49,107 bases of DNA from a virus: IMG/VR virus record IMGVR_UViG_3300031227_000079, positions 1 to 49,107 of that record; one strand, given 5' to 3'. The notes beneath the pieces are model-generated. The model was not told the origin of the DNA. It did not search any database and saw only the letters and a program-made list of their open reading frames with translations. A program made the position numbers and the translations under genes. Shown one piece after another: positions 1-49,107 of this stretch. How positions within the stretch are numbered: the first letter of the stretch is position 1; every line of letters begins with the position of its first letter.

Positions 1-1
1 C

Positions 2-574
2 AAGACCGTCACGGGTGTCGACAATTCCTACAAGCGGAACGGCACGGCGTCGGACACCTACAAGACCAGTGGCGGCCACGGCATCGTCAACAGCAATACG
101 GCGGCGCTGGCCGACTGGACCGACATCGACGAGGCGTTGCTTCTCTTCAACAACATGACCGATTTCCTGACTTCGGAAGTCATCGTGGTCATGCCCAACA
201 CGCTACTCGTTCCGTGGGCACTTCGCTCGACGGCGTTGAATATCGTGAACGGCACGGAAGTCCGTGGCGGTACGAGCAATACGACGAACTGGCAGACCAT
301 CGCACCCAACCCGGTTCCGGGCATCGCGGGCCCGTTGCAAGTGCTTTCCTCGCCACTCGTGTACGCTGTTACAAGCGAAACGAACGACTGGTGGTTGGGT
401 GATTTCCCGCGTGCGTTTGCGTACATGGAAAATTGGGCGATACAGAACACATCCGACGATGGCGGAGAGCAGCGTTTCACCCGCGATATCGTCGCCCGCT
501 TCCGCGTTGACTGGCGTGGTGTCGCGGCCGTCAAAGACCCCCATTATGTATTCCAATCCACCGGAGGCTCGTAA
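2..574 (+). CDS. major capsid protein, carboxy-terminal part (5' truncated)
   Basis: The frame is open from base 2 to the TAA at 572-574, giving 190 residues without a start codon. The last hundred residues read like the end of a phage major head protein: a VVMPNTLLVP strand, then WWLGDFPRAFAYMENW, then the FTRDIVARFRVDWRGVAAV ending typical of phage coat proteins. It lies just before the head-tail joining genes, where the capsid gene is expected. The missing amino end is probably the partial gene at 48982-49107. It would form the icosahedral shell. The family call rests on pattern and position. Confidence 0.75.
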   Translation, partial: KTVTGVDNSYKRNGTASDTYKTSGGHGIVNSNTAALADWTDIDEALLLFNNMTDFLTSEVIVVMPNTLLVPWALRSTALNIVNGTEVRGGTSNTTNWQTIAPNPVPGIAGPLQVLSSPLVYAVTSETNDWWLGDFPRAFAYMENWAIQNTSDDGGEQRFTRDIVARFRVDWRGVAAVKDPHYVFQSTGGS

Positions 575-576
575 TC

Positions 577-1152
577 ATGAAGTGTCGCGTTTCATCGTAC
601 CGTAAGGGCGCAGGCAACATCAACAACATCATCGAGGGCGTTCGCACCCAAGCGGAAGCCAAGCGGGTGTTCAAGAAACAGTCCAAGCCCGATGCGGACG
701 CTCAAATCGTCGTCCAGGTTCTCGACGAAGGCGACGCCGACATGCCACCGCCCACTAAGGTGAAGGTGGAGTCTCCGACCGTGACCGACGCTGACCGCGA
801 GCTTGCCGAGGCGATGAACGCACCGCAACCAGAACCGGCACCTGAGCCGGAAGTCGAATCGGACGCGGGGCCGGTCCAACCAATTGCACCGGAGCCGGCC
901 GCCGAGCCCGCTCCACCTATTAAAGAGGCCGTGCCCCGCGATCCGGTAGCAGAGCCCGTCGAAGACCTCAAGCAGTTTGGCGTGTCGGATAACGACTTGG
1001 CCGACCTGAAAAAAGCTGGGCTGGAAAGTGTGCCGCAAGTAATCGAGTTTGCGAGAGCACACCAGGGGCTTACCAGCTTGCCCGGCGTGGGCCAGGTCGG
1101 CAATGACAAGATCATCAAGGCTATCAAGGCGTCTCGCACCAAGAGTGAGTGA
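577..1152 (+). CDS. hypothetical head-region protein with Pro/Glu-rich linker and helix-hairpin-helix-like end
   Basis: This 191-residue protein follows the capsid gene by two bases, with a GGAGG ribosome site at 562-566 inside the capsid coding end. Residues about 1-60 are basic and folded-looking. Residues about 60-130 are a low-complexity Pro/Glu/Ala linker. Residues about 130-191 (LTSLPGVGQVGNDKIIKAI) resemble a helix-hairpin-helix module like those found at the end of many phage connector-region proteins. A head-tail joining role is inferred from position only. Confidence 0.7.
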   Translation: MKCRVSSYRKGAGNINNIIEGVRTQAEAKRVFKKQSKPDADAQIVVQVLDEGDADMPPPTKVKVESPTVTDADRELAEAMNAPQPEPAPEPEVESDAGPVQPIAPEPAAEPAPPIKEAVPRDPVAEPVEDLKQFGVSDNDLADLKKAGLESVPQVIEFARAHQGLTSLPGVGQVGNDKIIKAIKASRTKSE

Positions 1153-1367
1153 TGACCCAAGCTACCGACCTCGAAACCGCCAAGAATAACCTCGCATCTG
1201 CGATTGCCACCGCCACGGCAAGTACAGGTGCGAGTTATTCCATTGATGGGCAGAGTGTGAGCAAGGCCGATTACCTGACGAGTCTGATTGCTCAGTACAA
1301 CGCACTGGCCGACGCGGCAATTATCGCTGATGGACCGTTTGAGCTTCATACGGAGGGACTGACGTGA
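1152..1367 (+). CDS. small head-tail joining-region protein
   Basis: The ATG at 1152 shares its A with the previous TGA (TGATG), so I prefer it to the GTG at 1149. The 71-residue product is mostly helical and contains ASYSIDGQSVSKADYLTSL, a motif I associate with small proteins between the capsid and tail genes of siphophages. It resembles gpW-like joining proteins in size and place, but no specific function is shown. Confidence 0.7.
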   Translation: MTQATDLETAKNNLASAIATATASTGASYSIDGQSVSKADYLTSLIAQYNALADAAIIADGPFELHTEGLT

Positions 1368-1693
1368 CGTTGGCCGCCGACATTGCGAACGACATGGCGA
1401 CGTTTGACGGGATTGAAACCGTCAGTCTCTATGACAAGTCGGGCGATACCACTGATGCCACCGTGACGGGACTACGGCGGGCGTTGTCACATCGGGAGGT
1501 TCAGCTTGGCGGGTCGGTGGGAATCAATCCGACAGACACAGTGTGGCACTTGCAAGCCAATACCACCGACATCGTTCCTGACGTTGGCGACACAATCACG
1601 GATGGAGACGCTGTGGTGTATACGATTCTGTCAGTTGAGTCGGCTACACTTCGCACTCGATGGCGATTAGTCACGCGAAAGCAGGTATCGTGA
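1364..1693 (+). CDS. putative head-closure (head-tail stopper) protein
   Basis: The GTG start overlaps the previous stop as GTGA. The 109 residues are mainly beta-type with alternating hydrophobics (VWHLQANTTDIVPDVGDTI, then VVYTILSVES). Size, composition and position before the gpG-like gene fit a head-closure protein that caps the portal after packaging. This is a positional inference; sequence similarity was not tested. Confidence 0.6.
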   Translation: MTLAADIANDMATFDGIETVSLYDKSGDTTDATVTGLRRALSHREVQLGGSVGINPTDTVWHLQANTTDIVPDVGDTITDGDAVVYTILSVESATLRTRWRLVTRKQVS

Positions 1694-1696
1694 GCA

Positions 1697-2152
1697 ATGA
1701 AATCGCAGACGGTAGACGAATTTGTAAACGAGTTCTCTCGGGAGCTACCATCCACGTTCGGTGTCGACCAGTCTGCCGCTCTCGCTGAGTGCAAGCCGAT
1801 ATTGCTCCAGGGTATCCAGGACAACTTTTCTAACAAGAAATCATCTTCGGGACAGGCGTGGCCCGCACGCAAAGACCCCGGCCCCCAGCATCCACTGCTG
1901 AATCTGACGGGTGCATTGATGCTCGCTGCAACAGGTGGTGGCGAAGGAACTTCCAGCGTTGGCAGAGAAGACGCAACGTCCATTGAGTTGGGCGTATCCA
2001 AGGGGGCCAGCGGCACGTCTCTCGCTGGCATCAATCGCCATCAGTTTGGTGGTGGTGGCATCCTCGCTCGCCCGTACATGGGAATCAGCGATTCGACAGC
2101 CGATGCGTGTGCCGATGTGATAGCCGACTTCGCGTTGAAGGAGTTGGAATAA
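1697..2152 (+). CDS. phage virion morphogenesis protein (Mu gpG / tail-completion type)
   Basis: The 151-residue protein shows the usual features of the phage virion morphogenesis family: SGQAWPARKD near residue 50, LLNLTGALMLAAT in the middle, then INRHQFGGGG and ILARPYMGISD near the end, followed by a closing helix. Family members complete the head-tail joint or tail terminus. The next gene starts on the last base of its stop codon. Confidence 0.75.
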   Translation: MKSQTVDEFVNEFSRELPSTFGVDQSAALAECKPILLQGIQDNFSNKKSSSGQAWPARKDPGPQHPLLNLTGALMLAATGGGEGTSSVGREDATSIELGVSKGASGTSLAGINRHQFGGGGILARPYMGISDSTADACADVIADFALKELE

Positions 2153-2658
2153 TGGGACATTGGAACCTCAAACACTGGAAGCTCGGCACGTCGTCTGACG
2201 CAACGTCGGTGCATTACAACTGCCTCACATCAGCACAAACGCTCGTGCGTGCTCTTGGGCTCACTGACATTTCGTCGGCAAACATTACGGTCGCTAAGGT
2301 AGCACTTGAGCAAGCCATTAAGCAGGGCGGCCTATCGTTTCCTGGCATCCTCATTGCACCACTCAAGCAACGGATGCCAACGCCAGAGGGAAACAACGTA
2401 CAAGACGATGTGTATTATTCGGTGGCCGTATACACCATCAGCAAAGACAATCACGACACAACGGCAAACCTCGCCCGCAATACCCTTTGGCTCCAGACCA
2501 TTGCCCGCAAGTTCCGCAATCAGCGGCTTGCCAATGTTCCCACTGTCTACACCTGCCAAGTCGAACAGCCCGAGCCGGTGAGTCTACCGTCTTGGTTGAA
2601 TCAATACTTTGTGACCTCGTTGGTTTTGACGTTCATTAGCCGCGAACCACGCGGATAG
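2152..2658 (+). CDS. putative tail terminator / minor tail protein
   Basis: The chosen ATG at 2152 overlaps the preceding TAA (TAATG) and has an AAGGAG site at 2138-2143; the frame is open further upstream but would run deep into the previous gene. The 168-residue product has a mixed alpha/beta pattern and ends shortly before the tail tube gene. That slot normally holds the tail terminator, which caps the tail tube and binds the head. The function is inferred from position. Confidence 0.6.
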   Translation: MGHWNLKHWKLGTSSDATSVHYNCLTSAQTLVRALGLTDISSANITVAKVALEQAIKQGGLSFPGILIAPLKQRMPTPEGNNVQDDVYYSVAVYTISKDNHDTTANLARNTLWLQTIARKFRNQRLANVPTVYTCQVEQPEPVSLPSWLNQYFVTSLVLTFISREPRG

Positions 2659-2668
2659 GAGAAACACT

Positions 2669-3490
2669 ATGACAGTTCCATCAATGGGAGCACAGAGCAC
2701 ATTCAGCTTCAATGCCGTCAACATGGTTGGTTGGTGTACGGTTGGACTCGCGAACACTCACCTTGAGCGTGAGGGGATGCGTGGCGTGCGGTCACATGAC
2801 GTGGATGATGTGCGGCTGGGAAGCACTGCCGTGAGTGGGCAGATTATCATGTCCCCAACGGACACTGAACTCGATACAATTGAACCGTATATAATCGGAG
2901 CTGGCGGTACCGTAGACGCTACGCTTAGCGGCGTCACTATCGTTGTGGACAAGGGCCAGCGAGTGCGGACGTACACCGGCTGCAAAGTCAATCGGGCCAC
3001 GTATCGCGGAAGCTCTGGTGGATTGCTGGAGGTTATTCTGGACATCGAGGGGCTAACGGGCTCGACTGTTGGATCGGCTCCAGGTGAACCGGCGACTCTC
3101 ACCCCGTTTGTCTTCTCGGATACCACGCTGACGTTGGCGGGGTCTGCCCGGGAAGTGGAAGGTTTCGAGATGGTGATTGACAACGCCCTCGTCACCGACC
3201 GCTACCAGAATAGCACCACGCGGACGGACTTGCCCGAGCAGGATCGTATCGTGACGTTGCAGACGACCCACGCTTATTCGAGCAACACGAGCGGGCTCCA
3301 AGGCCAGGCACTTGCTGGTGCCACTGGTACGCTGGCCCTGAACGATGGCACCAATTCAAGAACGTATACCTTCGGCAAGCTCCAAGTTGAGGAGCAACCT
3401 ATCCCAGTACAGGGCAAGGGGCCGATTCCCCTTGTCATCAACATGACCGCCCGTAAAGACGGGGCAACCAAGGAGATAGCAGTAACGTGA
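2669..3490 (+). CDS. major tail tube protein
   Basis: The 273-residue protein is rich in Thr, Gly and Val and predicted beta-strand. It has the paired-domain look of siphophage tube proteins (SGQIIMSPTDTELDTIEPY early, LDIEGLTGSTVG mid, LVINMTARKDGATKEI at the end). It is followed at once by the frameshifted chaperone and tape measure genes, the conserved order for non-contractile tails. An AGGAG site lies about 9 bases before the ATG. It should polymerise into the tail tube. Confidence 0.75.
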   Translation: MTVPSMGAQSTFSFNAVNMVGWCTVGLANTHLEREGMRGVRSHDVDDVRLGSTAVSGQIIMSPTDTELDTIEPYIIGAGGTVDATLSGVTIVVDKGQRVRTYTGCKVNRATYRGSSGGLLEVILDIEGLTGSTVGSAPGEPATLTPFVFSDTTLTLAGSAREVEGFEMVIDNALVTDRYQNSTTRTDLPEQDRIVTLQTTHAYSSNTSGLQGQALAGATGTLALNDGTNSRTYTFGKLQVEEQPIPVQGKGPIPLVINMTARKDGATKEIAVT

Positions 3491-3939
3491 GCAGTAACAA
3501 CCGACTCAATTTCATTCCCGATGATGGTTACACAGAACAGGGATTCATCAAAGCCGACCACCACTTGCACGGTGAGCTTCGATTCAAGTTTCGTCCGGTG
3601 CTTGTAGAACGTCGTTCGCAGCACTTGGCGAAGATCGAGGACGTGACTGGTGATGAGTTCGACCGGGTGACGGCGAAGATTGTCAACGATCACCTCAAGG
3701 AATGGGACTTGAAGGACGCGAAGGGCGAGGTGGTGGAAATCACCCCCAAGTGGCTCTTGCGTCTCAAACCTCAGTTGTTCGTGCGTCTTCATTCCATCAT
3801 CATCGGTACAGACACCAGTGACACGGACCCGAAGTGGAAGGATGACGTGAAGGACGAGCACACGGACCAGTCGCTTGAGTCGGCACTATCGAAAACGGAT
3901 GTGGGGTCAGTACGACAAGGGGCGTCGGAAAAAAACTAA
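3487..3939 (+). CDS. tail assembly chaperone, upstream (G-like) frame
   Basis: It starts with a GTG overlapping the tube stop (GTGA) and makes 150 mostly charged, helical residues. The TAA at 3937-3939 directly follows a run of seven A and a C. This is the position of lambda G: a soluble chaperone that binds the tape measure during tail assembly. The overlapping -1 frame continues into a second domain, so this product is likely made beside a longer fusion. Confidence 0.75.
   Translation: MSSNNRLNFIPDDGYTEQGFIKADHHLHGELRFKFRPVLVERRSQHLAKIEDVTGDEFDRVTAKIVNDHLKEWDLKDAKGEVVEITPKWLLRLKPQLFVRLHSIIIGTDTSDTDPKWKDDVKDEHTDQSLESALSKTDVGSVRQGASEKN
3930..3936 (+). promoter_or_regulatory. A-AAA-AAC slippery site for -1 ribosomal frameshifting
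   Basis: Bases 3929-3935 are seven A followed by C at 3936. In the chaperone frame the heptamer parses exactly as A AAA AAC, followed by the TAA stop, which is the canonical -1 slippery heptamer in the required phase. Slippage moves ribosomes into a frame open to 4331. The arrangement matches the G/GT frameshift of siphophage tail chaperones. Confidence 0.8.
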
Positions 3940-4331
3940 GAAACGGGCTGGCGTTACTGCTGGCCCACCCGGAGATTCCAACATGCGACGAGTGTTGTGA
4001 GTGGGTGCATGATCCGAAAACGTGGCAGAAAAGCGAATATCGCAACAAGCCTGTTAGGCGGCCTGGACATTCCAAGCCACCTTGTCAGACCTGTCCGAAA
4101 GCGAAGAACGAAAAGAAACCTTGCCCGGAAGCGGGAAGGAAAGCAACGCTCAACAAACGGAACTGGACAACCCTGCAACGGTACTTTGAACACACTGGAG
4201 AGAGTGCTAGACTTGACCCCATCCAGCGACGGAATTTCGGTATCATTCGCTTCATGTTTGATGCCGATAGACGAGCAAACCAACGGGCAACAATCGAACT
4301 CTTAACTGCGAGTCTGACGGTAAATGGCTAA
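3936..4331 (+). CDS. tail assembly chaperone, -1 frameshift extension (GT-like)
   Basis: This frame is open from the slippery site to the TAA at 4329-4331 and adds 131 residues to the upstream chaperone, about 281 in all. It has no good start codon of its own. The extension begins RNGLALLLAHPEIPTCDECC and has Cys pairs (CDECC, CQTCP, CPEAG) that could bind zinc, then a basic helical end. In lambda-like phages such an extension recruits the tube protein. It overlaps the tape measure start by 8 bases. Confidence 0.75.
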   Translation, partial: LRNGLALLLAHPEIPTCDECCEWVHDPKTWQKSEYRNKPVRRPGHSKPPCQTCPKAKNEKKPCPEAGRKATLNKRNWTTLQRYFEHTGESARLDPIQRRNFGIIRFMFDADRRANQRATIELLTASLTVNG

Positions 4332-6117
4332 TAGCGAAAGAGAAGTCCTGATTCGGTTGAAGGTTGAGGGCGATAAGTCTAACAAAAAGGCTTTCCAGGA
4401 AGTCGCCAAATCAGCAGCCAGTTCCCAGAAGGCCGTTGATAAGTCTGCGAAGGACCGCGAACGGGCCGAGATTCGCACGGCCGCCAGTGTCACGCGAACC
4501 GACAAAACATTATTCACAAATCGCATGAAGGCTATTCGTAATCGCGAGCGGGTGGAGTCGCGGGCGATGAAGGCTCGTGTAGACGGGGAACGGAAGGCCG
4601 CCCGAGAAGTGCAGCGGCTTGCCAACCAAACCGCCAAGGCTCAAGTACAAGCCGCCCAAAAATACCAGGATTCACAGGCCCAAATCAAGCAGGGACAGAC
4701 GCAAATTGCCGAGCGGTTTAATAGTGGAATGGGTGACGCCCTGAGATTTGGTCGTGGCCTTGCGATGGTCGGGCTGATTGGTGAAGAGAGCACAGAGAAG
4801 GTTATCCAGGGACTTATTAAAATTACGAGCGCCGTTGACATCGTCGCGGGTGGCATCGGTATGTGGGTTAGGTACAGCAACATCATGCGAGATGTTGCGG
4901 CGATGAGCAAGGTGGCGGCAGCGGGGCAGTTGGCATTGGCTGCTGCCCAAGGGAAGGTGGCGGCAACTGGCGTGGCTGGTGCGGCTGGTGGTGGTGTTGG
5001 CAGGACGGTCGGATCTGGGTTGGCTGGTGCGGGCGGGGCAAAGGTTGCGGGCGTGGCTGGCGGTTCAGGGATTGTGGGCACCGTGGGTGCGTCTCTCGGT
5101 GCGTTCATTGGTGCCGTGGGTGCGGTTACTACTGTTTTTGAAACTGGCCGGGATGTATGGCAACACGGGTTGATGGGCGGTGCTACCCCAGGTTCGTTGT
5201 CAGATACTATCGCCAATGCCGAGGTATCTGTTGCGAATTGGGCAGCTAGCCTTGCTGGATTCGATTTGACTGGTGGCCAAAAAACAAAGCGAATCCAAGG
5301 AAAACAAGAGGGATTTCGGGCATTGACGGCCGCTGAGTCGTCTCGCCGGGCTGTGGAGAGGCAAAATCTACAATCCCGGATGAGCAGCGAAGGGTTGCCA
5401 ATTCTTCAGGGCCGATTGGCTGCCTCCCGTGGCACCGTGGCGACCAACCAACGCGAGGGCAACGAGGGGGCGGCGAGCGTGGACGCTGACCGCAAGCACC
5501 TCTCCATCTTGGATGCTGTCCGGGAGAAGCAAAAGGAAATCAACGCCACGGTGAGAGAGCGGCAAGCGGGACTTATTGATAACGGCCAGAAGGTGGTTGA
5601 CAATCTCCGTGAGCAACGCGACCTCCACCTGAACATGGCCAAGCAGATACGTGAACAAGGCAAGAGTGCGGCCGAGAGGTTTGGGGCCTTGTCTGCCCGC
5701 GACCAAGCAAAGGCACAAGTGGCATTTCAGCAAGTACAGGCCGGGACGGCTGGCCGAGAAGCGGAGTCGCTGGCTGAGCGGTTTGGCTCAAAGGTCATCT
5801 CTGACACCATAGCACAGCGGAGGCGGGCCCGAGCATCGGCAGCGGGTTTTGGAGAGACGTTTGGCAGGGGGTTTGAGGAAAGAGCATCGGCGGCACAGGG
5901 CAGGGGTGAATCGTTCGGGCGCGATGCTGGCGTAGCAAGTGGCCGAGTCAATGAACTCAAGGAACGAGTTGCACAATCCACAAATAGAATGGCCGACCAA
6001 CTCAAGAAACTAACCGACGAAATGCGGACCACACAAGAGCGGATATGGGTGGCAAGGACCGAAGATATGATAAACAATGAAGTCCAACAGCGTCAGGCAC
6101 TGCAACAGTCCGAATAG
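4324..6117 (+). CDS. tape measure protein
   Basis: This 597-residue protein is the longest in the tail block and directly follows the chaperone pair. Residues about 1-130 and 330-597 are charged, Gln/Arg/Glu-rich and likely coiled coil. Residues about 140-290 are hydrophobic and Ala/Gly/Val-rich, as in the membrane-active part of tape measures. The length would correspond to a tail of about 90 nm at 0.15 nm per residue (rule of thumb). It sets tail length and may help DNA entry. Confidence 0.75.
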   Translation: MANSEREVLIRLKVEGDKSNKKAFQEVAKSAASSQKAVDKSAKDRERAEIRTAASVTRTDKTLFTNRMKAIRNRERVESRAMKARVDGERKAAREVQRLANQTAKAQVQAAQKYQDSQAQIKQGQTQIAERFNSGMGDALRFGRGLAMVGLIGEESTEKVIQGLIKITSAVDIVAGGIGMWVRYSNIMRDVAAMSKVAAAGQLALAAAQGKVAATGVAGAAGGGVGRTVGSGLAGAGGAKVAGVAGGSGIVGTVGASLGAFIGAVGAVTTVFETGRDVWQHGLMGGATPGSLSDTIANAEVSVANWAASLAGFDLTGGQKTKRIQGKQEGFRALTAAESSRRAVERQNLQSRMSSEGLPILQGRLAASRGTVATNQREGNEGAASVDADRKHLSILDAVREKQKEINATVRERQAGLIDNGQKVVDNLREQRDLHLNMAKQIREQGKSAAERFGALSARDQAKAQVAFQQVQAGTAGREAESLAERFGSKVISDTIAQRRRARASAAGFGETFGRGFEERASAAQGRGESFGRDAGVASGRVNELKERVAQSTNRMADQLKKLTDEMRTTQERIWVARTEDMINNEVQQRQALQQSE

Positions 6118-6124
6118 GCGACCG

Positions 6125-6352
6125 CTAGAGAAACCCGGCCACTAAGATAAATAATGCAACTGTGAGCGAAGAAAGCATGACGCCCAGCACAACAACGGTT
6201 AGCACCATACGGAAAGACAAATCCTCTACGGGAGTGCTTCCAATGGCATTAGGTACCTTGGGAACATCAATTCCGCAATGTTGGCATTTTACTGCCCCCC
6301 AATTCAATCGCCCCTTGCATTCGGGACACCGCAGTCTCGTCAATCCAAACAT
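6125..6352 (-). CDS. zinc-ribbon membrane protein, sole minus-strand gene
   Basis: The ATG reads from 6352 on the minus strand with an AAAGGAAA site upstream (about 6358-6365) and gives 75 residues. Residues about 7-24 form a zinc ribbon (CPECKGR and CQHCGID). Residues about 47-73 are one long hydrophobic segment (MVLTVVVLGVMLSSLTVALF). It lies between tape measure and distal tail genes, against the direction of all its neighbours. That, and its own promoter-like sequence, mark it as a moron. Its function is unknown. Confidence 0.65.
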   Translation of the reverse strand: MFGLTRLRCPECKGRLNWGAVKCQHCGIDVPKVPNAIGSTPVEDLSFRMVLTVVVLGVMLSSLTVALFILVAGFL

Positions 6353-6373
6353 GGCACTTTTCCTTTCGCTTTC

Positions 6374-6401
6374 ACTATAACTGATAACCTCAAAGACACA
6401 A
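6374..6401 (-). promoter_or_regulatory. promoter-like sequence for the minus-strand zinc-ribbon gene
   Basis: On the minus strand, TTGTGT (6401-6396) is followed after 16 bases by TATAGT (6379-6374), a five-of-six match to the sigma-70 type -10 box. The start codon lies 22 bases further on. The -35 match is weak. Host promoter consensus is unknown. Confidence 0.4.
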
Positions 6402-6408
6402 CCTTCCG

Positions 6409-7152
6409 ATGTACCTGAAGTACAAATCATATACACACACTGCCGGCGAGACTGAGCTTTCCATCTCCAGGGAAACGCTATATTCAGAGCACGACGAGCC
6501 GTGGGCTGTTCGTGAGCGTTGGGACATCTTGGGGCGACTCCAGATTACAGACAAGGGTACGGTGGCGGCCAACCAAACAGCCATGACCACGGCCATCAAT
6601 GCACTGAAAACAGCCTATGCGTCGGGTAGTGGTGACTTGGTTTTCTACGATGATTCTGGTGCGGCTACCAGCCATTCCATGTTGACGGCCAGTGCCGTTG
6701 CCGGCGTCAAAGTCGTGGCCCCTATGTCATTTCCCGAGGGGCGCGGTGCCGAGTATTCTACCTTCCGAAATTACACGGTTTCGCTGGAGGCTACATTTCT
6801 TGATTCGTCGGCGGGGCTGATTTCTTGGACAGAATCCATTTCTTACCGGGGGACGGGCGGTTCCGAATTCGTCTATCTTGTCCCCCGACAGGGAAATCCA
6901 CAACAACAATGGCCCACCCAGCGGACTCCAATTATGGTACAGCAGCAGGGAGCGGCCACGGGTGCCAATGGAATATACCCCGTTCCACCTGCTCCGATTT
7001 TCGGGCTAAATGCGGAGCACGTTTCACAGCGGGACATACGCCGCGAGGTGCCCCAAGACAGTTCGCGGCGCCGGCAGATAACGTGGAGTTTTGTTTTTGA
7101 GGTGCTTGTACCCGGTACGCTGTTTCCAACAACCAAGTCGATAAACGGATGA
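6409..7152 (+). CDS. putative distal tail protein
   Basis: The 247-residue protein begins with a beta-rich domain (LKYKSYTHTAGETELSI, then WDILGRLQITDKGTV) like the amino end of some distal tail or tail-associated proteins. A basic Pro/Gln-rich segment follows at about 160-240. It is the first forward tail gene after the tape measure, the usual place of Dit. The ribosome site is poor, perhaps because the minus-strand gene was inserted just upstream. Function is inferred from position. Confidence 0.55.
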   Translation: MYLKYKSYTHTAGETELSISRETLYSEHDEPWAVRERWDILGRLQITDKGTVAANQTAMTTAINALKTAYASGSGDLVFYDDSGAATSHSMLTASAVAGVKVVAPMSFPEGRGAEYSTFRNYTVSLEATFLDSSAGLISWTESISYRGTGGSEFVYLVPRQGNPQQQWPTQRTPIMVQQQGAATGANGIYPVPPAPIFGLNAEHVSQRDIRREVPQDSSRRRQITWSFVFEVLVPGTLFPTTKSING

Positions 7153-7162
7153 GGCGATAATC

Positions 7163-8425
7163 ATGGGTACTAACATCTGGCGAGGTTACGCCACGGCGAT
7201 TGCTCAGGTCGATACCGTCACTGCCGCACTGACGTGGGCTAATACCGACACGGCCACCGCAACCATCAACGATAAAGACGTGGTTTATACGGTTGCTGGG
7301 ATTAGCGGCAATACCCACCTAAACGTACTGACGGGCCTGGCTGCGGCACTCAACGCATCGACCGTCCCTGAGTTTGCCGAGTCGACGTATACGGTGGCGA
7401 CCAATACCACGATGACAGTCACGGCCGATTCGGCTGGAATGCCGTTCACGATGACCGTGGCGGCCAGCACGGGCGGTGACGGTACGCTGGCGACTGCTGC
7501 GACCACTGGCAACGCGGGGCCAGCAGACGCAAGCACAGCGGCTAATTGGTCGGAAGCGTCGGTTCCGGGTGCGAGCGACTTGGTGGTATTCGAGAATTCG
7601 GACAGGGATTGCAAGTATGGGCTCGACTTTGGAGCCACCAACTTTGCCAGTCTCGGCATCCCCAAGACGTTCACGGGCGATATTGGCCTGCCGCGAACGC
7701 ATGGCAGCGGCACATCAGCCTACGTCGAATACCGCAATCAAGACCTCAAGTTCCAGTGTGACAACGCTGTAGACGTTGGGCGTGGTACGGGGTCGGGGTC
7801 GCGACGGGTCCGGCTGGACACCGTTAGCGTGGACACGACAATCAACGTCTTCGATACGGGCAGCGAAGTCGAGACGGGCATTCCGGCGTTGCTCCTGACG
7901 AATACCAGTGCCGCCACGACAGTCAACATCATGAAGGGTAGTGTCGGCCACTGCTTCTTCTCCGGCGAGACGGGCACGATCCACACGCTGAACGTGAGCT
8001 ACCGCACAAACAAGGCGGGTGATGCGTTTCTGTGGTGCGGTAATGGATCGACGCTGAACACTGTCAATATCTCCGGTGGCACCACGCGGGTGGCCTCCAA
8101 CATCGTTACGCTCATTGTCAATGATGGCGTTGTGTCTGTTGACGAAGCGGCCACGATAACTACACTGACTATCGACGGCGGCACAGTGGTTGATAAGTCT
8201 ACGGGCACGTTCACCACGGTATCGCTGGTGGGTGAATATGACCATCGGCAATCGTTGGAAGCCAAGACCATCACCAATCTAACCACTTTCAGCAAAGCTA
8301 AGTATCACGATCCATTCGGTGTGGTGACGGTGACGAACGGGATTGATTTCAGTAAATGCAGTCCTGATGATCTTGCCGTGTTCGATACGGCACCTAACAA
8401 GACCTGGACACAGACGGCCATCTAA
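7163..8425 (+). CDS. tail-associated structural protein, beta-rich
   Basis: This 420-residue protein is Thr/Val/Ala/Gly-rich and predicted mostly beta-strand. Residues about 1-120 resemble a repetitive virion domain; residues about 200-390 have short strands with regular hydrophobics (TLNTVNISGGTTRVASNIV), suggesting a beta-helix or beta-roll. It lies between the putative distal tail and hub genes, so a tail-tip or fibre role is likely. No enzymatic motif is visible. Confidence 0.6.
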   Translation: MGTNIWRGYATAIAQVDTVTAALTWANTDTATATINDKDVVYTVAGISGNTHLNVLTGLAAALNASTVPEFAESTYTVATNTTMTVTADSAGMPFTMTVAASTGGDGTLATAATTGNAGPADASTAANWSEASVPGASDLVVFENSDRDCKYGLDFGATNFASLGIPKTFTGDIGLPRTHGSGTSAYVEYRNQDLKFQCDNAVDVGRGTGSGSRRVRLDTVSVDTTINVFDTGSEVETGIPALLLTNTSAATTVNIMKGSVGHCFFSGETGTIHTLNVSYRTNKAGDAFLWCGNGSTLNTVNISGGTTRVASNIVTLIVNDGVVSVDEAATITTLTIDGGTVVDKSTGTFTTVSLVGEYDHRQSLEAKTITNLTTFSKAKYHDPFGVVTVTNGIDFSKCSPDDLAVFDTAPNKTWTQTAI

Positions 8426-10065
8426 TGCTAGTCGGCCTTGCTACATATCCTGGCGTCAATCAGTTCGTCAATGCCTCGTTCGGCTTCACGCACGGCATCA
8501 GCCCGAGCGTTTGCAGTCTCGCGATTGCTCCCCAGTCCGACTACTTCCCGATTGACGGCACGCTGGAATTCACCTTCGACGACATCAAGGTGGAGTTTCC
8601 CGACTGCCGTGTGGACACTGGACGCATCACACGCAACGCGGCGGGCGAGGTATGGCAGTTGTCGATAATGGACAGGCGGTGGAAGTGGCGGTGGGGGCGT
8701 ATCAACGGCGTTTACAACATCCGCAACGCGGACGGCACAATCCACGGGCACAACCTGCCGCCACAAGAAACCACGGAGCGGACGCCGCAAGAGTTGGCAG
8801 AACTCTGCCTAGAGGAAATGGGCGAAAGCGGGTATGACATTGGCGACTTACCCAATAAGTCGCGCCCGGAGGTGAGGTGGAACGATGCGCCGGCAGAAGC
8901 ATTGGCTAGCCTTTGTGACGAACTCGGCTGCCATGTGGTGTTGCGTCTCGACAATACTATCAAACTTTGCAAAGTGGGCAGCGGCAATGACTTACCCACG
9001 GACGGGATAATATCAGGTGGCGCATCGGTTGATCCGCCGGACGGCCCGCGAGAAATGACCGTCGAGTGCGGCGGCAATCGGTATCAACTGGACCTGGAAC
9101 TTGAAGCGGTCGGTGTTGATAACGACAAGGACGAGGACGGCAGCCCCATCGGAACCATCATCCCCATTGATGACCTGGCGTACAAGCCGGTTGCGGGGTG
9201 GTCGGCTAGTGCGGCGTTTTTCTCACCTAGCGATAATGTTATCGACAATGATGACGACTGGGAACTCGCCAAGAGGTCGGTTTACAAAATGTATCGGGTG
9301 GTGTATCCGATCAATGTTGCTCTATTTGGAGTTATAGACAGCATCGACCACTTGATTATTGAAAGCGAACAAGTCACCACGAAGACGGAAAACAACATTG
9401 AATCTAACCAGCCTGCCGTGATTCTGGGGGTGTGGTTTGGCGGCACGGAAAGCCTGACGAATTCAGCGGCCGATACTGAATATGAACGCAGTTGGTCACT
9501 GGACACCAATACCGGCATCGTTAAGTTCACGGAGCCTGTCTTCAAGTCAAGCAATGGTGGCGCGGGGGGAACAGCCGAGGCGGCCGAAATCAAACTTCGC
9601 ACGGCCATTCAGGTTCGTGACACCAATACCCGCGCACTCAAGCGATACAATCGCACCCGCCGCCGCGACACACCAGCCGAAACGCCGGCTAGATTCTACA
9701 AACATCACGAACTACACCTTAACTACATCGACGCGGTAACACCCAACCAAGACGACATTGACATGGCCGCCGACCACTACCTTGACGCGGCCGAACAAGA
9801 GTATCAGGCTCAGTACCCGCAATCCATCCGCTATATGGGACTTCGGAGGGTTGACTTAGACGGGGCGATTCAACAGATTTCATTTAATGTGACCGCGGGC
9901 GGCACCACCACCACTATTTCGCGGAACACGGAAGAGTTGTTAAGGGTGCCAAGCTACAAAAAGCGGCGACGGGTGGAGCGGGCAAGGGAAGCCCCCGACA
10001 CACAAAAGATGGTTGCGAAGATTGATATGCAGATCCAAATGGCACCAGGCCAGAGGCAGATTTAA
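8425..10065 (+). CDS. putative tail hub / baseplate-like protein
   Basis: This 546-residue protein starts on the last base of the previous stop (TAATG). The amino half (ATYPGVNQFVNASFG; FTFDDIKVEFPDCRVDTGRI; then WNDAPAEALASLCDELG) has the layout of tail hub proteins, with alternating beta and a helical insert. The carboxy end is basic and helical. The position after the distal tail gene fits a central tail-tip protein. The family was not confirmed. Confidence 0.55.
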   Translation: MLVGLATYPGVNQFVNASFGFTHGISPSVCSLAIAPQSDYFPIDGTLEFTFDDIKVEFPDCRVDTGRITRNAAGEVWQLSIMDRRWKWRWGRINGVYNIRNADGTIHGHNLPPQETTERTPQELAELCLEEMGESGYDIGDLPNKSRPEVRWNDAPAEALASLCDELGCHVVLRLDNTIKLCKVGSGNDLPTDGIISGGASVDPPDGPREMTVECGGNRYQLDLELEAVGVDNDKDEDGSPIGTIIPIDDLAYKPVAGWSASAAFFSPSDNVIDNDDDWELAKRSVYKMYRVVYPINVALFGVIDSIDHLIIESEQVTTKTENNIESNQPAVILGVWFGGTESLTNSAADTEYERSWSLDTNTGIVKFTEPVFKSSNGGAGGTAEAAEIKLRTAIQVRDTNTRALKRYNRTRRRDTPAETPARFYKHHELHLNYIDAVTPNQDDIDMAADHYLDAAEQEYQAQYPQSIRYMGLRRVDLDGAIQQISFNVTAGGTTTTISRNTEELLRVPSYKKRRRVERAREAPDTQKMVAKIDMQIQMAPGQRQI

Positions 10066-10676
10066 TGGGACGCGACGCACCTATCTCCGACTTGTGGCCG
10101 ATCCAATTCAAGCCGTCCGTGGACGTGAGTGCGTTTGGGGTGATGGAGGGAACGGGAGCGACAACCAACCACGGCGAAGTGGTGGTGACGACAAAGCAGT
10201 ATGTGGCTGGCGACCCACGAAAGGTCATCTATGTCAATGGGCCTGCGGACGTGACTGCATACGCATATGGACGATGCAGCACTGCGATGCACCGGCCCGT
10301 CATGGTGCTCACTAATACCACGCAAATCGACGGAGCTTCCATTGGACCGTCTGATAGCTCGTGGGAATGCAACGCTGGTCACCCCGGCTTCACTGTTGTG
10401 GGTGCGTCGCCAATTACGGACACGGCACTGGTAATGCGGCAACCGGAAATGACGCGGTGTCAAGGGTTGGCTGTGTCCAATACGGAGACCACTGACAGTA
10501 CGTTTTCAGTTGATACCGTACATGCCTATTCCGGCCTTGAGCCAGTTGCAAGCACAACAGCTACGCTTACCGTGCGAAATAAGTTCGAGGACGAGATTAC
10601 GGCGGATGACCCTCTGACTTTCTCTTGGGACCGTACTGACAATGAGTGGAAAACCGATGATGCGATGTGCCCATGA
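10065..10676 (+). CDS. hypothetical virion protein, tail region
   Basis: The ATG overlaps the previous TAA (TAATG). The 203 residues are beta-rich, Thr/Val-rich and without membrane or catalytic motifs (KVIYVNGPADVTAYAYGR; LTVRNKFEDEITADDPLTF). Tight coupling to the hub gene suggests a minor tail component. I do not recognise the family. Confidence 0.6.
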   Translation: MGRDAPISDLWPIQFKPSVDVSAFGVMEGTGATTNHGEVVVTTKQYVAGDPRKVIYVNGPADVTAYAYGRCSTAMHRPVMVLTNTTQIDGASIGPSDSSWECNAGHPGFTVVGASPITDTALVMRQPEMTRCQGLAVSNTETTDSTFSVDTVHAYSGLEPVASTTATLTVRNKFEDEITADDPLTFSWDRTDNEWKTDDAMCP

Positions 10677-11341
10677 TTCCCCGACGTGACCCGTTCGACA
10701 ATTTGGCTTTCCTGGCTCGACGTAGCGGGCTGTGGGTTCCGACGCCGCCAGGGATGGTGTCGCGGCGGTGCTGTTGCGGTGGCGGTTGCAGTTGCTACGG
10801 CTGTAAGTTTTGCACCAGCCCGCCCCCGAACGAAGCACTTGAAGTGACCATATCCGACATGGACACCGGAACAATATCGCCGCTATTAACTAATGGAACA
10901 TTTGAAGTTCCAGTGAGTCTTCATTGTGAAGTAAACGCCAGCTACTCTTGTTCCTGGAACATATCCAAGCAGAAAATATCAAGTTCCCCGTCAGTATACA
11001 CTCCCGACATTGATATTTACTTCGGGACTTCATTCGGGGGTTGGGTATGCAGTTCCGGCGGCACTCCGATAGTCGAAGACAATGGGTATTACCTATTTAT
11101 AAATTACGGATGGTTTGGAGAAGGTGGTTTTAATGAGGATTATGCCATTACTCACTATCGCAGATTCCACCAGGCAGGTGATCCCGGATGGGATGAGGAC
11201 GAAACGATTAACTGTGCGAGGATGTTTAACAGTGCGTATAGCACCTGGACAGGAACGTGCCTGTACAATACGGCCTTTGGCACTCCCTTGCACTGGAGCG
11301 GCATAACGGGCGGGGCCGCCCCTTCTATCGCGAGGCTATAA
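10673..11341 (+). CDS. hypothetical Cys-rich virion protein
   Basis: I start at the ATG at 10673, which overlaps the previous stop as ATGA, giving 222 residues. A cluster of seven Cys near residues 33-47 (RRCCCGGGCSCYGCKFC) could bind metal or form disulphides. The rest is Tyr/Trp/Gly-rich and beta-like, perhaps carbohydrate-binding (DNGYYLFINYGWFGEGGF). It lies at the end of the tail block and may be a tip or adhesin component; this is inference. Confidence 0.55.
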   Translation: MIPRRDPFDNLAFLARRSGLWVPTPPGMVSRRCCCGGGCSCYGCKFCTSPPPNEALEVTISDMDTGTISPLLTNGTFEVPVSLHCEVNASYSCSWNISKQKISSSPSVYTPDIDIYFGTSFGGWVCSSGGTPIVEDNGYYLFINYGWFGEGGFNEDYAITHYRRFHQAGDPGWDEDETINCARMFNSAYSTWTGTCLYNTAFGTPLHWSGITGGAAPSIARL

Positions 11342-11343
11342 CG

Positions 11344-11610
11344 ATGCTATGCAATTGGGAATATCGCGACGACGCGCATGGTTGGCGGTGCAGAACGTGC
11401 GGCCTGCCTGCTCGGCCTCGGTCGGTGTGTTCTCGATACCTGTGCCGCCTGCCAGCCTATCGACATTGCGTGACTGGTCCGCCAATCGAAACCCCTTCTC
11501 GCGGCCTCGGTGACACAATAGCCAAGATAACCAATGCCGTTGGAATCAAGCCGTGTGGCGGCTGTAAGAAGCGGCAAAAGAAACTCAATAAGATGTTCCC
11601 GTATAAATGA
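11344..11610 (+). CDS. small Cys-rich protein, phage tail-end type
   Basis: The ATG at 11344 lies two bases after the preceding stop, giving 88 residues. It has two Cys-rich parts: CNWEYRDDAHGWRCRTCG at the start and IKPCGGCKKRQKKLNKMFPY at the end. The phrase GLGDTIAKITNAVGIKPC is one I recall in small proteins near phage tail genes, often next to sugar-modifying genes. The Cys pairs suggest zinc binding. Function is unknown. Confidence 0.65.
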   Translation: MLCNWEYRDDAHGWRCRTCGLPARPRSVCSRYLCRLPAYRHCVTGPPIETPSRGLGDTIAKITNAVGIKPCGGCKKRQKKLNKMFPYK

Positions 11611-12326
11611 ACCACCTCGCCGTCATCCCCGCCCGTGCCAACTCCACCCGCCTGCCCGGTAAGAACACCATGCTCATTGCCGGCAAGTCAACTCTCGCGT
11701 GGACAATCCAGCACCTTCGAGAATGCACCTACCCGCTCCGTATCGTCGTCGTGTCCGATGATGACAAGGCACACGAGATAGCCGAAGCGGAAGGCGTGGA
11801 GGCCGTGTGGGAGCCTGAGTCGCTTGTTAAACAGGATAATCTATTCCGGGTCGTGGAATACGTGCTTGAGTGGGCGGGTGAATACGACCGTGTCCTGATG
11901 GCCTACCCCGAACCCGTTCGGCCGCCCGGCCTGTTCGACCGGATGATTGAGAAAATGGACGAGACGGGTTGCGATGTGGTCAACGTACTGGCCCGCGTGG
12001 AAAGCCATCAGCACCCGCTCTTCTATTCCCAAATCAGCAACAGCGGCGATATCATACCGCTGGCCCTTTGCCAAATCGGTAACTCTCAAGACTTCTCTCC
12101 CGTCTACTCCAGCACTGGGGCCGGTTCGCTCATCGTCGCATCCGACGTTCCCGGCATGGCACACAACCGAGCCCAAACACAATTGACACAAATCAGACGG
12201 GCAGTCATAATCGAACCCGGTGAATCAGTTGACCTCGACACATTACTCGATGCAAAATGGGCGGAATTTCTACTATGCCAGAGCCAAGTTACGTCGTCGG
12301 CAGTTCTTTCAGCCTCGACAACCTGA
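11607..12326 (+). CDS. acylneuraminate cytidylyltransferase-like nucleotidyltransferase
   Basis: The ATGA overlap with the previous gene fixes the start. Residues 7-20 (IPARANSTRLPGKN) are the nucleotide-binding signature of the CMP-sialic acid / CMP-KDO synthetase family. A VVVSDDDKAHEIAEAEG strand and RVLMAYPEPVRPP segment follow, as in that fold. At 239 residues it is near family size. Such enzymes activate sialic acid or a related sugar with CTP. The exact sugar cannot be read from sequence. The next gene is a possible transferase for the product. Confidence 0.7.
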   Translation: MNHLAVIPARANSTRLPGKNTMLIAGKSTLAWTIQHLRECTYPLRIVVVSDDDKAHEIAEAEGVEAVWEPESLVKQDNLFRVVEYVLEWAGEYDRVLMAYPEPVRPPGLFDRMIEKMDETGCDVVNVLARVESHQHPLFYSQISNSGDIIPLALCQIGNSQDFSPVYSSTGAGSLIVASDVPGMAHNRAQTQLTQIRRAVIIEPGESVDLDTLLDAKWAEFLLCQSQVTSSAVLSASTT

Positions 12327-12964
12327 GTGATGAGGAGCGGGCACACCTCGACAATGCCAAGTGGGTGTTTGTCTGCAACTCGTTTCCCTCTCACTGGAAG
12401 GACATCGGCTTTCGCCCGACCGTCTGGGCATACGGTGACAACGACCGGCCCGACTTGATAAAAGAAGTGCGGGAGCAACTGCAATACATCAAGCGGGACG
12501 ACGAGCTACGCGGCCACCTCCGTCACATGCTGGCGTGCGAAGAAACCCACGGGGATGAGCTACGGCACGAGATACGCGAGGCGGACTTGCCCGTCCAAGT
12601 GTATCACCGATGGGAACCGTGGCGACCGAACCAGCAGCCGGCGGCCACGCTACTCGGCAAACTCTTCCACTACGGCTCCACGCTCACGGACCTCGTCAAT
12701 CTCGCTTGGATACTCAATCCCGGCCAACCCATCCGAATCATCGGCAACGAATACGGGCCCGGTTTCGGCCACTTCTGGGAGCCTCCCAAGATCATCACCA
12801 ACGAAGAGGGCCGAGCGTTTTGGCTCAAGGTGCAACGGGCCATGTGGCAGGGCATAGCCCACCTCGCTCGCGAGCATCACATGGTGATCGTCGATTGCAA
12901 CCCGGAGCATGAAGAGGAGTTGCCCGAGCAGTGGCGGCTCCCTCGCCAGCCATTGATTGTATAG
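12275..12964 (+). CDS. putative glycosyltransferase, sialyltransferase/DUF115-like layout
   Basis: The 229-residue protein overlaps the cytidylyltransferase by 52 bases; an in-frame ATG at 12257 is an alternative start. The amino end (YVVGSSFSLDNL, residues 6-17) resembles the GxGPSL nucleotide-sugar loop of GT42 sialyltransferases and MAF/DUF115 proteins. A later HYGSTLTDLVNLAWIL and IRIIGNEYG resemble the second conserved block of that fold. Its pairing with a CMP-sugar synthetase supports transfer of a sialic-acid-like sugar. The similarity is by eye and needs structure prediction. Confidence 0.45.
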   Translation: MPEPSYVVGSSFSLDNLSDEERAHLDNAKWVFVCNSFPSHWKDIGFRPTVWAYGDNDRPDLIKEVREQLQYIKRDDELRGHLRHMLACEETHGDELRHEIREADLPVQVYHRWEPWRPNQQPAATLLGKLFHYGSTLTDLVNLAWILNPGQPIRIIGNEYGPGFGHFWEPPKIITNEEGRAFWLKVQRAMWQGIAHLAREHHMVIVDCNPEHEEELPEQWRLPRQPLIV

Positions 12965-12967
12965 GTG

Positions 12968-12988
12968 TTACGGAAATCTATTTCGTAA
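12968..12988. promoter_or_regulatory. AT-rich inverted repeat after the glycosylation genes
   Basis: Four bases after the TAG stop, TTACGGAAAT and ATTTCGTAA form a 9-base-pair inverted repeat with one bulged base and a two-base centre. There is no T run, so it is not a classic terminator. It could be an operator or an RNA hairpin closing the tail transcript. Confidence 0.35.
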
Positions 12989-13125
12989 TAATCCGAGATT
13001 TACTCAAGATTGGGATTGCAAGCCGTCGCGAGTCGTGGTAATTTCCATTCCGCACTTGAGACGTATTCACCGATTGGCCGTCTGTTCTGGCATCGGGTAG
13101 GGTGATGAGAGAGAGAATTCTTATT

Positions 13126-13259
13126 GCGGGGTGTGCTAGCGAATCGGTGAACAACCGAGCCCCGCATCCATACACTTGCATCCCAGCCGGCGTCTCTCTC
13201 CGCTGGTTGGTGCGTTCGCGGCGGGTTGGGGTCGAGGGCATCCATCCTGACCCGTCGCG
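13126..13259 (+). other. structured non-coding region with nested hairpins
   Basis: The stretch 12965-13290 has no convincing gene. Within it, GCGGGG (13126-13131) pairs with CCCCGC (13160-13165) around an inner TCGGT/ACCGA hairpin (13144-13158). A second stem pairs 13217-13226 with 13250-13259 over ten base pairs (one G-T). These structures precede the early gene at 13291. They may be a leader RNA, a small RNA or a terminator array. A 56-codon frame at 13104-13274 also crosses the region but has no clear support. Confidence 0.35.
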
Positions 13260-13290
13260 GATTTTCAATCAATGACAATGGGGGTGTGTG

Positions 13291-13743
13291 ATGGATGAGT
13301 TGATTCAAGAGATTATGGGGGCAATCGTGAGTGCGGCTAAAGCCCACAAAAGAGACTGGGAGATGGAAGATTTCATTCACTGGCTTAGCTGCGAGAGGTC
13401 ATCAGACGCTAAGAGAAAGCTGGTGGCCCACCTCACCCCCATCCTCGCCAAGCACATCAAGCCGGATCGGGTGGAGGAGATCAAGCGGTTATTGCGAGAG
13501 GCTAAGGCGAAAACCTTTCCGGGTGCAAGCCACTTTATCAAGCTGCATGGCGATGGCAGTGGGGGCGTGGAAACACGCGAAGGCCGCGTCATCACTTTTG
13601 ATGGCAATGAGCCCGAGGACATCCTCCGTACCCTCATTGCCAAATACCGTACCCCCATCACCCCTCCCCTCACTCCATCCACCGTCACCATCACGATGGA
13701 CGACGGGCGGATCGTGACGGGGACGTTTACACCGGACGAGTAA
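13291..13743 (+). CDS. hypothetical early protein
   Basis: The ATG at 13291 follows a G-rich stretch (GGGGG at 13280-13284); a GTG at 13288 is also possible. The 150-residue product is helical and charged for about 90 residues (KLVAHLTPILAKHIKPDRV), then beta-like, ending TVTITMDDGRIVTGTF. It is the first gene after the structured gap and so may open the early operon. I do not recognise it. Confidence 0.6.
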   Translation: MDELIQEIMGAIVSAAKAHKRDWEMEDFIHWLSCERSSDAKRKLVAHLTPILAKHIKPDRVEEIKRLLREAKAKTFPGASHFIKLHGDGSGGVETREGRVITFDGNEPEDILRTLIAKYRTPITPPLTPSTVTITMDDGRIVTGTFTPDE

Positions 13744-13776
13744 CTTCTATTTATTCACATTAAAGGAGACTTTGAA

Positions 13777-14049
13777 ATGGAATCCACTGAAATACTGCGG
13801 GGCCATGCAATCGTCGTTGCCGATCGGGGTTTTGTCTACGTCGGCGATTGCGTTGTGGATAGCAATTGGTGCGTTATCAGCAACGCCCGCAACATTCGCA
13901 AGTGGGGCACGACGAAAGGGCTTGGCGAACTGGCCACGGACGGCCCAACCGACGACACGGTGATTGACGCTGTCGGTACAGTGCGGATTCCCATGCCGGA
14001 TGGCGTTAAGCATCTCATAGACACGGAGGCCGCGAAATGGACCCGCTGA
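13777..14049 (+). CDS. small conserved phage protein
   Basis: An AAGGAGA site lies about eight bases before the ATG. The 90 residues (IVVADRGFVYVGDCVVD, then NARNIRKWGTTKGLGELA) match a small beta protein I recall from recombination-region genes of phages in freshwater and planctomycete datasets. Its function is unknown. Its last four codons overlap the start of the Gly/Tyr-repeat gene. Confidence 0.7.
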   Translation: MESTEILRGHAIVVADRGFVYVGDCVVDSNWCVISNARNIRKWGTTKGLGELATDGPTDDTVIDAVGTVRIPMPDGVKHLIDTEAAKWTR

Positions 14050-14288
14050 CCACACTAGCCGGCTCCGGCTACGGCTACGGCTACGGCGACGGCTACGGCG
14101 ACGGCTACGGCTACGGCTACGGCTACGGCGACGGCTCCGGCTACGGCTACGGCTACGGCGACGGCTCCGGCTACGGCTCCGGCGACGGCTCCGGCTACGG
14201 CTACGGCTCCGGCTACGGCTACGGCGACGGCTCCGGCTACGGCTACGGCTCCGGCTACGGCTACGGCTCCGGCTACGAAGTCAGATAA
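14037..14288 (+). CDS. glycine dipeptide-repeat protein (GY/GD/GS)
   Basis: The ATG lies 13 bases inside the preceding gene. After MDPLTTLA the protein is 36 consecutive dipeptides of Gly plus Tyr, Asp or Ser, then EVR and a stop, 83 residues in all. It has no signal peptide. Such a sequence should be disordered or form a flexible Tyr-rich, possibly phase-separating or adhesive chain. The frame is kept through all 36 units. Function is unknown. Confidence 0.6.
   Translation: MDPLTTLAGSGYGYGYGDGYGDGYGYGYGYGDGSGYGYGYGDGSGYGSGDGSGYGYGSGYGYGDGSGYGYGSGYGYGSGYEVR
14061..14276 (+). repeat. 36-unit hexanucleotide repeat, GGC followed by TAC, GAC or TCC
   Basis: Bases 14061-14276 are exactly 36 tandem hexamers. 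The first three bases are always GGC, the sixth is always C, and only positions four and five vary (TA, GA, TC). Units mix without a strict higher-order period, though blocks such as TCC-TAC-TAC recur. Slippage would alter protein length without changing frame. Confidence 0.9.
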
Positions 14289-14292
14289 CCAA

Positions 14293-14454
14293 ATGTCATG
14301 CCTTGAGCATTTCTGCACCCAATGCGACTGGGTAGCAATGGACAACGTAGACCGCCGTGGCGATCCATGTCCGAAGTGCGGCGGACGAATCATAACCACT
14401 TTTGACGAAGAGAGGGACGACCATGGCGAACGAGCCGCTTTCGATAGGAGTTGA
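14293..14454 (+). CDS. very small zinc-ribbon protein
   Basis: This 53-codon frame begins four bases after the repeat gene and ends inside the exonuclease gene. It reads MSCLEHFCTQCDWVAM, then GDPCPKCGGRIITTF: two CxxC pairs spaced like a zinc ribbon. Its last 32 bases overlap the next start. Small zinc ribbons are common in phage early regions, but the role of this one is unknown. Confidence 0.5.
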   Translation: MSCLEHFCTQCDWVAMDNVDRRGDPCPKCGGRIITTFDEERDDHGERAAFDRS

Positions 14455-15205
14455 CTTTGAAACTGGTCCACAACCTGACGACCAGTTACGGGCGGTCATG
14501 CCGTCGCTCAAGCCGTCCAAAGTCAAGGATTACAAGCTGATTGCCGAGCCGTTTGACCCCGACACGGTGAAGTATGGCAACGCTGTCGACCCCACCAAGC
14601 GGGAGGTGAAGCTACAAACGTCTAAGGATGCCTATGAGGCTCGCGTGAAGGTGGCAATCAAGGCACTGGAGAAGGCCAAGGCGGAGCAGTGGGAAAAGTT
14701 CCTGGACGACGCGGCACTCCACGCCGAGACGGGTTGCATTCTCGCCGCCGGCTACATCACGGACAAATGTCAGATTGACGGCCGCGACGAGCGGACCATC
14801 ATTGAACACTTCTACAAGACCTTCCGCGAAGCGACCGACCGGGGCCGCCGCATCATCGGCTTCAACACCCACGGATTCGACTGGCCGTTTGTGGTTCATC
14901 GTGGCTGGGTGCATGGGATTCAACCGCCGGTCAATTTTCTCAAGGGCAATCGCTACTGGAACGATTTGTCCGTTGACCTCGCTGTCGTCTGGGCGTGCGG
15001 TGTGCATGGCACGTTCCCGAAGCTCGACACCGTGGCGAAGACGCTGGGCGTGGGTGGCAAGCCTGACGACGTTGGCGGTGGCGACTTCGCCCGACTGTGG
15101 TTCGGCACGCCAGCCGAGAAGAAGAAGGCGAAGCAGTACCTACTCAATGACCTCAAGATAACCAGGGCCGTGGCCCAGAAATTGGGAGTGTGGATTGATG
15201 AGTGA
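14423..15205 (+). CDS. DnaQ-like 3'-5' exonuclease (RNase H fold)
   Basis: I start at the ATG at 14423, preceded by GAGAGGGA, giving 260 residues. Residues 10-14 (VDFET) hold the Asp and Glu of exonuclease motif I. GFNTHGFDWPFVVHR gives motif II with its Asp, and YLLNDLKITRAVA gives a late motif III Asp. An insertion of about 80 helical residues lies after motif I. It precedes the ERF gene and probably trims DNA ends in recombination or repair. No polymerase domain is present. Confidence 0.7.
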   Translation: MANEPLSIGVDFETGPQPDDQLRAVMPSLKPSKVKDYKLIAEPFDPDTVKYGNAVDPTKREVKLQTSKDAYEARVKVAIKALEKAKAEQWEKFLDDAALHAETGCILAAGYITDKCQIDGRDERTIIEHFYKTFREATDRGRRIIGFNTHGFDWPFVVHRGWVHGIQPPVNFLKGNRYWNDLSVDLAVVWACGVHGTFPKLDTVAKTLGVGGKPDDVGGGDFARLWFGTPAEKKKAKQYLLNDLKITRAVAQKLGVWIDE

Positions 15206-16031
15206 AACACATGCAGTCACAATGGGCTCGGATGGCACAAAGCCCACAAAAGACATCTATGCCCTGATGCCCTTGTTTATCAGGGACGTTGGGGCCATCC
15301 CCAAGGGGAAAAAGAATCCCGCCCTCGGCTACAAGTTTCGCAGCATCGACGACGTACTCAACGCGGTCCATCCCGTTGTGGTCAAGCACGGTATCTCGCT
15401 CTCGTTCGAGTGCCACGACTACCACACCGAGGTGATTATCCGCACGGTGATGAAGAGCGGCAAGCCCACGGATAACCAGGTGTACCGGGCCACGCTCCTG
15501 CTATCCCTGACATTCTGGGCTCCCGATGGCTCCAGCGTCACCAGCACGGCAGCGGGCGAGGGGCTCGACTTCGGCGGCGACAAGGCGACTAACAAGGCCA
15601 TGTCGGCCGCGTTCAAGTACGCTTGTTTCTTCGGCCTCGCCATCCCATTCGTTGAGGCTGAAGATTCTGATGCTGGCGGGCCGGCGGCGGTGACACCCAC
15701 GGAGAAGAACATCAAGGAAGAGGGCACGAAGCCCGCACCGCCGCCGGCACTCGTCACGCCACCCGCACCGAAGGTCGGCCACGACCCGAGCGACTACAGC
15801 GACAAGGTACATGGTCCGTGTGATGAGATTCAGCAGGACAAGATCAAGGCGTTTATTGAGACTCCCACTCACGAAGGCATCGTAACGCTTCACCAAATCA
15901 AGCAGGCGTTTGCCGAGCGTGGCGTCAAAAAGATGGCCGAACTAACTCGCCACCAGGCCGACGACATCATTGACAAGCTGGAGCGAAAGAAGCTCAAGAT
16001 CGAGGCAGCGGAGACGTTCTCCCCTTCTTAG
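15198..16031 (+). CDS. ERF-family single-strand annealing protein
   Basis: The ATG at 15198 overlaps the previous gene; a TTG at 15195 is less likely. Residues about 10-160 carry the ERF pattern: LGYKFRSIDDVLNAVHPVVV, then GISLSF, then AGEGLDFGGDKATNKAMSAA and FKYACFFGLAIPF. A Pro-rich linker (about 180-205) and a helical tail complete 277 residues. ERF proteins anneal complementary single strands during phage recombination and circularisation. The adjacent exonuclease and DUF669-like gene form the usual set. Confidence 0.8.
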   Translation: MSETHAVTMGSDGTKPTKDIYALMPLFIRDVGAIPKGKKNPALGYKFRSIDDVLNAVHPVVVKHGISLSFECHDYHTEVIIRTVMKSGKPTDNQVYRATLLLSLTFWAPDGSSVTSTAAGEGLDFGGDKATNKAMSAAFKYACFFGLAIPFVEAEDSDAGGPAAVTPTEKNIKEEGTKPAPPPALVTPPAPKVGHDPSDYSDKVHGPCDEIQQDKIKAFIETPTHEGIVTLHQIKQAFAERGVKKMAELTRHQADDIIDKLERKKLKIEAAETFSPS

Positions 16032-16036
16032 ATTGG

Positions 16037-16071
16037 CCGTTAGCGTTGCGGCCGTTGATTCAACGCTACGG
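16037..16071 (+). other. strong hairpin after the ERF gene
   Basis: CCGT-T-AGCGTTG (16037-16048) pairs with CAACGCTACGG (16061-16071) as an 11-base-pair stem with one bulged T and a 12-base loop. No T run follows, so intrinsic termination is uncertain. It may modulate read-through into the next gene. It overlaps a possible short coding frame. Confidence 0.4.
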
Positions 16072-16198
16072 GCTTGAAGCGTGCGAGGAAGTTTGCCTCC
16101 GCGTCTTGGGCTCACCACTGATACTTATGCAATCGTGCTACTCACAGAACGAAATCAAGACTCTTGAAAAGGAATTGAACAATGGGATTCGAGATTGA
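16046..16198 (+). CDS. possible short protein between ERF and DUF669-like genes
   Basis: One frame across the 150-base gap reads as a coherent amphipathic protein (LRPLIQRYGLEACEEVCLRV, then MQSCYSQNEIKTLEKELN) and ends inside the next gene. It is open upstream to 15974 but has no good ATG or ribosome site; the TTG at 16046 is a guess, and an ATG occurs only at 16124. The residue pattern is gene-like. The missing start makes the call weak. Confidence 0.3.
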   Translation: MRPLIQRYGLEACEEVCLRVLGSPLILMQSCYSQNEIKTLEKELNNGIRD

Positions 16199-16682
16199 CG
16201 CGAGCGATTTTGACGACGAGAACGACGCCACCTACGAGCCCGGTAGCAAGCTACTGGAAGCGGGCAGCTATCACGTGCGAATCGCGGAGGTGGACGACCG
16301 CTACGATACCGAGTCATCCGTGCGGGTGACGTTCCAGGCGATCAGTGGCACGACGCCGGATCAGGAAGGGAAAGAGCGGCGGGCCTACTTCGATTTCAGC
16401 ACCGACGACTGGAAGCTGGACAAGGCGCAAGCCCAACTCGCTCAACTGTGCTTGGCTCTCGGCCTCATCAAGCCGCACGAGAAGAAGGATGTGGATTTGG
16501 TCGAGTTGGTGGACGGTGAGTGCATCGCCAGTTTCACGGAGAGCAACAAGGCCGATGCGAACGGCCGTCCGTATGTCAACTACGATCGGTGCTGGGCGAT
16601 TGGCAACCCAGACGCACCGGACGTGCCCGCTCCCGCCATCCCCGACGCCAGCGGCGAGGCGGATAGCCTGGACGACCTCTAA
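16182..16682 (+). CDS. DUF669-like single-strand DNA-binding protein
   Basis: An AAAAGGAATTG site precedes the ATG. The 166 residues start GFEIDASDFDDE, then LLEAGSYHVRIAEVDDRYD and a beta-rich core with TFQAISGTTPDQEGKERRAY, ending in a Pro and acidic tail (DASGEADSLDDL). This is the layout of DUF669 proteins and phage single-strand-binding proteins with acidic tails. Its place next to ERF supports a recombination or replication role. Confidence 0.7.
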   Translation: MGFEIDASDFDDENDATYEPGSKLLEAGSYHVRIAEVDDRYDTESSVRVTFQAISGTTPDQEGKERRAYFDFSTDDWKLDKAQAQLAQLCLALGLIKPHEKKDVDLVELVDGECIASFTESNKADANGRPYVNYDRCWAIGNPDAPDVPAPAIPDASGEADSLDDL

Positions 16683-16696
16683 CGTATACCTCGCGT

Positions 16697-16743
16697 GCCC
16701 CGTTCGCCGTTTTTGTAGCCATGGGCGGCGGGCGGGGGTTTTA
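16697..16743 (+). terminator. intrinsic terminator
   Basis: CCCCGTTCGCCG (16698-16709) pairs with CGGCGGGCGGGG (16726-16737) in a GC-rich 12-base-pair stem with two G-T pairs, followed by G and TTTT. It lies 15 bases after the DUF669-like stop and before the HNH gene, so it should end or attenuate the recombination transcript. Confidence 0.7.
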
Positions 16744-16757
16744 ACACCTGCAAGAGA

Positions 16758-17258
16758 ATGTCAATTATGTCTAGCAAGGTTGCCACAACAGATTACGTCT
16801 CGCTGCTACGTGACCCACGATGGCAAAAGAAGCGGCTTGAGGTAATGGACCGCGACAACTGGCGGTGTGTTGCCTGTGGCAGACCAGACCAAATGCTCCA
16901 CGTCCATCACATTGCGTATACAAACAAACCATGGGAAGCCCCGCTCTCTGATTTGCAAACGCTGTGCGAACGCTGTCACGACGAGCTTGGTAAGCATCCC
17001 AAGGGTGGCCCGTATTACGTGGTGGAAATGGACGAGTACGAGCCGGGCGTTGGTGATACGCATCTGAAGGTTGCATATAGACACTGCCCACTATGTGGGT
17101 GTTCTCGAACTGATTGCCATAGCGGGTGTGTAATCTTCGTGTGTGAATGCGACTCCCCTAAAAGCCCAAGGTGGGTAGATTCAATGTGGCAAGCTGACAC
17201 ATGCTCGGGTGACCCGGCCTATGTTTGCTCGCTGCCTGACCAATATTTATGTAAGTAA
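16758..17258 (+). CDS. HNH endonuclease
   Basis: The 166-residue protein has CVAC (37-40), HVHH (48-51) and CERCH (70-74), the Cys-His zinc and metal-binding signature of HNH nucleases. The second half has another Cys-rich part (CPLCGCSRTDC, then CVIFVCEC). It stands behind its own terminator and is not beside the terminase, so it may be a free-standing homing-type or recombination nuclease. The ribosome site is weak (AAGAGA). Confidence 0.75.
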   Translation: MSIMSSKVATTDYVSLLRDPRWQKKRLEVMDRDNWRCVACGRPDQMLHVHHIAYTNKPWEAPLSDLQTLCERCHDELGKHPKGGPYYVVEMDEYEPGVGDTHLKVAYRHCPLCGCSRTDCHSGCVIFVCECDSPKSPRWVDSMWQADTCSGDPAYVCSLPDQYLCK

Positions 17259-17260
17259 TC

Positions 17261-17770
17261 ATGCCCAGCACGGACGCACCAATCTTCAACCCGTTCACGA
17301 TCCTGGTCGATAGCCGCGAGCAGAAGCCCTACACATTCAAGGGAATCAAGGCCGATGCGAAGCACCGCTACCGCCCGCTGGTCATCGAGACTGAATGGCA
17401 AGCACTCAAGCAAGGCGACTACAGCATCAAGGGGTACGAGGACAAGATAACCGTCGAGCGCAAATCCCTTGCCGACCTCTACGGAACTGTCGGCCAAGGC
17501 CACGACCGATTCCGACGTGAACACGAACGGATGGCTGAACTGGACCGGGCGTTTGTGGTCATCGAAGGGACGTGGGAAGACATCCTCAACAAGCCGCCCT
17601 ATCACACCAAGCTGAATCCGAAGGCCGTCTTCCGCACAGCAACGAAGTGGGCTACCGTCTACAACGTCCACTGGATTGCGGTGGGCCGATACGGAGACAT
17701 GACCCCGAGGCGGGTCGCAGAGATAACGACGTTCCGAATCCTTCAAGCATATTGGGAGATGAAACAGTGA
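17261..17770 (+). CDS. ERCC4-type nuclease
   Basis: The 169-residue protein has the ERCC4/XPF nuclease signature: VDSREQ (16-21), GDYSI (52-56) and VERKSLADLYG (65-75), with the Asp, Glu-Arg-Lys core intact. Phage members cut branched or flapped DNA. It sits two bases after the HNH gene and is followed by an overlapping GTG start. It probably processes recombination intermediates with the ERF and DnaQ-like proteins. Confidence 0.75.
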   Translation: MPSTDAPIFNPFTILVDSREQKPYTFKGIKADAKHRYRPLVIETEWQALKQGDYSIKGYEDKITVERKSLADLYGTVGQGHDRFRREHERMAELDRAFVVIEGTWEDILNKPPYHTKLNPKAVFRTATKWATVYNVHWIAVGRYGDMTPRRVAEITTFRILQAYWEMKQ

Positions 17771-18015
17771 AAGTAACCATTGAACGAAGAGCGGAAGACG
17801 CTGCGCAAGGTATTAGTCTGGTCGATTTAACCGAGGGGGACTATGCAGAAATAATCCATTGTCCAAGTAGCCCCGATGATGTTGGGGTGTGGGTTCGCGC
17901 AGGCTTTGACGGCATCGTGACGGCCCTTGGGATTGACGCAGGCTTCGTCTCTGCCGAAACCCGAGTGAGAAAGCTCGCTATCGGCGAAGCCTGCGTCATC
18001 ACCCGAACTGAATAG
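17767..18015 (+). CDS. hypothetical small protein
   Basis: It begins with a GTG overlapping the ERCC4 stop (GTGA) and makes 82 residues (KVTIERRAEDAAQGISLVDL, then VRKLAIGEACVITRTE). The sequence is a compact beta-rich domain without recognised motifs. Coupling to the nuclease suggests a DNA-metabolism accessory, but nothing in the sequence shows this. Confidence 0.6.
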   Translation: MKVTIERRAEDAAQGISLVDLTEGDYAEIIHCPSSPDDVGVWVRAGFDGIVTALGIDAGFVSAETRVRKLAIGEACVITRTE

Positions 18016-18026
18016 GAACACGACTC

Positions 18027-18746
18027 ATGGAAATTGACGCAAGCACACTCGACCTAGAAACCAAACCGACACCCGCCTCAAATCTTGAGTTCAAGGCCGA
18101 AGGCTGGGAAGAGTTCGACGACATTTCGGACACAACAGAGGAATTCGCGGACCCGCCCATTCAGACCGTCCCATTCGAGGCTGAGAGTATCGGGCCGGAT
18201 GATGACGAACCTGCCGACGAACCTGATGGGGTTGCCGACACCGCCGAAGAAACCGAGCAAGAGACAACCGAAGACGAGATCATGGACGAGACGGACGGCA
18301 TGGACGAGACGGAACCTGTTGACGAATTGGCCGTCTTCGCCCCCGTCAACATCGACACACTACAGCGAGCACACGAGGCCGTTGAGCGGGCCGAGGCGGT
18401 CTACGTTCACGCGGAGCGGATCACAATGCTCGCATGTGGAGACTTGGCCCGAGCCAACAACCGACTCCAGGAGGCCGTCGCGGAGATTTGCGGCCAACCT
18501 GGCGAGTGTGACGGATGCGATCCCGACCCGGACGACGGTTGGGACATGGCGACCGTCGAGGCCATGGGCATCCCACAAGGCATGTGCGACTCGCTCCGCA
18601 CGATTGGCGTGACCAATTACGCGGAACTCATCCAGGCCCAGGCAAAGCCGAACTGGTGGAAGCACGCCCCCGGTATCGCCAAGGGCAAGGCCGCCATTAT
18701 TGACGCATGTGTGTCCCGTTTCCTCGAAAGGCAATCCAATGAATGA
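18027..18746 (+). CDS. hypothetical acidic protein with helical and HhH-like end
   Basis: The 239-residue product has a strongly acidic first half (residues about 25-100, DDDEPADEPDGVADTAEETE). A helical stretch follows (LQRAHEAVERAEAVYVHAER), then two CxxC-like Cys and an ending (GMCDSLRTIGVTNYAELIQA, then PGIAKGKAAIIDACV) resembling a helix-hairpin-helix DNA-binding module. It could be a recombination or replication accessory. I do not recognise a family. Confidence 0.6.
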   Translation: MEIDASTLDLETKPTPASNLEFKAEGWEEFDDISDTTEEFADPPIQTVPFEAESIGPDDDEPADEPDGVADTAEETEQETTEDEIMDETDGMDETEPVDELAVFAPVNIDTLQRAHEAVERAEAVYVHAERITMLACGDLARANNRLQEAVAEICGQPGECDGCDPDPDDGWDMATVEAMGIPQGMCDSLRTIGVTNYAELIQAQAKPNWWKHAPGIAKGKAAIIDACVSRFLERQSNE

Positions 18747-19041
18747 GGCACTCGCAACCGTCGAGCGTATCCTAGATTTGGAAGACAAGGTAGCAACACT
18801 GCAAACCAGCAACGCACGGCTCCAGCGGCACATCAACATCCTATGCAAGGCCGTCGATCCCGCAGCAACCGAATTACTAGCGGTGAGGTATGTCTACAAC
18901 TACCACCACAACTCTGACTCCCTCAATCCGCGTGCAGGAACTCATCCAGCGACTACGACAAAAGGACCGGATGGACCCGAGGGAAGTGTGGTCGCAATTA
19001 CAGGAGACGGGCAATTCTCTTCCACTCTCACTGGTCCGTGA
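18739..19041 (+). CDS. small coiled-coil protein, possibly with an artefactual 3' extension
   Basis: The ATG at 18739 overlaps the previous gene. The first 50 residues form a heptad-like helix (ALATVERILDLEDKVATLQT). After about residue 50 the translation turns into His/Asn/Pro-rich text that overlaps the next gene by 152 bases in another frame. The genuine gene probably ended near 18887 before a frame change, or the overlap is real. Function is unknown. Confidence 0.45.
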   Translation: MNEALATVERILDLEDKVATLQTSNARLQRHINILCKAVDPAATELLAVRYVYNYHHNSDSLNPRAGTHPATTTKGPDGPEGSVVAITGDGQFSSTLTGP

Positions 19042-19216
19042 GGTGGTTGAGTTTCAACGTCGCCAGTCCCGTGGGTGTTCGCGATCGGATATCCTATGGT
19101 TTGGCGAGCGGATCGTGAGAGAAGGCGAGCGGGTATTTTGTCCGACGTGCCACGCGAGATTGACGAGGGTTCCGTGTCGGGCGTGTTCATTACGAGAGAG
19201 GATGGAGACAAGATGA
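18890..19216 (+). CDS. hypothetical protein with carboxy-terminal zinc motif
   Basis: The ATG follows GGTGAGGT. The 108 residues contain a short Thr-rich start, a helical core (SIRVQELIQRLRQKDRMD, then SLVREVVEFQRRQ) and an ending with CPTCHARLTRVPCRAC, a likely zinc-binding site. Its stop overlaps the next ATG as ATGA. Similar small proteins occur in phage early operons. Function is unknown. Confidence 0.6.
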   Translation: MSTTTTTTLTPSIRVQELIQRLRQKDRMDPREVWSQLQETGNSLPLSLVREVVEFQRRQSRGCSRSDILWFGERIVREGERVFCPTCHARLTRVPCRACSLRERMETR

Positions 19217-19434
19217 GTGAAAGACAAGACGGCGGGCCAGCGTTTCCAGTGTCGTGGCAAGACCCCGACGGGCAGATGGTCGCCGAGCCCGGCATGTCCC
19301 TCCGTGAGTGGTTCGCGGGGCAGGCGCTCATTGGACTAATCAAACTGGGCCATGACTGCTACGACCAAGTAGCTGACAACTCTTATCGGTACGCCAACGC
19401 CATGCTAGCCGAACGCGAGAAGCCGAAGCAATGA
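19213..19434 (+). CDS. small conserved phage protein (GMSLREWFAGQAL type)
   Basis: The ATG at 19213 overlaps the preceding stop. The 73 residues (DGGPAFPVSW, then GMSLREWFAGQALIGLI, then ANAMLAEREKPKQ) match a very common small phage and prophage protein pattern. Its function is not known. Its stop again overlaps the next start as ATGA. Confidence 0.75.
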   Translation: MSERQDGGPAFPVSWQDPDGQMVAEPGMSLREWFAGQALIGLIKLGHDCYDQVADNSYRYANAMLAEREKPKQ

Positions 19435-19880
19435 ATAAACCAGAATACAAAATTGGAGATTGGGTACTAGTGGCGGCAACTGTCCACTTCGACTATCCAG
19501 ATGGCCGCAACCGCATTGCGATACGGCTAGCCGAAGGGGACCCGTTTATCGCTCAGATTGTTGGTGCAGCTTACCGGCAGCTTGGGGTGTACCAGGGCAC
19601 AAGAGGGCCCGACTTCAACGCGGATGGAGAATATGATGGCGATGCGGACCCGCCGTATTTGAAATGCACTAGTACGCAAGTTGTCTATCTAGTTCGTCGA
19701 GGCATGACCAACAAGACAATCGAAGTGCTGGCTGACGACCTGGCTCCATTGGAACAGAAGGGAAGTCTACCCTGGCGATGGACTCGTCCCTATCCGTGGA
19801 CCGACGACAACCGAAAGGAAATGAGCCAAATATCAAAAGACTTTCCGCGAGATTCCAAGGGAAGATTCGTGAAGCCATGA
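19431..19880 (+). CDS. hypothetical protein
   Basis: The 149 residues begin NKPEYKIGDWVLVAATVHFD, suggesting an SH3-like barrel (residues about 5-60), and end in a basic stretch (ISKDFPRDSKGRFVKP). The gene is coupled to its neighbours by ATGA overlaps at both ends, the second to the first half of the split symporter. I do not recognise the family. Confidence 0.6.
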   Translation: MNKPEYKIGDWVLVAATVHFDYPDGRNRIAIRLAEGDPFIAQIVGAAYRQLGVYQGTRGPDFNADGEYDGDADPPYLKCTSTQVVYLVRRGMTNKTIEVLADDLAPLEQKGSLPWRWTRPYPWTDDNRKEMSQISKDFPRDSKGRFVKP

Positions 19881-20173
19881 CCCCCACTGACTACCTCATC
19901 ATCTTGACCTACCTCGCCACCATCCTCCTGGTCGGTCGCTGGCACGCGAAGCGAAACAAGACGGCCGACGACTTTCTACTGGGTGGCCGACGCATGGGTA
20001 GCTTGCCGGTGGGGTTGTCGCTGTTCGTCAGTTGGTTCAGTGTCATCAGCTACACCGCCGTACCGGGCGAGGTCATCAAGCACGGCCCGTGGCTGTGGAC
20101 GGGGATGCTGGCCGCTCCGGTCGTGTTGTGGTTTACTGGGTGGAAAGTGATACCAAAATTGAGAGGGGAATGA
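19877..20173 (+). CDS. sodium:solute symporter, amino-terminal fragment (split gene)
   Basis: The ATG overlaps the previous stop. The 98 residues carry the start of an SSS-family transporter: a membrane helix (DYLIILTYLATILLVG), then the conserved DFLLGGRRMGSLPVGLSLF and SYTAVPGEVIKHG. The frame stops after FTGWKVIPKLRGE, in the loop where intact relatives continue toward a TSTYEYLE-like motif. The rest appears 2.4 kb downstream at 22552. A helicase and a methyltransferase lie between. Alone this fragment cannot form a transporter; the two halves may or may not assemble. Confidence 0.75.
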   Translation: MTPTDYLIILTYLATILLVGRWHAKRNKTADDFLLGGRRMGSLPVGLSLFVSWFSVISYTAVPGEVIKHGPWLWTGMLAAPVVLWFTGWKVIPKLRGE

Positions 20174-20174
20174 C

Positions 20175-21572
20175 GTGGGTTTGGCATACGCGGATTTTAT
20201 CGACAGTAAATTACGACTCAAAAAGGCCGCCGGCTTCGATCCTGGAGAGTTCCCGTTAGGCATGCACGACTGGCAAGCCGACGTTGCCCGGTGGGCATGT
20301 CGCGGTGGACGAGTGGCCGCCTTCCTCGATACGGGTCTAGGGAAAACGCTGATACAACTGGCATGGGCCGAGCAGATAGTCAACAAGTTTGGCGACGTGC
20401 TAATCCTCGCTCCACTGGCCGTATCACACCAAACGAGGCGAGAGGCCGAGAAGTTTAACATCGGCGTAGACGTTACGGTGTGCCGCGAACAATCCGACGT
20501 GCGGCCTGGAATCACCATTACCAACTACGAGCGATTGCACAAGTTCGACGTGAGTGGATTCGCTGGAGTGGTGCTCGACGAATCAGGCATACTCAAAGCG
20601 TACACTGGCAAGATCAAGCAAGAGCTATGCCGACTGTTTGCCGACTTCCGTTTTCGCCTCTGCTGTACGGCGACCCCTGCCCCTAATGACCATCTGGAAC
20701 TCGGCAACCACTCGGCCTTCCTTGGAATTCTGCCGTCGAATGAAATGATATCTCGGTGGTTTATCAACGACACGATGCATGCCGGGAATTACAGACTGAA
20801 GCACCATGCGGCCGACGACTTTTGGCGGTGGGTATCATCCTGGGCTGCCTGTGTCACCCATCCGCGTGACCTTGGGTACGAAGATGACCGTTACGATCTG
20901 CCGCCATTGCATCGACACATGCACATTGTATCGGCCGACGACTGCCCGCCTCCACCCGGTTGTTTGTTCCACACCGGCAATATATCAGCGACAAATATGC
21001 ACGGCGTCAAGCGTGCGACAATTGGAGCACGGGCCGAGGAGGTTGCCAGGATCATCGGTCAACCCGATGGCCGTCCGTGGGTTATATGGTGCGATACCAA
21101 CTACGAGGCCGACGAACTGAAGCGACGGATTCCCGACGCGGTAGAGATCCGTGGCAGCGATCACATGGACGTGAAAGAACAGCGGCTATTGGACTTCGGG
21201 ACTGGCAAAATAGAGCGGCTGATTACAAAGCCAGAGATTGCCGGCCATGGCCTGAACTGGCAACATTGCAACCGGGTAGTATTCGCTGGGCTCAGCTTTT
21301 CTATGGAGCGATTGTACCAGGCTATTCGCCGCTGCTGGCGGTTCGGGCAAACCCTCCCCGTAGAGTGTCACATGGTATCGACCGACGCGGAGGGTCAGAT
21401 AATCAAGACGCTCGAAACAAAGGAACGTGCTTTCGGGGAAATGCAAGAGGCGTTATGCGATGCGATCCATGACCACCAACTAGAAAGCGTCTACGGCCAA
21501 ACGGAACTACGGCCGACCGCTCGACACCAATCAACGGAGATACCGGAATGGCTACAGTCACAAGCAAATTAG
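20175..21572 (+). CDS. SF2 DNA helicase
   Basis: The GTG start follows the symporter fragment by one base. The 465-residue protein has Walker A-like DTGLGKT (52-58), motif II DESG (135-138, a phage variant of DEAD/DEAH), motif III TATPAP (165-170), and motif VI-like YQAIRRCWRFGQ near residue 390. It ends by overlapping the methyltransferase start by 25 bases, a pairing seen in other phages. It probably unwinds or remodels DNA in replication or recombination. Confidence 0.8.
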   Translation: MGLAYADFIDSKLRLKKAAGFDPGEFPLGMHDWQADVARWACRGGRVAAFLDTGLGKTLIQLAWAEQIVNKFGDVLILAPLAVSHQTRREAEKFNIGVDVTVCREQSDVRPGITITNYERLHKFDVSGFAGVVLDESGILKAYTGKIKQELCRLFADFRFRLCCTATPAPNDHLELGNHSAFLGILPSNEMISRWFINDTMHAGNYRLKHHAADDFWRWVSSWAACVTHPRDLGYEDDRYDLPPLHRHMHIVSADDCPPPPGCLFHTGNISATNMHGVKRATIGARAEEVARIIGQPDGRPWVIWCDTNYEADELKRRIPDAVEIRGSDHMDVKEQRLLDFGTGKIERLITKPEIAGHGLNWQHCNRVVFAGLSFSMERLYQAIRRCWRFGQTLPVECHMVSTDAEGQIIKTLETKERAFGEMQEALCDAIHDHQLESVYGQTELRPTARHQSTEIPEWLQSQAN

Positions 21573-22552
21573 ACGCGAAGGTTGGTGGGCAGGAACGCGG
21601 CGAAGGGTGGGCGATGTATCAGGCAGATTGTTGCGAGGCAATCAAGTCGCTGCCCGATAGCTCGATTCACTTGACGATGTACTCACCGCCCTTCGCCGGC
21701 CTGTACATCTACAGCGACCACGCGGCGGACATGGGGAACTCGGCCGACAACGAGGAGTTTATGCGGCACTACGAATACCTCGTTCCTGAGTTGCTTCGGG
21801 TCACCGTTCCCGGCCGTTTGTGCGTCGTCCACTGTAAGGACTTGCCGACCTACTACAACCGCGACGGGGCCGCCGGCCTATGGGACTTGCCGGGAGAGCT
21901 TATCCGGCTCCATGTTGCGGCCGGCTGGTCCTATCATAGCCGCGTGACGATTTGGAAGTGTCCAGTTACGGAGCGGGAACGCACGAATAATAACGGACTA
22001 CTCCATAAGACCGTACTCCGCGACCGCTCGCAGTGCCGCCAGGGAATGGCTGATTATCTCTTGGTGTTTCGCAAGACCCCCAATGGCACGCTGATGAGCG
22101 ACGAACCACTGAAGAGTACGGACGGCCTGACGGGCTACGTCGGCGAGACTGACCCTCGCGACCACGACGAACACCCGTCTCCATTCGCCCGGAAATCCAA
22201 CACGAGGCAAATGCAATCAATCCGAATCTGGCAACGGTACGCGGAACCAGTTTGGTGGGACATCAACCAGACGCGAGTGTTGAACTACAAACAGGCTCGC
22301 GACGGCAAGGATGAAAAGCATATCTGTCCGCTACAACTCGACGTTATCGACAGGGCTATACAGCTCTGGTCCGATCCGGGCGAAGTGGTTTTGTCACCGT
22401 TTGCGGGGATCGGTAGCGAGGGATACGGGGCAGTGTCGATGGGGCGGAAGTTCGTCGGCATCGAGTTGAAAGAGGGCTACTACAATACAGCCATCGGACA
22501 CCTACGCAAAGCAGAGTATGACTTGGTCCAGAAAGACCGAAGGTTATTCTAG
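21548..22552 (+). CDS. site-specific DNA methyltransferase (SPPF type)
   Basis: The 334-residue protein has catalytic motif IV SPPF (46-49), typical of N4-cytosine and some N6-adenine enzymes, and the AdoMet motif FAGIGSEGYGA near residue 285, giving the permuted IV-then-I order of the beta class. No restriction enzyme lies beside it, so it is probably an orphan that protects phage DNA or regulates. Its stop TAG shares a base with the GTG of the second symporter part. Confidence 0.8.
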   Translation: MATVTSKLDAKVGGQERGEGWAMYQADCCEAIKSLPDSSIHLTMYSPPFAGLYIYSDHAADMGNSADNEEFMRHYEYLVPELLRVTVPGRLCVVHCKDLPTYYNRDGAAGLWDLPGELIRLHVAAGWSYHSRVTIWKCPVTERERTNNNGLLHKTVLRDRSQCRQGMADYLLVFRKTPNGTLMSDEPLKSTDGLTGYVGETDPRDHDEHPSPFARKSNTRQMQSIRIWQRYAEPVWWDINQTRVLNYKQARDGKDEKHICPLQLDVIDRAIQLWSDPGEVVLSPFAGIGSEGYGAVSMGRKFVGIELKEGYYNTAIGHLRKAEYDLVQKDRRLF

Positions 22553-23625
22553 TGCAATCCACTGCTTACGAACTACTCGCCCCGCTCCGCTGCCAACGCC
22601 TCGCGTCGTGCCTCTTCCTCTCGATGCGTCTTGCCTGGATGGGTATGATAGTTCACATCACAACTACTCTCGTCGTGGCACCGCTAACCGGATGGCCTGT
22701 TTCCCCTCTCGCTGCCGCGTTAGTCGGTGCCACGCTTTTGTATTGCCTGGGCGGATTCCGGGCGGTTGTTTGGACGGACGTTCTGCAAGCACTGATTCTC
22801 TTTACGGGAGCCATCATCACTATCGGGTTGATAGCCCACCAAGTCCCTGCAAATGTGATTCCCATGGAGTGGCCCGCACTCAGCCTATCACTCGATCCAC
22901 GAGTGCGGGTCACTCTTCCTTGGGCCGTGTTGTCGGCCGCGTGCCTCGGAACGTCCGTCAAGGCAGGTGACCAGATGAACGCTCAACGCTTCCTGTCCGT
23001 GCCTAGCGTGTCCGCTGCCCGACGAGTGTTGTTCATTGGGTTTGGTTGTGACGTGGCGTTGACGCTACTCCTGGGCATCGTGGGCGTGTGTCTGCTGGCT
23101 TACTACGGCACGGCCGCAAACGCTGACGGTATCTTTCTGTCATACATATCATCTGAGTTGCCTTCTGGTGCCCGTGGGCTGGTGGTGGCTGCCTTGCTGG
23201 CGGCTGCCATGAGTAGTCTGTCGAGTGGTATCAACAGTTGCGTGAGTACGGTGGCGGTGGATTGGCTTCGCCCCAATTCCGGGGAAAGATTTGCGGTGGA
23301 AACCCGCCGAGTCGGTACCACCACCGCCACCGTCTCTCTCGCCCTCATCGTCTTCATCCTGTCATTACTAATCGGTTGCGTCCAAGGCAACCTAATCGAA
23401 CTGTGTTACAAGATTGTCAATCTACTTGCCACACCACTCGGCGGCCTGGTGCTTGTCGCCCTGTTCATACCACGGGCAGGCTGGCCGGCTGCGTGGTTGG
23501 GCTGCGGTGCATCGGTCGCCGTGGTGGTGTGGATAAACTACTTCAGTCCGTTTAGTTTTCTGGTGGCTAGCCCATTAGCGTTGGCCACTCAACTATCAAT
23601 CGCAATTTCAGGGAGTCGAAGATGA
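22552..23625 (+). CDS. sodium:solute symporter, carboxy-terminal fragment (split gene)
   Basis: It starts with a GTG overlapping the methyltransferase stop (TAGTG). The 357 residues resume the transporter where the fragment at 19877 breaks off: STAYELLAPL, then LFLSMRLAWMGMIVHIT, GGFRAVVWTDVLQALI, and ALLAAAMSSLSSGINSCVST, all SSS-family landmarks, with about ten membrane helices. Almost no residues seem lost at the break. In bacteria the family includes sialic-acid transporters. Its last codons (SPLALATQLSIAISGSRR) are repeated at 24130-24186. Confidence 0.75.
   Translation: MQSTAYELLAPLRCQRLASCLFLSMRLAWMGMIVHITTTLVVAPLTGWPVSPLAAALVGATLLYCLGGFRAVVWTDVLQALILFTGAIITIGLIAHQVPANVIPMEWPALSLSLDPRVRVTLPWAVLSAACLGTSVKAGDQMNAQRFLSVPSVSAARRVLFIGFGCDVALTLLLGIVGVCLLAYYGTAANADGIFLSYISSELPSGARGLVVAALLAAAMSSLSSGINSCVSTVAVDWLRPNSGERFAVETRRVGTTTATVSLALIVFILSLLIGCVQGNLIELCYKIVNLLATPLGGLVLVALFIPRAGWPAAWLGCGASVAVVVWINYFSPFSFLVASPLALATQLSIAISGSRR
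23577..23625 (+). repeat. junction repeat A, copy 1
   Basis: This 49-base segment covers the last symporter codons, the GGGAG ribosome site and the ATGA stop-start. It recurs at 24138-24186 with the same encoded ending and, more diverged, at 24461-24500. Confidence 0.8.
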
Positions 23626-23879
23626 AACGAGTAGTCGAAACAAAGGATGGTGGATTTGTGGCCATGTTCAACGAAAAGGTAGTGCTGTTCTGTGGTATTT
23701 ACATATACACCGGCACACTGTCGGGGGTTAATGATGACCACATTGAACTAACTAATCCGCAACTCGTGTACGAAACGGGCGAACTGACAACGGGCGATTG
23801 GAAAGACGCCCAGTCATTGCCGACGCCATGGCGTGTGATGCTTAAGGGCATTGAATCGTGGGGACCAGCAAAATGTTAA
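23622..23879 (+). CDS. hypothetical small protein
   Basis: The ATGA overlap fixes the start. The 85 residues are a beta-rich domain (GGFVAMFNEKVVLFCGIYIY) of the kind found in small phage or cargo proteins. It lies between the two copies of the symporter-end repeat, so it may have arrived as a cassette. No function is visible. Confidence 0.6.
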   Translation: MKRVVETKDGGFVAMFNEKVVLFCGIYIYTGTLSGVNDDHIELTNPQLVYETGELTTGDWKDAQSLPTPWRVMLKGIESWGPAKC

Positions 23880-24186
23880 TGCCAGTCAACAGAAAATCGC
23901 GGTCGCGGTCGTGGTCGTGGTCGGGGTCGGGGTCGCGGTCGTGGTCGTGGTCGGGGTCGGGGTCGGGGTCGGGGTCGCGGTCGGGGTCGGGGTCGCGGTC
24001 GCGGTCGTGGTCGTGGTCGGGGTCGGGGTCGTGGTCGGGGTCGCGGTCGCGGTCGGGGTCGGGGTCGTGGTCGTGGTCGGGGTCGGGGTCGTGGTCGCGG
24101 TCGCGGTCGGGGTCGTGGTCGCGGTAGCCTCGCCGCTGGCGTTGGCTGTTCAATTATCAATTGCAATTGCTGGGAGTAGACGGTGA
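23851..24186 (+). CDS. repeat-encoded protein; Val/Ala/Gly frame favoured over Ser/Arg/Trp frame
   Basis: Two forward frames cross the hexamer array. This one gives about 80 hydrophobic Val, Ala and Gly residues and then SPLALAVQLSIAIAGSRR, nearly identical to the end of the symporter. Its start is unclear. The other frame (ATG 23873, overlapping the previous stop; TAG 24125) gives 38 dipeptides of Ser with Arg, Trp or Gly. The variable base is never A; A would put Glu in the hydrophobic frame but only Arg in the other, which favours this frame. Expression is unproven. Confidence 0.4.
   Translation: MNRGDQQNVNASQQKIAVAVVVVVGVGVAVVVVVGVGVGVGVAVGVGVAVAVVVVVGVGVVVGVAVAVGVGVVVVVGVGVVVAVAVGVVVAVASPLALAVQLSIAIAGSRR
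23897..24124 (+). repeat. 38-unit hexanucleotide repeat, TCG followed by CGG, TGG or GGG
   Basis: Bases 23897-24124 are 38 tandem hexamers in which only the fourth base varies (C, T or G, never A). The motif differs from the 14-kb repeat. It lies between a short gene and a duplicated copy of the symporter end. The symporter end itself has a short GTCGCCGTGGTGGTG stretch (about 23516-23530) that could have seeded the expansion. Confidence 0.9.
24138..24186 (+). repeat. junction repeat A, copy 2
   Basis: About 38 of 49 bases match 23577-23625, including GTTGGC, the CAATTATCAATTGCAATT core, GGGAGT and the stop-start overlap (here GTGA). It supplies the ribosome site of the gene at 24183. Confidence 0.8.
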
Positions 24187-24458
24187 GTGAAAAAATAGAA
24201 AAGACTATTGAGTTGAGTAATGCACAATACGTGGAACTCCAGGATGCTTTTAAGGTCCGTGCCGCCGCAAGCAAGTTGCTAGGTACAGTCGTCGAAGAGG
24301 TAGCCAAGCAACAGGTGGTCAATGAGCGTGACACATGGGACGAAATGGCTCGCTTCGCAGGATATGGCGATGCCGAAGCGGCAGGAAAGGACGGCAAGGT
24401 GATACGCATTTCGTGGGTTCGTCGCTGCATTGATGTTATCGACATCGGCGACGAATAG
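24183..24458 (+). CDS. hypothetical small protein
   Basis: The GTG overlaps the end of the repeat frame. The 91 residues are helical and charged (KTIELSNAQYVELQDAFKVR, then RFAGYGDAEAAGKDGKVIRI). No motif is recognised. Its upstream region is the second copy of the junction repeat. Confidence 0.6.
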   Translation: MSEKIEKTIELSNAQYVELQDAFKVRAAASKLLGTVVEEVAKQQVVNERDTWDEMARFAGYGDAEAAGKDGKVIRISWVRRCIDVIDIGDE

Positions 24459-24460
24459 GA

Positions 24461-24500
24461 CTGTTCAATTGAGTGTTGGAATTTTGGGGAGAAGACGATG
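24461..24500 (+). repeat. junction repeat A, diverged copy 3
   Basis: CTGTTCAATT, then a diverged TTGGAATT core and GGGGAGAAGACG before the ATG, resemble the same positions in copy 2 (CTGTTCAATT, GGGAGTAGACG). It again ends on a start codon. Confidence 0.5.
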
Positions 24501-24671
24501 ATCCAAGTACATGACATGGACGATGCCTTTGATGCAATCCGTGACCTGATTGCTGACATAGAAATTGACCGCGATACATTCAAGGAGCAGGCCGAAAACC
24601 TAGCGAGCCAACTAAAGGAAGCTGACGAACTCGTTGTGGAATTAGAGCGGAGCATTTTGGAACTAACATGA
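24498..24671 (+). CDS. very small coiled-coil protein
   Basis: The ATG follows GGGGAGAAGACG. The 57 residues (DAFDAIRDLIADIEIDRDTF, then LASQLKEADELVVELERSIL) are almost entirely amphipathic helix with heptads. Its stop overlaps the start of the DUF1559 gene (ATGATGA). Role unknown. Confidence 0.6.
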   Translation: MIQVHDMDDAFDAIRDLIADIEIDRDTFKEQAENLASQLKEADELVVELERSILELT

Positions 24672-25573
24672 TGAAACGCGCCTTCACACTTGTTGAGCTA
24701 CTGGTGGTCATCACGATCATCGGCATCCTGATTGCCCTACTTCTCCCTGCCGTCCAAGCGGCCCGCGAGGCGGCGCGTCGTATCAGTTGCACCAACAACC
24801 TGAAGCAACTCGGTCTGGCCCTCCACAACTACCACGCGGCCCTTGGTAGCTTCCCGTGTGGAGCTGCGGTGGGCTACCTGACAACCAGCAGCAGCGGCAC
24901 GCCCACCGGAACCCGCGAGGGATGGCGGGTGTACGTGCTGCCTTACATCGAGCAAGGGAATGTACATGACCAGTTTGATACCGAGGCGAGCATTTGTGAC
25001 GGGGTTGATTGCGAGTTGTCCGCTCTTGAGTTGGCTGTTTGGACGTGCCCGAGCGACGGAAAGCAGCCGTTCGATCCGCACATGCGAGATACCTACCAGT
25101 GGCGAACCACCAACTACGTGGGTGTGGCTGGGGCAAAGTCCGGACCGTCCCTCGAAAGCAGACATTGCGGAAATTATAGGACAGACGGAATCCTCTTTCC
25201 ATTATCAGGAGTACGAATTGCAGACATCCGAGACGGGACAAGCAATGCCATTGCTGTGGGGGAACAAGTCAACTGGCTGCGAGTCTGGACCGCCGGAGCT
25301 TACACCACACAAGTCACCAAGCCATGGCACCACGTCTGCGTGTTCTCTTCCAAGAACGTGACGTGGCCAATCAACACCGACCCCGAAGAACGCAACTACG
25401 ACCACGCTCGACCAGGGCAGAAGTGTCTGTTCAATGACATCTTCTTTTCGTCCCACCATCCCGGCGGGTGTAGTTTCGTCTGGGCTGATGGGTCGGTGAG
25501 GTTTGCGAGTGAGACGATTGAGATGGAAGTGTTCAAGGGGATAGCAACCCGTGACGGGGGAGAGGTGCAATGA
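24668..25573 (+). CDS. DUF1559 protein with type IV prepilin-like N-terminus
   Basis: The 301-residue protein has a prepilin methylation and cleavage motif (FTLVELLVVITIIGILIALL, residues 6-25), then the DUF1559 opening (AREAARRISCTNNLKQLGLA, then HNYHAALGSFP), LPYIEQGN and CPSDGK in the middle, and the terminal HHPGGCSFVWADGS (H-x9-DG) motif. It looks complete. The family is expanded in Planctomycetes, Verrucomicrobia and Lentisphaerae and is exported as pseudopilin-like surface proteins. Its presence in a phage operon, coupled by overlaps on both sides, indicates cargo from the host. Confidence 0.9.
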   Translation: MMKRAFTLVELLVVITIIGILIALLLPAVQAAREAARRISCTNNLKQLGLALHNYHAALGSFPCGAAVGYLTTSSSGTPTGTREGWRVYVLPYIEQGNVHDQFDTEASICDGVDCELSALELAVWTCPSDGKQPFDPHMRDTYQWRTTNYVGVAGAKSGPSLESRHCGNYRTDGILFPLSGVRIADIRDGTSNAIAVGEQVNWLRVWTAGAYTTQVTKPWHHVCVFSSKNVTWPINTDPEERNYDHARPGQKCLFNDIFFSSHHPGGCSFVWADGSVRFASETIEMEVFKGIATRDGGEVQ

Positions 25574-25905
25574 GCGGACTTTCGATGATGCTTGCCATTA
25601 GCCGCCAAGATTGCGGGCAACTACGGGCCAAAGCTGACGGCCGAGCCGCAACCATCCGGCGGCTGGTGGTGGAGGTGGAGCGGTTGGAAGCGGCCTTCGC
25701 TCGCTTACCTCGCGGTGACGACATCGACCTAGCCATGCGTGCTAATAATATGGGTGGCCTCGAATTCAAGGAAGACTATTGTGAGTGTGATTCGTCTGTA
25801 GGGATGTGCCCCTGTCCATATTGTGCAATTGATAGCGTGCTGCGAAGACTATGGAGAACAACTAACCCAGAAGCCGCCGACGCGGCGAAAGGAGCGGGTG
25901 AATGA
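25570..25905 (+). CDS. hypothetical small protein with Cys cluster
   Basis: The ATGA overlap fixes the start. The 111 residues have a helical start (ATIRRLVVEVERLEAAFARL) and a Cys cluster (CECDSSVGMCPCPYC, about residues 71-85) that may bind zinc. The last residues (EAADAAKGAGE) come from a 23-base sequence repeated at the end of the gene at 28782-29168. Function unknown. Confidence 0.65.
   Translation: MSGLSMMLAISRQDCGQLRAKADGRAATIRRLVVEVERLEAAFARLPRGDDIDLAMRANNMGGLEFKEDYCECDSSVGMCPCPYCAIDSVLRRLWRTTNPEAADAAKGAGE
25871..25893 (+). repeat. junction repeat B, copy 1
   Basis: The 23 bases from AAGCCGCCGAC to GCGAAAGGA are identical to 29134-29156. Both copies encode the same protein ending and provide an AAAGGA ribosome site for the next overlapping gene. 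The two host genes are otherwise unrelated. Confidence 0.85.
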
Positions 25906-26069
25906 AGGTGCTGTTTTTTTTAGTTGGTATATTGATGGCCGTGCCGCCCTATGGTCGGCTGTTGAGGCCGTACGGCCTCGCAATACAAGCAATTGGGATT
26001 TCCGTACAGGTCACTGGGCTTGTGTTCATGGTTCCGCTTGCCATCAGAATATTAAAGGAGATATTATGA
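25902..26069 (+). CDS. very small membrane protein
   Basis: This 55-residue frame joins its neighbours by ATGA overlaps on both sides. It has two hydrophobic segments (KVLFFLVGILMAV and GISVQVTGLVFMVPLAI) around a short basic loop. It could be a holin-like, antiholin or accessory membrane peptide. A run of eight T (25914-25921) near its start could cause slippage. It precedes the anchored sialidase and may act with it. Confidence 0.6.
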   Translation: MKVLFFLVGILMAVPPYGRLLRPYGLAIQAIGISVQVTGLVFMVPLAIRILKEIL

Positions 26070-27310
26070 CAGAATTACTCAAATGGTTATTCGTCATCAC
26101 CCTCGCCCTCGTGGTCTGCCTTATAATCCAGCGCTACACGCGAGCGGCCACACCCCTACCGTACACCCTCGTCGCATCACACGGACCCGGTGGTCCCTAC
26201 TGTGCCTTCCCTGGTGCGTGTCGCTTGCCCGATGGACGAATCATAGTCGTCTACTATTCGGGCGTGGAGAGCGGCCACGTCACCCGTACTGACCAACGCA
26301 AGGGCGGTGGGTGTATCGCCTACGTGACGAGTAGCGACGAGGCGAGGACGTGGAGCGAGCCTGCCCTCTTGCTCGACACGGACGAGGATGACCGCGACCC
26401 CGACATATCAGTGTTGAAAGATGGGCGAATCATCTTGACATACTTCCGCCTCATCACCGTGCCGAAGATGGCGGGGGATGGGGTGTATTGTGCGGAGATT
26501 GTGGGTAGTGGCGAGAGCCGTCAAGAGGTTTTGACAGACGGTGGGGGCCATCGGAAGGGCTATGGAGCAGGCGGGACTACAATACCGTCTGGCCAGACCG
26601 AGCCGGGTTCACTCCGGCCTACCCTAATTCGCAAGCTTCAACACGACGCCGGCTGTTCCGCACCCATGCGAGACTACGGCGACGGCCACCTGCTCCTCGG
26701 CTCGTACCACTTTGACCAGCCCTACGTGATACGCTCCACGGACAACGGGAAGACGTGGCAGGTGTTCGCGATACCGAATGGCGGCAAGCACCTGGATGCG
26801 GAGACGGACACGATACGCCTCGGTATTGGTGACCATCGCTATGGCCTCGGGGGTGCAACATACTTTGGCGGTATGCCTTACTATGCTGTGATGCGTGGCC
26901 GCAAATGTAACGGACATTTTTCATACAGCCCCGATGGAAAGAACTGGGCGACTGCGAAGGACATCGGGTTCCCGTTGCATTGTCCAGCGTTGCATAGGGT
27001 GGAGGTGGTGCCGGTAGTTCAAACGGTAGAACCCATTAAACCGGAGGCTGCTGGTTCGAGTCCAGCCCGGCCCACCTCCGCCATTCTTCTCGCCCACCGC
27101 GTCCCCGCCACCTGCTTCCACTACTCACTCGACGAGTGCAAGACGTGGCAGGGGCCGGTCGCGGTGGATGCGTGTGGCGGTGCGTATCCCGCGTTCGTGA
27201 CGCTGAAGGATGGGAGTGTGATGATCGTGTACTACACCGAGGGACCGACGAGCGACGTGAGGTGCCGCCGGTTCCGTATCTCTGACAAAGGAGTTGAGTT
27301 CGATGGCTAA
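26066..27310 (+). CDS. BNR/Asp-box sialidase, membrane-anchored, with tRNA-like insertion
   Basis: An AAAGGAG site precedes the ATG. The 414-residue protein begins with a signal anchor (LLKWLFVITLALVVCLII). It then has Asp boxes SDEARTW (90-96) and STDNGKTW (224-231) plus degenerate YSPDGKNW and YSLDECKTW. LPDGRIIVVYYSG and ILTYFRL fit exo-sialidase propellers of planctomycetes. Residues about 313-339 (including EPIKPEAAGSSPARPTS) are foreign to the family and come from a tRNA-like sequence; a second unusual insert lies about 150-190. The enzyme would remove terminal sialic acids if active. Confidence 0.75.
   Translation: MTELLKWLFVITLALVVCLIIQRYTRAATPLPYTLVASHGPGGPYCAFPGACRLPDGRIIVVYYSGVESGHVTRTDQRKGGGCIAYVTSSDEARTWSEPALLLDTDEDDRDPDISVLKDGRIILTYFRLITVPKMAGDGVYCAEIVGSGESRQEVLTDGGGHRKGYGAGGTTIPSGQTEPGSLRPTLIRKLQHDAGCSAPMRDYGDGHLLLGSYHFDQPYVIRSTDNGKTWQVFAIPNGGKHLDAETDTIRLGIGDHRYGLGGATYFGGMPYYAVMRGRKCNGHFSYSPDGKNWATAKDIGFPLHCPALHRVEVVPVVQTVEPIKPEAAGSSPARPTSAILLAHRVPATCFHYSLDECKTWQGPVAVDACGGAYPAFVTLKDGSVMIVYYTEGPTSDVRCRRFRISDKGVEFDG
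27001..27079 (+). pseudogene. tRNA-like sequence embedded in frame in the sialidase gene
   Basis: GTGCCGG (27008-27014) pairs with CCGGCCC (27067-27073), one mismatch. GTTC-loop-GAAC (27017-27032) is a normal D arm. GCTGG-TTCGAGT-CCAGC (27050-27066) is a perfect T arm. Only 17 bases lie between these arms, too few for an anticodon arm and variable loop; ACCGG is left without its partner, so no anticodon can be assigned. GGAGGTGG (27001-27008) also pairs with CCACCTCC (27072-27079), making a long closing stem. The insertion keeps the protein frame open. Confidence 0.6.
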
Positions 27311-27557
27311 GAAGAAAGCGAAGCGGGTGGCGAAGGTAGTGGAAGCGAAAGCCACGAAAGCCAAAACAAAAAGGCGACAAACGAAAGGGGCAGAGTATCC
27401 ATGGGAGGTATGGAGCATCCTTCTGCCTCATGTGCAACACACTGTCGATGAAGCCTTCAGGACCAAGCGCCAGGCGGAGGCATGGGTGAAAAGGGAATTG
27501 TCCCCTGAATACTGCCCCGTCATCGTCCACATCGACATTCCACCCATGGAGTATTGA
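27303..27557 (+). CDS. small basic protein
   Basis: The ATG at 27303 lies before the sialidase stop and after AAAGGAG. The 84 residues begin with a Lys/Ala-rich basic stretch (AKKKAKRVAKVVEAKATKAK), followed by a helical folded part (HVQHTVDEAFRTKRQAEAWV). The basic end may bind nucleic acid. I do not recognise a family. Confidence 0.6.
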   Translation: MAKKKAKRVAKVVEAKATKAKTKRRQTKGAEYPWEVWSILLPHVQHTVDEAFRTKRQAEAWVKRELSPEYCPVIVHIDIPPMEY

Positions 27558-27560
27558 GCG

Positions 27561-27995
27561 ATGTTTCCCGATGTCACCTATCCGGCTTGCAATAATCGGC
27601 ATGGCTTTTATTGCCGAGCCCCCACGGAGAAGGAAGGGAGGTTAATGAGACTCAAATGCTCGTCCTGTAATCGTTATTTTGCATCGTTGTTTTCGGATTT
27701 TGAGTGGTTTCGGTCTAGAGACGCAAGGGCATGGTGCTCTGAGTTATGTTCCAGATGTTTCTTTAGTTTAAGGAGTGAAATAGAATGGTGCCTGAAAGTC
27801 AAGAAGAGAGAAGCCTCGTTGCTGCAAATGCTCAGTTTTCCCAATCGAAAGCAAGCCTTACGGCGGCTGACATTGCAATCGCTTACAAGGCTGCGTTGTC
27901 GGATTTTGTACGCGGAAAGACGACTCGCCAAAATACATCAGAAGTTTCCTCGTTGCTATCGGGAGCTTTGGCCGCCAGGAAGCAGCAGCTATTAG
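27561..27995 (+). CDS. Cys-rich basic protein, zinc-finger-like
   Basis: The 144 residues contain CSSCNRYF (33-40) and CSELCSRC (59-66) and a strongly basic helical second half (LRRLTLQSLTRLRCRILYAE). This fits a small zinc-binding, nucleic-acid-binding protein. A second good frame (27785-28039) overlaps its last 211 bases, so one of the two ends may be wrong. Local GC is lower than in neighbours. Confidence 0.5.
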   Translation: MFPDVTYPACNNRHGFYCRAPTEKEGRLMRLKCSSCNRYFASLFSDFEWFRSRDARAWCSELCSRCFFSLRSEIEWCLKVKKREASLLQMLSFPNRKQALRRLTLQSLTRLRCRILYAERRLAKIHQKFPRCYRELWPPGSSSY

Positions 27996-28039
27996 AAGAA
28001 AAAGACCTAAGTTCCATGCACGTCAAAAACTATTTTTAG
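27785..28039 (+). CDS. hypothetical protein overlapping the zinc-finger-like gene
   Basis: An AAGGAG site lies about nine bases before the ATG. The 84 residues read as a plausible helical protein (AADIAIAYKAALSDFVRGKT, then LSGALAARKQQLLEEKD). It overlaps the previous gene by 211 bases in another frame, unusual here. Real dual coding or a sequence frame error are both possible. Confidence 0.4.
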   Translation: MVPESQEERSLVAANAQFSQSKASLTAADIAIAYKAALSDFVRGKTTRQNTSEVSSLLSGALAARKQQLLEEKDLSSMHVKNYF

Positions 28040-28059
28040 TTCCATTGGGAGGTAGAGTG

Positions 28060-28785
28060 ATGAAGTCCATTGCAATGTGTCTGTGCGTCCTGTTCGCCGC
28101 CTCCGTATCCCAAGCCGGCATCATCCGTGGCCTCGAACACTACGGCACCACGCCACCAAGTCAAGAGGGATGGGTACTGGCCTCCGGTGCTCCGTCTTCC
28201 GCCCACCCGTATGTATGCGGTGACGGCACCGAGACGTGGCAAATGACCATGCCGAGCGGGTACTACCGCTTGGAGCCGGCCGACTACTCTGACCTGAACT
28301 TCGATGTTGACTGGTCCCTCGACTTCAACATGAGGTATCAGTGGGGGAGCCGTGGCAAGTTCAGGGCCACCGTACTGGACGGTGAGGCGGGCCATTCATT
28401 CACCTGGGACGACGCCGGTAGCTACTACTACATACCCGGTGCGGGCGACACGCTGATACCAGGAAGCGACGTGCCCCTCTTCCACAATACGTTCCACGAC
28501 TATGGCATGGCGTTTGACGAGGCCACGGGAGACATGACCTATTCAATGGATGGCGTCGAGTTTGATGTGCTCGCCCGTGACGAGCAGAACCCAACCACGG
28601 CCACGATGTTCTACTGGGGATGCAACGCGGGTAGTGGATCGGGCTCCGCACTCTGGCATGAACTGACGTATGAATACGCACCCGAGCCATCGACGGCAAT
28701 GCTGATGGTGATGGGGTTGGTCGGGGTGTGTGGATGGAGGAGGCGAAGGCAATTACTCCGCGAAAACAGGAGACCAAAACGATGA
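28060..28785 (+). CDS. PEP-CTERM sorted exported protein
   Basis: I start at the ATG at 28060 after GGGAGGTAGAG; it gives 241 residues with a signal peptide (SIAMCLCVLFAASVSQA). A beta-rich exported domain follows. The end is APEPSTAMLMVMGLVGVCGW then RRRRQ: the PEP motif, membrane helix and Arg cluster of PEP-CTERM proteins, which are processed by host exosortase. The host must carry that system for sorting. It is cellular-type cargo in a phage operon, overlapping the next gene by ATGA. Confidence 0.75.
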   Translation: MKSIAMCLCVLFAASVSQAGIIRGLEHYGTTPPSQEGWVLASGAPSSAHPYVCGDGTETWQMTMPSGYYRLEPADYSDLNFDVDWSLDFNMRYQWGSRGKFRATVLDGEAGHSFTWDDAGSYYYIPGAGDTLIPGSDVPLFHNTFHDYGMAFDEATGDMTYSMDGVEFDVLARDEQNPTTATMFYWGCNAGSGSGSALWHELTYEYAPEPSTAMLMVMGLVGVCGWRRRRQLLRENRRPKR

Positions 28786-29168
28786 TTGACAGAATAAAAG
28801 CCCACTTGCGAACACTGCCACCGCACGTAACATCAAGGATGACCGCATCACTGTTGGCTGAATCAATGGCCGAGATCGAGCAGTTGCGGGGCGACCTGCG
28901 CGAACAGATGGACCGAGCTGACGATGCCGAAGATGAGGCGGAGGCTAGAGAGGCTAAGGTTCGTCGAATTATGTCAAAAACTTACCTCTACCACTGCATG
29001 AATCTTGTGGACTTCATCAACGGCGGGAAGATGAATCGGGGTACCGGAACGTGTGAAGACACTATTATGGAAGACGTTGACCAAGCCAAAGCCACCATCG
29101 TGAAGATGCGAATAGCGTTGATGGTGTCCTGCAAAGCCGCCGACGCGGCGAAAGGAACGGGGGAGTGA
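28782..29168 (+). CDS. hypothetical coiled-coil protein
   Basis: The ATGA overlap fixes the start; 128 residues. The first half is charged helix (SMAEIEQLRGDLREQMDRAD). The last residues (KAADAAKGTGE) are encoded by junction repeat B. No function is visible. Confidence 0.65.
   Translation: MIDRIKAHLRTLPPHVTSRMTASLLAESMAEIEQLRGDLREQMDRADDAEDEAEAREAKVRRIMSKTYLYHCMNLVDFINGGKMNRGTGTCEDTIMEDVDQAKATIVKMRIALMVSCKAADAAKGTGE
29134..29156 (+). repeat. junction repeat B, copy 2
   Basis: Identical over 23 bases to 25871-25893, in the same frame and at the same place relative to the stop and the next start. Confidence 0.85.
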
Positions 29169-29515
29169 TGCCTAAACTCTACACAATCCGCCCGCTGAAG
29201 TGGGAAGATAGAAGCCATGACTACAGACAGGGTTGGTCAACCGAAACGCTGTTTGGCACTTACTATGTGGAGCGTAATGCCAATTCGTCTGGCCAATGGT
29301 CAGCTTGGCGGTGGAGGTTTTATCGCGCGTCCAGCAGGATCATGGAGGCGGACGAATGCGACTCAGCAGCCCACGGCAAGCAACTCGCCGAAGCGGATTG
29401 GCTCGCACGAATCACGCCGGCACTTGAGGCGGTGGAGATGCCTTGCCCGATTGTTGCAACGAGAAAACCACCACAAACACACGAGGTGAAATATGAAAGC
29501 CGGCCCGGAACTTGA
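29168..29515 (+). CDS. small conserved phage-type protein
   Basis: The ATG at 29168 overlaps the previous TGA (TGATG); a GTG at 29165 is less likely. The 115 residues (LKWEDRSHDYRQGWSTETLF, then LAEADWLARITPALEAV) resemble small early phage proteins with a conserved Trp-rich opening. Function unknown. Confidence 0.65.
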   Translation: MPKLYTIRPLKWEDRSHDYRQGWSTETLFGTYYVERNANSSGQWSAWRWRFYRASSRIMEADECDSAAHGKQLAEADWLARITPALEAVEMPCPIVATRKPPQTHEVKYESRPGT

Positions 29516-29957
29516 CGCACTGGTGGCCGAGAAGGTGATGGGGTGGAGTGACGGGCCGTATACTTTCTACCGTTGGGCCGACCGCAAAAAACGGAAATTT
29601 CCCATTGAGGGAATATTCCACTGTGCGCCCAGTGAATCACTAGGGGACTACGCATCCTATGTTAATGAGCGTGGCGAGAAGTTCTCTTGTGGAGAACCGA
29701 AACGGATATATTTCCCGTACCACTACAGCACCGACATCGCCGCCGCGGAGGAAGTGATACGCCCGATCTTGAGTGGCCCTCTTGCTGAGAAACACGGCGG
29801 AATGGGCATTGTTGAGATCGTCTGGAATCCCCATGGGTCTTATTGGCGGACAAAGTTCTCTTGGTTCGACGGTTTCCATGTGGAAGAATCGGCCGCCACC
29901 GCTCCCCTCGCCATCTGCCTTGCCGCACTGGCCGCCGTCGAAAACAAGAATCCGTAG
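29493..29957 (+). CDS. phage ABA-sandwich-type small protein
   Basis: A GAGGTG site precedes the ATG. The 154 residues begin ELDALVAEKVMGW and contain PYHYSTDIAAAEEVI and AAATAPLAICLAALAAV-like features of the phage ABA sandwich family. Such proteins are common in phage early operons without a known function. It ends in VENKNP, whose coding sequence is repeated at the next gene end. Confidence 0.65.
   Translation: MKAGPELDALVAEKVMGWSDGPYTFYRWADRKKRKFPIEGIFHCAPSESLGDYASYVNERGEKFSCGEPKRIYFPYHYSTDIAAAEEVIRPILSGPLAEKHGGMGIVEIVWNPHGSYWRTKFSWFDGFHVEESAATAPLAICLAALAAVENKNP
29940..29957 (+). repeat. junction repeat C, copy 1
   Basis: GAAAACAAGAATCCGTAG recurs at 30143-30160 with one mismatch; both copies end a gene with ENKNP and its TAG stop, shortly before the next ATG. 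Confidence 0.75.
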
Positions 29958-29965
29958 GGGAAGCC

Positions 29966-30160
29966 ATGAAAGCCAATGACTGCCTACTCTGCCTCCGTCG
30001 CCCGACCGTAGACCAACCACTACGAGGCTTTTGCAGGCCGTGGAATATCAGTTGTGACAAGTGTGGAATCGTGCTGTTCGGCAGCGAGGGCGAGAGCAAA
30101 ACATCGGTGATTCACAAGTGGAACCGACTACACGCGACACCAGAAAACAAGAACCCGTAG
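29966..30160 (+). CDS. Lar-like small zinc-finger protein
   Basis: The ATG at 29966 follows GGGGAAG. The 64 residues have two CxxC-type pairs (CLLC and CDKC) and the ending VIHKWNRL, the layout of the Lar (restriction alleviation) family, though the first pair is spaced loosely. Lar-like proteins are often small phage zinc ribbons with unclear roles. The gene ends in the repeated ENKNP sequence. Confidence 0.6.
   Translation: MKANDCLLCLRRPTVDQPLRGFCRPWNISCDKCGIVLFGSEGESKTSVIHKWNRLHATPENKNP
30143..30160 (+). repeat. junction repeat C, copy 2
   Basis: GAAAACAAGAACCCGTAG, one base different from 29940-29957, at the same place relative to stop and following start. Confidence 0.75.
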
Positions 30161-30168
30161 AGCCGATC

Positions 30169-30390
30169 ATGCCACCACGCACACGACAACCACGCCGGCC
30201 ATCCACAACACCGCTGCACGAGGATCGGAAGCCCGGCACGCCAGGATTATCACAACCGAAGTGTGCCAAGCTGCTGGGCATCTCTGTCCGAGCCGTCCAG
30301 GATCGGGAGTATCGGGCGTTGGGAAAGCTGAGAGCGGCGATTGAGAGCGACCGGAAGTTACTTGAGGCAATGCAACTAGAGATTGGCTAA
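30169..30390 (+). CDS. small helix-turn-helix protein (sigma region 4-like)
   Basis: I start at the ATG at 30169, nine bases after the previous stop. The 73 residues have a basic disordered start and then LSQPKCAKLLGISVRAVQDR and EYRALGKLRAAI, closely following a sigma-70 region 4 or LuxR-type helix-turn-helix. It lies just before the replicative helicase and could regulate it or the origin. It is too short for a sigma factor. Confidence 0.65.
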   Translation: MPPRTRQPRRPSTTPLHEDRKPGTPGLSQPKCAKLLGISVRAVQDREYRALGKLRAAIESDRKLLEAMQLEIG

Positions 30391-30396
30391 CCACAA

Positions 30397-31998
30397 ATGA
30401 CACGGACAGCCCCCGCCTCGTCGGCACCCTCCGAACTACTCGACCGCACCCCCCCGCATGACCTCAAGGCCGAGCAGGGTGTTCTCGGCTCGATTATGCT
30501 CAAATCCGACGTGCTCGATGAGGTGGTTAGTATCGTCCAAGAGGCCGATTTCTATTCATCGTCCCACCGTGCCCTCTACGCTCACCTGGTCGGCCTCCAC
30601 TACTCGGGCTGGACCGGCGACGCCACCATGCTCGCCGATTGGCTACGTAACAGCGAAGACGCTGAAGCCATCCGAGCCGGCTCAAGCATAGAACACACCA
30701 TCGTCACCCTATGCCGATCCGTGGGTTCTCCGGCCTTCGCTACCAAGTACGCTAAAATCGTCGCACGAGAGTCCCGTAAGCGACGATTGATCTCCGCTCA
30801 TGCCGAGGCCCTGCGGGCGACGTGGGAGCCAGGGGCAGACGTGGGCGAGCTAGCAAGCGGATTCAGGGCGACCCTAGACAGTATTACCACCACCGACGAG
30901 TCGGGCCGTATCCAATGGCTGACCAGCGACGAACTCGACAAGGGCGACTTCAAGATCGAGTATCTGATCGACGGCGTGCTCGCCCGCCATCAGCCATGCG
31001 TGGTCGCCGGCCCGAGCAAAGCCCTCAAGACCAGCCTGGTGATCGATCTGGCCGTCTCCCTGGTCGCCGGCGTTCCATTCCTGGGCAAGTTCACGGTCCC
31101 AGCGAAACGCCGCGTCGGTGTCGTCACGGGCGAATCAGGCATGGCCAGCATACAGAACTGTGTCCGCCGCGTCATCGCGAGCAAGTTTGTCTTCGACCCC
31201 AGCGCCTTCGACGGCCTATTCTGGTCCGAGGACGTGCCCAATTTTAGCAACGGGCTAGACCTCCAGTGTATACGCCAATCAATTCAAAAACACTCATTAG
31301 ACGTGCTGATTATAGACCCGCTGTACCAGGCATTACCGCAAGCCGACGCTGCCAGCATACTCAAAATGGGTGAGCTATTGCGAGCGGCCAACGACGTATG
31401 TCGTGCCACTGGATGCACCTTGGTTCTCATTCACCACACGGTCAAGAGACCCGGCTATGGCACCGCTCGACTCCCAGGAGACCCGCTCCAGCGTGAAGAT
31501 ATTCACGGGGCCGGTATCGGTGAATGGATGCGGCAATGGGTGTTATTGAACAGACGAGAGGACTGGGAACCACATACACCTCACCTCCTCAACCTAGTAG
31601 TCGGCGGCTCCGCGGGGCATGCCGGCCGATGGTGCCTCGATGTAGATGAGGGTGAGTTCAGCATCGGGCGATTTGGGGGATTAGAGAAATGGGCCGTTAC
31701 GGTTGACGATCCGGGCGAATCCCGCTCGAAGGCCGACGATCTCGCCCAAGAGGCCAGGAGGCAATCTACCCAAGAGAGGGTGGAAGAGGACTCAAGATCA
31801 ATCCTAGCCATCGCAGCCAAGCATCCAGCCGGCGAAACCAAACGCTACTATCGCGACGCCACCAGGGGCGGCAAGCGGTTCGATGACGCCTGGTCCTCCC
31901 TCGTAGAGAGCGGTGGCCTAATCCCATCGACCATCATCAAGGGCAACAAACAGTCCATTCAAGCATGGAAAATCGATGATAATCAAGAGCAGTGGTAA
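30397..31998 (+). CDS. replicative DNA helicase, DnaB N-domain plus RepA-like ATPase
   Basis: The 533-residue protein starts with a DnaB-type amino domain (DLKAEQGVLGSIMLKSDVLD, about 22-41). An AAA_25/RepA-like ATPase follows, with Walker A GPSKALKTS (205-213), GVVTGESGMA and Walker B IIDPLYQ (305-311), and LIHHTVK as a probable sensor. A helical winged-type end follows. It should load or unwind at the phage origin. The first copy of the 10-base origin-like repeat spans its stop codon. Confidence 0.8.
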   Translation: MTRTAPASSAPSELLDRTPPHDLKAEQGVLGSIMLKSDVLDEVVSIVQEADFYSSSHRALYAHLVGLHYSGWTGDATMLADWLRNSEDAEAIRAGSSIEHTIVTLCRSVGSPAFATKYAKIVARESRKRRLISAHAEALRATWEPGADVGELASGFRATLDSITTTDESGRIQWLTSDELDKGDFKIEYLIDGVLARHQPCVVAGPSKALKTSLVIDLAVSLVAGVPFLGKFTVPAKRRVGVVTGESGMASIQNCVRRVIASKFVFDPSAFDGLFWSEDVPNFSNGLDLQCIRQSIQKHSLDVLIIDPLYQALPQADAASILKMGELLRAANDVCRATGCTLVLIHHTVKRPGYGTARLPGDPLQREDIHGAGIGEWMRQWVLLNRREDWEPHTPHLLNLVVGGSAGHAGRWCLDVDEGEFSIGRFGGLEKWAVTVDDPGESRSKADDLAQEARRQSTQERVEEDSRSILAIAAKHPAGETKRYYRDATRGGKRFDDAWSSLVESGGLIPSTIIKGNKQSIQAWKIDDNQEQW

Positions 31999-32367
31999 GC
32001 AGTGGTAAGCAGTGGTAAGGAGCAGTGGTAAGCGTCTCCCTTGGGTGTGGTAAGGAGCAGTGGTAAGCACCCGGTTATATATACCTTTAGGTATATACCG
32101 GGAATTACCACTACTCCGACACCCATCACCGGCTTCCCATCACTCGAAAAAATAAGGGGTTTGCGTCATGGCCTTACCACTGCTCACCCTCAACTCAACG
32201 CTTACCACTGCAAACCACTGCAACCAACCAACCACTGCAAACAACATACATACCAGCACCAAACGGCCAATAGCAGTGGTAAGAAATGACATTTACCACT
32301 GCAACTATTCAGCCCCGTTCCAACCACCATCATCGACAGAACCAAGCCGGATCGGTAGCAGTGGTAA
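31989..32367. repeat. iteron cluster GCAGTGGTAA, candidate replication origin
   Basis: Seven exact GCAGTGGTAA copies start at 31989, 31999, 32009, 32022, 32057, 32273 and 32358. Three exact reverse copies (TTACCACTGC) start at 32174, 32202 and 32293. Diverged or partial copies lie at about 32044, 32105, 32213 and 32231. The cluster directly follows the replicative helicase gene, is free of convincing genes and contains an AT-rich palindrome. This fits iterons of a replication origin or a dense operator array. Confidence 0.7.
32071..32101. promoter_or_regulatory. AT-rich palindrome within the iteron cluster
   Basis: CCGGT-TAT-ATATACC (32071-32085) and GGTATATACCGG (32090-32101) form a 12-base-pair stem with a three-base bulge and a TTTA loop. 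Its inner part is AT-rich. It lies between the forward-oriented and the mixed-orientation iterons, where an unwinding element or hairpin origin would be expected. Confidence 0.55.
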
Positions 32368-32730
32368 GGAATGGGAAAACGGAATCGGCGAGAGAGAGGA
32401 CGTGAACATGGTATTGAGACTCAGTATCAACTATGCCAACTCCAATCTTGGCTGCCGAAACCCCGTGTCGAAAATACCGACACATGCTTGGTCATTTGTG
32501 CAAGTATACTGCTGGCGTGAAGATGGGCAAGCTGGGAAGACGTCAGTCTAGCTCGAATACGACGAGGCAAGATGGGCAACCGACACCCCACCACACCACA
32601 CGGAATCAGTATCGCTTCTCCCCAATAGCAATACCAAACGCCTGCTACCCCGCCCCCGGTCAATCACAATGGGGGGGTGGCTGAACTGGTGAGGGTACCT
32701 CACAAATACTCCGGAAAATTCCTCTAACCG
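32368..32730 (+). other. region without a convincing gene
   Basis: Several short frames cross this stretch, including 32408-32551 and 32433-32684, but none has a good ribosome site and protein-like composition together. It contains the palindrome at 32689-32703. With the iteron cluster it makes the largest non-coding block in the window, about 730 bases. Confidence 0.5.
32689..32703. promoter_or_regulatory. perfect inverted repeat, operator candidate
   Basis: GTGAGG-GTA-CCTCAC is a perfect six-base inverted repeat about 30 bases before the ATG at 32731. Size and place fit a dimeric repressor site. No regulator is assigned to it. Confidence 0.4.
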
Positions 32731-33024
32731 ATGGATACCACTATGGATACGACTGGATTGATGGCGGAAGAGTGGCGGCCACTCCTTGTTGGCCGAGAGA
32801 TCGTCAGTATTTACGCTGGCCGCACGCAGGTGGCTTACTTTCCCGGGAATGCTACACCGGAAGAGAACCTTGCTAGAGCCACGCTGATGGCCGCTGCTCC
32901 CGGATTGCTGCGAGCTTGCGTGGAGGTCATGGATTCACTTAACGGACATCCTGGCCCATTGAGTGACATGCTGACGGCCGCCATCACCGCTGCCACTACC
33001 CTAATCGACGAGGACGGCCCCTGA
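32731..33024 (+). CDS. small conserved phage-type protein
   Basis: The 97 residues (or 93 from the ATG at 32743) include YFPGNATPEENLARATLMAA and APGLLRACVEVMDSL, a pattern seen in many small phage proteins ending in an APxLL helix. The ribosome site is weak. It opens the block after the origin-like region. Function unknown. Confidence 0.6.
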   Translation: MDTTMDTTGLMAEEWRPLLVGREIVSIYAGRTQVAYFPGNATPEENLARATLMAAAPGLLRACVEVMDSLNGHPGPLSDMLTAAITAATTLIDEDGP

Positions 33025-33192
33025 TGCGTCACATGCACCTAATCCGACTCAGATTACCAATTGGATGCTGGAACGCACGAGAAGGGACGACAGGGATGGT
33101 TGATACGATACCAGGGCACACTGGACGCTGCTGATTGCATGGGGATTTCCTTTCAATGGACTTTCAGTGTAAATAATAGCGATTGGGGCGGG

Positions 33193-33220
33193 GGTCGTTT
33201 CCGCACTAGTTACGATGGGG
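33193..33220 (+). repeat. junction repeat D, copy 1
   Basis: GGTCGTTTCC and CTAGTTAC-ATGG elements match 33411-33438 at about 22 of 28 bases. Both copies end about ten bases before a likely start codon. Confidence 0.65.
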
Positions 33221-33231
33221 ATTGCGAGCAA

Positions 33232-33408
33232 ATGAAAAACCAGACCAAATTCAATTGGCGGTGTGTGTTTTGCGGGAAACGGAATCTGGAATCATGGCGG
33301 TTTCAGTTTGATGTTCCAAAGTCATATCACACTGAGGTGACTTGCTCAAAATGTGGGAAAGAGAATGTGATTGAGTTTCAGTTCACAGTGTCGGCGGCAA
33401 CCAAGTAG
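33232..33408 (+). CDS. small zinc-ribbon protein
   Basis: The preferred ATG at 33232 lies after junction repeat D copy 1, giving 58 residues with CVFCGK and CSKCGK pairs of a zinc ribbon. The frame is open upstream to a possible ATG at 33139 or TTG at 33061, but those residues look unlike a conserved domain. Function unknown. The stretch 33025-33231 holds no other convincing gene. Confidence 0.5.
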   Translation: MKNQTKFNWRCVFCGKRNLESWRFQFDVPKSYHTEVTCSKCGKENVIEFQFTVSAATK

Positions 33409-33410
33409 GC

Positions 33411-33438
33411 GGTCGTTTCGACGCTAGTTACTATGGAG
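33411..33438 (+). repeat. junction repeat D, copy 2
   Basis: Second copy of the 33193-33220 element; it starts just after the zinc-ribbon stop and ends before the start of the next gene. Confidence 0.65.
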
Positions 33439-33447
33439 GGTGAGGTG

Positions 33448-33786
33448 ATGATTCGGAGGATTCTGTGGTTGGTGGTGATTGCTGGTATGTGGACGGGGGC
33501 GTACGGGGGCCACGTGGATGCCTGGTGTCTGGCGGCTGCTGCTTATTTCCACGCGGCCTTGGCCCTGCTGATCTTGAACGTGATGGATCAACGAAAGGCG
33601 AAGCATGTGATTAGATTGCTGGCGAAGGCGAGGGACATGATGGAAAGAGACGGGTCGCTGACCGTGCTTCATTCCCTGCTCGACGAGTTGGAGAACCCCA
33701 AGCCGGCAAGGGTCTGGGATGGCAACCACTGGGTGTATGAGCACGATGATCCGCCACCGCCCCCGCCACCACCACCAAAGCGATAA
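33448..33786 (+). CDS. membrane protein with poly-proline tail
   Basis: The ATG at 33448 has a GGAGG site; 33433 is an alternative. The 112 residues have a hydrophobic start (RRILWLVVIAGMWTGAYG), a second hydrophobic stretch (AAAAYFHAALALLILNVM), a charged helix and a tail of nine consecutive Pro before Lys-Arg. It is probably a two-helix inner-membrane protein with a cytoplasmic or periplasmic tail. Role unknown. Confidence 0.55.
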   Translation: MIRRILWLVVIAGMWTGAYGGHVDAWCLAAAAYFHAALALLILNVMDQRKAKHVIRLLAKARDMMERDGSLTVLHSLLDELENPKPARVWDGNHWVYEHDDPPPPPPPPPKR

Positions 33787-33839
33787 TCCCCCCGCTTGAG
33801 ATTTCATGGAATAATCCGGCTAGATGGTCGAATAGCCTA

Positions 33840-33867
33840 TTGACAGTGGAAAGGGTATCGGTACAAT
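33840..33867 (+). promoter_or_regulatory. sigma-70-like promoter
   Basis: A perfect TTGACA (33840-33845) is followed after 16 bases by TACAAT (33862-33867), five of six matches to TATAAT. It lies in the gap after the poly-proline gene. Transcription would begin near 33874 and so exclude the ATGs at 33866 and 33869 as starts. It probably drives the block with the recombinase. Confidence 0.6.
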
Positions 33868-33889
33868 GATGGGCGATGAGGGAGAAGCG

Positions 33890-34351
33890 ATGGACGACAT
33901 TACCACTCGATTGAACTTTCACGAGGCATTGAAGGGGAATGACATGAGCGAAGCGAAAGCAGAACACACGCCGGGGCCGCGATGGGCCGACGCAACGGTG
34001 AGATACGATTTCGTCGAGAGTGAGTGGGTTGCCTACATCCCAGAAAAACTCAAGAGCGTGTCTAGTCTCAATGCAAAGGCCGTTGGGGATTTGGTTCGAT
34101 TTGCCCCCGACCTACTCCGGCAGCGGGACGAGTTGCTGGAGGCGGCGAAGGCAGCCCTTTCGCTGCCGACAATTTGCGAGGAAATTGGCTATGTCGGTGA
34201 GGTTAATTGTGTCCGTGGCGGGCACGGAGTGCTGCGAATAGTAGGCGGGCAATTAGTGAAGGCATACACCCAGGGGGGCTTTGTGGCCCGCAATAAAATC
34301 ACCAGCCTCCTAAGGGCCGCCATCACCAACGCGGAACGGAAGCAAGCATAG
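33890..34351 (+). CDS. hypothetical phage-type protein
   Basis: The ATG at 33890 follows GAGGGAGAAG and the promoter; another good start is 33944 (AAGGGG site, MSEAKAEHTPGPRW, an opening common in small phage proteins). The product is 153 or 135 residues, with LRQRDELLEAAKAAL and a helical end LLRAAITNAE. Function unknown. Confidence 0.6.
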   Translation: MDDITTRLNFHEALKGNDMSEAKAEHTPGPRWADATVRYDFVESEWVAYIPEKLKSVSSLNAKAVGDLVRFAPDLLRQRDELLEAAKAALSLPTICEEIGYVGEVNCVRGGHGVLRIVGGQLVKAYTQGGFVARNKITSLLRAAITNAERKQA

Positions 34352-34384
34352 GCACTTCACTGCGACCGAGAGGGGGTGATTCTG

Positions 34385-34468
34385 ATGCTCGCGTATCTGA
34401 TCGATATCGTCGTACTGGGGCTGGCCGCTGCTATCTCGATTCTGAATGTTTTCAGTTGCATGGAATGA
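34385..34468 (+). CDS. possible 27-residue membrane peptide
   Basis: After a GAGGGGG site an ATG opens a 27-codon frame, AYLIDIVVLGLAAAISIL, a single hydrophobic helix. It is short, so chance cannot be excluded. Single-helix peptides of this size occur in phages. Confidence 0.3.
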   Translation: MLAYLIDIVVLGLAAAISILNVFSCME

Positions 34469-34575
34469 TTCCAAGGCGACCCGTGGGAATCTGGAAACCA
34501 CGATAAGCCCTGCCACCCTCGGCACGCTGGAGAGGGTGGCCGATGCTTACCGTTCAACCAAACGAGGAAACCAAC

Positions 34576-35163
34576 ATGAGCAACGCTGGCATCAAGCTAC
34601 CACCCGAGATACTCACGACTTCCGAGGTTCGTTCTCTTCTCGGGGCGTGTGGATCGTCGTGGAGTGAGCAGCGGAACCGGACACTTCTGATTGTCTTGTA
34701 CCGTGGCGGGCTTCGCACGTCAGAGGCTCTCGACCTTTGTCCGAAGGACGTTGACCTGGACGGCGGCCGGCTTCATGTGTTGCACGGGAAGGGCGACAAG
34801 TCGCGGACGGTGGGCATTGATCCATGGGCGGTGGGCGAGTTGCGGGCGTGGCTGGTGACCAGGGCCGAGAAGGTGCCGAACGGCGGCCCGGTGTTCTGTT
34901 CGCTTCAGGGGACGAGGATGCTTCCGGTCTACGTGCGGGCCACGGTCAAGCGGCTGGCCCGTATGTGTGACATCGAAAAGCGGGTGCATCCCCATGCGTT
35001 TCGGCACACGATGGCGTGTGAATTGCGAAGGGAAGGTGTTGACATCGGGGTTATCAGTCGTCAACTTGGGCATAGCTCGATTGCGACGACGGCCCAGTAT
35101 TTGGCCCATATCTGTCCGCAGGAGGTGGTGGACACGATGCAGAAAAGGGAGTGGAAGCCATGA
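34576..35163 (+). CDS. tyrosine recombinase / integrase, catalytic domain only
   Basis: The ATG at 34576 follows a GAGGAAA site. The 195 residues hold the whole catalytic set: Arg47 (GLRTSEAL), Lys72 or Lys75 (GKGDKSRT), HAFRH with Arg143, LGHSSIATT with His166, and nucleophile Tyr175. The usual amino-terminal core-binding domain is missing, so this is a minimal enzyme like some resolvases and small integrases. It may integrate the phage or resolve multimers. No attachment site was identified. Confidence 0.8.
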   Translation: MSNAGIKLPPEILTTSEVRSLLGACGSSWSEQRNRTLLIVLYRGGLRTSEALDLCPKDVDLDGGRLHVLHGKGDKSRTVGIDPWAVGELRAWLVTRAEKVPNGGPVFCSLQGTRMLPVYVRATVKRLARMCDIEKRVHPHAFRHTMACELRREGVDIGVISRQLGHSSIATTAQYLAHICPQEVVDTMQKREWKP

Positions 35164-35336
35164 GTAAAGCTAACCCCATGTGGGCGGCGTGGAAATCTAT
35201 GTTCCTGGCCCTGCAAGTTGCCGAGGTAACGCTCGACACCATCGACACGGATCGGACCTACCAGGGGCTAATGGTCCCGAGGGCGTTGCAGGCGGTGCGT
35301 GAAGCTATCACCAAAGCAGAGGCCACCGATGGATAA
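35160..35336 (+). CDS. hypothetical small protein
   Basis: The ATG overlaps the recombinase stop (ATGA) and gives 58 residues (KANPMWAAWKSMFLALQVAE, then RALQAVREAITKAEA). It looks like a compact helical protein. It is coupled to the recombinase and the next gene. No function is visible. Confidence 0.6.
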   Translation: MSKANPMWAAWKSMFLALQVAEVTLDTIDTDRTYQGLMVPRALQAVREAITKAEATDG

Positions 35337-35943
35337 AATCCACCGAGCCGGCATGGAGAAAGTGACTACCCAGAACGCCGATGACGCCGAATTGAGGTGG
35401 CCCGGCAAGCGAGGCACGATGCCGATTACCCGGCCGGTGCAGTGGGTGCCACTGGAACCGGAGCCGGAGCCGGAACGGCCGCCTGAGAACGTGCTGAAGT
35501 TGCGGAAAGCCGCTCTTGAACGCGGGGCGGCTATGGAGAAAAATGGGTTGAGCCTCGCGGAGCCACCGCCCGAACTGGTCAACGAGATCGTGCCCGCTCG
35601 TAAACTTCAATGGATTCTAGAGGCGACCATCAAGGAAGCCCGCAAGAAAATCAGCGTGATTGACGCGACTCGCATCAACGCGATCTGCGAACACACGGCC
35701 CGCGTGGCGATGATTGCCCGATTGATTCGCGACAACTACAAGAGCCTCTCGCCTTCGCAGTACGCCACCCAACTAGAGGCGATTGGTAAGGCCGTGACGC
35801 AACGTGAGTCGCTTATTGGCAGATTGTTCGAGGGCCTCGACCTGAATGAGAGTCAGGGCGACCAGCTATCGGCCGCGATCCGATCTGTGGACGACAATGC
35901 GACCACGCCCGATAAACCATACGAGGAACTTGACGATGAGTGA
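35329..35943 (+). CDS. putative small terminase subunit or terminase-associated protein
   Basis: I start at the ATG at 35329, overlapping the previous stop; 204 residues. A Pro/Glu stretch (EPEPEPERPPENV) is followed by long helices (ARKLQWILEATIKEARKKIS, then ICEHTARVAMIARLIRDNYK) and an acidic tail. It lies just before the large terminase gene. Position and helical make-up suggest a DNA-recognising small terminase; there is no clear helix-turn-helix motif, so this is weak. Confidence 0.45.
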   Translation: MDKIHRAGMEKVTTQNADDAELRWPGKRGTMPITRPVQWVPLEPEPEPERPPENVLKLRKAALERGAAMEKNGLSLAEPPPELVNEIVPARKLQWILEATIKEARKKISVIDATRINAICEHTARVAMIARLIRDNYKSLSPSQYATQLEAIGKAVTQRESLIGRLFEGLDLNESQGDQLSAAIRSVDDNATTPDKPYEELDDE

Positions 35944-36145
35944 TACGACTATTAGCCGAGTTCGCTGGTTGTTAGGCGGGATATTTTATGTCGGAATGAT
36001 CATTCCGTTTATCCTATGTATTATCGCGGAGGAGTTGTCTGTTCGTCTTCAGGCGGCTTGCGAAGCGACGATTGGTGTCATTTGGGATTGTGAAAACTGG
36101 CGAGACATCTATAAACGCGACATAGAGAACAGAGGACACTTGTAG
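35936..36145 (+). CDS. small membrane protein
   Basis: The ATG overlaps the previous gene. The 69 residues contain one long hydrophobic segment (WLLGGIFYVGMIIPFILCII, about residues 11-30) and a charged tail. It lies between the terminase-associated gene and the large terminase. A holin or accessory role is possible but unproven. Confidence 0.55.
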   Translation: MSDTTISRVRWLLGGIFYVGMIIPFILCIIAEELSVRLQAACEATIGVIWDCENWRDIYKRDIENRGHL

Positions 36146-36182
36146 GGACAAAATCACCTGAGGGGATTGAAAGCTCAATGGA

Positions 36183-37640
36183 TTGACACGACCACAATCG
36201 AAGCCCGCAAGTAAAGTACGCTTACCATCTTCTAAGATTGCGGCTTATGCCGCCGATCCGCTCGTCTTTCTGGGCGACCTCAAGATTCCCGGCGCTGATG
36301 GTCCCGCCATCTTTAGATCAATCTGGGCAGACTTCCAGGTTGACTTCTTCAAGGCAATCGCTCCATGCCTCGACGCGGTAGCACGCGGTCGCAAGCCTCC
36401 CGTTCGTGGGTTTTGGCTGGAGCGAACCAAGGGCACAAGCAAGGATAGCGACGTGGGCATGTGTCTCTTGTGGCTCTTGCTTTTCTCGCGGGTTCCGCTG
36501 TTGGTCGAACTTGGGGCCGACAACAAGGACCAGGCAGGAGAGACCCACAAGGCCATGCAATCGGTCGTTCACTTGAATCCGTGGATGCAACAGTATCTCG
36601 ACATCCAAGTGAGCAAGGTGATTTGCCCGAGCCATCAAGTCACTTGCGAATTCATCACGACTCACGAGACGGGTGCCCACGGCAGCCGGCCGCATGTCAC
36701 GGTCTGCAACGAACTGTCTCACGTGAGTAAAGAGGCGTTCATGCAGACCATGATGGACAACGCGAGCAAGATTCCAACCAACCTTGCCATCGTCGCAACC
36801 AACGCGGGTATGCAACGCACATGGCAATGGCGATGGCGTGAAGGGTATCGCCAGCGGAAACGCTGGTGGTTCCAGAAGATCGACTTTCCCGCCCCGTGGC
36901 TCGACAAGGAGGATATGGAAGAGTCGCGGATACGAAACAGCACAACCCGATTCAATCGCCTATGGGGAGGCATCTGGGGCACGGGTGCGGGCGATGCCAT
37001 CGACTACGCGGACATCACGCGAGCCGTCCGGCTTCTCGGTCCGATGTTGCCGGCCGAGGTCGCTGGTGCAAAACCTCCATGGGTGTTCTGTGCTGGGGCC
37101 GATGCGGGTGTCCGCCACGACCATGCGGCCCTCGTCGTCTTGGGTGCAAGATACGGTGTCGATGTTGTCCGTGTTGTGTCGTGTCGCTCATGGGCACCGG
37201 GGCCATCCGGGCGGGTTGATTTGCCCGCGTTCAAGCAGGCCATCGTCCAGGCCAATCATGACTGGCAATTGGCGGCCGTCAACTTCGATCCGTCTCAGAT
37301 GGAATTCATGGCCCAGCAGTTGGAATTGGAAGAGGGGCTGTTGATGAACCCGATTCCATTCAGTGGGCCGAACTGCAACACGATGGCCCGTGACCTTCTC
37401 TCGGCCTTTCGCGGTGGCCAAATCGAAATGTACAACAACCCGCAACTCATCAATGATCTGTCACGGTTGACGATTGCCGAGAAGAGTTTCGGTTACAAGC
37501 TGGAAGCGGCCAGCGACGAGGAGGGGCACGCGGACCGGGCCGTTGCCCTTGCTATCGCTCTCCCACAAGCCCTCTACCTCTGCCAATCGGAGCCGCCCGA
37601 CGACAACCCTGATCGACCCCCGGAGCGAATAACAGTCTGA
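36183..37640 (+). CDS. terL: terminase large subunit
   Basis: The frame starts with a TTG at 36183; no in-frame ATG lies near. The 485 residues have an ATPase region with Walker A-like RTKGTSKDSD (81-90) and Walker B-like VTVCNELSH (172-180). The nuclease region starts at GADAGVRHDHAALVV (Asp307), with FDP (368-370) and EGHADRAVALA near the end. The protein pumps DNA into the prohead and cuts it. It begins the late gene order. Confidence 0.8.
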   Translation: MTRPQSKPASKVRLPSSKIAAYAADPLVFLGDLKIPGADGPAIFRSIWADFQVDFFKAIAPCLDAVARGRKPPVRGFWLERTKGTSKDSDVGMCLLWLLLFSRVPLLVELGADNKDQAGETHKAMQSVVHLNPWMQQYLDIQVSKVICPSHQVTCEFITTHETGAHGSRPHVTVCNELSHVSKEAFMQTMMDNASKIPTNLAIVATNAGMQRTWQWRWREGYRQRKRWWFQKIDFPAPWLDKEDMEESRIRNSTTRFNRLWGGIWGTGAGDAIDYADITRAVRLLGPMLPAEVAGAKPPWVFCAGADAGVRHDHAALVVLGARYGVDVVRVVSCRSWAPGPSGRVDLPAFKQAIVQANHDWQLAAVNFDPSQMEFMAQQLELEEGLLMNPIPFSGPNCNTMARDLLSAFRGGQIEMYNNPQLINDLSRLTIAEKSFGYKLEAASDEEGHADRAVALAIALPQALYLCQSEPPDDNPDRPPERITV

Positions 37641-37963
37641 TGATCGACGAACAGACGGAACTCGACATCTTCACTAGATTGCAACGCGGAGAACGGCCCG
37701 ATGATGTGGCAAGGGCTACGGGCGTTTCGCGGTCACTTGTCTTCTCGTTACGCAAGGTTGGCCGCCCTCGATTCCGCGCCGTGTCTGGTCACGCCCCCGC
37801 CCCCACGGTTGCACTTATCCGCTGGCACTGTGCAATAGTCCAAAAGGGGTGGACGCCACAAGACCGCATTTCACGGGCAGTCTTGACACCCTCTAATGTG
37901 GAAATTCCAGTATTTTCCATGATGGAATTGGGCTTCAGACCCGAGTGGGAATTAGACCCATAG
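37640..37963 (+). CDS. small helix-turn-helix protein
   Basis: The ATG overlaps the terminase stop (TGATG). Residues about 10-45 (FTRLQRGERPDDVARATGVS, then RSLVFSLRKVGRPRF) read as a helix-turn-helix with a basic AT-hook-like extension. The rest is unassigned. It could be a late regulator or DNA-binding packaging accessory. The confidence is for the fold. Confidence 0.6.
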   Translation: MIDEQTELDIFTRLQRGERPDDVARATGVSRSLVFSLRKVGRPRFRAVSGHAPAPTVALIRWHCAIVQKGWTPQDRISRAVLTPSNVEIPVFSMMELGFRPEWELDP

Positions 37964-37996
37964 TGTTGGGAAATTGGGTCGAGCGTGGGAAGCTAG

Positions 37997-38677
37997 ATGG
38001 TGGGAGTACCCACTATCTACGAGGTTCTGATGCCACGCCAGCGAATCCACGACTCAGTAGCACGGGGCCAGGGCTCTGCCCGGGTCACTCCGATGCTCTA
38101 TGCCGATGCGGAACCGTTGATTCGGAATGGCGATATCGTGCTGTTTCGGGTCAATCGGCGGCAGTGGCTCAAGCCCTCGACCTGGCTGATTACCACGATT
38201 AGCAAGAGCCCCTACGTCCACGCGGGAATGTCCGCTCGCGTAGTAAGCGGCCGGCTCACCCTCTTGGATACGATTCAATGGATTGGTGGGCGACGGGTTG
38301 ACCTGGAGGATCAGGTGCGGCGACACCCCGGCCAATGGGATGTGTACCGACCGCATCAGCCCTACAACGGCGAAGCGGCTGCTAAGGAAATGCTTCAAGT
38401 GGTCAACCGGCCCTACGGCTGGCGGAACCTCTTCATGTCCTCGTTGCGGCACACGATCATCATCAGCCGCTTCCTGCCGCCGTTTACTGACGACCAGTTG
38501 AACGGCTCGGCCCCGTTTTGCAGCCAGGCTGTTTCCAAGGCTTGCCGGGCCGGCGGCCGTGACCCGCGACCGCTCCATGCTGATATTGAAACCGAGCCGG
38601 GCCACTTGTCGAGACCGGATTTTGCGGACTCCATTTGCAGACTCTATTGGAAAAAATTCCCGGAGGTAGTGAGATGA
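37997..38677 (+). CDS. NlpC/P60-like (permuted papain-fold) hydrolase
   Basis: The 226-residue protein has the permuted papain-fold order: NGDIVLFR (45-52), a likely catalytic His75 in SPYVHAGM, then Cys175 in PFCSQAV. This layout occurs in YiiX-like and phage cell-wall amidases. As it precedes a protease and a membrane protein after the terminase, it may be the lysis enzyme. An alternative start is the ATG at 38030. The substrate is not shown. Confidence 0.65.
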   Translation: MVGVPTIYEVLMPRQRIHDSVARGQGSARVTPMLYADAEPLIRNGDIVLFRVNRRQWLKPSTWLITTISKSPYVHAGMSARVVSGRLTLLDTIQWIGGRRVDLEDQVRRHPGQWDVYRPHQPYNGEAAAKEMLQVVNRPYGWRNLFMSSLRHTIIISRFLPPFTDDQLNGSAPFCSQAVSKACRAGGRDPRPLHADIETEPGHLSRPDFADSICRLYWKKFPEVVR

Positions 38678-40122
38678 ACCAATTCTACAACGTAGTCGAG
38701 GCGGCCAAGACTGCCGCCAAGTGTTTGGTAATAGGGGTTGTCGTCGCCCTGTTCGCCCTGGCGATAGAGAGCGTGGCGGATGGCGGTTGCCCCGGTGGCG
38801 TGTGTCCGACCCAGCAAGCTCCGCAATGGCAGGGCGTCAAGCAGACTCCCCGGCCGTTCGTGTGTCGGATTTACAATCACGTCGGACGGGAAACTAGCAT
38901 CGGCAGCGGAACGCTAGTTGCCAAGGGTGCCGACTACGGTGCGGTTGTGACTTGTGCTCACCTATTTAACGAAGGTGACGGCAGGGTGTCCGTGCGGTTT
39001 CCCGGTGGCACCAATTACTCGGCCACTGTAATTGCGAAGAATCGGCAGCACGATCTTGCGTTCGTCAAGATAACGCCAAGGCCGACCGAACCGATAGCCA
39101 GGATGGCGTCAGACTACGCCAAGCAAGGAGCACGAGTTACGCACGCTGGGTATGGCAAGGACGGACGTTACATGGAGGTTTCCGGGTCGGTCATCGGTTA
39201 TCACAAATGGAATAGCAGCGGGCGGGCCGAAGTGCTCGACGTTACCGGCGGCTCTCGGCAAGGTGATTCTGGTGGCCCGATCCTGAACGTTCAGGGCGAG
39301 CTAGTTGGCGTGCTGGCGACCACCGATGGCAAGAGCACGCAAGGCATTTTCAACGGTCGTATCTGTGCGTTCGCCATGGAGAACCGCTACGTTTTTCCCT
39401 GGAACGCGGACCTTGCCGCGAAGAAGGATAAGAACAAGCTGGAAGCGAATCGGCCCGTCGCTCCCATCGTGCAACAGCCCATTCAGCAAGCCCCGCCCGT
39501 CGACTTGTCGAGCATCAAGGCCGCCATCGTCGACTTGCAGGGTGGTGTGGATGCCAACACCAATCGACTCGCACCGCTCGAAGCGACCGCCGACAAGGCA
39601 CGGCAGTTGGCCGACCAGTGGCCGGAATTGCAAGCCGCCCTACAAAACCTGGAGCGAGTGTCAGTTACGACGACCGGACAAGCTAACAGGGCAGCCACCG
39701 ACGCCAGCAAGGCAATGGCAGCGGTGACCACCGTAGCAGGCAAGGCAGCCGAGACTCAAGCCACGGTCGACGCGGCACTCGATGAGGACGCACCCACGGG
39801 GCTTATGGGCAAGCTGAAGGCCAGACTAGACGACCGGATCGAAACGACCGTGACCGGAAAGGTGGCTGCATTCGTTGCCGAGAAGGCGGGTTGGTCGATG
39901 CCAGCGGCACTCGGAGCGACGGGCGGCGTGCTTGGCCTCATTGCCATCGGTTTGGTGTTTCTCGGGAAACGCGAGGTCGGCAAGGCCGGTGACGGTGACC
40001 AGATACTTGCCCAGCGACTTGCGGCCCTGACGCCCAACACACGAGACGATGCGATAGCCGACAAGTTGGCCGTTATGATGGCGAAACTCGACGAGAAAAT
40101 TGACACCAAGAGGGGCAAATAA
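38674..40122 (+). CDS. trypsin-like serine protease with membrane anchors and coiled coil
   Basis: The ATGA overlap and a CGGAGG site fix the start at 38674; 482 residues. A hydrophobic start (CLVIGVVVALFALAIES) suggests a signal anchor. The S1-type domain has His96 (VVTCAHLF), Asp127 (QHDLAFV) and Ser199 (GDSGGP), a complete triad. A long helical Ala/Thr-rich stretch (about 290-390) and a second membrane helix (ALGATGGVLGLIAIGLVFLG) follow. An active, membrane-tethered secreted protease is unusual in a phage and may act in lysis or host envelope modification. Confidence 0.75.
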   Translation: MNQFYNVVEAAKTAAKCLVIGVVVALFALAIESVADGGCPGGVCPTQQAPQWQGVKQTPRPFVCRIYNHVGRETSIGSGTLVAKGADYGAVVTCAHLFNEGDGRVSVRFPGGTNYSATVIAKNRQHDLAFVKITPRPTEPIARMASDYAKQGARVTHAGYGKDGRYMEVSGSVIGYHKWNSSGRAEVLDVTGGSRQGDSGGPILNVQGELVGVLATTDGKSTQGIFNGRICAFAMENRYVFPWNADLAAKKDKNKLEANRPVAPIVQQPIQQAPPVDLSSIKAAIVDLQGGVDANTNRLAPLEATADKARQLADQWPELQAALQNLERVSVTTTGQANRAATDASKAMAAVTTVAGKAAETQATVDAALDEDAPTGLMGKLKARLDDRIETTVTGKVAAFVAEKAGWSMPAALGATGGVLGLIAIGLVFLGKREVGKAGDGDQILAQRLAALTPNTRDDAIADKLAVMMAKLDEKIDTKRGK

Positions 40123-40124
40123 CA

Positions 40125-40406
40125 ATGTCAACTGCGCCCCAAACCAAGAGCGAATGCAACGCGAGACACACCAACATTTGGCGGGCTATCAAACTGGTGT
40201 TTGGGTCATTGCTGGGACTGACCACGGTGGCATGTCTCGCATTTAATACGGCCGGCAATGCCGTCGACAAGGCCCACGAGGCCCAGGAGCGGGTGGGTGA
40301 GGTGGGAGTCGGCCAGACTTATATTCTCCAAGGCATCGACCGCGTAGAGGCGTCGCAGATACGACTGGAAAACAAAGTGGATGGCATGAATGGTGGCGGC
40401 GAATGA
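40125..40406 (+). CDS. small membrane protein, holin or spanin candidate
   Basis: The 93 residues have one membrane segment (IKLVFGSLLGLTTVACLAF, about 22-40) and then a charged coiled coil (AVDKAHEAQERVGE, then ASQIRLENKVDGM). The shape, a membrane anchor plus coiled coil, resembles inner-membrane spanins or single-helix holins. It lies after the protease gene. Function is inferred from shape and place. Confidence 0.5.
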   Translation: MSTAPQTKSECNARHTNIWRAIKLVFGSLLGLTTVACLAFNTAGNAVDKAHEAQERVGEVGVGQTYILQGIDRVEASQIRLENKVDGMNGGGE

Positions 40407-41302
40407 CTCTCACCGACCAACTCGCCCTCATCGCCGTGATGTGCGACCCGGGTGACGATACCGTGTTGCCAGGCATGGATCATGCTCGCGATTTCAGCGG
40501 CTTCGACCTCAGCGATTGGCCTGCCGAGTTGTTCGACGACGTAACGATCATCAACGCCACTTTCTACTGCGAGAATTCACCATATCGCCAAGTGTTTCCC
40601 GAGGGCTGCAAGGCCACTTTCGAGCGATGTAATCTCGACAACGTGAAGCTGCCCGGTGGCTGCAAAGTAGGTGCCGACTGTTGCAATAAGCAACTTCGAT
40701 GCTTTCCGCCGACTCCCAAGAATACGAAGGCAAAAGACGGTCTGCCGGAAGGTGCCATTGATTGGCTCGTGGATGAAGCGGGCAAGCCGATCAAGCCATT
40801 TGATAGAAGGCAGTTCGTCGGAGTCGACGCTGCCACCAAGAGTGAAACCGTAATCCGCAGCCTCGACCCGGCGGACATTCCTGAAGAGCATGTGATCCGC
40901 GAGGTGTTCACTCAATCCGAACTCGCTGCGTTGCATGATGCTGATTTCCAGGCCGAGACAGCGAAGGGCAGTAAGCCCCTGCGAGGCAAAGCCGCCTGGT
41001 TCAAGGGTGTGCCGAAAATCATTTCGACAAACACTACCACTGACACAATTGAATTGCCCACCAAAGAATGGCGAAAATGGCAGATGCTTAGGCGATGGGG
41101 CCACTTCGATTCAGAACCGAAGAACATCACGCCCCTAGTTCACAAGGCTGGTACGGTGACCTTGCGTGGCTCGGTTACACGACACAAGGCTGAGGGCCCA
41201 GCTTGGCTGCATCGCGGCGAGACGGAGGCCGACGTTATCGCTCGCAAGCAAGTGCTGGCGGATGTACGAGCAAGGGCAGTTGAGCCGGAGGCAGTGAAAT
41301 AA
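40403..41302 (+). CDS. hypothetical protein with pentapeptide-like start
   Basis: The ATGA overlap fixes the start; 299 residues. Residues about 30-90 (SGFDLSDWPAELFDDVTIIN, then CKATFERCNLDNVKLPGG) have a pentapeptide-repeat-like rhythm. The rest is mixed and charged without clear motifs. It directly precedes the spike gene (TAATG overlap), so it may be a fibre-associated protein or chaperone. Confidence 0.55.
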   Translation: MTLTDQLALIAVMCDPGDDTVLPGMDHARDFSGFDLSDWPAELFDDVTIINATFYCENSPYRQVFPEGCKATFERCNLDNVKLPGGCKVGADCCNKQLRCFPPTPKNTKAKDGLPEGAIDWLVDEAGKPIKPFDRRQFVGVDAATKSETVIRSLDPADIPEEHVIREVFTQSELAALHDADFQAETAKGSKPLRGKAAWFKGVPKIISTNTTTDTIELPTKEWRKWQMLRRWGHFDSEPKNITPLVHKAGTVTLRGSVTRHKAEGPAWLHRGETEADVIARKQVLADVRARAVEPEAVK

Positions 41303-42627
41303 TGGCAGAACTCCATGCTGATACAGTCTGGGAAATGCGAACCACCGGTGACAACACCAACGGCGGTGGATTCTATGATAGCAACCCTGGCACGTCGGTT
41401 GATTACTCGCAACAAGCCACTGCCCAACTATCGTTGACCGACCTGGCGATGGTGACGGGCGGAACTACGCTTACCTCCGCAACAGGTGGATTCACTGCCG
41501 CGATGGACGGCAACCTCCTTCACATCACCAGCGGCACCAACTTCACGGCCGCTTGGTATCAGATGACGTACGTAGACTCCAACACGGCCACGCTCAACAA
41601 AGATGCGACGAACGGGAGTGACGCGAGTGCCGGAGTGGGAAAAGTTGGCGGATGCCTTGGAATATTGACATCGGCGGTATTGCAAGAAGGGACGGAAACA
41701 TACAATACAATCTATGTTAAAAGCGGAACCTTTATCGCCACATTAGACGCCTCTGGTTATTATGGCGCCACTAATTTGTCTATTATTGGTTATGAGACGA
41801 ACAGAGGAGACAATCCTTTAGGAGATGCAAGACCAGTATTCATCATGGGGGGGTATGCTCTTTCGGCAGGGACCCCCACACTTTGGAAAAACATTAGGGT
41901 TACTAGTACGGCCAATCGGGGTGTTGATTGTAGTAGTGGTGGGTACTATTACAATGTGTCCGTAGCAAACACTTCTGGAACGAGTAGCCGCACTGGAGTT
42001 GGCTTCAATAGTTACTCTTACTTTTTCAAGAGCTCTATTTCTTGTACTAATGGTTATTGTATATTCCAAAGGACTTCTGGAACACCCGACATCCTTTATT
42101 CTTTTCTTCACGATTGTGCTGAAGGTTTCACGGTATACGACAACATCCGCTGTACAAATACCATTTTTTCTAATTGCTCTGCCTATGGGTTGCGTGTGAA
42201 GCGTGGTGGATTGTTTCAGGTGACAAATGGAATATTTTATAATTGTGGGACAGGTATCTATGTCGAGAACTTAGATAAAAAAACGCAAATAGTAAATACC
42301 ATAATCAATTCCTGTGACACTGGAATAAATTCAATAGTGGATACTGATTACAAGGTACTTAGCTATGTTAATTTTTACGGCAACACAACCGACCGGACGA
42401 ACGTAACGGCTGGCGACAGCGACACCACCCACGATCCCAAATTCGTCGACGCAGGCAACGGCGATTTCCGCTTACAATCCGATTCACTTTGCGCCACTGC
42501 CGGAGTGCCAATCACTCTCGGCACTGGAGGCAACACGGTGACGACTTATCAAGGGGCGGTGCCGGCGGTTGCAAGTGCGGGTGGTGGTAGTGCAACGCGA
42601 CTCGTAGGTGGAGTATTAGTAGGATGA
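41302..42627 (+). CDS. tail spike or fibre protein with right-handed beta-helix
   Basis: The 441 residues are a Thr/Gly/Asn-rich beta protein. Residues about 120-370 have short repeating strands with stacked Asn, Cys and Gly (YNVSVANTSGTSSRTGVGFN, then NGIFYNCGTGIYVENL), as in parallel beta-helix spikes. The part encoded by about 41660-42400 is much richer in A and T than its flanks, suggesting an exchanged receptor-binding domain. It should bind or cut a host surface glycan. Confidence 0.65.
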   Translation: MAELHADTVWEMRTTGDNTNGGGFYDSNPGTSVDYSQQATAQLSLTDLAMVTGGTTLTSATGGFTAAMDGNLLHITSGTNFTAAWYQMTYVDSNTATLNKDATNGSDASAGVGKVGGCLGILTSAVLQEGTETYNTIYVKSGTFIATLDASGYYGATNLSIIGYETNRGDNPLGDARPVFIMGGYALSAGTPTLWKNIRVTSTANRGVDCSSGGYYYNVSVANTSGTSSRTGVGFNSYSYFFKSSISCTNGYCIFQRTSGTPDILYSFLHDCAEGFTVYDNIRCTNTIFSNCSAYGLRVKRGGLFQVTNGIFYNCGTGIYVENLDKKTQIVNTIINSCDTGINSIVDTDYKVLSYVNFYGNTTDRTNVTAGDSDTTHDPKFVDAGNGDFRLQSDSLCATAGVPITLGTGGNTVTTYQGAVPAVASAGGGSATRLVGGVLVG

Positions 42628-43316
42628 GCAAATATCTAGGCGACGTTGCGGCTAACTCAATTGTCACATTTACGTGGAGTACCAACGATGGTAGTGGTGG
42701 CTCCATCACCCGCTCGACCGATGGCACGATTCAAGTCTACAAGGATTCGTCGGCCACCCAAACCGTCGAGGGCGTGACTGATACCGAAGACTTTGACTCG
42801 CTCACGGGCGTGCATCACTGTGCCGTCAACACGGCCATCAACACCACATTCTATGCGACGGGTTCGGACTTCCATGTGGTGCTGAATGGGTCGGTAATCG
42901 ACACGCAAACCGTCAACGCATCGCTGGCACAGTTTAGCGTTGAGAATCGGTACACGCGAGGGACGGATTCGGCATACACGGGGACGCCTCCCAGTGCCGC
43001 GACGATTGCCACCACGACCAACACAACGCTCTCGACCGCCCACGGTGCGGGAAGCTGGCTAAGTGGTAGTAGTACCGGCCTGAACACCACGCAAACGGAA
43101 GCGGCCGTCACCTCGGCACTCAATACGGCCGTCCCCTCTAGCCCGACTGCTAACAGCACGTTTGACCACCTCGTCGTGATCGACGCCCAAGTCGGCGGCG
43201 TGACCAATACTGATACGGCCAATCAGGTCGGTTTCAATGACCGGAGCGGCAGCGAAGTTGCCCGCAACACATACGGCACCGGTGACGGTGAACGAACGGC
43301 ACGCACTCTACCATAG
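42624..43316 (+). CDS. fibre-associated structural protein
   Basis: ATGA overlap with the spike gene; 230 residues, Thr/Ser/Asn/Gly-rich and beta-like (YLGDVAANSIVTFTWSTNDG early, VVIDAQVGGVTNTDTANQVG late). The pattern is common in phage proteins next to tail fibres. No catalytic motif is visible. Confidence 0.6.
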   Translation: MSKYLGDVAANSIVTFTWSTNDGSGGSITRSTDGTIQVYKDSSATQTVEGVTDTEDFDSLTGVHHCAVNTAINTTFYATGSDFHVVLNGSVIDTQTVNASLAQFSVENRYTRGTDSAYTGTPPSAATIATTTNTTLSTAHGAGSWLSGSSTGLNTTQTEAAVTSALNTAVPSSPTANSTFDHLVVIDAQVGGVTNTDTANQVGFNDRSGSEVARNTYGTGDGERTARTLP

Positions 43317-43327
43317 GAGATAACCCG

Positions 43328-43879
43328 ATGGCCACAAAAGCACACGGAAACATCCCGATTGACCTCATGTCGGGCGGGCTAACCACCATCGAATATGAGC
43401 ACCACGAAATACACGACGGCGATATGTTTTCCGCAACTGCGAGAACGGCCGTTAACGCTCTCGACATCGCCACGCCACTGACCATGATGATAACGACGCC
43501 TGATAGCGACAAGTTGATCCATACTGTTTTTAGCAGCAGTACGTCGGCCTCCGCGTGGCTCTCTATCGTCGAGTCACCGACCAACGCTACGGGCGGCTCC
43601 ACCATTGTGGAATATAACCGCAACCGCAATTCGACCTCTGAGGCAACTGCCGTGGCAGTTAGTGTCGTGACCGGCAGCGACCTCACAGGCACCGAGATCG
43701 CCAACACCATCATCGGCGGTGGGCAGAGGTCCGGCAGATACGGCGGCTCGACTCGCAGTGCGGAGGAGTGGGTATTGGCGGCAAATACATCATATGTTGC
43801 CACGTTGCTGAGTGTTGCCGACAACAATACCGGCACCCTCGGCATCGACTGGTACGAGCACACGACCACCGATACATAA
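43328..43879 (+). CDS. phage structural protein upstream of portal
   Basis: The 183 residues begin with a charged linker (YEHHEIHDGDMFSATA) and continue as a beta-sandwich-like protein (STIVEYNRNRNSTSEATA, then TSYVATLLSVADNNTGT). I recall similar proteins, with the HHEIHEGD-like phrase, as virion decoration or fibre parts in many phages. Its exact place in the particle is unknown. Confidence 0.6.
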   Translation: MATKAHGNIPIDLMSGGLTTIEYEHHEIHDGDMFSATARTAVNALDIATPLTMMITTPDSDKLIHTVFSSSTSASAWLSIVESPTNATGGSTIVEYNRNRNSTSEATAVAVSVVTGSDLTGTEIANTIIGGGQRSGRYGGSTRSAEEWVLAANTSYVATLLSVADNNTGTLGIDWYEHTTTDT

Positions 43880-43889
43880 AGGCGAGCCG

Positions 43890-45671
43890 ATGGCAACCAC
43901 TGACATAGACACGCTCCGCGAACAGCACGAGGTCGCCAAGCTGACCCACGAGACGGCACTTCTCCAGGCTGAGACGGCGGCCATTACCGGCATCGCCACG
44001 CCCGGCATGACTGTGAATATTCCCGAGGCGTATGGCGACATGCTCGACCCGTCGGAGTATCCGTTCAACGATCAGTTTGGTCGGCCGGCGTATGGTCGCG
44101 GTGCCCAGCTTGGCGAGCGGCGGGACGGTGACAACCCGCCAGTCTTCCAGACCGAGATGGAACTGACCAACATCAGGGCCATCGGCCGCACGCTCTACAA
44201 CTGCAACCCGACAGCCAAGGCAGCATTGGCCAATCTGGCTAACTACGTCCTCGGCACTGGGTTTGAGTATAAGGTGGTGCCGCGGCGACGTGAGAAGCCC
44301 GAGCCCGAACTGATGGATACCTGCCAGGCGGTGCTTGACGATTTCATTGATGAGAACAACTGGACGGGTAACGCGGAGAGCGAACGAACCCCACGGGAAA
44401 GAGAACTTTTCATTCGCGGCCATCGTGATGGTGAGGCATTGCTTCCGCTCTACCATGTTGGGCATGGTCACGTTCAGACGCGAATCTTCGAGCCCGAGCA
44501 ACTGACTGAACCAGTGAGTGCGTCGGCTGTTGAGCAGGCATATGGGCTAGAAATGGACCGGCCCGTGTCTTGGAAGTTTGGCGTACACACGCCCGACGAT
44601 GACACCGAAACCCGCTGGGGTTATCACATCCGGTGGGAGACGCCAGAGTCGCAGACTTCACAGTATTTCCCCGCCGATAAGATGGTTCACATCAAATGGA
44701 ATACAGATAGCAACATTAAGCGGGGCGTTTCCGACTTCTACGCGGTTTACGAATACCTGGAAGATGCCCATAAGCTGGTCCGTAACACGGCCAAGGGCCA
44801 CGCCATCATGGCGGCCATCGCATTCATCCGGCAACATGCGAACGGCACTAAGTCACAAGTCGAGGCCATGCAATCGTCGTCCGCGTGGGGCACGTATCGC
44901 CAGCCAACACGGAACCAGGGCACCAGGACGCAAACTCAACAGAAGTTTGATTCTGGCACGGTGCTTGACGTTTCCAAGGGGCTGGAATACAAGGCTGGCC
45001 CGATGGCCGAGCAAGGCGTGGGCCAAGCTGCCGTGACAGTCCAGCAGGCCACTCTCCGCGTTGTCGGAACTAACTGGTCAATGCCAGAGTGGATGATAAG
45101 CGGCGACTCGTCAAACTCTGCCTATGCCTCTTCTCTAGTGGCTGAATCTCCGTTCGTGAAATTCTGTCAAGTAGAACAAAAACTCTATGGTGGTTTTTGC
45201 ACTAGCGTGATGTGGAAGGCACTTCGCATTGCCCACTCGGCGGGCCGCTTTGATGCGTTCCATTTGTCGTTCGGTGAAATCAAGCGGCTGCTGCGAATCA
45301 AAGTCGATACACCTATCGTCCAATCCCGCGACCGCAACATCGAAACCAACCGGCTCAAGATACTTGACGATGACGGGATTATTTCACCCGAAACGCGGAG
45401 CAACGAAGAGGGCTACAACCGCGACAACGAGGTGGAGTTAGGGGCCAAGCGGAGTGAGGCAACTTCCCCCTTTGCCGGCGGCGACCAGCCAGGGACACCA
45501 GTGGAAGACCAATCGACACGCGAACCGCAAGCGGGGAACCTCGGAACGGCCGAGCGGAATGTGCCCGTCGAGAAGCAGCAAGAGGGCAACCGACTCCAGC
45601 AAGCGGCCTCGCTCTTGTGGGAACATTACCCGGCCGCGTCGGCCGATGTAGCCGGGGGAACGGATGCCTGA
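43890..45671 (+). CDS. phage portal protein
   Basis: I start at the ATG at 43890 (AAGGCGAG site), giving 593 residues. The core fits lambda-type portals: TNIRAIGRTLYNCNPTAKAA early, then RELFIRGHRDGEALLPLY, FPADKMVHIKWNTDSNIKRG, GVSDFYAVYEYL, and GTNWSMPEWMISGDSSN. The end is hydrophilic and disordered. The dodecameric portal is the DNA entry vertex. It overlaps the next head gene by eight bases, as expected. Confidence 0.8.
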   Translation: MATTDIDTLREQHEVAKLTHETALLQAETAAITGIATPGMTVNIPEAYGDMLDPSEYPFNDQFGRPAYGRGAQLGERRDGDNPPVFQTEMELTNIRAIGRTLYNCNPTAKAALANLANYVLGTGFEYKVVPRRREKPEPELMDTCQAVLDDFIDENNWTGNAESERTPRERELFIRGHRDGEALLPLYHVGHGHVQTRIFEPEQLTEPVSASAVEQAYGLEMDRPVSWKFGVHTPDDDTETRWGYHIRWETPESQTSQYFPADKMVHIKWNTDSNIKRGVSDFYAVYEYLEDAHKLVRNTAKGHAIMAAIAFIRQHANGTKSQVEAMQSSSAWGTYRQPTRNQGTRTQTQQKFDSGTVLDVSKGLEYKAGPMAEQGVGQAAVTVQQATLRVVGTNWSMPEWMISGDSSNSAYASSLVAESPFVKFCQVEQKLYGGFCTSVMWKALRIAHSAGRFDAFHLSFGEIKRLLRIKVDTPIVQSRDRNIETNRLKILDDDGIISPETRSNEEGYNRDNEVELGAKRSEATSPFAGGDQPGTPVEDQSTREPQAGNLGTAERNVPVEKQQEGNRLQQAASLLWEHYPAASADVAGGTDA

Positions 45672-46245
45672 ACTCCCCACTCGCCAACGTCACGAGGACG
45701 AGATTGCCTCCGCTCTCGTGCTCCTATTCTCCGAGTGGGACGGTCGTCTCGTGTGGGACAGAATCGCATTTGCTGGCAATGTCGAGTCGGTTCTCGAACC
45801 CCGCCTTGTCCAAATCCACAAGGAAGCCAGTGCGAATTTTGCGGCCGACCTGGGCATAGACCTCGCCGACGAAGAAATTGCACGAAATGCCGAGCGGTGG
45901 GCGGCGAGTTACACCCGCCCGCTTGCGAGTGAAATTGCCCAGAACACTACACCCGGTGAGGTCGGAGCGTTCAGCCCTAACCGTGCCGACATGATAGCCA
46001 CGACCGAAACGACACGGACAATCACGGCGGCCGAGACGGCCCTTGCGGCGGTGGTTGTCACGATGGCGGTCGATGACGGTGGGCGTGAAATGCGGTCTGT
46101 TTGGTACACTTCACTTGACGAGCGGGTTTGCCCAATTTGCCGACCGCTTCATGGAACTGGGTTGGAGGTGTATGGGCGAGTCAGTGCGAACGGACCACCA
46201 GCCCACCCGCGTTGTCGATGTTCCCTTGAGTGGAGATTAACCTAA
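45664..46245 (+). CDS. phage minor head protein (Mu gpF / SPP1 gp7 type)
   Basis: The 193-residue protein ends with the family signature: ERVCPICRPLHG, then GPPAHPRCRCSLEW, in which Cys and His could bind metal. The first part is helical. Members are minor head morphogenesis proteins associated with the portal. The start overlaps the portal by eight bases. Confidence 0.8.
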   Translation: MPELPTRQRHEDEIASALVLLFSEWDGRLVWDRIAFAGNVESVLEPRLVQIHKEASANFAADLGIDLADEEIARNAERWAASYTRPLASEIAQNTTPGEVGAFSPNRADMIATTETTRTITAAETALAAVVVTMAVDDGGREMRSVWYTSLDERVCPICRPLHGTGLEVYGRVSANGPPAHPRCRCSLEWRLT

Positions 46246-47270
46246 TGCGGAAGCAAACACTACGGGAAATTCAGACGGCCGATGGTGCGGAAGTCGACCG
46301 CGAGGCAGGCGTCATCCGTGGCGTCAAGGTACTTGGCTACGAATCGCTGAACGACCGCACCTACGAGAGGGCGGCAGTCAAAAAAGCCATCCCGATGTAC
46401 GAAGGCATCCGCGTCAACATCGACCACAACGACAAGCAGAACCCCAGCAAAGACCGGCGAGTTGCCGACCGCTTCGGCCGACTCGTTAACATCCACGAAA
46501 CCAAGACGGGACTAGTGGGCGACCTGGAATATCTCAAGTCCCATCGACTGGCCGAACAGACCACGGAAGTGGCCGACCGTATGCCTGAAATGTTAGGGCT
46601 CTCGCACAACGCCGAAGGTCGAACTCGTCGCGACAAGGGCCGCACAATCGTCGAAGAAATCACCCGCGTCCGATCCGTCGATCTGGTATCAGACCCGGCT
46701 ACAACCCGTTCACTTTTCGAGTCGGAGGATATGACCGTGACCAAAACCATCCGAGAGATCATCGAAACCAGCAAGCACAAAGTCGGCGTGGCCATCCTTC
46801 GCGAAATGGTTGGCGAGGAAGTGATGGACCCGGAAATGGCCGTCGAGTCCCCGGAGCCTCCGGCCGAGGAAGAGGCCGACCCCGATTCGGACGCCGAGAT
46901 TACGATGGCCCTCCACACGGCAGCCAAGGCCGCGATTGACGACACCTCGCTCGACCCCACCGCGACCGCCGCGAAGGTCAAGGAGATCCTCAAGGCCGAA
47001 GAGAAGCTGTTGGGCGGTGGCAAGGAGCCATCGTCCGAGCCAGCGTCCGAGCCCGCCGACAGCGAACCGGCCGCCGAGAGTGCGGCAATCGCCAAGCTCG
47101 AAAAGAAGATTGATGCACTGGCCGAGAGCCACGCCAAAGCTATCACCGACCTCAAGGGCCGTATCGGTGTCGAGATACCGAAGGGTGGCCAAACCATTAC
47201 CGAGTCGGCAAACGGCAACTTCAAGCCTGCCACTACTGCCGAGGAATTCCGCACAAGGATCATACGTTGA
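46245..47270 (+). CDS. prohead protease fused to scaffold-like domain
   Basis: The ATG overlaps the previous TAA (TAATG). The first part (residues about 1-160: VNIDHNDKQNPSKDRRVADR, then RMPEMLGLSHNAEGR and VRSVDLVSDPATTRSLFES) follows the prohead-protease layout with a conserved His. Residues about 180-300 are acidic and Ala/Glu-rich, then a helical end (IAKLEKKIDALAESHAKAI), like a scaffold. Such fusions cut themselves and the capsid during maturation. It lies before the capsid gene as usual. Confidence 0.7.
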   Translation: MRKQTLREIQTADGAEVDREAGVIRGVKVLGYESLNDRTYERAAVKKAIPMYEGIRVNIDHNDKQNPSKDRRVADRFGRLVNIHETKTGLVGDLEYLKSHRLAEQTTEVADRMPEMLGLSHNAEGRTRRDKGRTIVEEITRVRSVDLVSDPATTRSLFESEDMTVTKTIREIIETSKHKVGVAILREMVGEEVMDPEMAVESPEPPAEEEADPDSDAEITMALHTAAKAAIDDTSLDPTATAAKVKEILKAEEKLLGGGKEPSSEPASEPADSEPAAESAAIAKLEKKIDALAESHAKAITDLKGRIGVEIPKGGQTITESANGNFKPATTAEEFRTRIIR

Positions 47271-48151
47271 GCGACCGCGAAGAACTGCATGTTTTCATCG
47301 GAATGCCGCACTACGGGCAAATGCAACCGGGGGCGGCTCGTGCCATGTATCGGTTTGCGACCGAGCCCGGCAGTGGGCTGACTCTCACTGAGGGCAACGC
47401 CGGCGGCAGTCTCTTGGCTCGCACGTTCAATCAGTTATGGGGCACGGCGATCAGCAACGCAGCTCGCGGCAGTGTCACGCATTTCGCCATGATGCACGCG
47501 GACATTGAACCGCTGGCCTACACGGACGATAACCAGTCCAAGCGTCAGTGGTGGCTTGATATCCTGCTGGACGAGATGGAGCGGACTAACGCCGACGTGA
47601 TTGGTGTCGTGTCGCCCATTAAGGACCAGCGGGGGCTAACGTCCATCGCCGTCGACAACCCGGTCGATCCGTGGCAAGTGTCGCGGCGGTTGACGATGCG
47701 GGAAATCCTCGAACTGCCCGGGACGTTCGACGCGGCCGACCTGACGCGGGCGGGGCTCAATCCCGATGGTAGCCCGATACTCGTCAACACGGGCATGATG
47801 CTCGTTGACCTCCGCAAGCCGTGGATATTCGAGACGGAAGAGGATGGCCAGACGCTCAAGGCCCACTTCGAGATTGACGACCGGATAACGTGGGACGCTA
47901 AACAGAAGATGGCGTGCGTCCAAGTCATCCCCGAGGACTGGAAGTTCTCCCGTCAAGCCCATGCGGCCGGTGCGAAAGTATGTGCCACCCAGAAAGTGAA
48001 GCTACACCATCGTGGAGAAATCGCCTACGACAACCATCTGCCGTGGGGCAGTCAGATATTCGACGTGGAATCAATTGGCCTTTCGCCACCGATTCAGGAC
48101 ACTGAGCCAGCACTTGACGAATCGCCGGAACTAGAGCCGGCGTTGACATAA
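47267..48151 (+). CDS. GT-A-type glycosyltransferase-like protein in the head cluster
   Basis: It starts with a TTG overlapping the protease stop (TTGA); 294 residues. The pattern is GT-A: HVFIGMPHYGQMQP at the start, HFAMMHADIEP (residues 72-82) as the likely metal-binding DxD variant, ADVIGVVSPIKD, NTGMMLVD in the middle and a late KVKLHHRGEIAYDN. Acceptor and sugar are unknown. Its place between protease and capsid suggests capsid or decoration glycosylation, by inference. Confidence 0.6.
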   Translation: MSDREELHVFIGMPHYGQMQPGAARAMYRFATEPGSGLTLTEGNAGGSLLARTFNQLWGTAISNAARGSVTHFAMMHADIEPLAYTDDNQSKRQWWLDILLDEMERTNADVIGVVSPIKDQRGLTSIAVDNPVDPWQVSRRLTMREILELPGTFDAADLTRAGLNPDGSPILVNTGMMLVDLRKPWIFETEEDGQTLKAHFEIDDRITWDAKQKMACVQVIPEDWKFSRQAHAAGAKVCATQKVKLHHRGEIAYDNHLPWGSQIFDVESIGLSPPIQDTEPALDESPELEPALT

Positions 48152-48183
48152 CAACTAATAACAGAGAATAAGGAGAAAACAAA

Positions 48184-48942
48184 ATGGCTTTTCTCGCACG
48201 AGATTTTGAGGACTTGTTGAAGCAGGACACTTTCCATGTGTTCGACGACTTCGACCACTACGTCACCGCCGACACTTTCACGACGGTGGCAACTGACAGC
48301 GGCACGATTGCCGTGGGTGACGGAGCGGGTGGGATTGTGAAAATCGACCCGTCCAGTGACGGCGGCGATAGCCAGGCGGCCAATGATGAAACGTACCTCA
48401 AGGGTACGACGGAAATCTTCAAGTTCGCCACGGACAAGCCGTTCTTCATGGCGACGAAAGCACGGCCGTATGCCAATACCATCGGCACGATTGGATTGAT
48501 TGTTGGCGTGAAGGATGCGGTGGCGGCCAACAGTTTGCAGGACACGACCGGCGGCCCGGCAGCCAGCTACAGTGGGGCTGTGTTCTTCAAGGACAGCGGC
48601 ACCACGTACTGGAAGTGTGAGTCTTCGGTGTCCACCTCGCAGACCACCGTCACGACCGAGCACACGGTGGCCAACAATGCCTGGGACATCCTCGTCATCG
48701 AAGGCCGACCGATTTCCAGCACCACGACCGAGATACATTTCTACTCGGCCGACGTGCAAACGGATGGCGACTACACGCTGGCGGAAGTCGGACTCGACAC
48801 CAGCGGCACCAACTTCGTGGCCCAGACGCTAACGCATACTTCGGCCACGGAAATGCAAATCTGCCTCGGCTGCAAAGCGGGCACGGCCAACAACAGCCAA
48901 TACCTTGACGTGGACTGGGTCTATGCGGCCCAGCGGCGTTAA
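48184..48942 (+). CDS. phage head structural protein, perhaps decoration
   Basis: An AAGGAG site precedes the ATG. The 252 residues begin AFLARDFEDLLKQDTFHVFD and continue as a Thr/Ala/Gly-rich beta protein with an LGCKAGTANNSQYLDVDWVY ending, like phage proteins with a jelly-roll or concanavalin-like fold. It directly precedes the capsid start and opens with MAFxxR/D like it. It is probably a head decoration or fibre protein. Confidence 0.6.
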   Translation: MAFLARDFEDLLKQDTFHVFDDFDHYVTADTFTTVATDSGTIAVGDGAGGIVKIDPSSDGGDSQAANDETYLKGTTEIFKFATDKPFFMATKARPYANTIGTIGLIVGVKDAVAANSLQDTTGGPAASYSGAVFFKDSGTTYWKCESSVSTSQTTVTTEHTVANNAWDILVIEGRPISSTTTEIHFYSADVQTDGDYTLAEVGLDTSGTNFVAQTLTHTSATEMQICLGCKAGTANNSQYLDVDWVYAAQRR

Positions 48943-48981
48943 TCCACACAACCAACAGACTCCAGCATAGGAGACAATCAA

Positions 48982-49107
48982 ATGGCGTTCGTAGACTACA
49001 GGGAATTGCGAAAGCAGATCGACGCCGGCGAGCCTCGCCAGTGCTGCGAGTTCATCCGTGAGGGGTTCAGCAAGAAGTGGTTCGACCCCAAGGATTTCCA
49101 AATCCGC
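48982..49107 (+). CDS. major capsid protein, amino-terminal part (3' truncated)
   Basis: The ATG at 48982 follows AGGAGA; 42 codons run to the window edge. The residues (AFVDYRELRKQIDAGEPRQC, then FIREGFSKKWFDPKDFQIR) are a typical helical start of a phage coat protein. It follows the decoration gene, where the capsid gene belongs. The matching end is at 2-574. A direct join is out of frame by one base and gives only 232 codons, so some capsid sequence is absent. Confidence 0.65.
   Translation, partial: MAFVDYRELRKQIDAGEPRQCCEFIREGFSKKWFDPKDFQIR

Follow-up and report, generated by a model that had tools for sequence, protein, structure and literature searches.

The sodium:solute symporter (SSS) gene of this phage lies in two parts on either side of a complete helicase-methyltransferase pair, and we think it very probable that the split arose in a phage by insertional gene fission. 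That it came from an insertion, and not from two ancestral genes, is indicated by a colinear phage that lacks the pair and by planctomycete genes that are unbroken. The window analysed is the entire 49,107-base virus record, which carries terminase, portal and minor tail genes and also encodes an Erf-type annealing protein, a DnaB-like helicase and an integrase-like gene; this gene content points to a tailed, possibly temperate phage. The record also contains an HNH endonuclease gene (16758-17258) that has no match in the colinear phage. The host is likely a planctomycete, to judge from the presence of homologues of the phage DUF1559, BNR and SSS proteins in Planctomycetota genomes, and the SSS gene was probably acquired from the host.

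The two transporter parts, the insert with its genes and ribosome-binding sites, and the DUF1559 and BNR genes are all on the plus strand. The N-terminal half of the transporter (A, 98 aa, 19877-20173) and its C-terminal part (B, 357 aa, 22552-23625) are the only matches to the Pfam family SSF (PF00474) in the whole record, and both exceed the family cut-off of 22.8 bits (25.6 bits and 7e-6 for A, 64.5 bits and 1e-17 for B). By homology to SiaT (PDB 5NV9), a member of the same SSS (SLC5) family, A comprises the first three transmembrane helices; SiaT matches A at 4e-10, B at 3e-17 and the intact SSS of the colinear phage at 4e-27. Instead of the single continuous polypeptide of the family, the window has two open reading frames (ORFs) 2.4 kb apart, which together make up 455 codons with no stop or frameshift. 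A covers positions 1-64 of the SSF profile and B positions 116-397, and we considered whether a central part had been lost (65-115); this was rejected, the first 45 residues of B aligning there in intact homologues, and the profile gap from 64 to 116 is simply a region of weak similarity. The predicted structure of B, a prediction from two sequences, is uninformative, with a pLDDT of 41.

The original prediction had proposed that the two fragments adjoin in intact transporters, and had suggested looking for relatives with an intact symporter and no insert. Such a relative exists in IMG/VR 3300005663_000052 (56,451 bases), which is largely colinear with our record genome-wide, the ends being permuted, and which encodes an intact SSS of 449 aa at 9653-11002, with the DUF1559 and BNR genes downstream; neither the helicase nor the methyltransferase has a match in it. 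This phage also contains, at 5650-8350, long repeats that give minus-strand open frames rich in Pro, Ala and Cys. Residues 1-96 of its SSS are about 65-67% identical to A, and residues 117-449 are 48% identical to B (BLAST), the first 15 residues of B aligning with the segment just before residue 117; these identities resemble those of the terminase and portal proteins (about 47%). Queries of viral contigs with the SSS, BNR, DUF1559 and portal proteins yielded nothing beyond this colinear phage, and the SSS alignment, scanned against genomes, gave no match. A genome scan with DUF1559 led to planctomycete matches and from there to a search of that phylum for SSS, whose relatives, fetched from whole genomes, are single unbroken ORFs.

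When A and B are joined and aligned with the SSS of the colinear phage and of planctomycetes, there is no gap or loss at the break, which bears out the predicted adjacency. In none of the aligned homologues does a residue fall between the end of A and the beginning of B. A conserved Pro and a conserved Tyr on opposite sides of the break are 12 residues apart in the joined protein, as they are in 40 of 43 homologues (13 residues in one homologue, and two partial rows that do not cover the region). The statement that almost nothing was lost can thus be sharpened, no residue being lost at the break itself. Three residues are missing from B about ten residues past the break, in a segment that closely related homologues keep. 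By analogy with SiaT, the break would fall after SiaT residue 103, in the cytoplasmic loop that connects helices 2 and 3 of the LeuT fold, a position at which both chains could keep their topology.

The inserted segment (20171-22551, 2381 bp) lies between GAA (Glu98 of A) and GTG (Val1 of B), and is coding throughout except for four bases at its left edge. It holds an SNF2/DEAD-type helicase of 465 aa (20175-21572; Pfam Helicase_C and SNF2-rel_dom, PHROG 62 and 16 DNA helicase) and an N4/N6 DNA methyltransferase of 334 aa (21548-22552; Pfam N6_N4_Mtase, 1e-16). The N-terminus of the helicase and the C-terminus of the methyltransferase agree with those of relatives, so that the pair is complete, as had been proposed, and the four ORFs had been placed correctly, as we checked in the sequence. 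The translational overlaps noted with the neighbouring genes are also real: the start of A sits in an ATGA shared with the upstream ORF, the first bases of the insert supply the TGA stop of A one base before the GTG of the helicase, the methyltransferase stop and the start of B share a G (TAGTG), and the stop of B overlaps the ATG of the next gene. The likely ribosome-binding site of the helicase, AGAGGGGA (20162-20169), would lie inside the last codons of A, and GAAGG (22539-22543), 8 nt before the GTG, is a possible site for B that could be there by chance.

No target-site duplication was found at its ends, in agreement with the original prediction; only the GTG of the two start codons is common to both, and the match in length across the break is too exact to allow for a duplicated codon. 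A group I or II intron was rejected (the insert has no match in Rfam at E values up to 1, is nearly all coding and has its own stop and start codons), as was an intein, no intein domain appearing among the Pfam matches. Nor is there any nuclease, recombinase or terminal repeat within the insert. From the lack of a target-site duplication, recombinase, intron or intein, we infer that the insertion took place by illegitimate recombination between phages.

The same pair is widespread in other phages, another point on which the original prediction had suggested a search. The helicase and the methyltransferase are linked in all of the 138 viral loci examined, mostly within about 150 bases and on one strand, with the order reversed in some loci, and they occur in about 96 upstream/downstream gene neighbourhoods; since these loci were fetched by helicase or methyltransferase queries, they show the linkage of the pair and not its frequency among phages. 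The two genes are also found fused (viral locus L128; PHROG 16). They are those of a known phage pair (PHROG 62/16 and 67, annotated as neighbours in Mycobacterium, Synechococcus and other phages), with order and close spacing alike in most loci, but elsewhere, in the loci examined, the pair was not detected inside a split gene, whereas here it lies inside the SSS gene. Most likely it is a DNA-modification/replication unit independent of the transporter. The suggestion of a mobile cassette therefore holds in part: there was an insertion and the pair travels as a unit, but the insert contains no look-alike of a mobility enzyme, and the term would be better limited to repeatedly transferred phage genes than applied to a demonstrated mobile element.

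The scenario that we favour would be the following. An ancestral phage of this lineage, probably of planctomycetes, would have possessed an SSS gene of host origin, grouped with DUF1559 and BNR genes in one module, and the widespread two-gene unit (SNF2-type helicase and N4/N6 methyltransferase) would have entered between two codons of the SSS gene. The first bases of the insert would then have become the stop codon of A, and the next symporter codon, the transporter's own GTG (Val), would have become the start of B, overlapping the methyltransferase stop; because of this overlap, an operon of overlapping ORFs would have survived the insertion.

The module itself deserves comment. Both neighbours of the SSS gene are conserved in the colinear phage, the DUF1559 pilin-like protein (24668-25573; Pfam 1e-54) at 63-64% identity and the BNR-repeat (sialidase-like) protein (26159-27310; Pfam BNR_2, below cut-off) at 58-63%. 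The three genes (22552-27310 here, 9653-14087 in the colinear phage) stay together in two phages whose proteins are about 50% identical, and the set is probably host-derived, in probable planctomycete phages. Between the SSS gene and the next genes there is an array of GGTCG(T/G/C)-type repeats of 6/12 nt (23897-24130). A 41-nt stretch, which corresponds to the 3' end of B with a ribosome-binding site and start, is present in three copies at successive gene boundaries (23585-23625, 24146-24186 and 24461-24501), with 10-11 mismatches separating the other copies from the middle one, where the best match in shuffled sequence has 16 or more; the middle copy, which comes after the repeat array, codes for a copy of the C-terminus of the SSS. 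Among the planctomycete relatives, one SSS (L227, 184-2982) appears by eye to be fused behind a kelch/mutarotase-type domain, and it adjoins a gene that, also by eye, resembles those of dihydrodipicolinate synthase and N-acetylneuraminate lyase.

Several other readings of the locus have to be weighed against an insertion. The original prediction had left room for a natural two-part transporter; we consider it hardly conceivable that this lineage has always had two separate transporter genes, between which the pair came to lie: nothing was found in favour of this, the colinear phage has one intact gene at that position, planctomycetes have single ORFs, and the break is of zero length. The record being a metagenomic assembly, one may also ask whether an assembly error joined a pair from a different phage to the transporter gene. 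We find this very unlikely: the two junctions coincide exactly with codon and ORF boundaries, with start and stop signals that overlap or nearly do so, the base composition and codon use of the insert fit the phage, and the colinear phage has kept the gene order found on either side of the insert. It is also improbable, if a little less so, that the pair is an active mobile element homing to chosen sites, perhaps by means of the HNH nuclease. In favour of this idea, the two genes are always together, in many neighbourhoods, and the HNH gene, unmatched in the colinear phage, is 2.9 kb upstream; however, neither a nuclease nor a recombinase is encoded in the insert, which also lacks terminal repeats, the pair shows no linkage to the HNH gene, and a survey of 137 loci, of limited power, detected no other gene split by the pair.

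A more serious question is whether the insertion inactivated the transporter, so that A and B would be recent remnants that have not yet had time to lose their open frames. We take this to be a real possibility, if somewhat less likely than not. Phages can often do without the membrane transporters that they carry as cargo, B has the small deletion near the break, and the age of the split cannot be fixed: with one related phage only, at about 50% identity, it could be too recent for decay. Moreover, a conserved motif seems to be damaged in the unsplit relative too, whose SSS lacks a stretch (10090-10170) that includes the RAVVW of the GG-RAV-TD motif; this may be divergence, damage or a sequence error, and the unsplit control may in consequence not be a fully working transporter. 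Against decay, the 455 codons remain open and both halves retain their overlapping start and stop signals. The split copy changes no faster than the unsplit one: with nine planctomycete outgroups, we count 5-10 changes in the split A against 4-9 in the unsplit copy, and 19-33 against 36-46 for B, so that the split copy is not clearly faster in A and is slower in B. A comparison of 26 planctomycete proteins gives 120 conserved positions, of which 79 are preserved in the split phage copy and likewise 79 in the unsplit one.

The sodium-site residues are retained as well. The Na2 and Na3 side chains of SiaT (S342, S343, S345, S346 and D182; PMC5931594) are all present in B, which reads AAAMSSLSS and VVWTD at these positions. 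SiaT is one chain with the sialic-acid-binding Arg135, whereas the transporter here is split in two and has Trp at that position, as does the SSS of the colinear phage; sialic acid was accordingly rejected as a substrate. The chance that coupled translation yields both A and B, and that these come together again in the membrane as a two-piece sodium symporter, seems to us, from the genes, to approach an even one without reaching it.

Insertional fission as such is already known, both for a phage gene split by an inserted homing endonuclease and for a mitochondrial membrane-protein gene split by an insert. The closest precedents are the genes-in-pieces created by homing endonucleases, the nrdA of phage Aeh1, split by mobE, and the topoisomerase gene 60 of T4, with mobA (PMC2988022). 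There, as here, a continuous phage gene was split in place with its parts left open (the split Aeh1 nrdA is reported to be functional; PMC2988022), and an uninterrupted gene is found in a relative of our phage while the insert sits in place in the window. However, the insert in those cases is a homing endonuclease, whereas here it is a helicase and a methyltransferase, with no endonuclease; and the target here is a putatively reassembling membrane transporter, probably acquired from the host. In the mitochondrial cox2 of Campsomeris, a membrane-protein gene was likewise split by an inserted ORF stretch into complementary parts, which are thought to form a heterodimer (PMC5374615), but this is an animal mitochondrion, the insert has a putative nuclease, and transcripts and proteins were studied there. 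In the titles and abstracts covered by a limited search of the literature, no case was found of a gene split by a helicase-methyltransferase pair, nor of a phage membrane transporter gene being split.

The presence of a Na+ symporter together with DUF1559 and BNR proteins in two divergent phages likely represents a host-modifying gene set. If our interpretation is correct, insertional fission would extend beyond soluble phage enzymes and homing endonucleases, and would take in ordinary phage cargo as well as a polytopic membrane protein; this locus would also be a naturally occurring test case for the assembly of a LeuT-fold transporter from two chains.

Follow-up and report, generated by a model that had tools for sequence, protein, structure and literature searches.

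A dense cluster of short repeats directly after a helicase gene raises the question of whether the two form a replication origin and its initiator, and whether such a pair recurs elsewhere. The cluster lies at 31989-32367 of IMG/VR virus record IMGVR_UViG_3300031227_000079, which is linear, 49,107 bp long, and without end repeats; the whole record is called the window below. Phage functions encoded in it are a terminase large subunit (36183) and a portal protein (43812). We conclude that 31989-32367 is very probably the replication origin, with the adjacent helicase as its initiator. The evidence computed here comprises the iteron array, the anatomy conserved 3′ of homologous helicases, a recurring core, a predicted winged helix, and covariation between repeat word and winged helix.

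The repeat unit, GCAGTGGTAA, has ten exact copies within 379 bp, seven forward (+ strand, starting at 31989, 31999, 32009, 32022, 32057, 32273, and 32358) and three reverse (- strand, at 32174, 32202, and 32293). Counting matches with up to one mismatch gives 15 in the window vs 2.25 expected, and 0 of 100 shuffles reached 15. These counts bear out the initial annotation, which had judged the ten copies to be beyond chance. It had also named genome-wide scatter of the motif as evidence against an origin; this was looked for, and no exact copy was found outside the array in the 49,107 bases (~ 0.1 expected). As had been described, the first three iterons run head to tail on the + strand in steps of exactly 10 bp (31989-32018), and the first contains the helicase stop codon (31996-31998). 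Next on the + strand are an exact copy at 32022-32031, a diverged copy, GGTGTGGTAA, at 32044-32053, and an exact copy at 32057-32066, the left partner of a converging pair around the core. The right partner (one mismatch) is on the - strand at 32105-32114, where it is followed by exact copies at 32174-32183 and 32202-32211 and diverged copies at 32212-32221 and 32229-32238. Farther out, an exact + strand copy (32273-32282) forms a 10-bp inverted repeat with an exact - strand copy (32293-32302), and the last copy, exact and on the + strand, is at 32358-32367. In overall order, 31989-32066 holds the forward set (five copies plus a diverged one), the palindrome comes next, 32105-32238 holds the reverse set, and 32273-32367 is an outer group with both orientations.

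Between the converging iterons lies a 33-bp AT-rich palindromic core, CCCGGTTATATATACCTTTAGGTATATACCGGG (32070-32102), which contains TATATATA and is centered on CCTTTAGG (32084-32091). The palindrome and its setting, non-coding DNA adjacent to the helicase, agree with the earlier description: 31999-32730 holds no plausible gene, and the ORF at 32168-32551 passes through the repeats. Folded as single-stranded DNA, 32057-32114 gives one hairpin made of the converging iterons and the palindrome (-16.4 kcal/mol, z -6.6). Both a one-site cluster of short repeats, nearly identical and missing from the rest of the record, and an AT-rich element next to it are expected of an iteron-type origin. The box cluster of a DnaA-dependent origin was not found; no TTATCCACA with up to one mismatch occurs between 29.7 and 48.9 kb. 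Rfam matches at the array were all below the gathering score, and promoter-like sites there numbered 1 vs 1.1 expected by chance. Reading the palindrome as a terminator was rejected, with none found at the array. When the pair pattern of GCAGTGGTAA was searched for in viral contigs, mainly protein-coding repeats were returned. One contig, IMGVR_UViG_3300025728_000009 (91,285 bp), has four tandem GCAGTGGTAA copies at both ends (L005:1-47, L037:12041-12160); these are probably the overlap of a circular contig, in a context that is unrelated as far as seen.

GC skew, which the initial annotation had proposed as a check, speaks neither for nor against the origin. At four-fold sites it flips locally at the array, from -0.20 (28-32 kb) to +0.21 (32-36 kb), and the arm means are equal. 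No genome-wide switch was observed at the array in the window, nor consistently in four related phage genomes.

The candidate initiator is a 533-aa helicase encoded on the + strand at 30397-31998, with Pfam matches to DnaB (2.6e-18) and AAA_25 (2.2e-23). Its domains are DnaB_N (residues 19-123), an AAA_25/RecA-like core (177-351), and a C-terminal predicted winged helix. As Pfam reported AAA_25 and DnaB only and the DnaB_C helicase domain is absent, the protein does not qualify as a replicative DnaB. An AlphaFold model of its last 89 residues (445-533) has the helix-helix-beta hairpin arrangement of a winged helix, with a mean pLDDT of 82. Foldseek matches of this model were mostly winged-helix proteins, weak and none below E 0.001. 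The predicted winged-helix part itself, about residues 482-526 (31840-31974, + strand), is the proposed iteron-binding domain.

Relatives were sought by several routes. Single-protein searches of IMG/VR with the helicase, terminase, and portal returned none, as did a search of GTDB contigs with the helicase, and INPHARED gave none for the helicase region by DNA or the terminase by protein. A route through the SNF2 helicase reached 58 loci whose helicase matches were distant only, planctomycete genomes reached via DUF1559 carried AAA_25 homologues at 30-43% identity, and a family alignment search found 24 IMG/VR loci with a helicase homologue. AAA_25 was present in 22/22 aligned family helicases. 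At the N-terminus they differ: nine have Prim-Pol, five have DnaB_N, and a few have Toprim or zinc-ribbon primase parts. A C-terminal region is common to most of them. A PDB sequence search with the family profile gave no match.

We then scored the area around each helicase stop for short words that recur on the two strands, taking other segments of the same locus for comparison. The segment at the helicase stop was the most repeat-rich of its locus in 12/18 non-redundant IMG/VR loci (binomial p about 3e-12) and was not ranked first in the other third or so of viral relatives; it ranked first in 10/33 planctomycete genome loci. The median score was 9.2 for viral members vs 4.0 for host dnaB genes of the same genomes (p 0.00015). 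Three of 23 host dnaB controls scored above 9, probably due to dispersed host repeats. Planctomycete chromosomes can carry up to five AAA_25 paralogues each (L259-L268, genomes G415 and G198), some of which have 18-bp in-frame repeats (GTCCTGTCCAAC) in the C-terminal tail.

Homologues in planctomycete genomes, the 24 IMG/VR contigs, and several cultured phages share an anatomy where the helicase gene ends. Bidirectional short repeats, often beginning at the stop codon, follow each other in 9-10 bp steps, and at loci of helicase homologues two converging copies enclose a palindromic core of the CCCTATAGGG/CCTTTAGG type. Repeats occurred on both strands in 42/43 strongly scoring members, and same-strand spacing peaks at 9-10 bp, one helical turn. 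A typical order is that of L295, the closest relative: forward copies at +1, +10, and +23, reverse at 40, forward at 58, the core, and reverse at 88 and 144. Lineages differ in the repeat word (CACTCGCCC in L295, CAGTGGGACA in L275, TGGTGGGAC in L272, ATCGGACCA in L279, GTGCGACAA in L251, ACCTGTTCCC in L291) and keep the core type. The enclosed palindrome contains a run of C, TATA or TTTA, and a run of G, as in CCCCTATAGGGG (L274, L275, and L286), CCCTATATAGGG (L279), CCCTTTAGGGG (L271), and CCTTTAGG in the window. A strict form of the core, CCC(C/T)TATA..GGG, was found in 7/18 viral loci vs 0/1289 control segments, and a looser form in 9/18 vs 0.9%. Inverted repeats whose arms are 10 bp or longer surround the helicase stop in 13/18 viral loci, the window included, vs 7% of control segments. 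Helicase and array also recur together in relatives whose other neighbors differ. This family-wide conservation of the anatomy beside the helicase supports the earlier proposal of a replication origin.

Because the same layout, with its own word, follows related helicases, each helicase probably recognizes its own start site. Similarity of the repeat word shows a significant, though small, correlation with winged-helix identity across 35 members (Mantel p 0.0025, r about 0.2). In partial Mantel tests, word vs winged helix given AAA identity gave p 0.0055, while word vs AAA given winged helix gave p 0.41; these p-values are approximate because membership was decided by score and by an exclusion list drawn up by hand. 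An earlier set of 26 members could not separate the winged helix from the ATPase core, and the 35-member set did. Where winged helices are at least 50% identical, 9/10 pairs share the word at nine or more matching positions. The iteron binder is likely the helicase itself, acting via its C-terminal predicted winged helix, and since word similarity tracks that part and not the ATPase core, the helicase is the likely initiator.

The same layout was observed 3′ of AAA_25/RepA-type genes in cultured phages: Rhizobium phages RHph_X2_25 (GCGTGACA, 14 copies) and RHph_N65 (GCGGAGAT, 12 copies), Roseobacter phage CRP-811 (TTTGTAGT, nine copies), Alteromonas phage XX1924, Salicola phage CGphi29, and Vibrio phages 1.076.O and 1.210.O. 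Several of the cultured phages with an array have CCCTTTAGGG or CCCTATATAGGG cores. In CRP-811, every genomic copy of the repeat word is at the helicase 3′ site. The helicase of 1.210.O is 99.4% identical to that of 1.076.O, and a PAPS-reductase gene is inserted between it and the otherwise intact repeat block, which indicates that the block forms an independent unit. In the proteins with the clearest arrays, the C-termini look winged-helix-like by eye, with a winged-helix profile match that is not significant. No array follows the AAA_25 gene in Pam4, SweatNTears, Lebethron, Tlacuache, P1312, or 1.123.O.

We infer from these features an origin that would work as follows. The C-terminal winged helix of the helicase would bind the 10-bp iterons, and the forward tandem set and the reverse set would each position helicase for self-loading, placing rings around the AT-rich palindromic core at 32070-32102. 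The core would then melt or extrude as a hairpin, allowing the rings to unwind outwards. For priming, DnaB_N may recruit a primase in the window phage; a fused Prim-Pol or Toprim sits at that position in many relatives and may serve instead.

Intergenic arrays of short sites can also be operators, and iteron-binding initiators often autoregulate. A repressor, or the helicase, might therefore control the helicase operon or the genes from 32731 onward through the array, but we consider this improbable: the array is 3′ of the helicase and not at a promoter, with promoter-like sites at the chance level given above, helicase and array stay together amid different neighbors, and the AT-rich palindromic core between converging sets would be left unexplained. 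A plasmid-like partition or incompatibility site (parS or an iteron control locus) beside the real origin appears very improbable. Although plasmid iteron clusters have such roles, and the outliers at 32174-32367 could be a control set, no ParA or ParB was recognized among the window proteins scanned, and the conserved partner is a replicative helicase, primase-fused in many relatives. Least probable of all, to the point of being remote, is a recombination or telomere-resolution site for the tyrosine recombinase at 34543 or for a protelomerase. Multiple tandem copies at one-turn spacing are atypical of such sites, the constant neighbor in relatives is the AAA_25 protein, and only one family locus gave a match to the recombinase, despite the resemblance of inverted arms around a short core and a tyrosine-recombinase-like gene 2.5 kb from the array.

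The remaining alternative keeps the origin and assigns the iterons to another protein, with the helicase only recruited. The initial annotation had named the small HTH protein (30061/30169-30390) as candidate binder, and RSF1010 offers a precedent, with RepC on the iterons and RepA as a separate helicase (PMC4234260). In none of the family loci fetched from planctomycetes and viruses did tblastn (E<=1) match the HTH protein, and the recurring neighbor of the repeats is the helicase, which has its own predicted winged helix, tracked by the repeat word. We therefore regard a separate binder as unlikely and that candidate as disfavored.

An origin served by the helicase encoded next to it has parallels. 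In SaPI/PICI elements, the origin lies directly 3′ of the initiator-helicase gene, two short-iteron sets flank an AT-rich core, and the C-terminal domain of the Rep helicase recognizes the iterons (PMC7581432, PMC6092414). The window shares this plan, with its origin candidate immediately 3′ of the helicase and two iteron sets around an AT-rich core. SaPI Rep is of the DUF927 or D5 type, whereas the window family is RecA-like AAA_25 with DnaB_N, Prim-Pol, or Toprim N-termini; the window helicase is not of the DUF927 or D5/Primase_Cterm type (Pfam AAA_25 and DnaB only). Unlike SaPI/PICI, the family occurs in phages and has a recurring CCCTATAGGG-type core, and the window, which encodes terminase and portal, is not a phage-inducible island. 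The system would work like SaPI/PICI without being a member, since its helicase belongs to another family and terminase and portal are encoded by the phage itself.

Cch2 of SCCmec also binds direct repeats just downstream of its own gene through the helicase C-terminal domain, at a putative origin (PMC7581432). Unlike the window helicase, it is D5-type, with three 5-nt iterons and a separate polymerase/primase. ORF904 of pRN1 combines Prim-Pol, SF3 helicase, and C-terminal winged helix, with a stem-loop origin just 3′ of the gene (PMC4234260). It resembles the window family as a primase-helicase-winged-helix protein with a palindromic origin 3′ of its own gene, and differs in its SF3 helicase and an origin stem-loop without iterons. 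RSF1010 has the RepA helicase, the primase RepB′, the iteron-binding RepC, and short stem-loops at oriV (PMC4234260). Unlike the window, it splits these functions over three polypeptides. Its oriV is not at the helicase gene 3′ end. P4 alpha and lambda O are phage initiators with short iterons of their own, with helicase families and origin positions unlike those of the window; lambda O, whose iterons are located within its gene, is not itself a helicase. P4 alpha unites primase, helicase, and origin binding (PMC4234260).

On balance, we lean toward a widespread class of phage origin. Its AAA_25 primase-helicases (Prim-Pol, Toprim, or DnaB_N fused) would each have a winged helix and an iteron word that match each other and are peculiar to that helicase. 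Needing neither DnaA nor an additional loader, they would load themselves where their own gene ends, around a CCCTATAGGG/CCTTTAGG hairpin core common to the class. Such origins would span phages of Planctomycetota, Rhizobium, Roseobacter, Vibrio, Alteromonas, and Salicola, with the SaPI layout reached on a different helicase. We found no description of an AAA_25 origin family in the literature that our partial search covered. If true, the origins of many AAA_25/RepA-type phages and prophages could be read from sequence at the helicase stop codon, and phages would share, on another helicase, an origin plan that has been described as found only in SaPI/PICI islands. Each helicase-ori pair would also make up a compact replicon, complete in itself and with a recognition word of its own, of use for vectors in planctomycetes and other bacteria for which genetic tools are scarce. 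Direct tests are possible in cultured relatives with 5-14 copies (RHph_X2_25, RHph_N65, CRP-811, CGphi29).

Other genes of the record bear on its host and lifestyle. A DUF1559 protein with an N-methylation (pilin-like) leader (24668-25573) and a PEP-CTERM protein (28045-28785), both typical of planctomycete cells, are here in a phage record; as DUF1559 searches return Planctomycetota, a planctomycete host is likely. A 206-aa tyrosine-recombinase-like protein (34543-35163), read from its translation, suggests a temperate or once temperate phage. The SNF2 helicase and DNA methyltransferase pair (20175-22552) occurs together in nearly all of the 58 IMG/VR loci. A BNR-like protein (25823-27310) is 58% identical over 406 aa to the protein at L271:451-1635, upstream of the helicase there, and the two are much closer than the family helicases are to each other. 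Finally, a short ORF at 14037-14288 encodes Gly-Tyr-Gly-Asp repeats.
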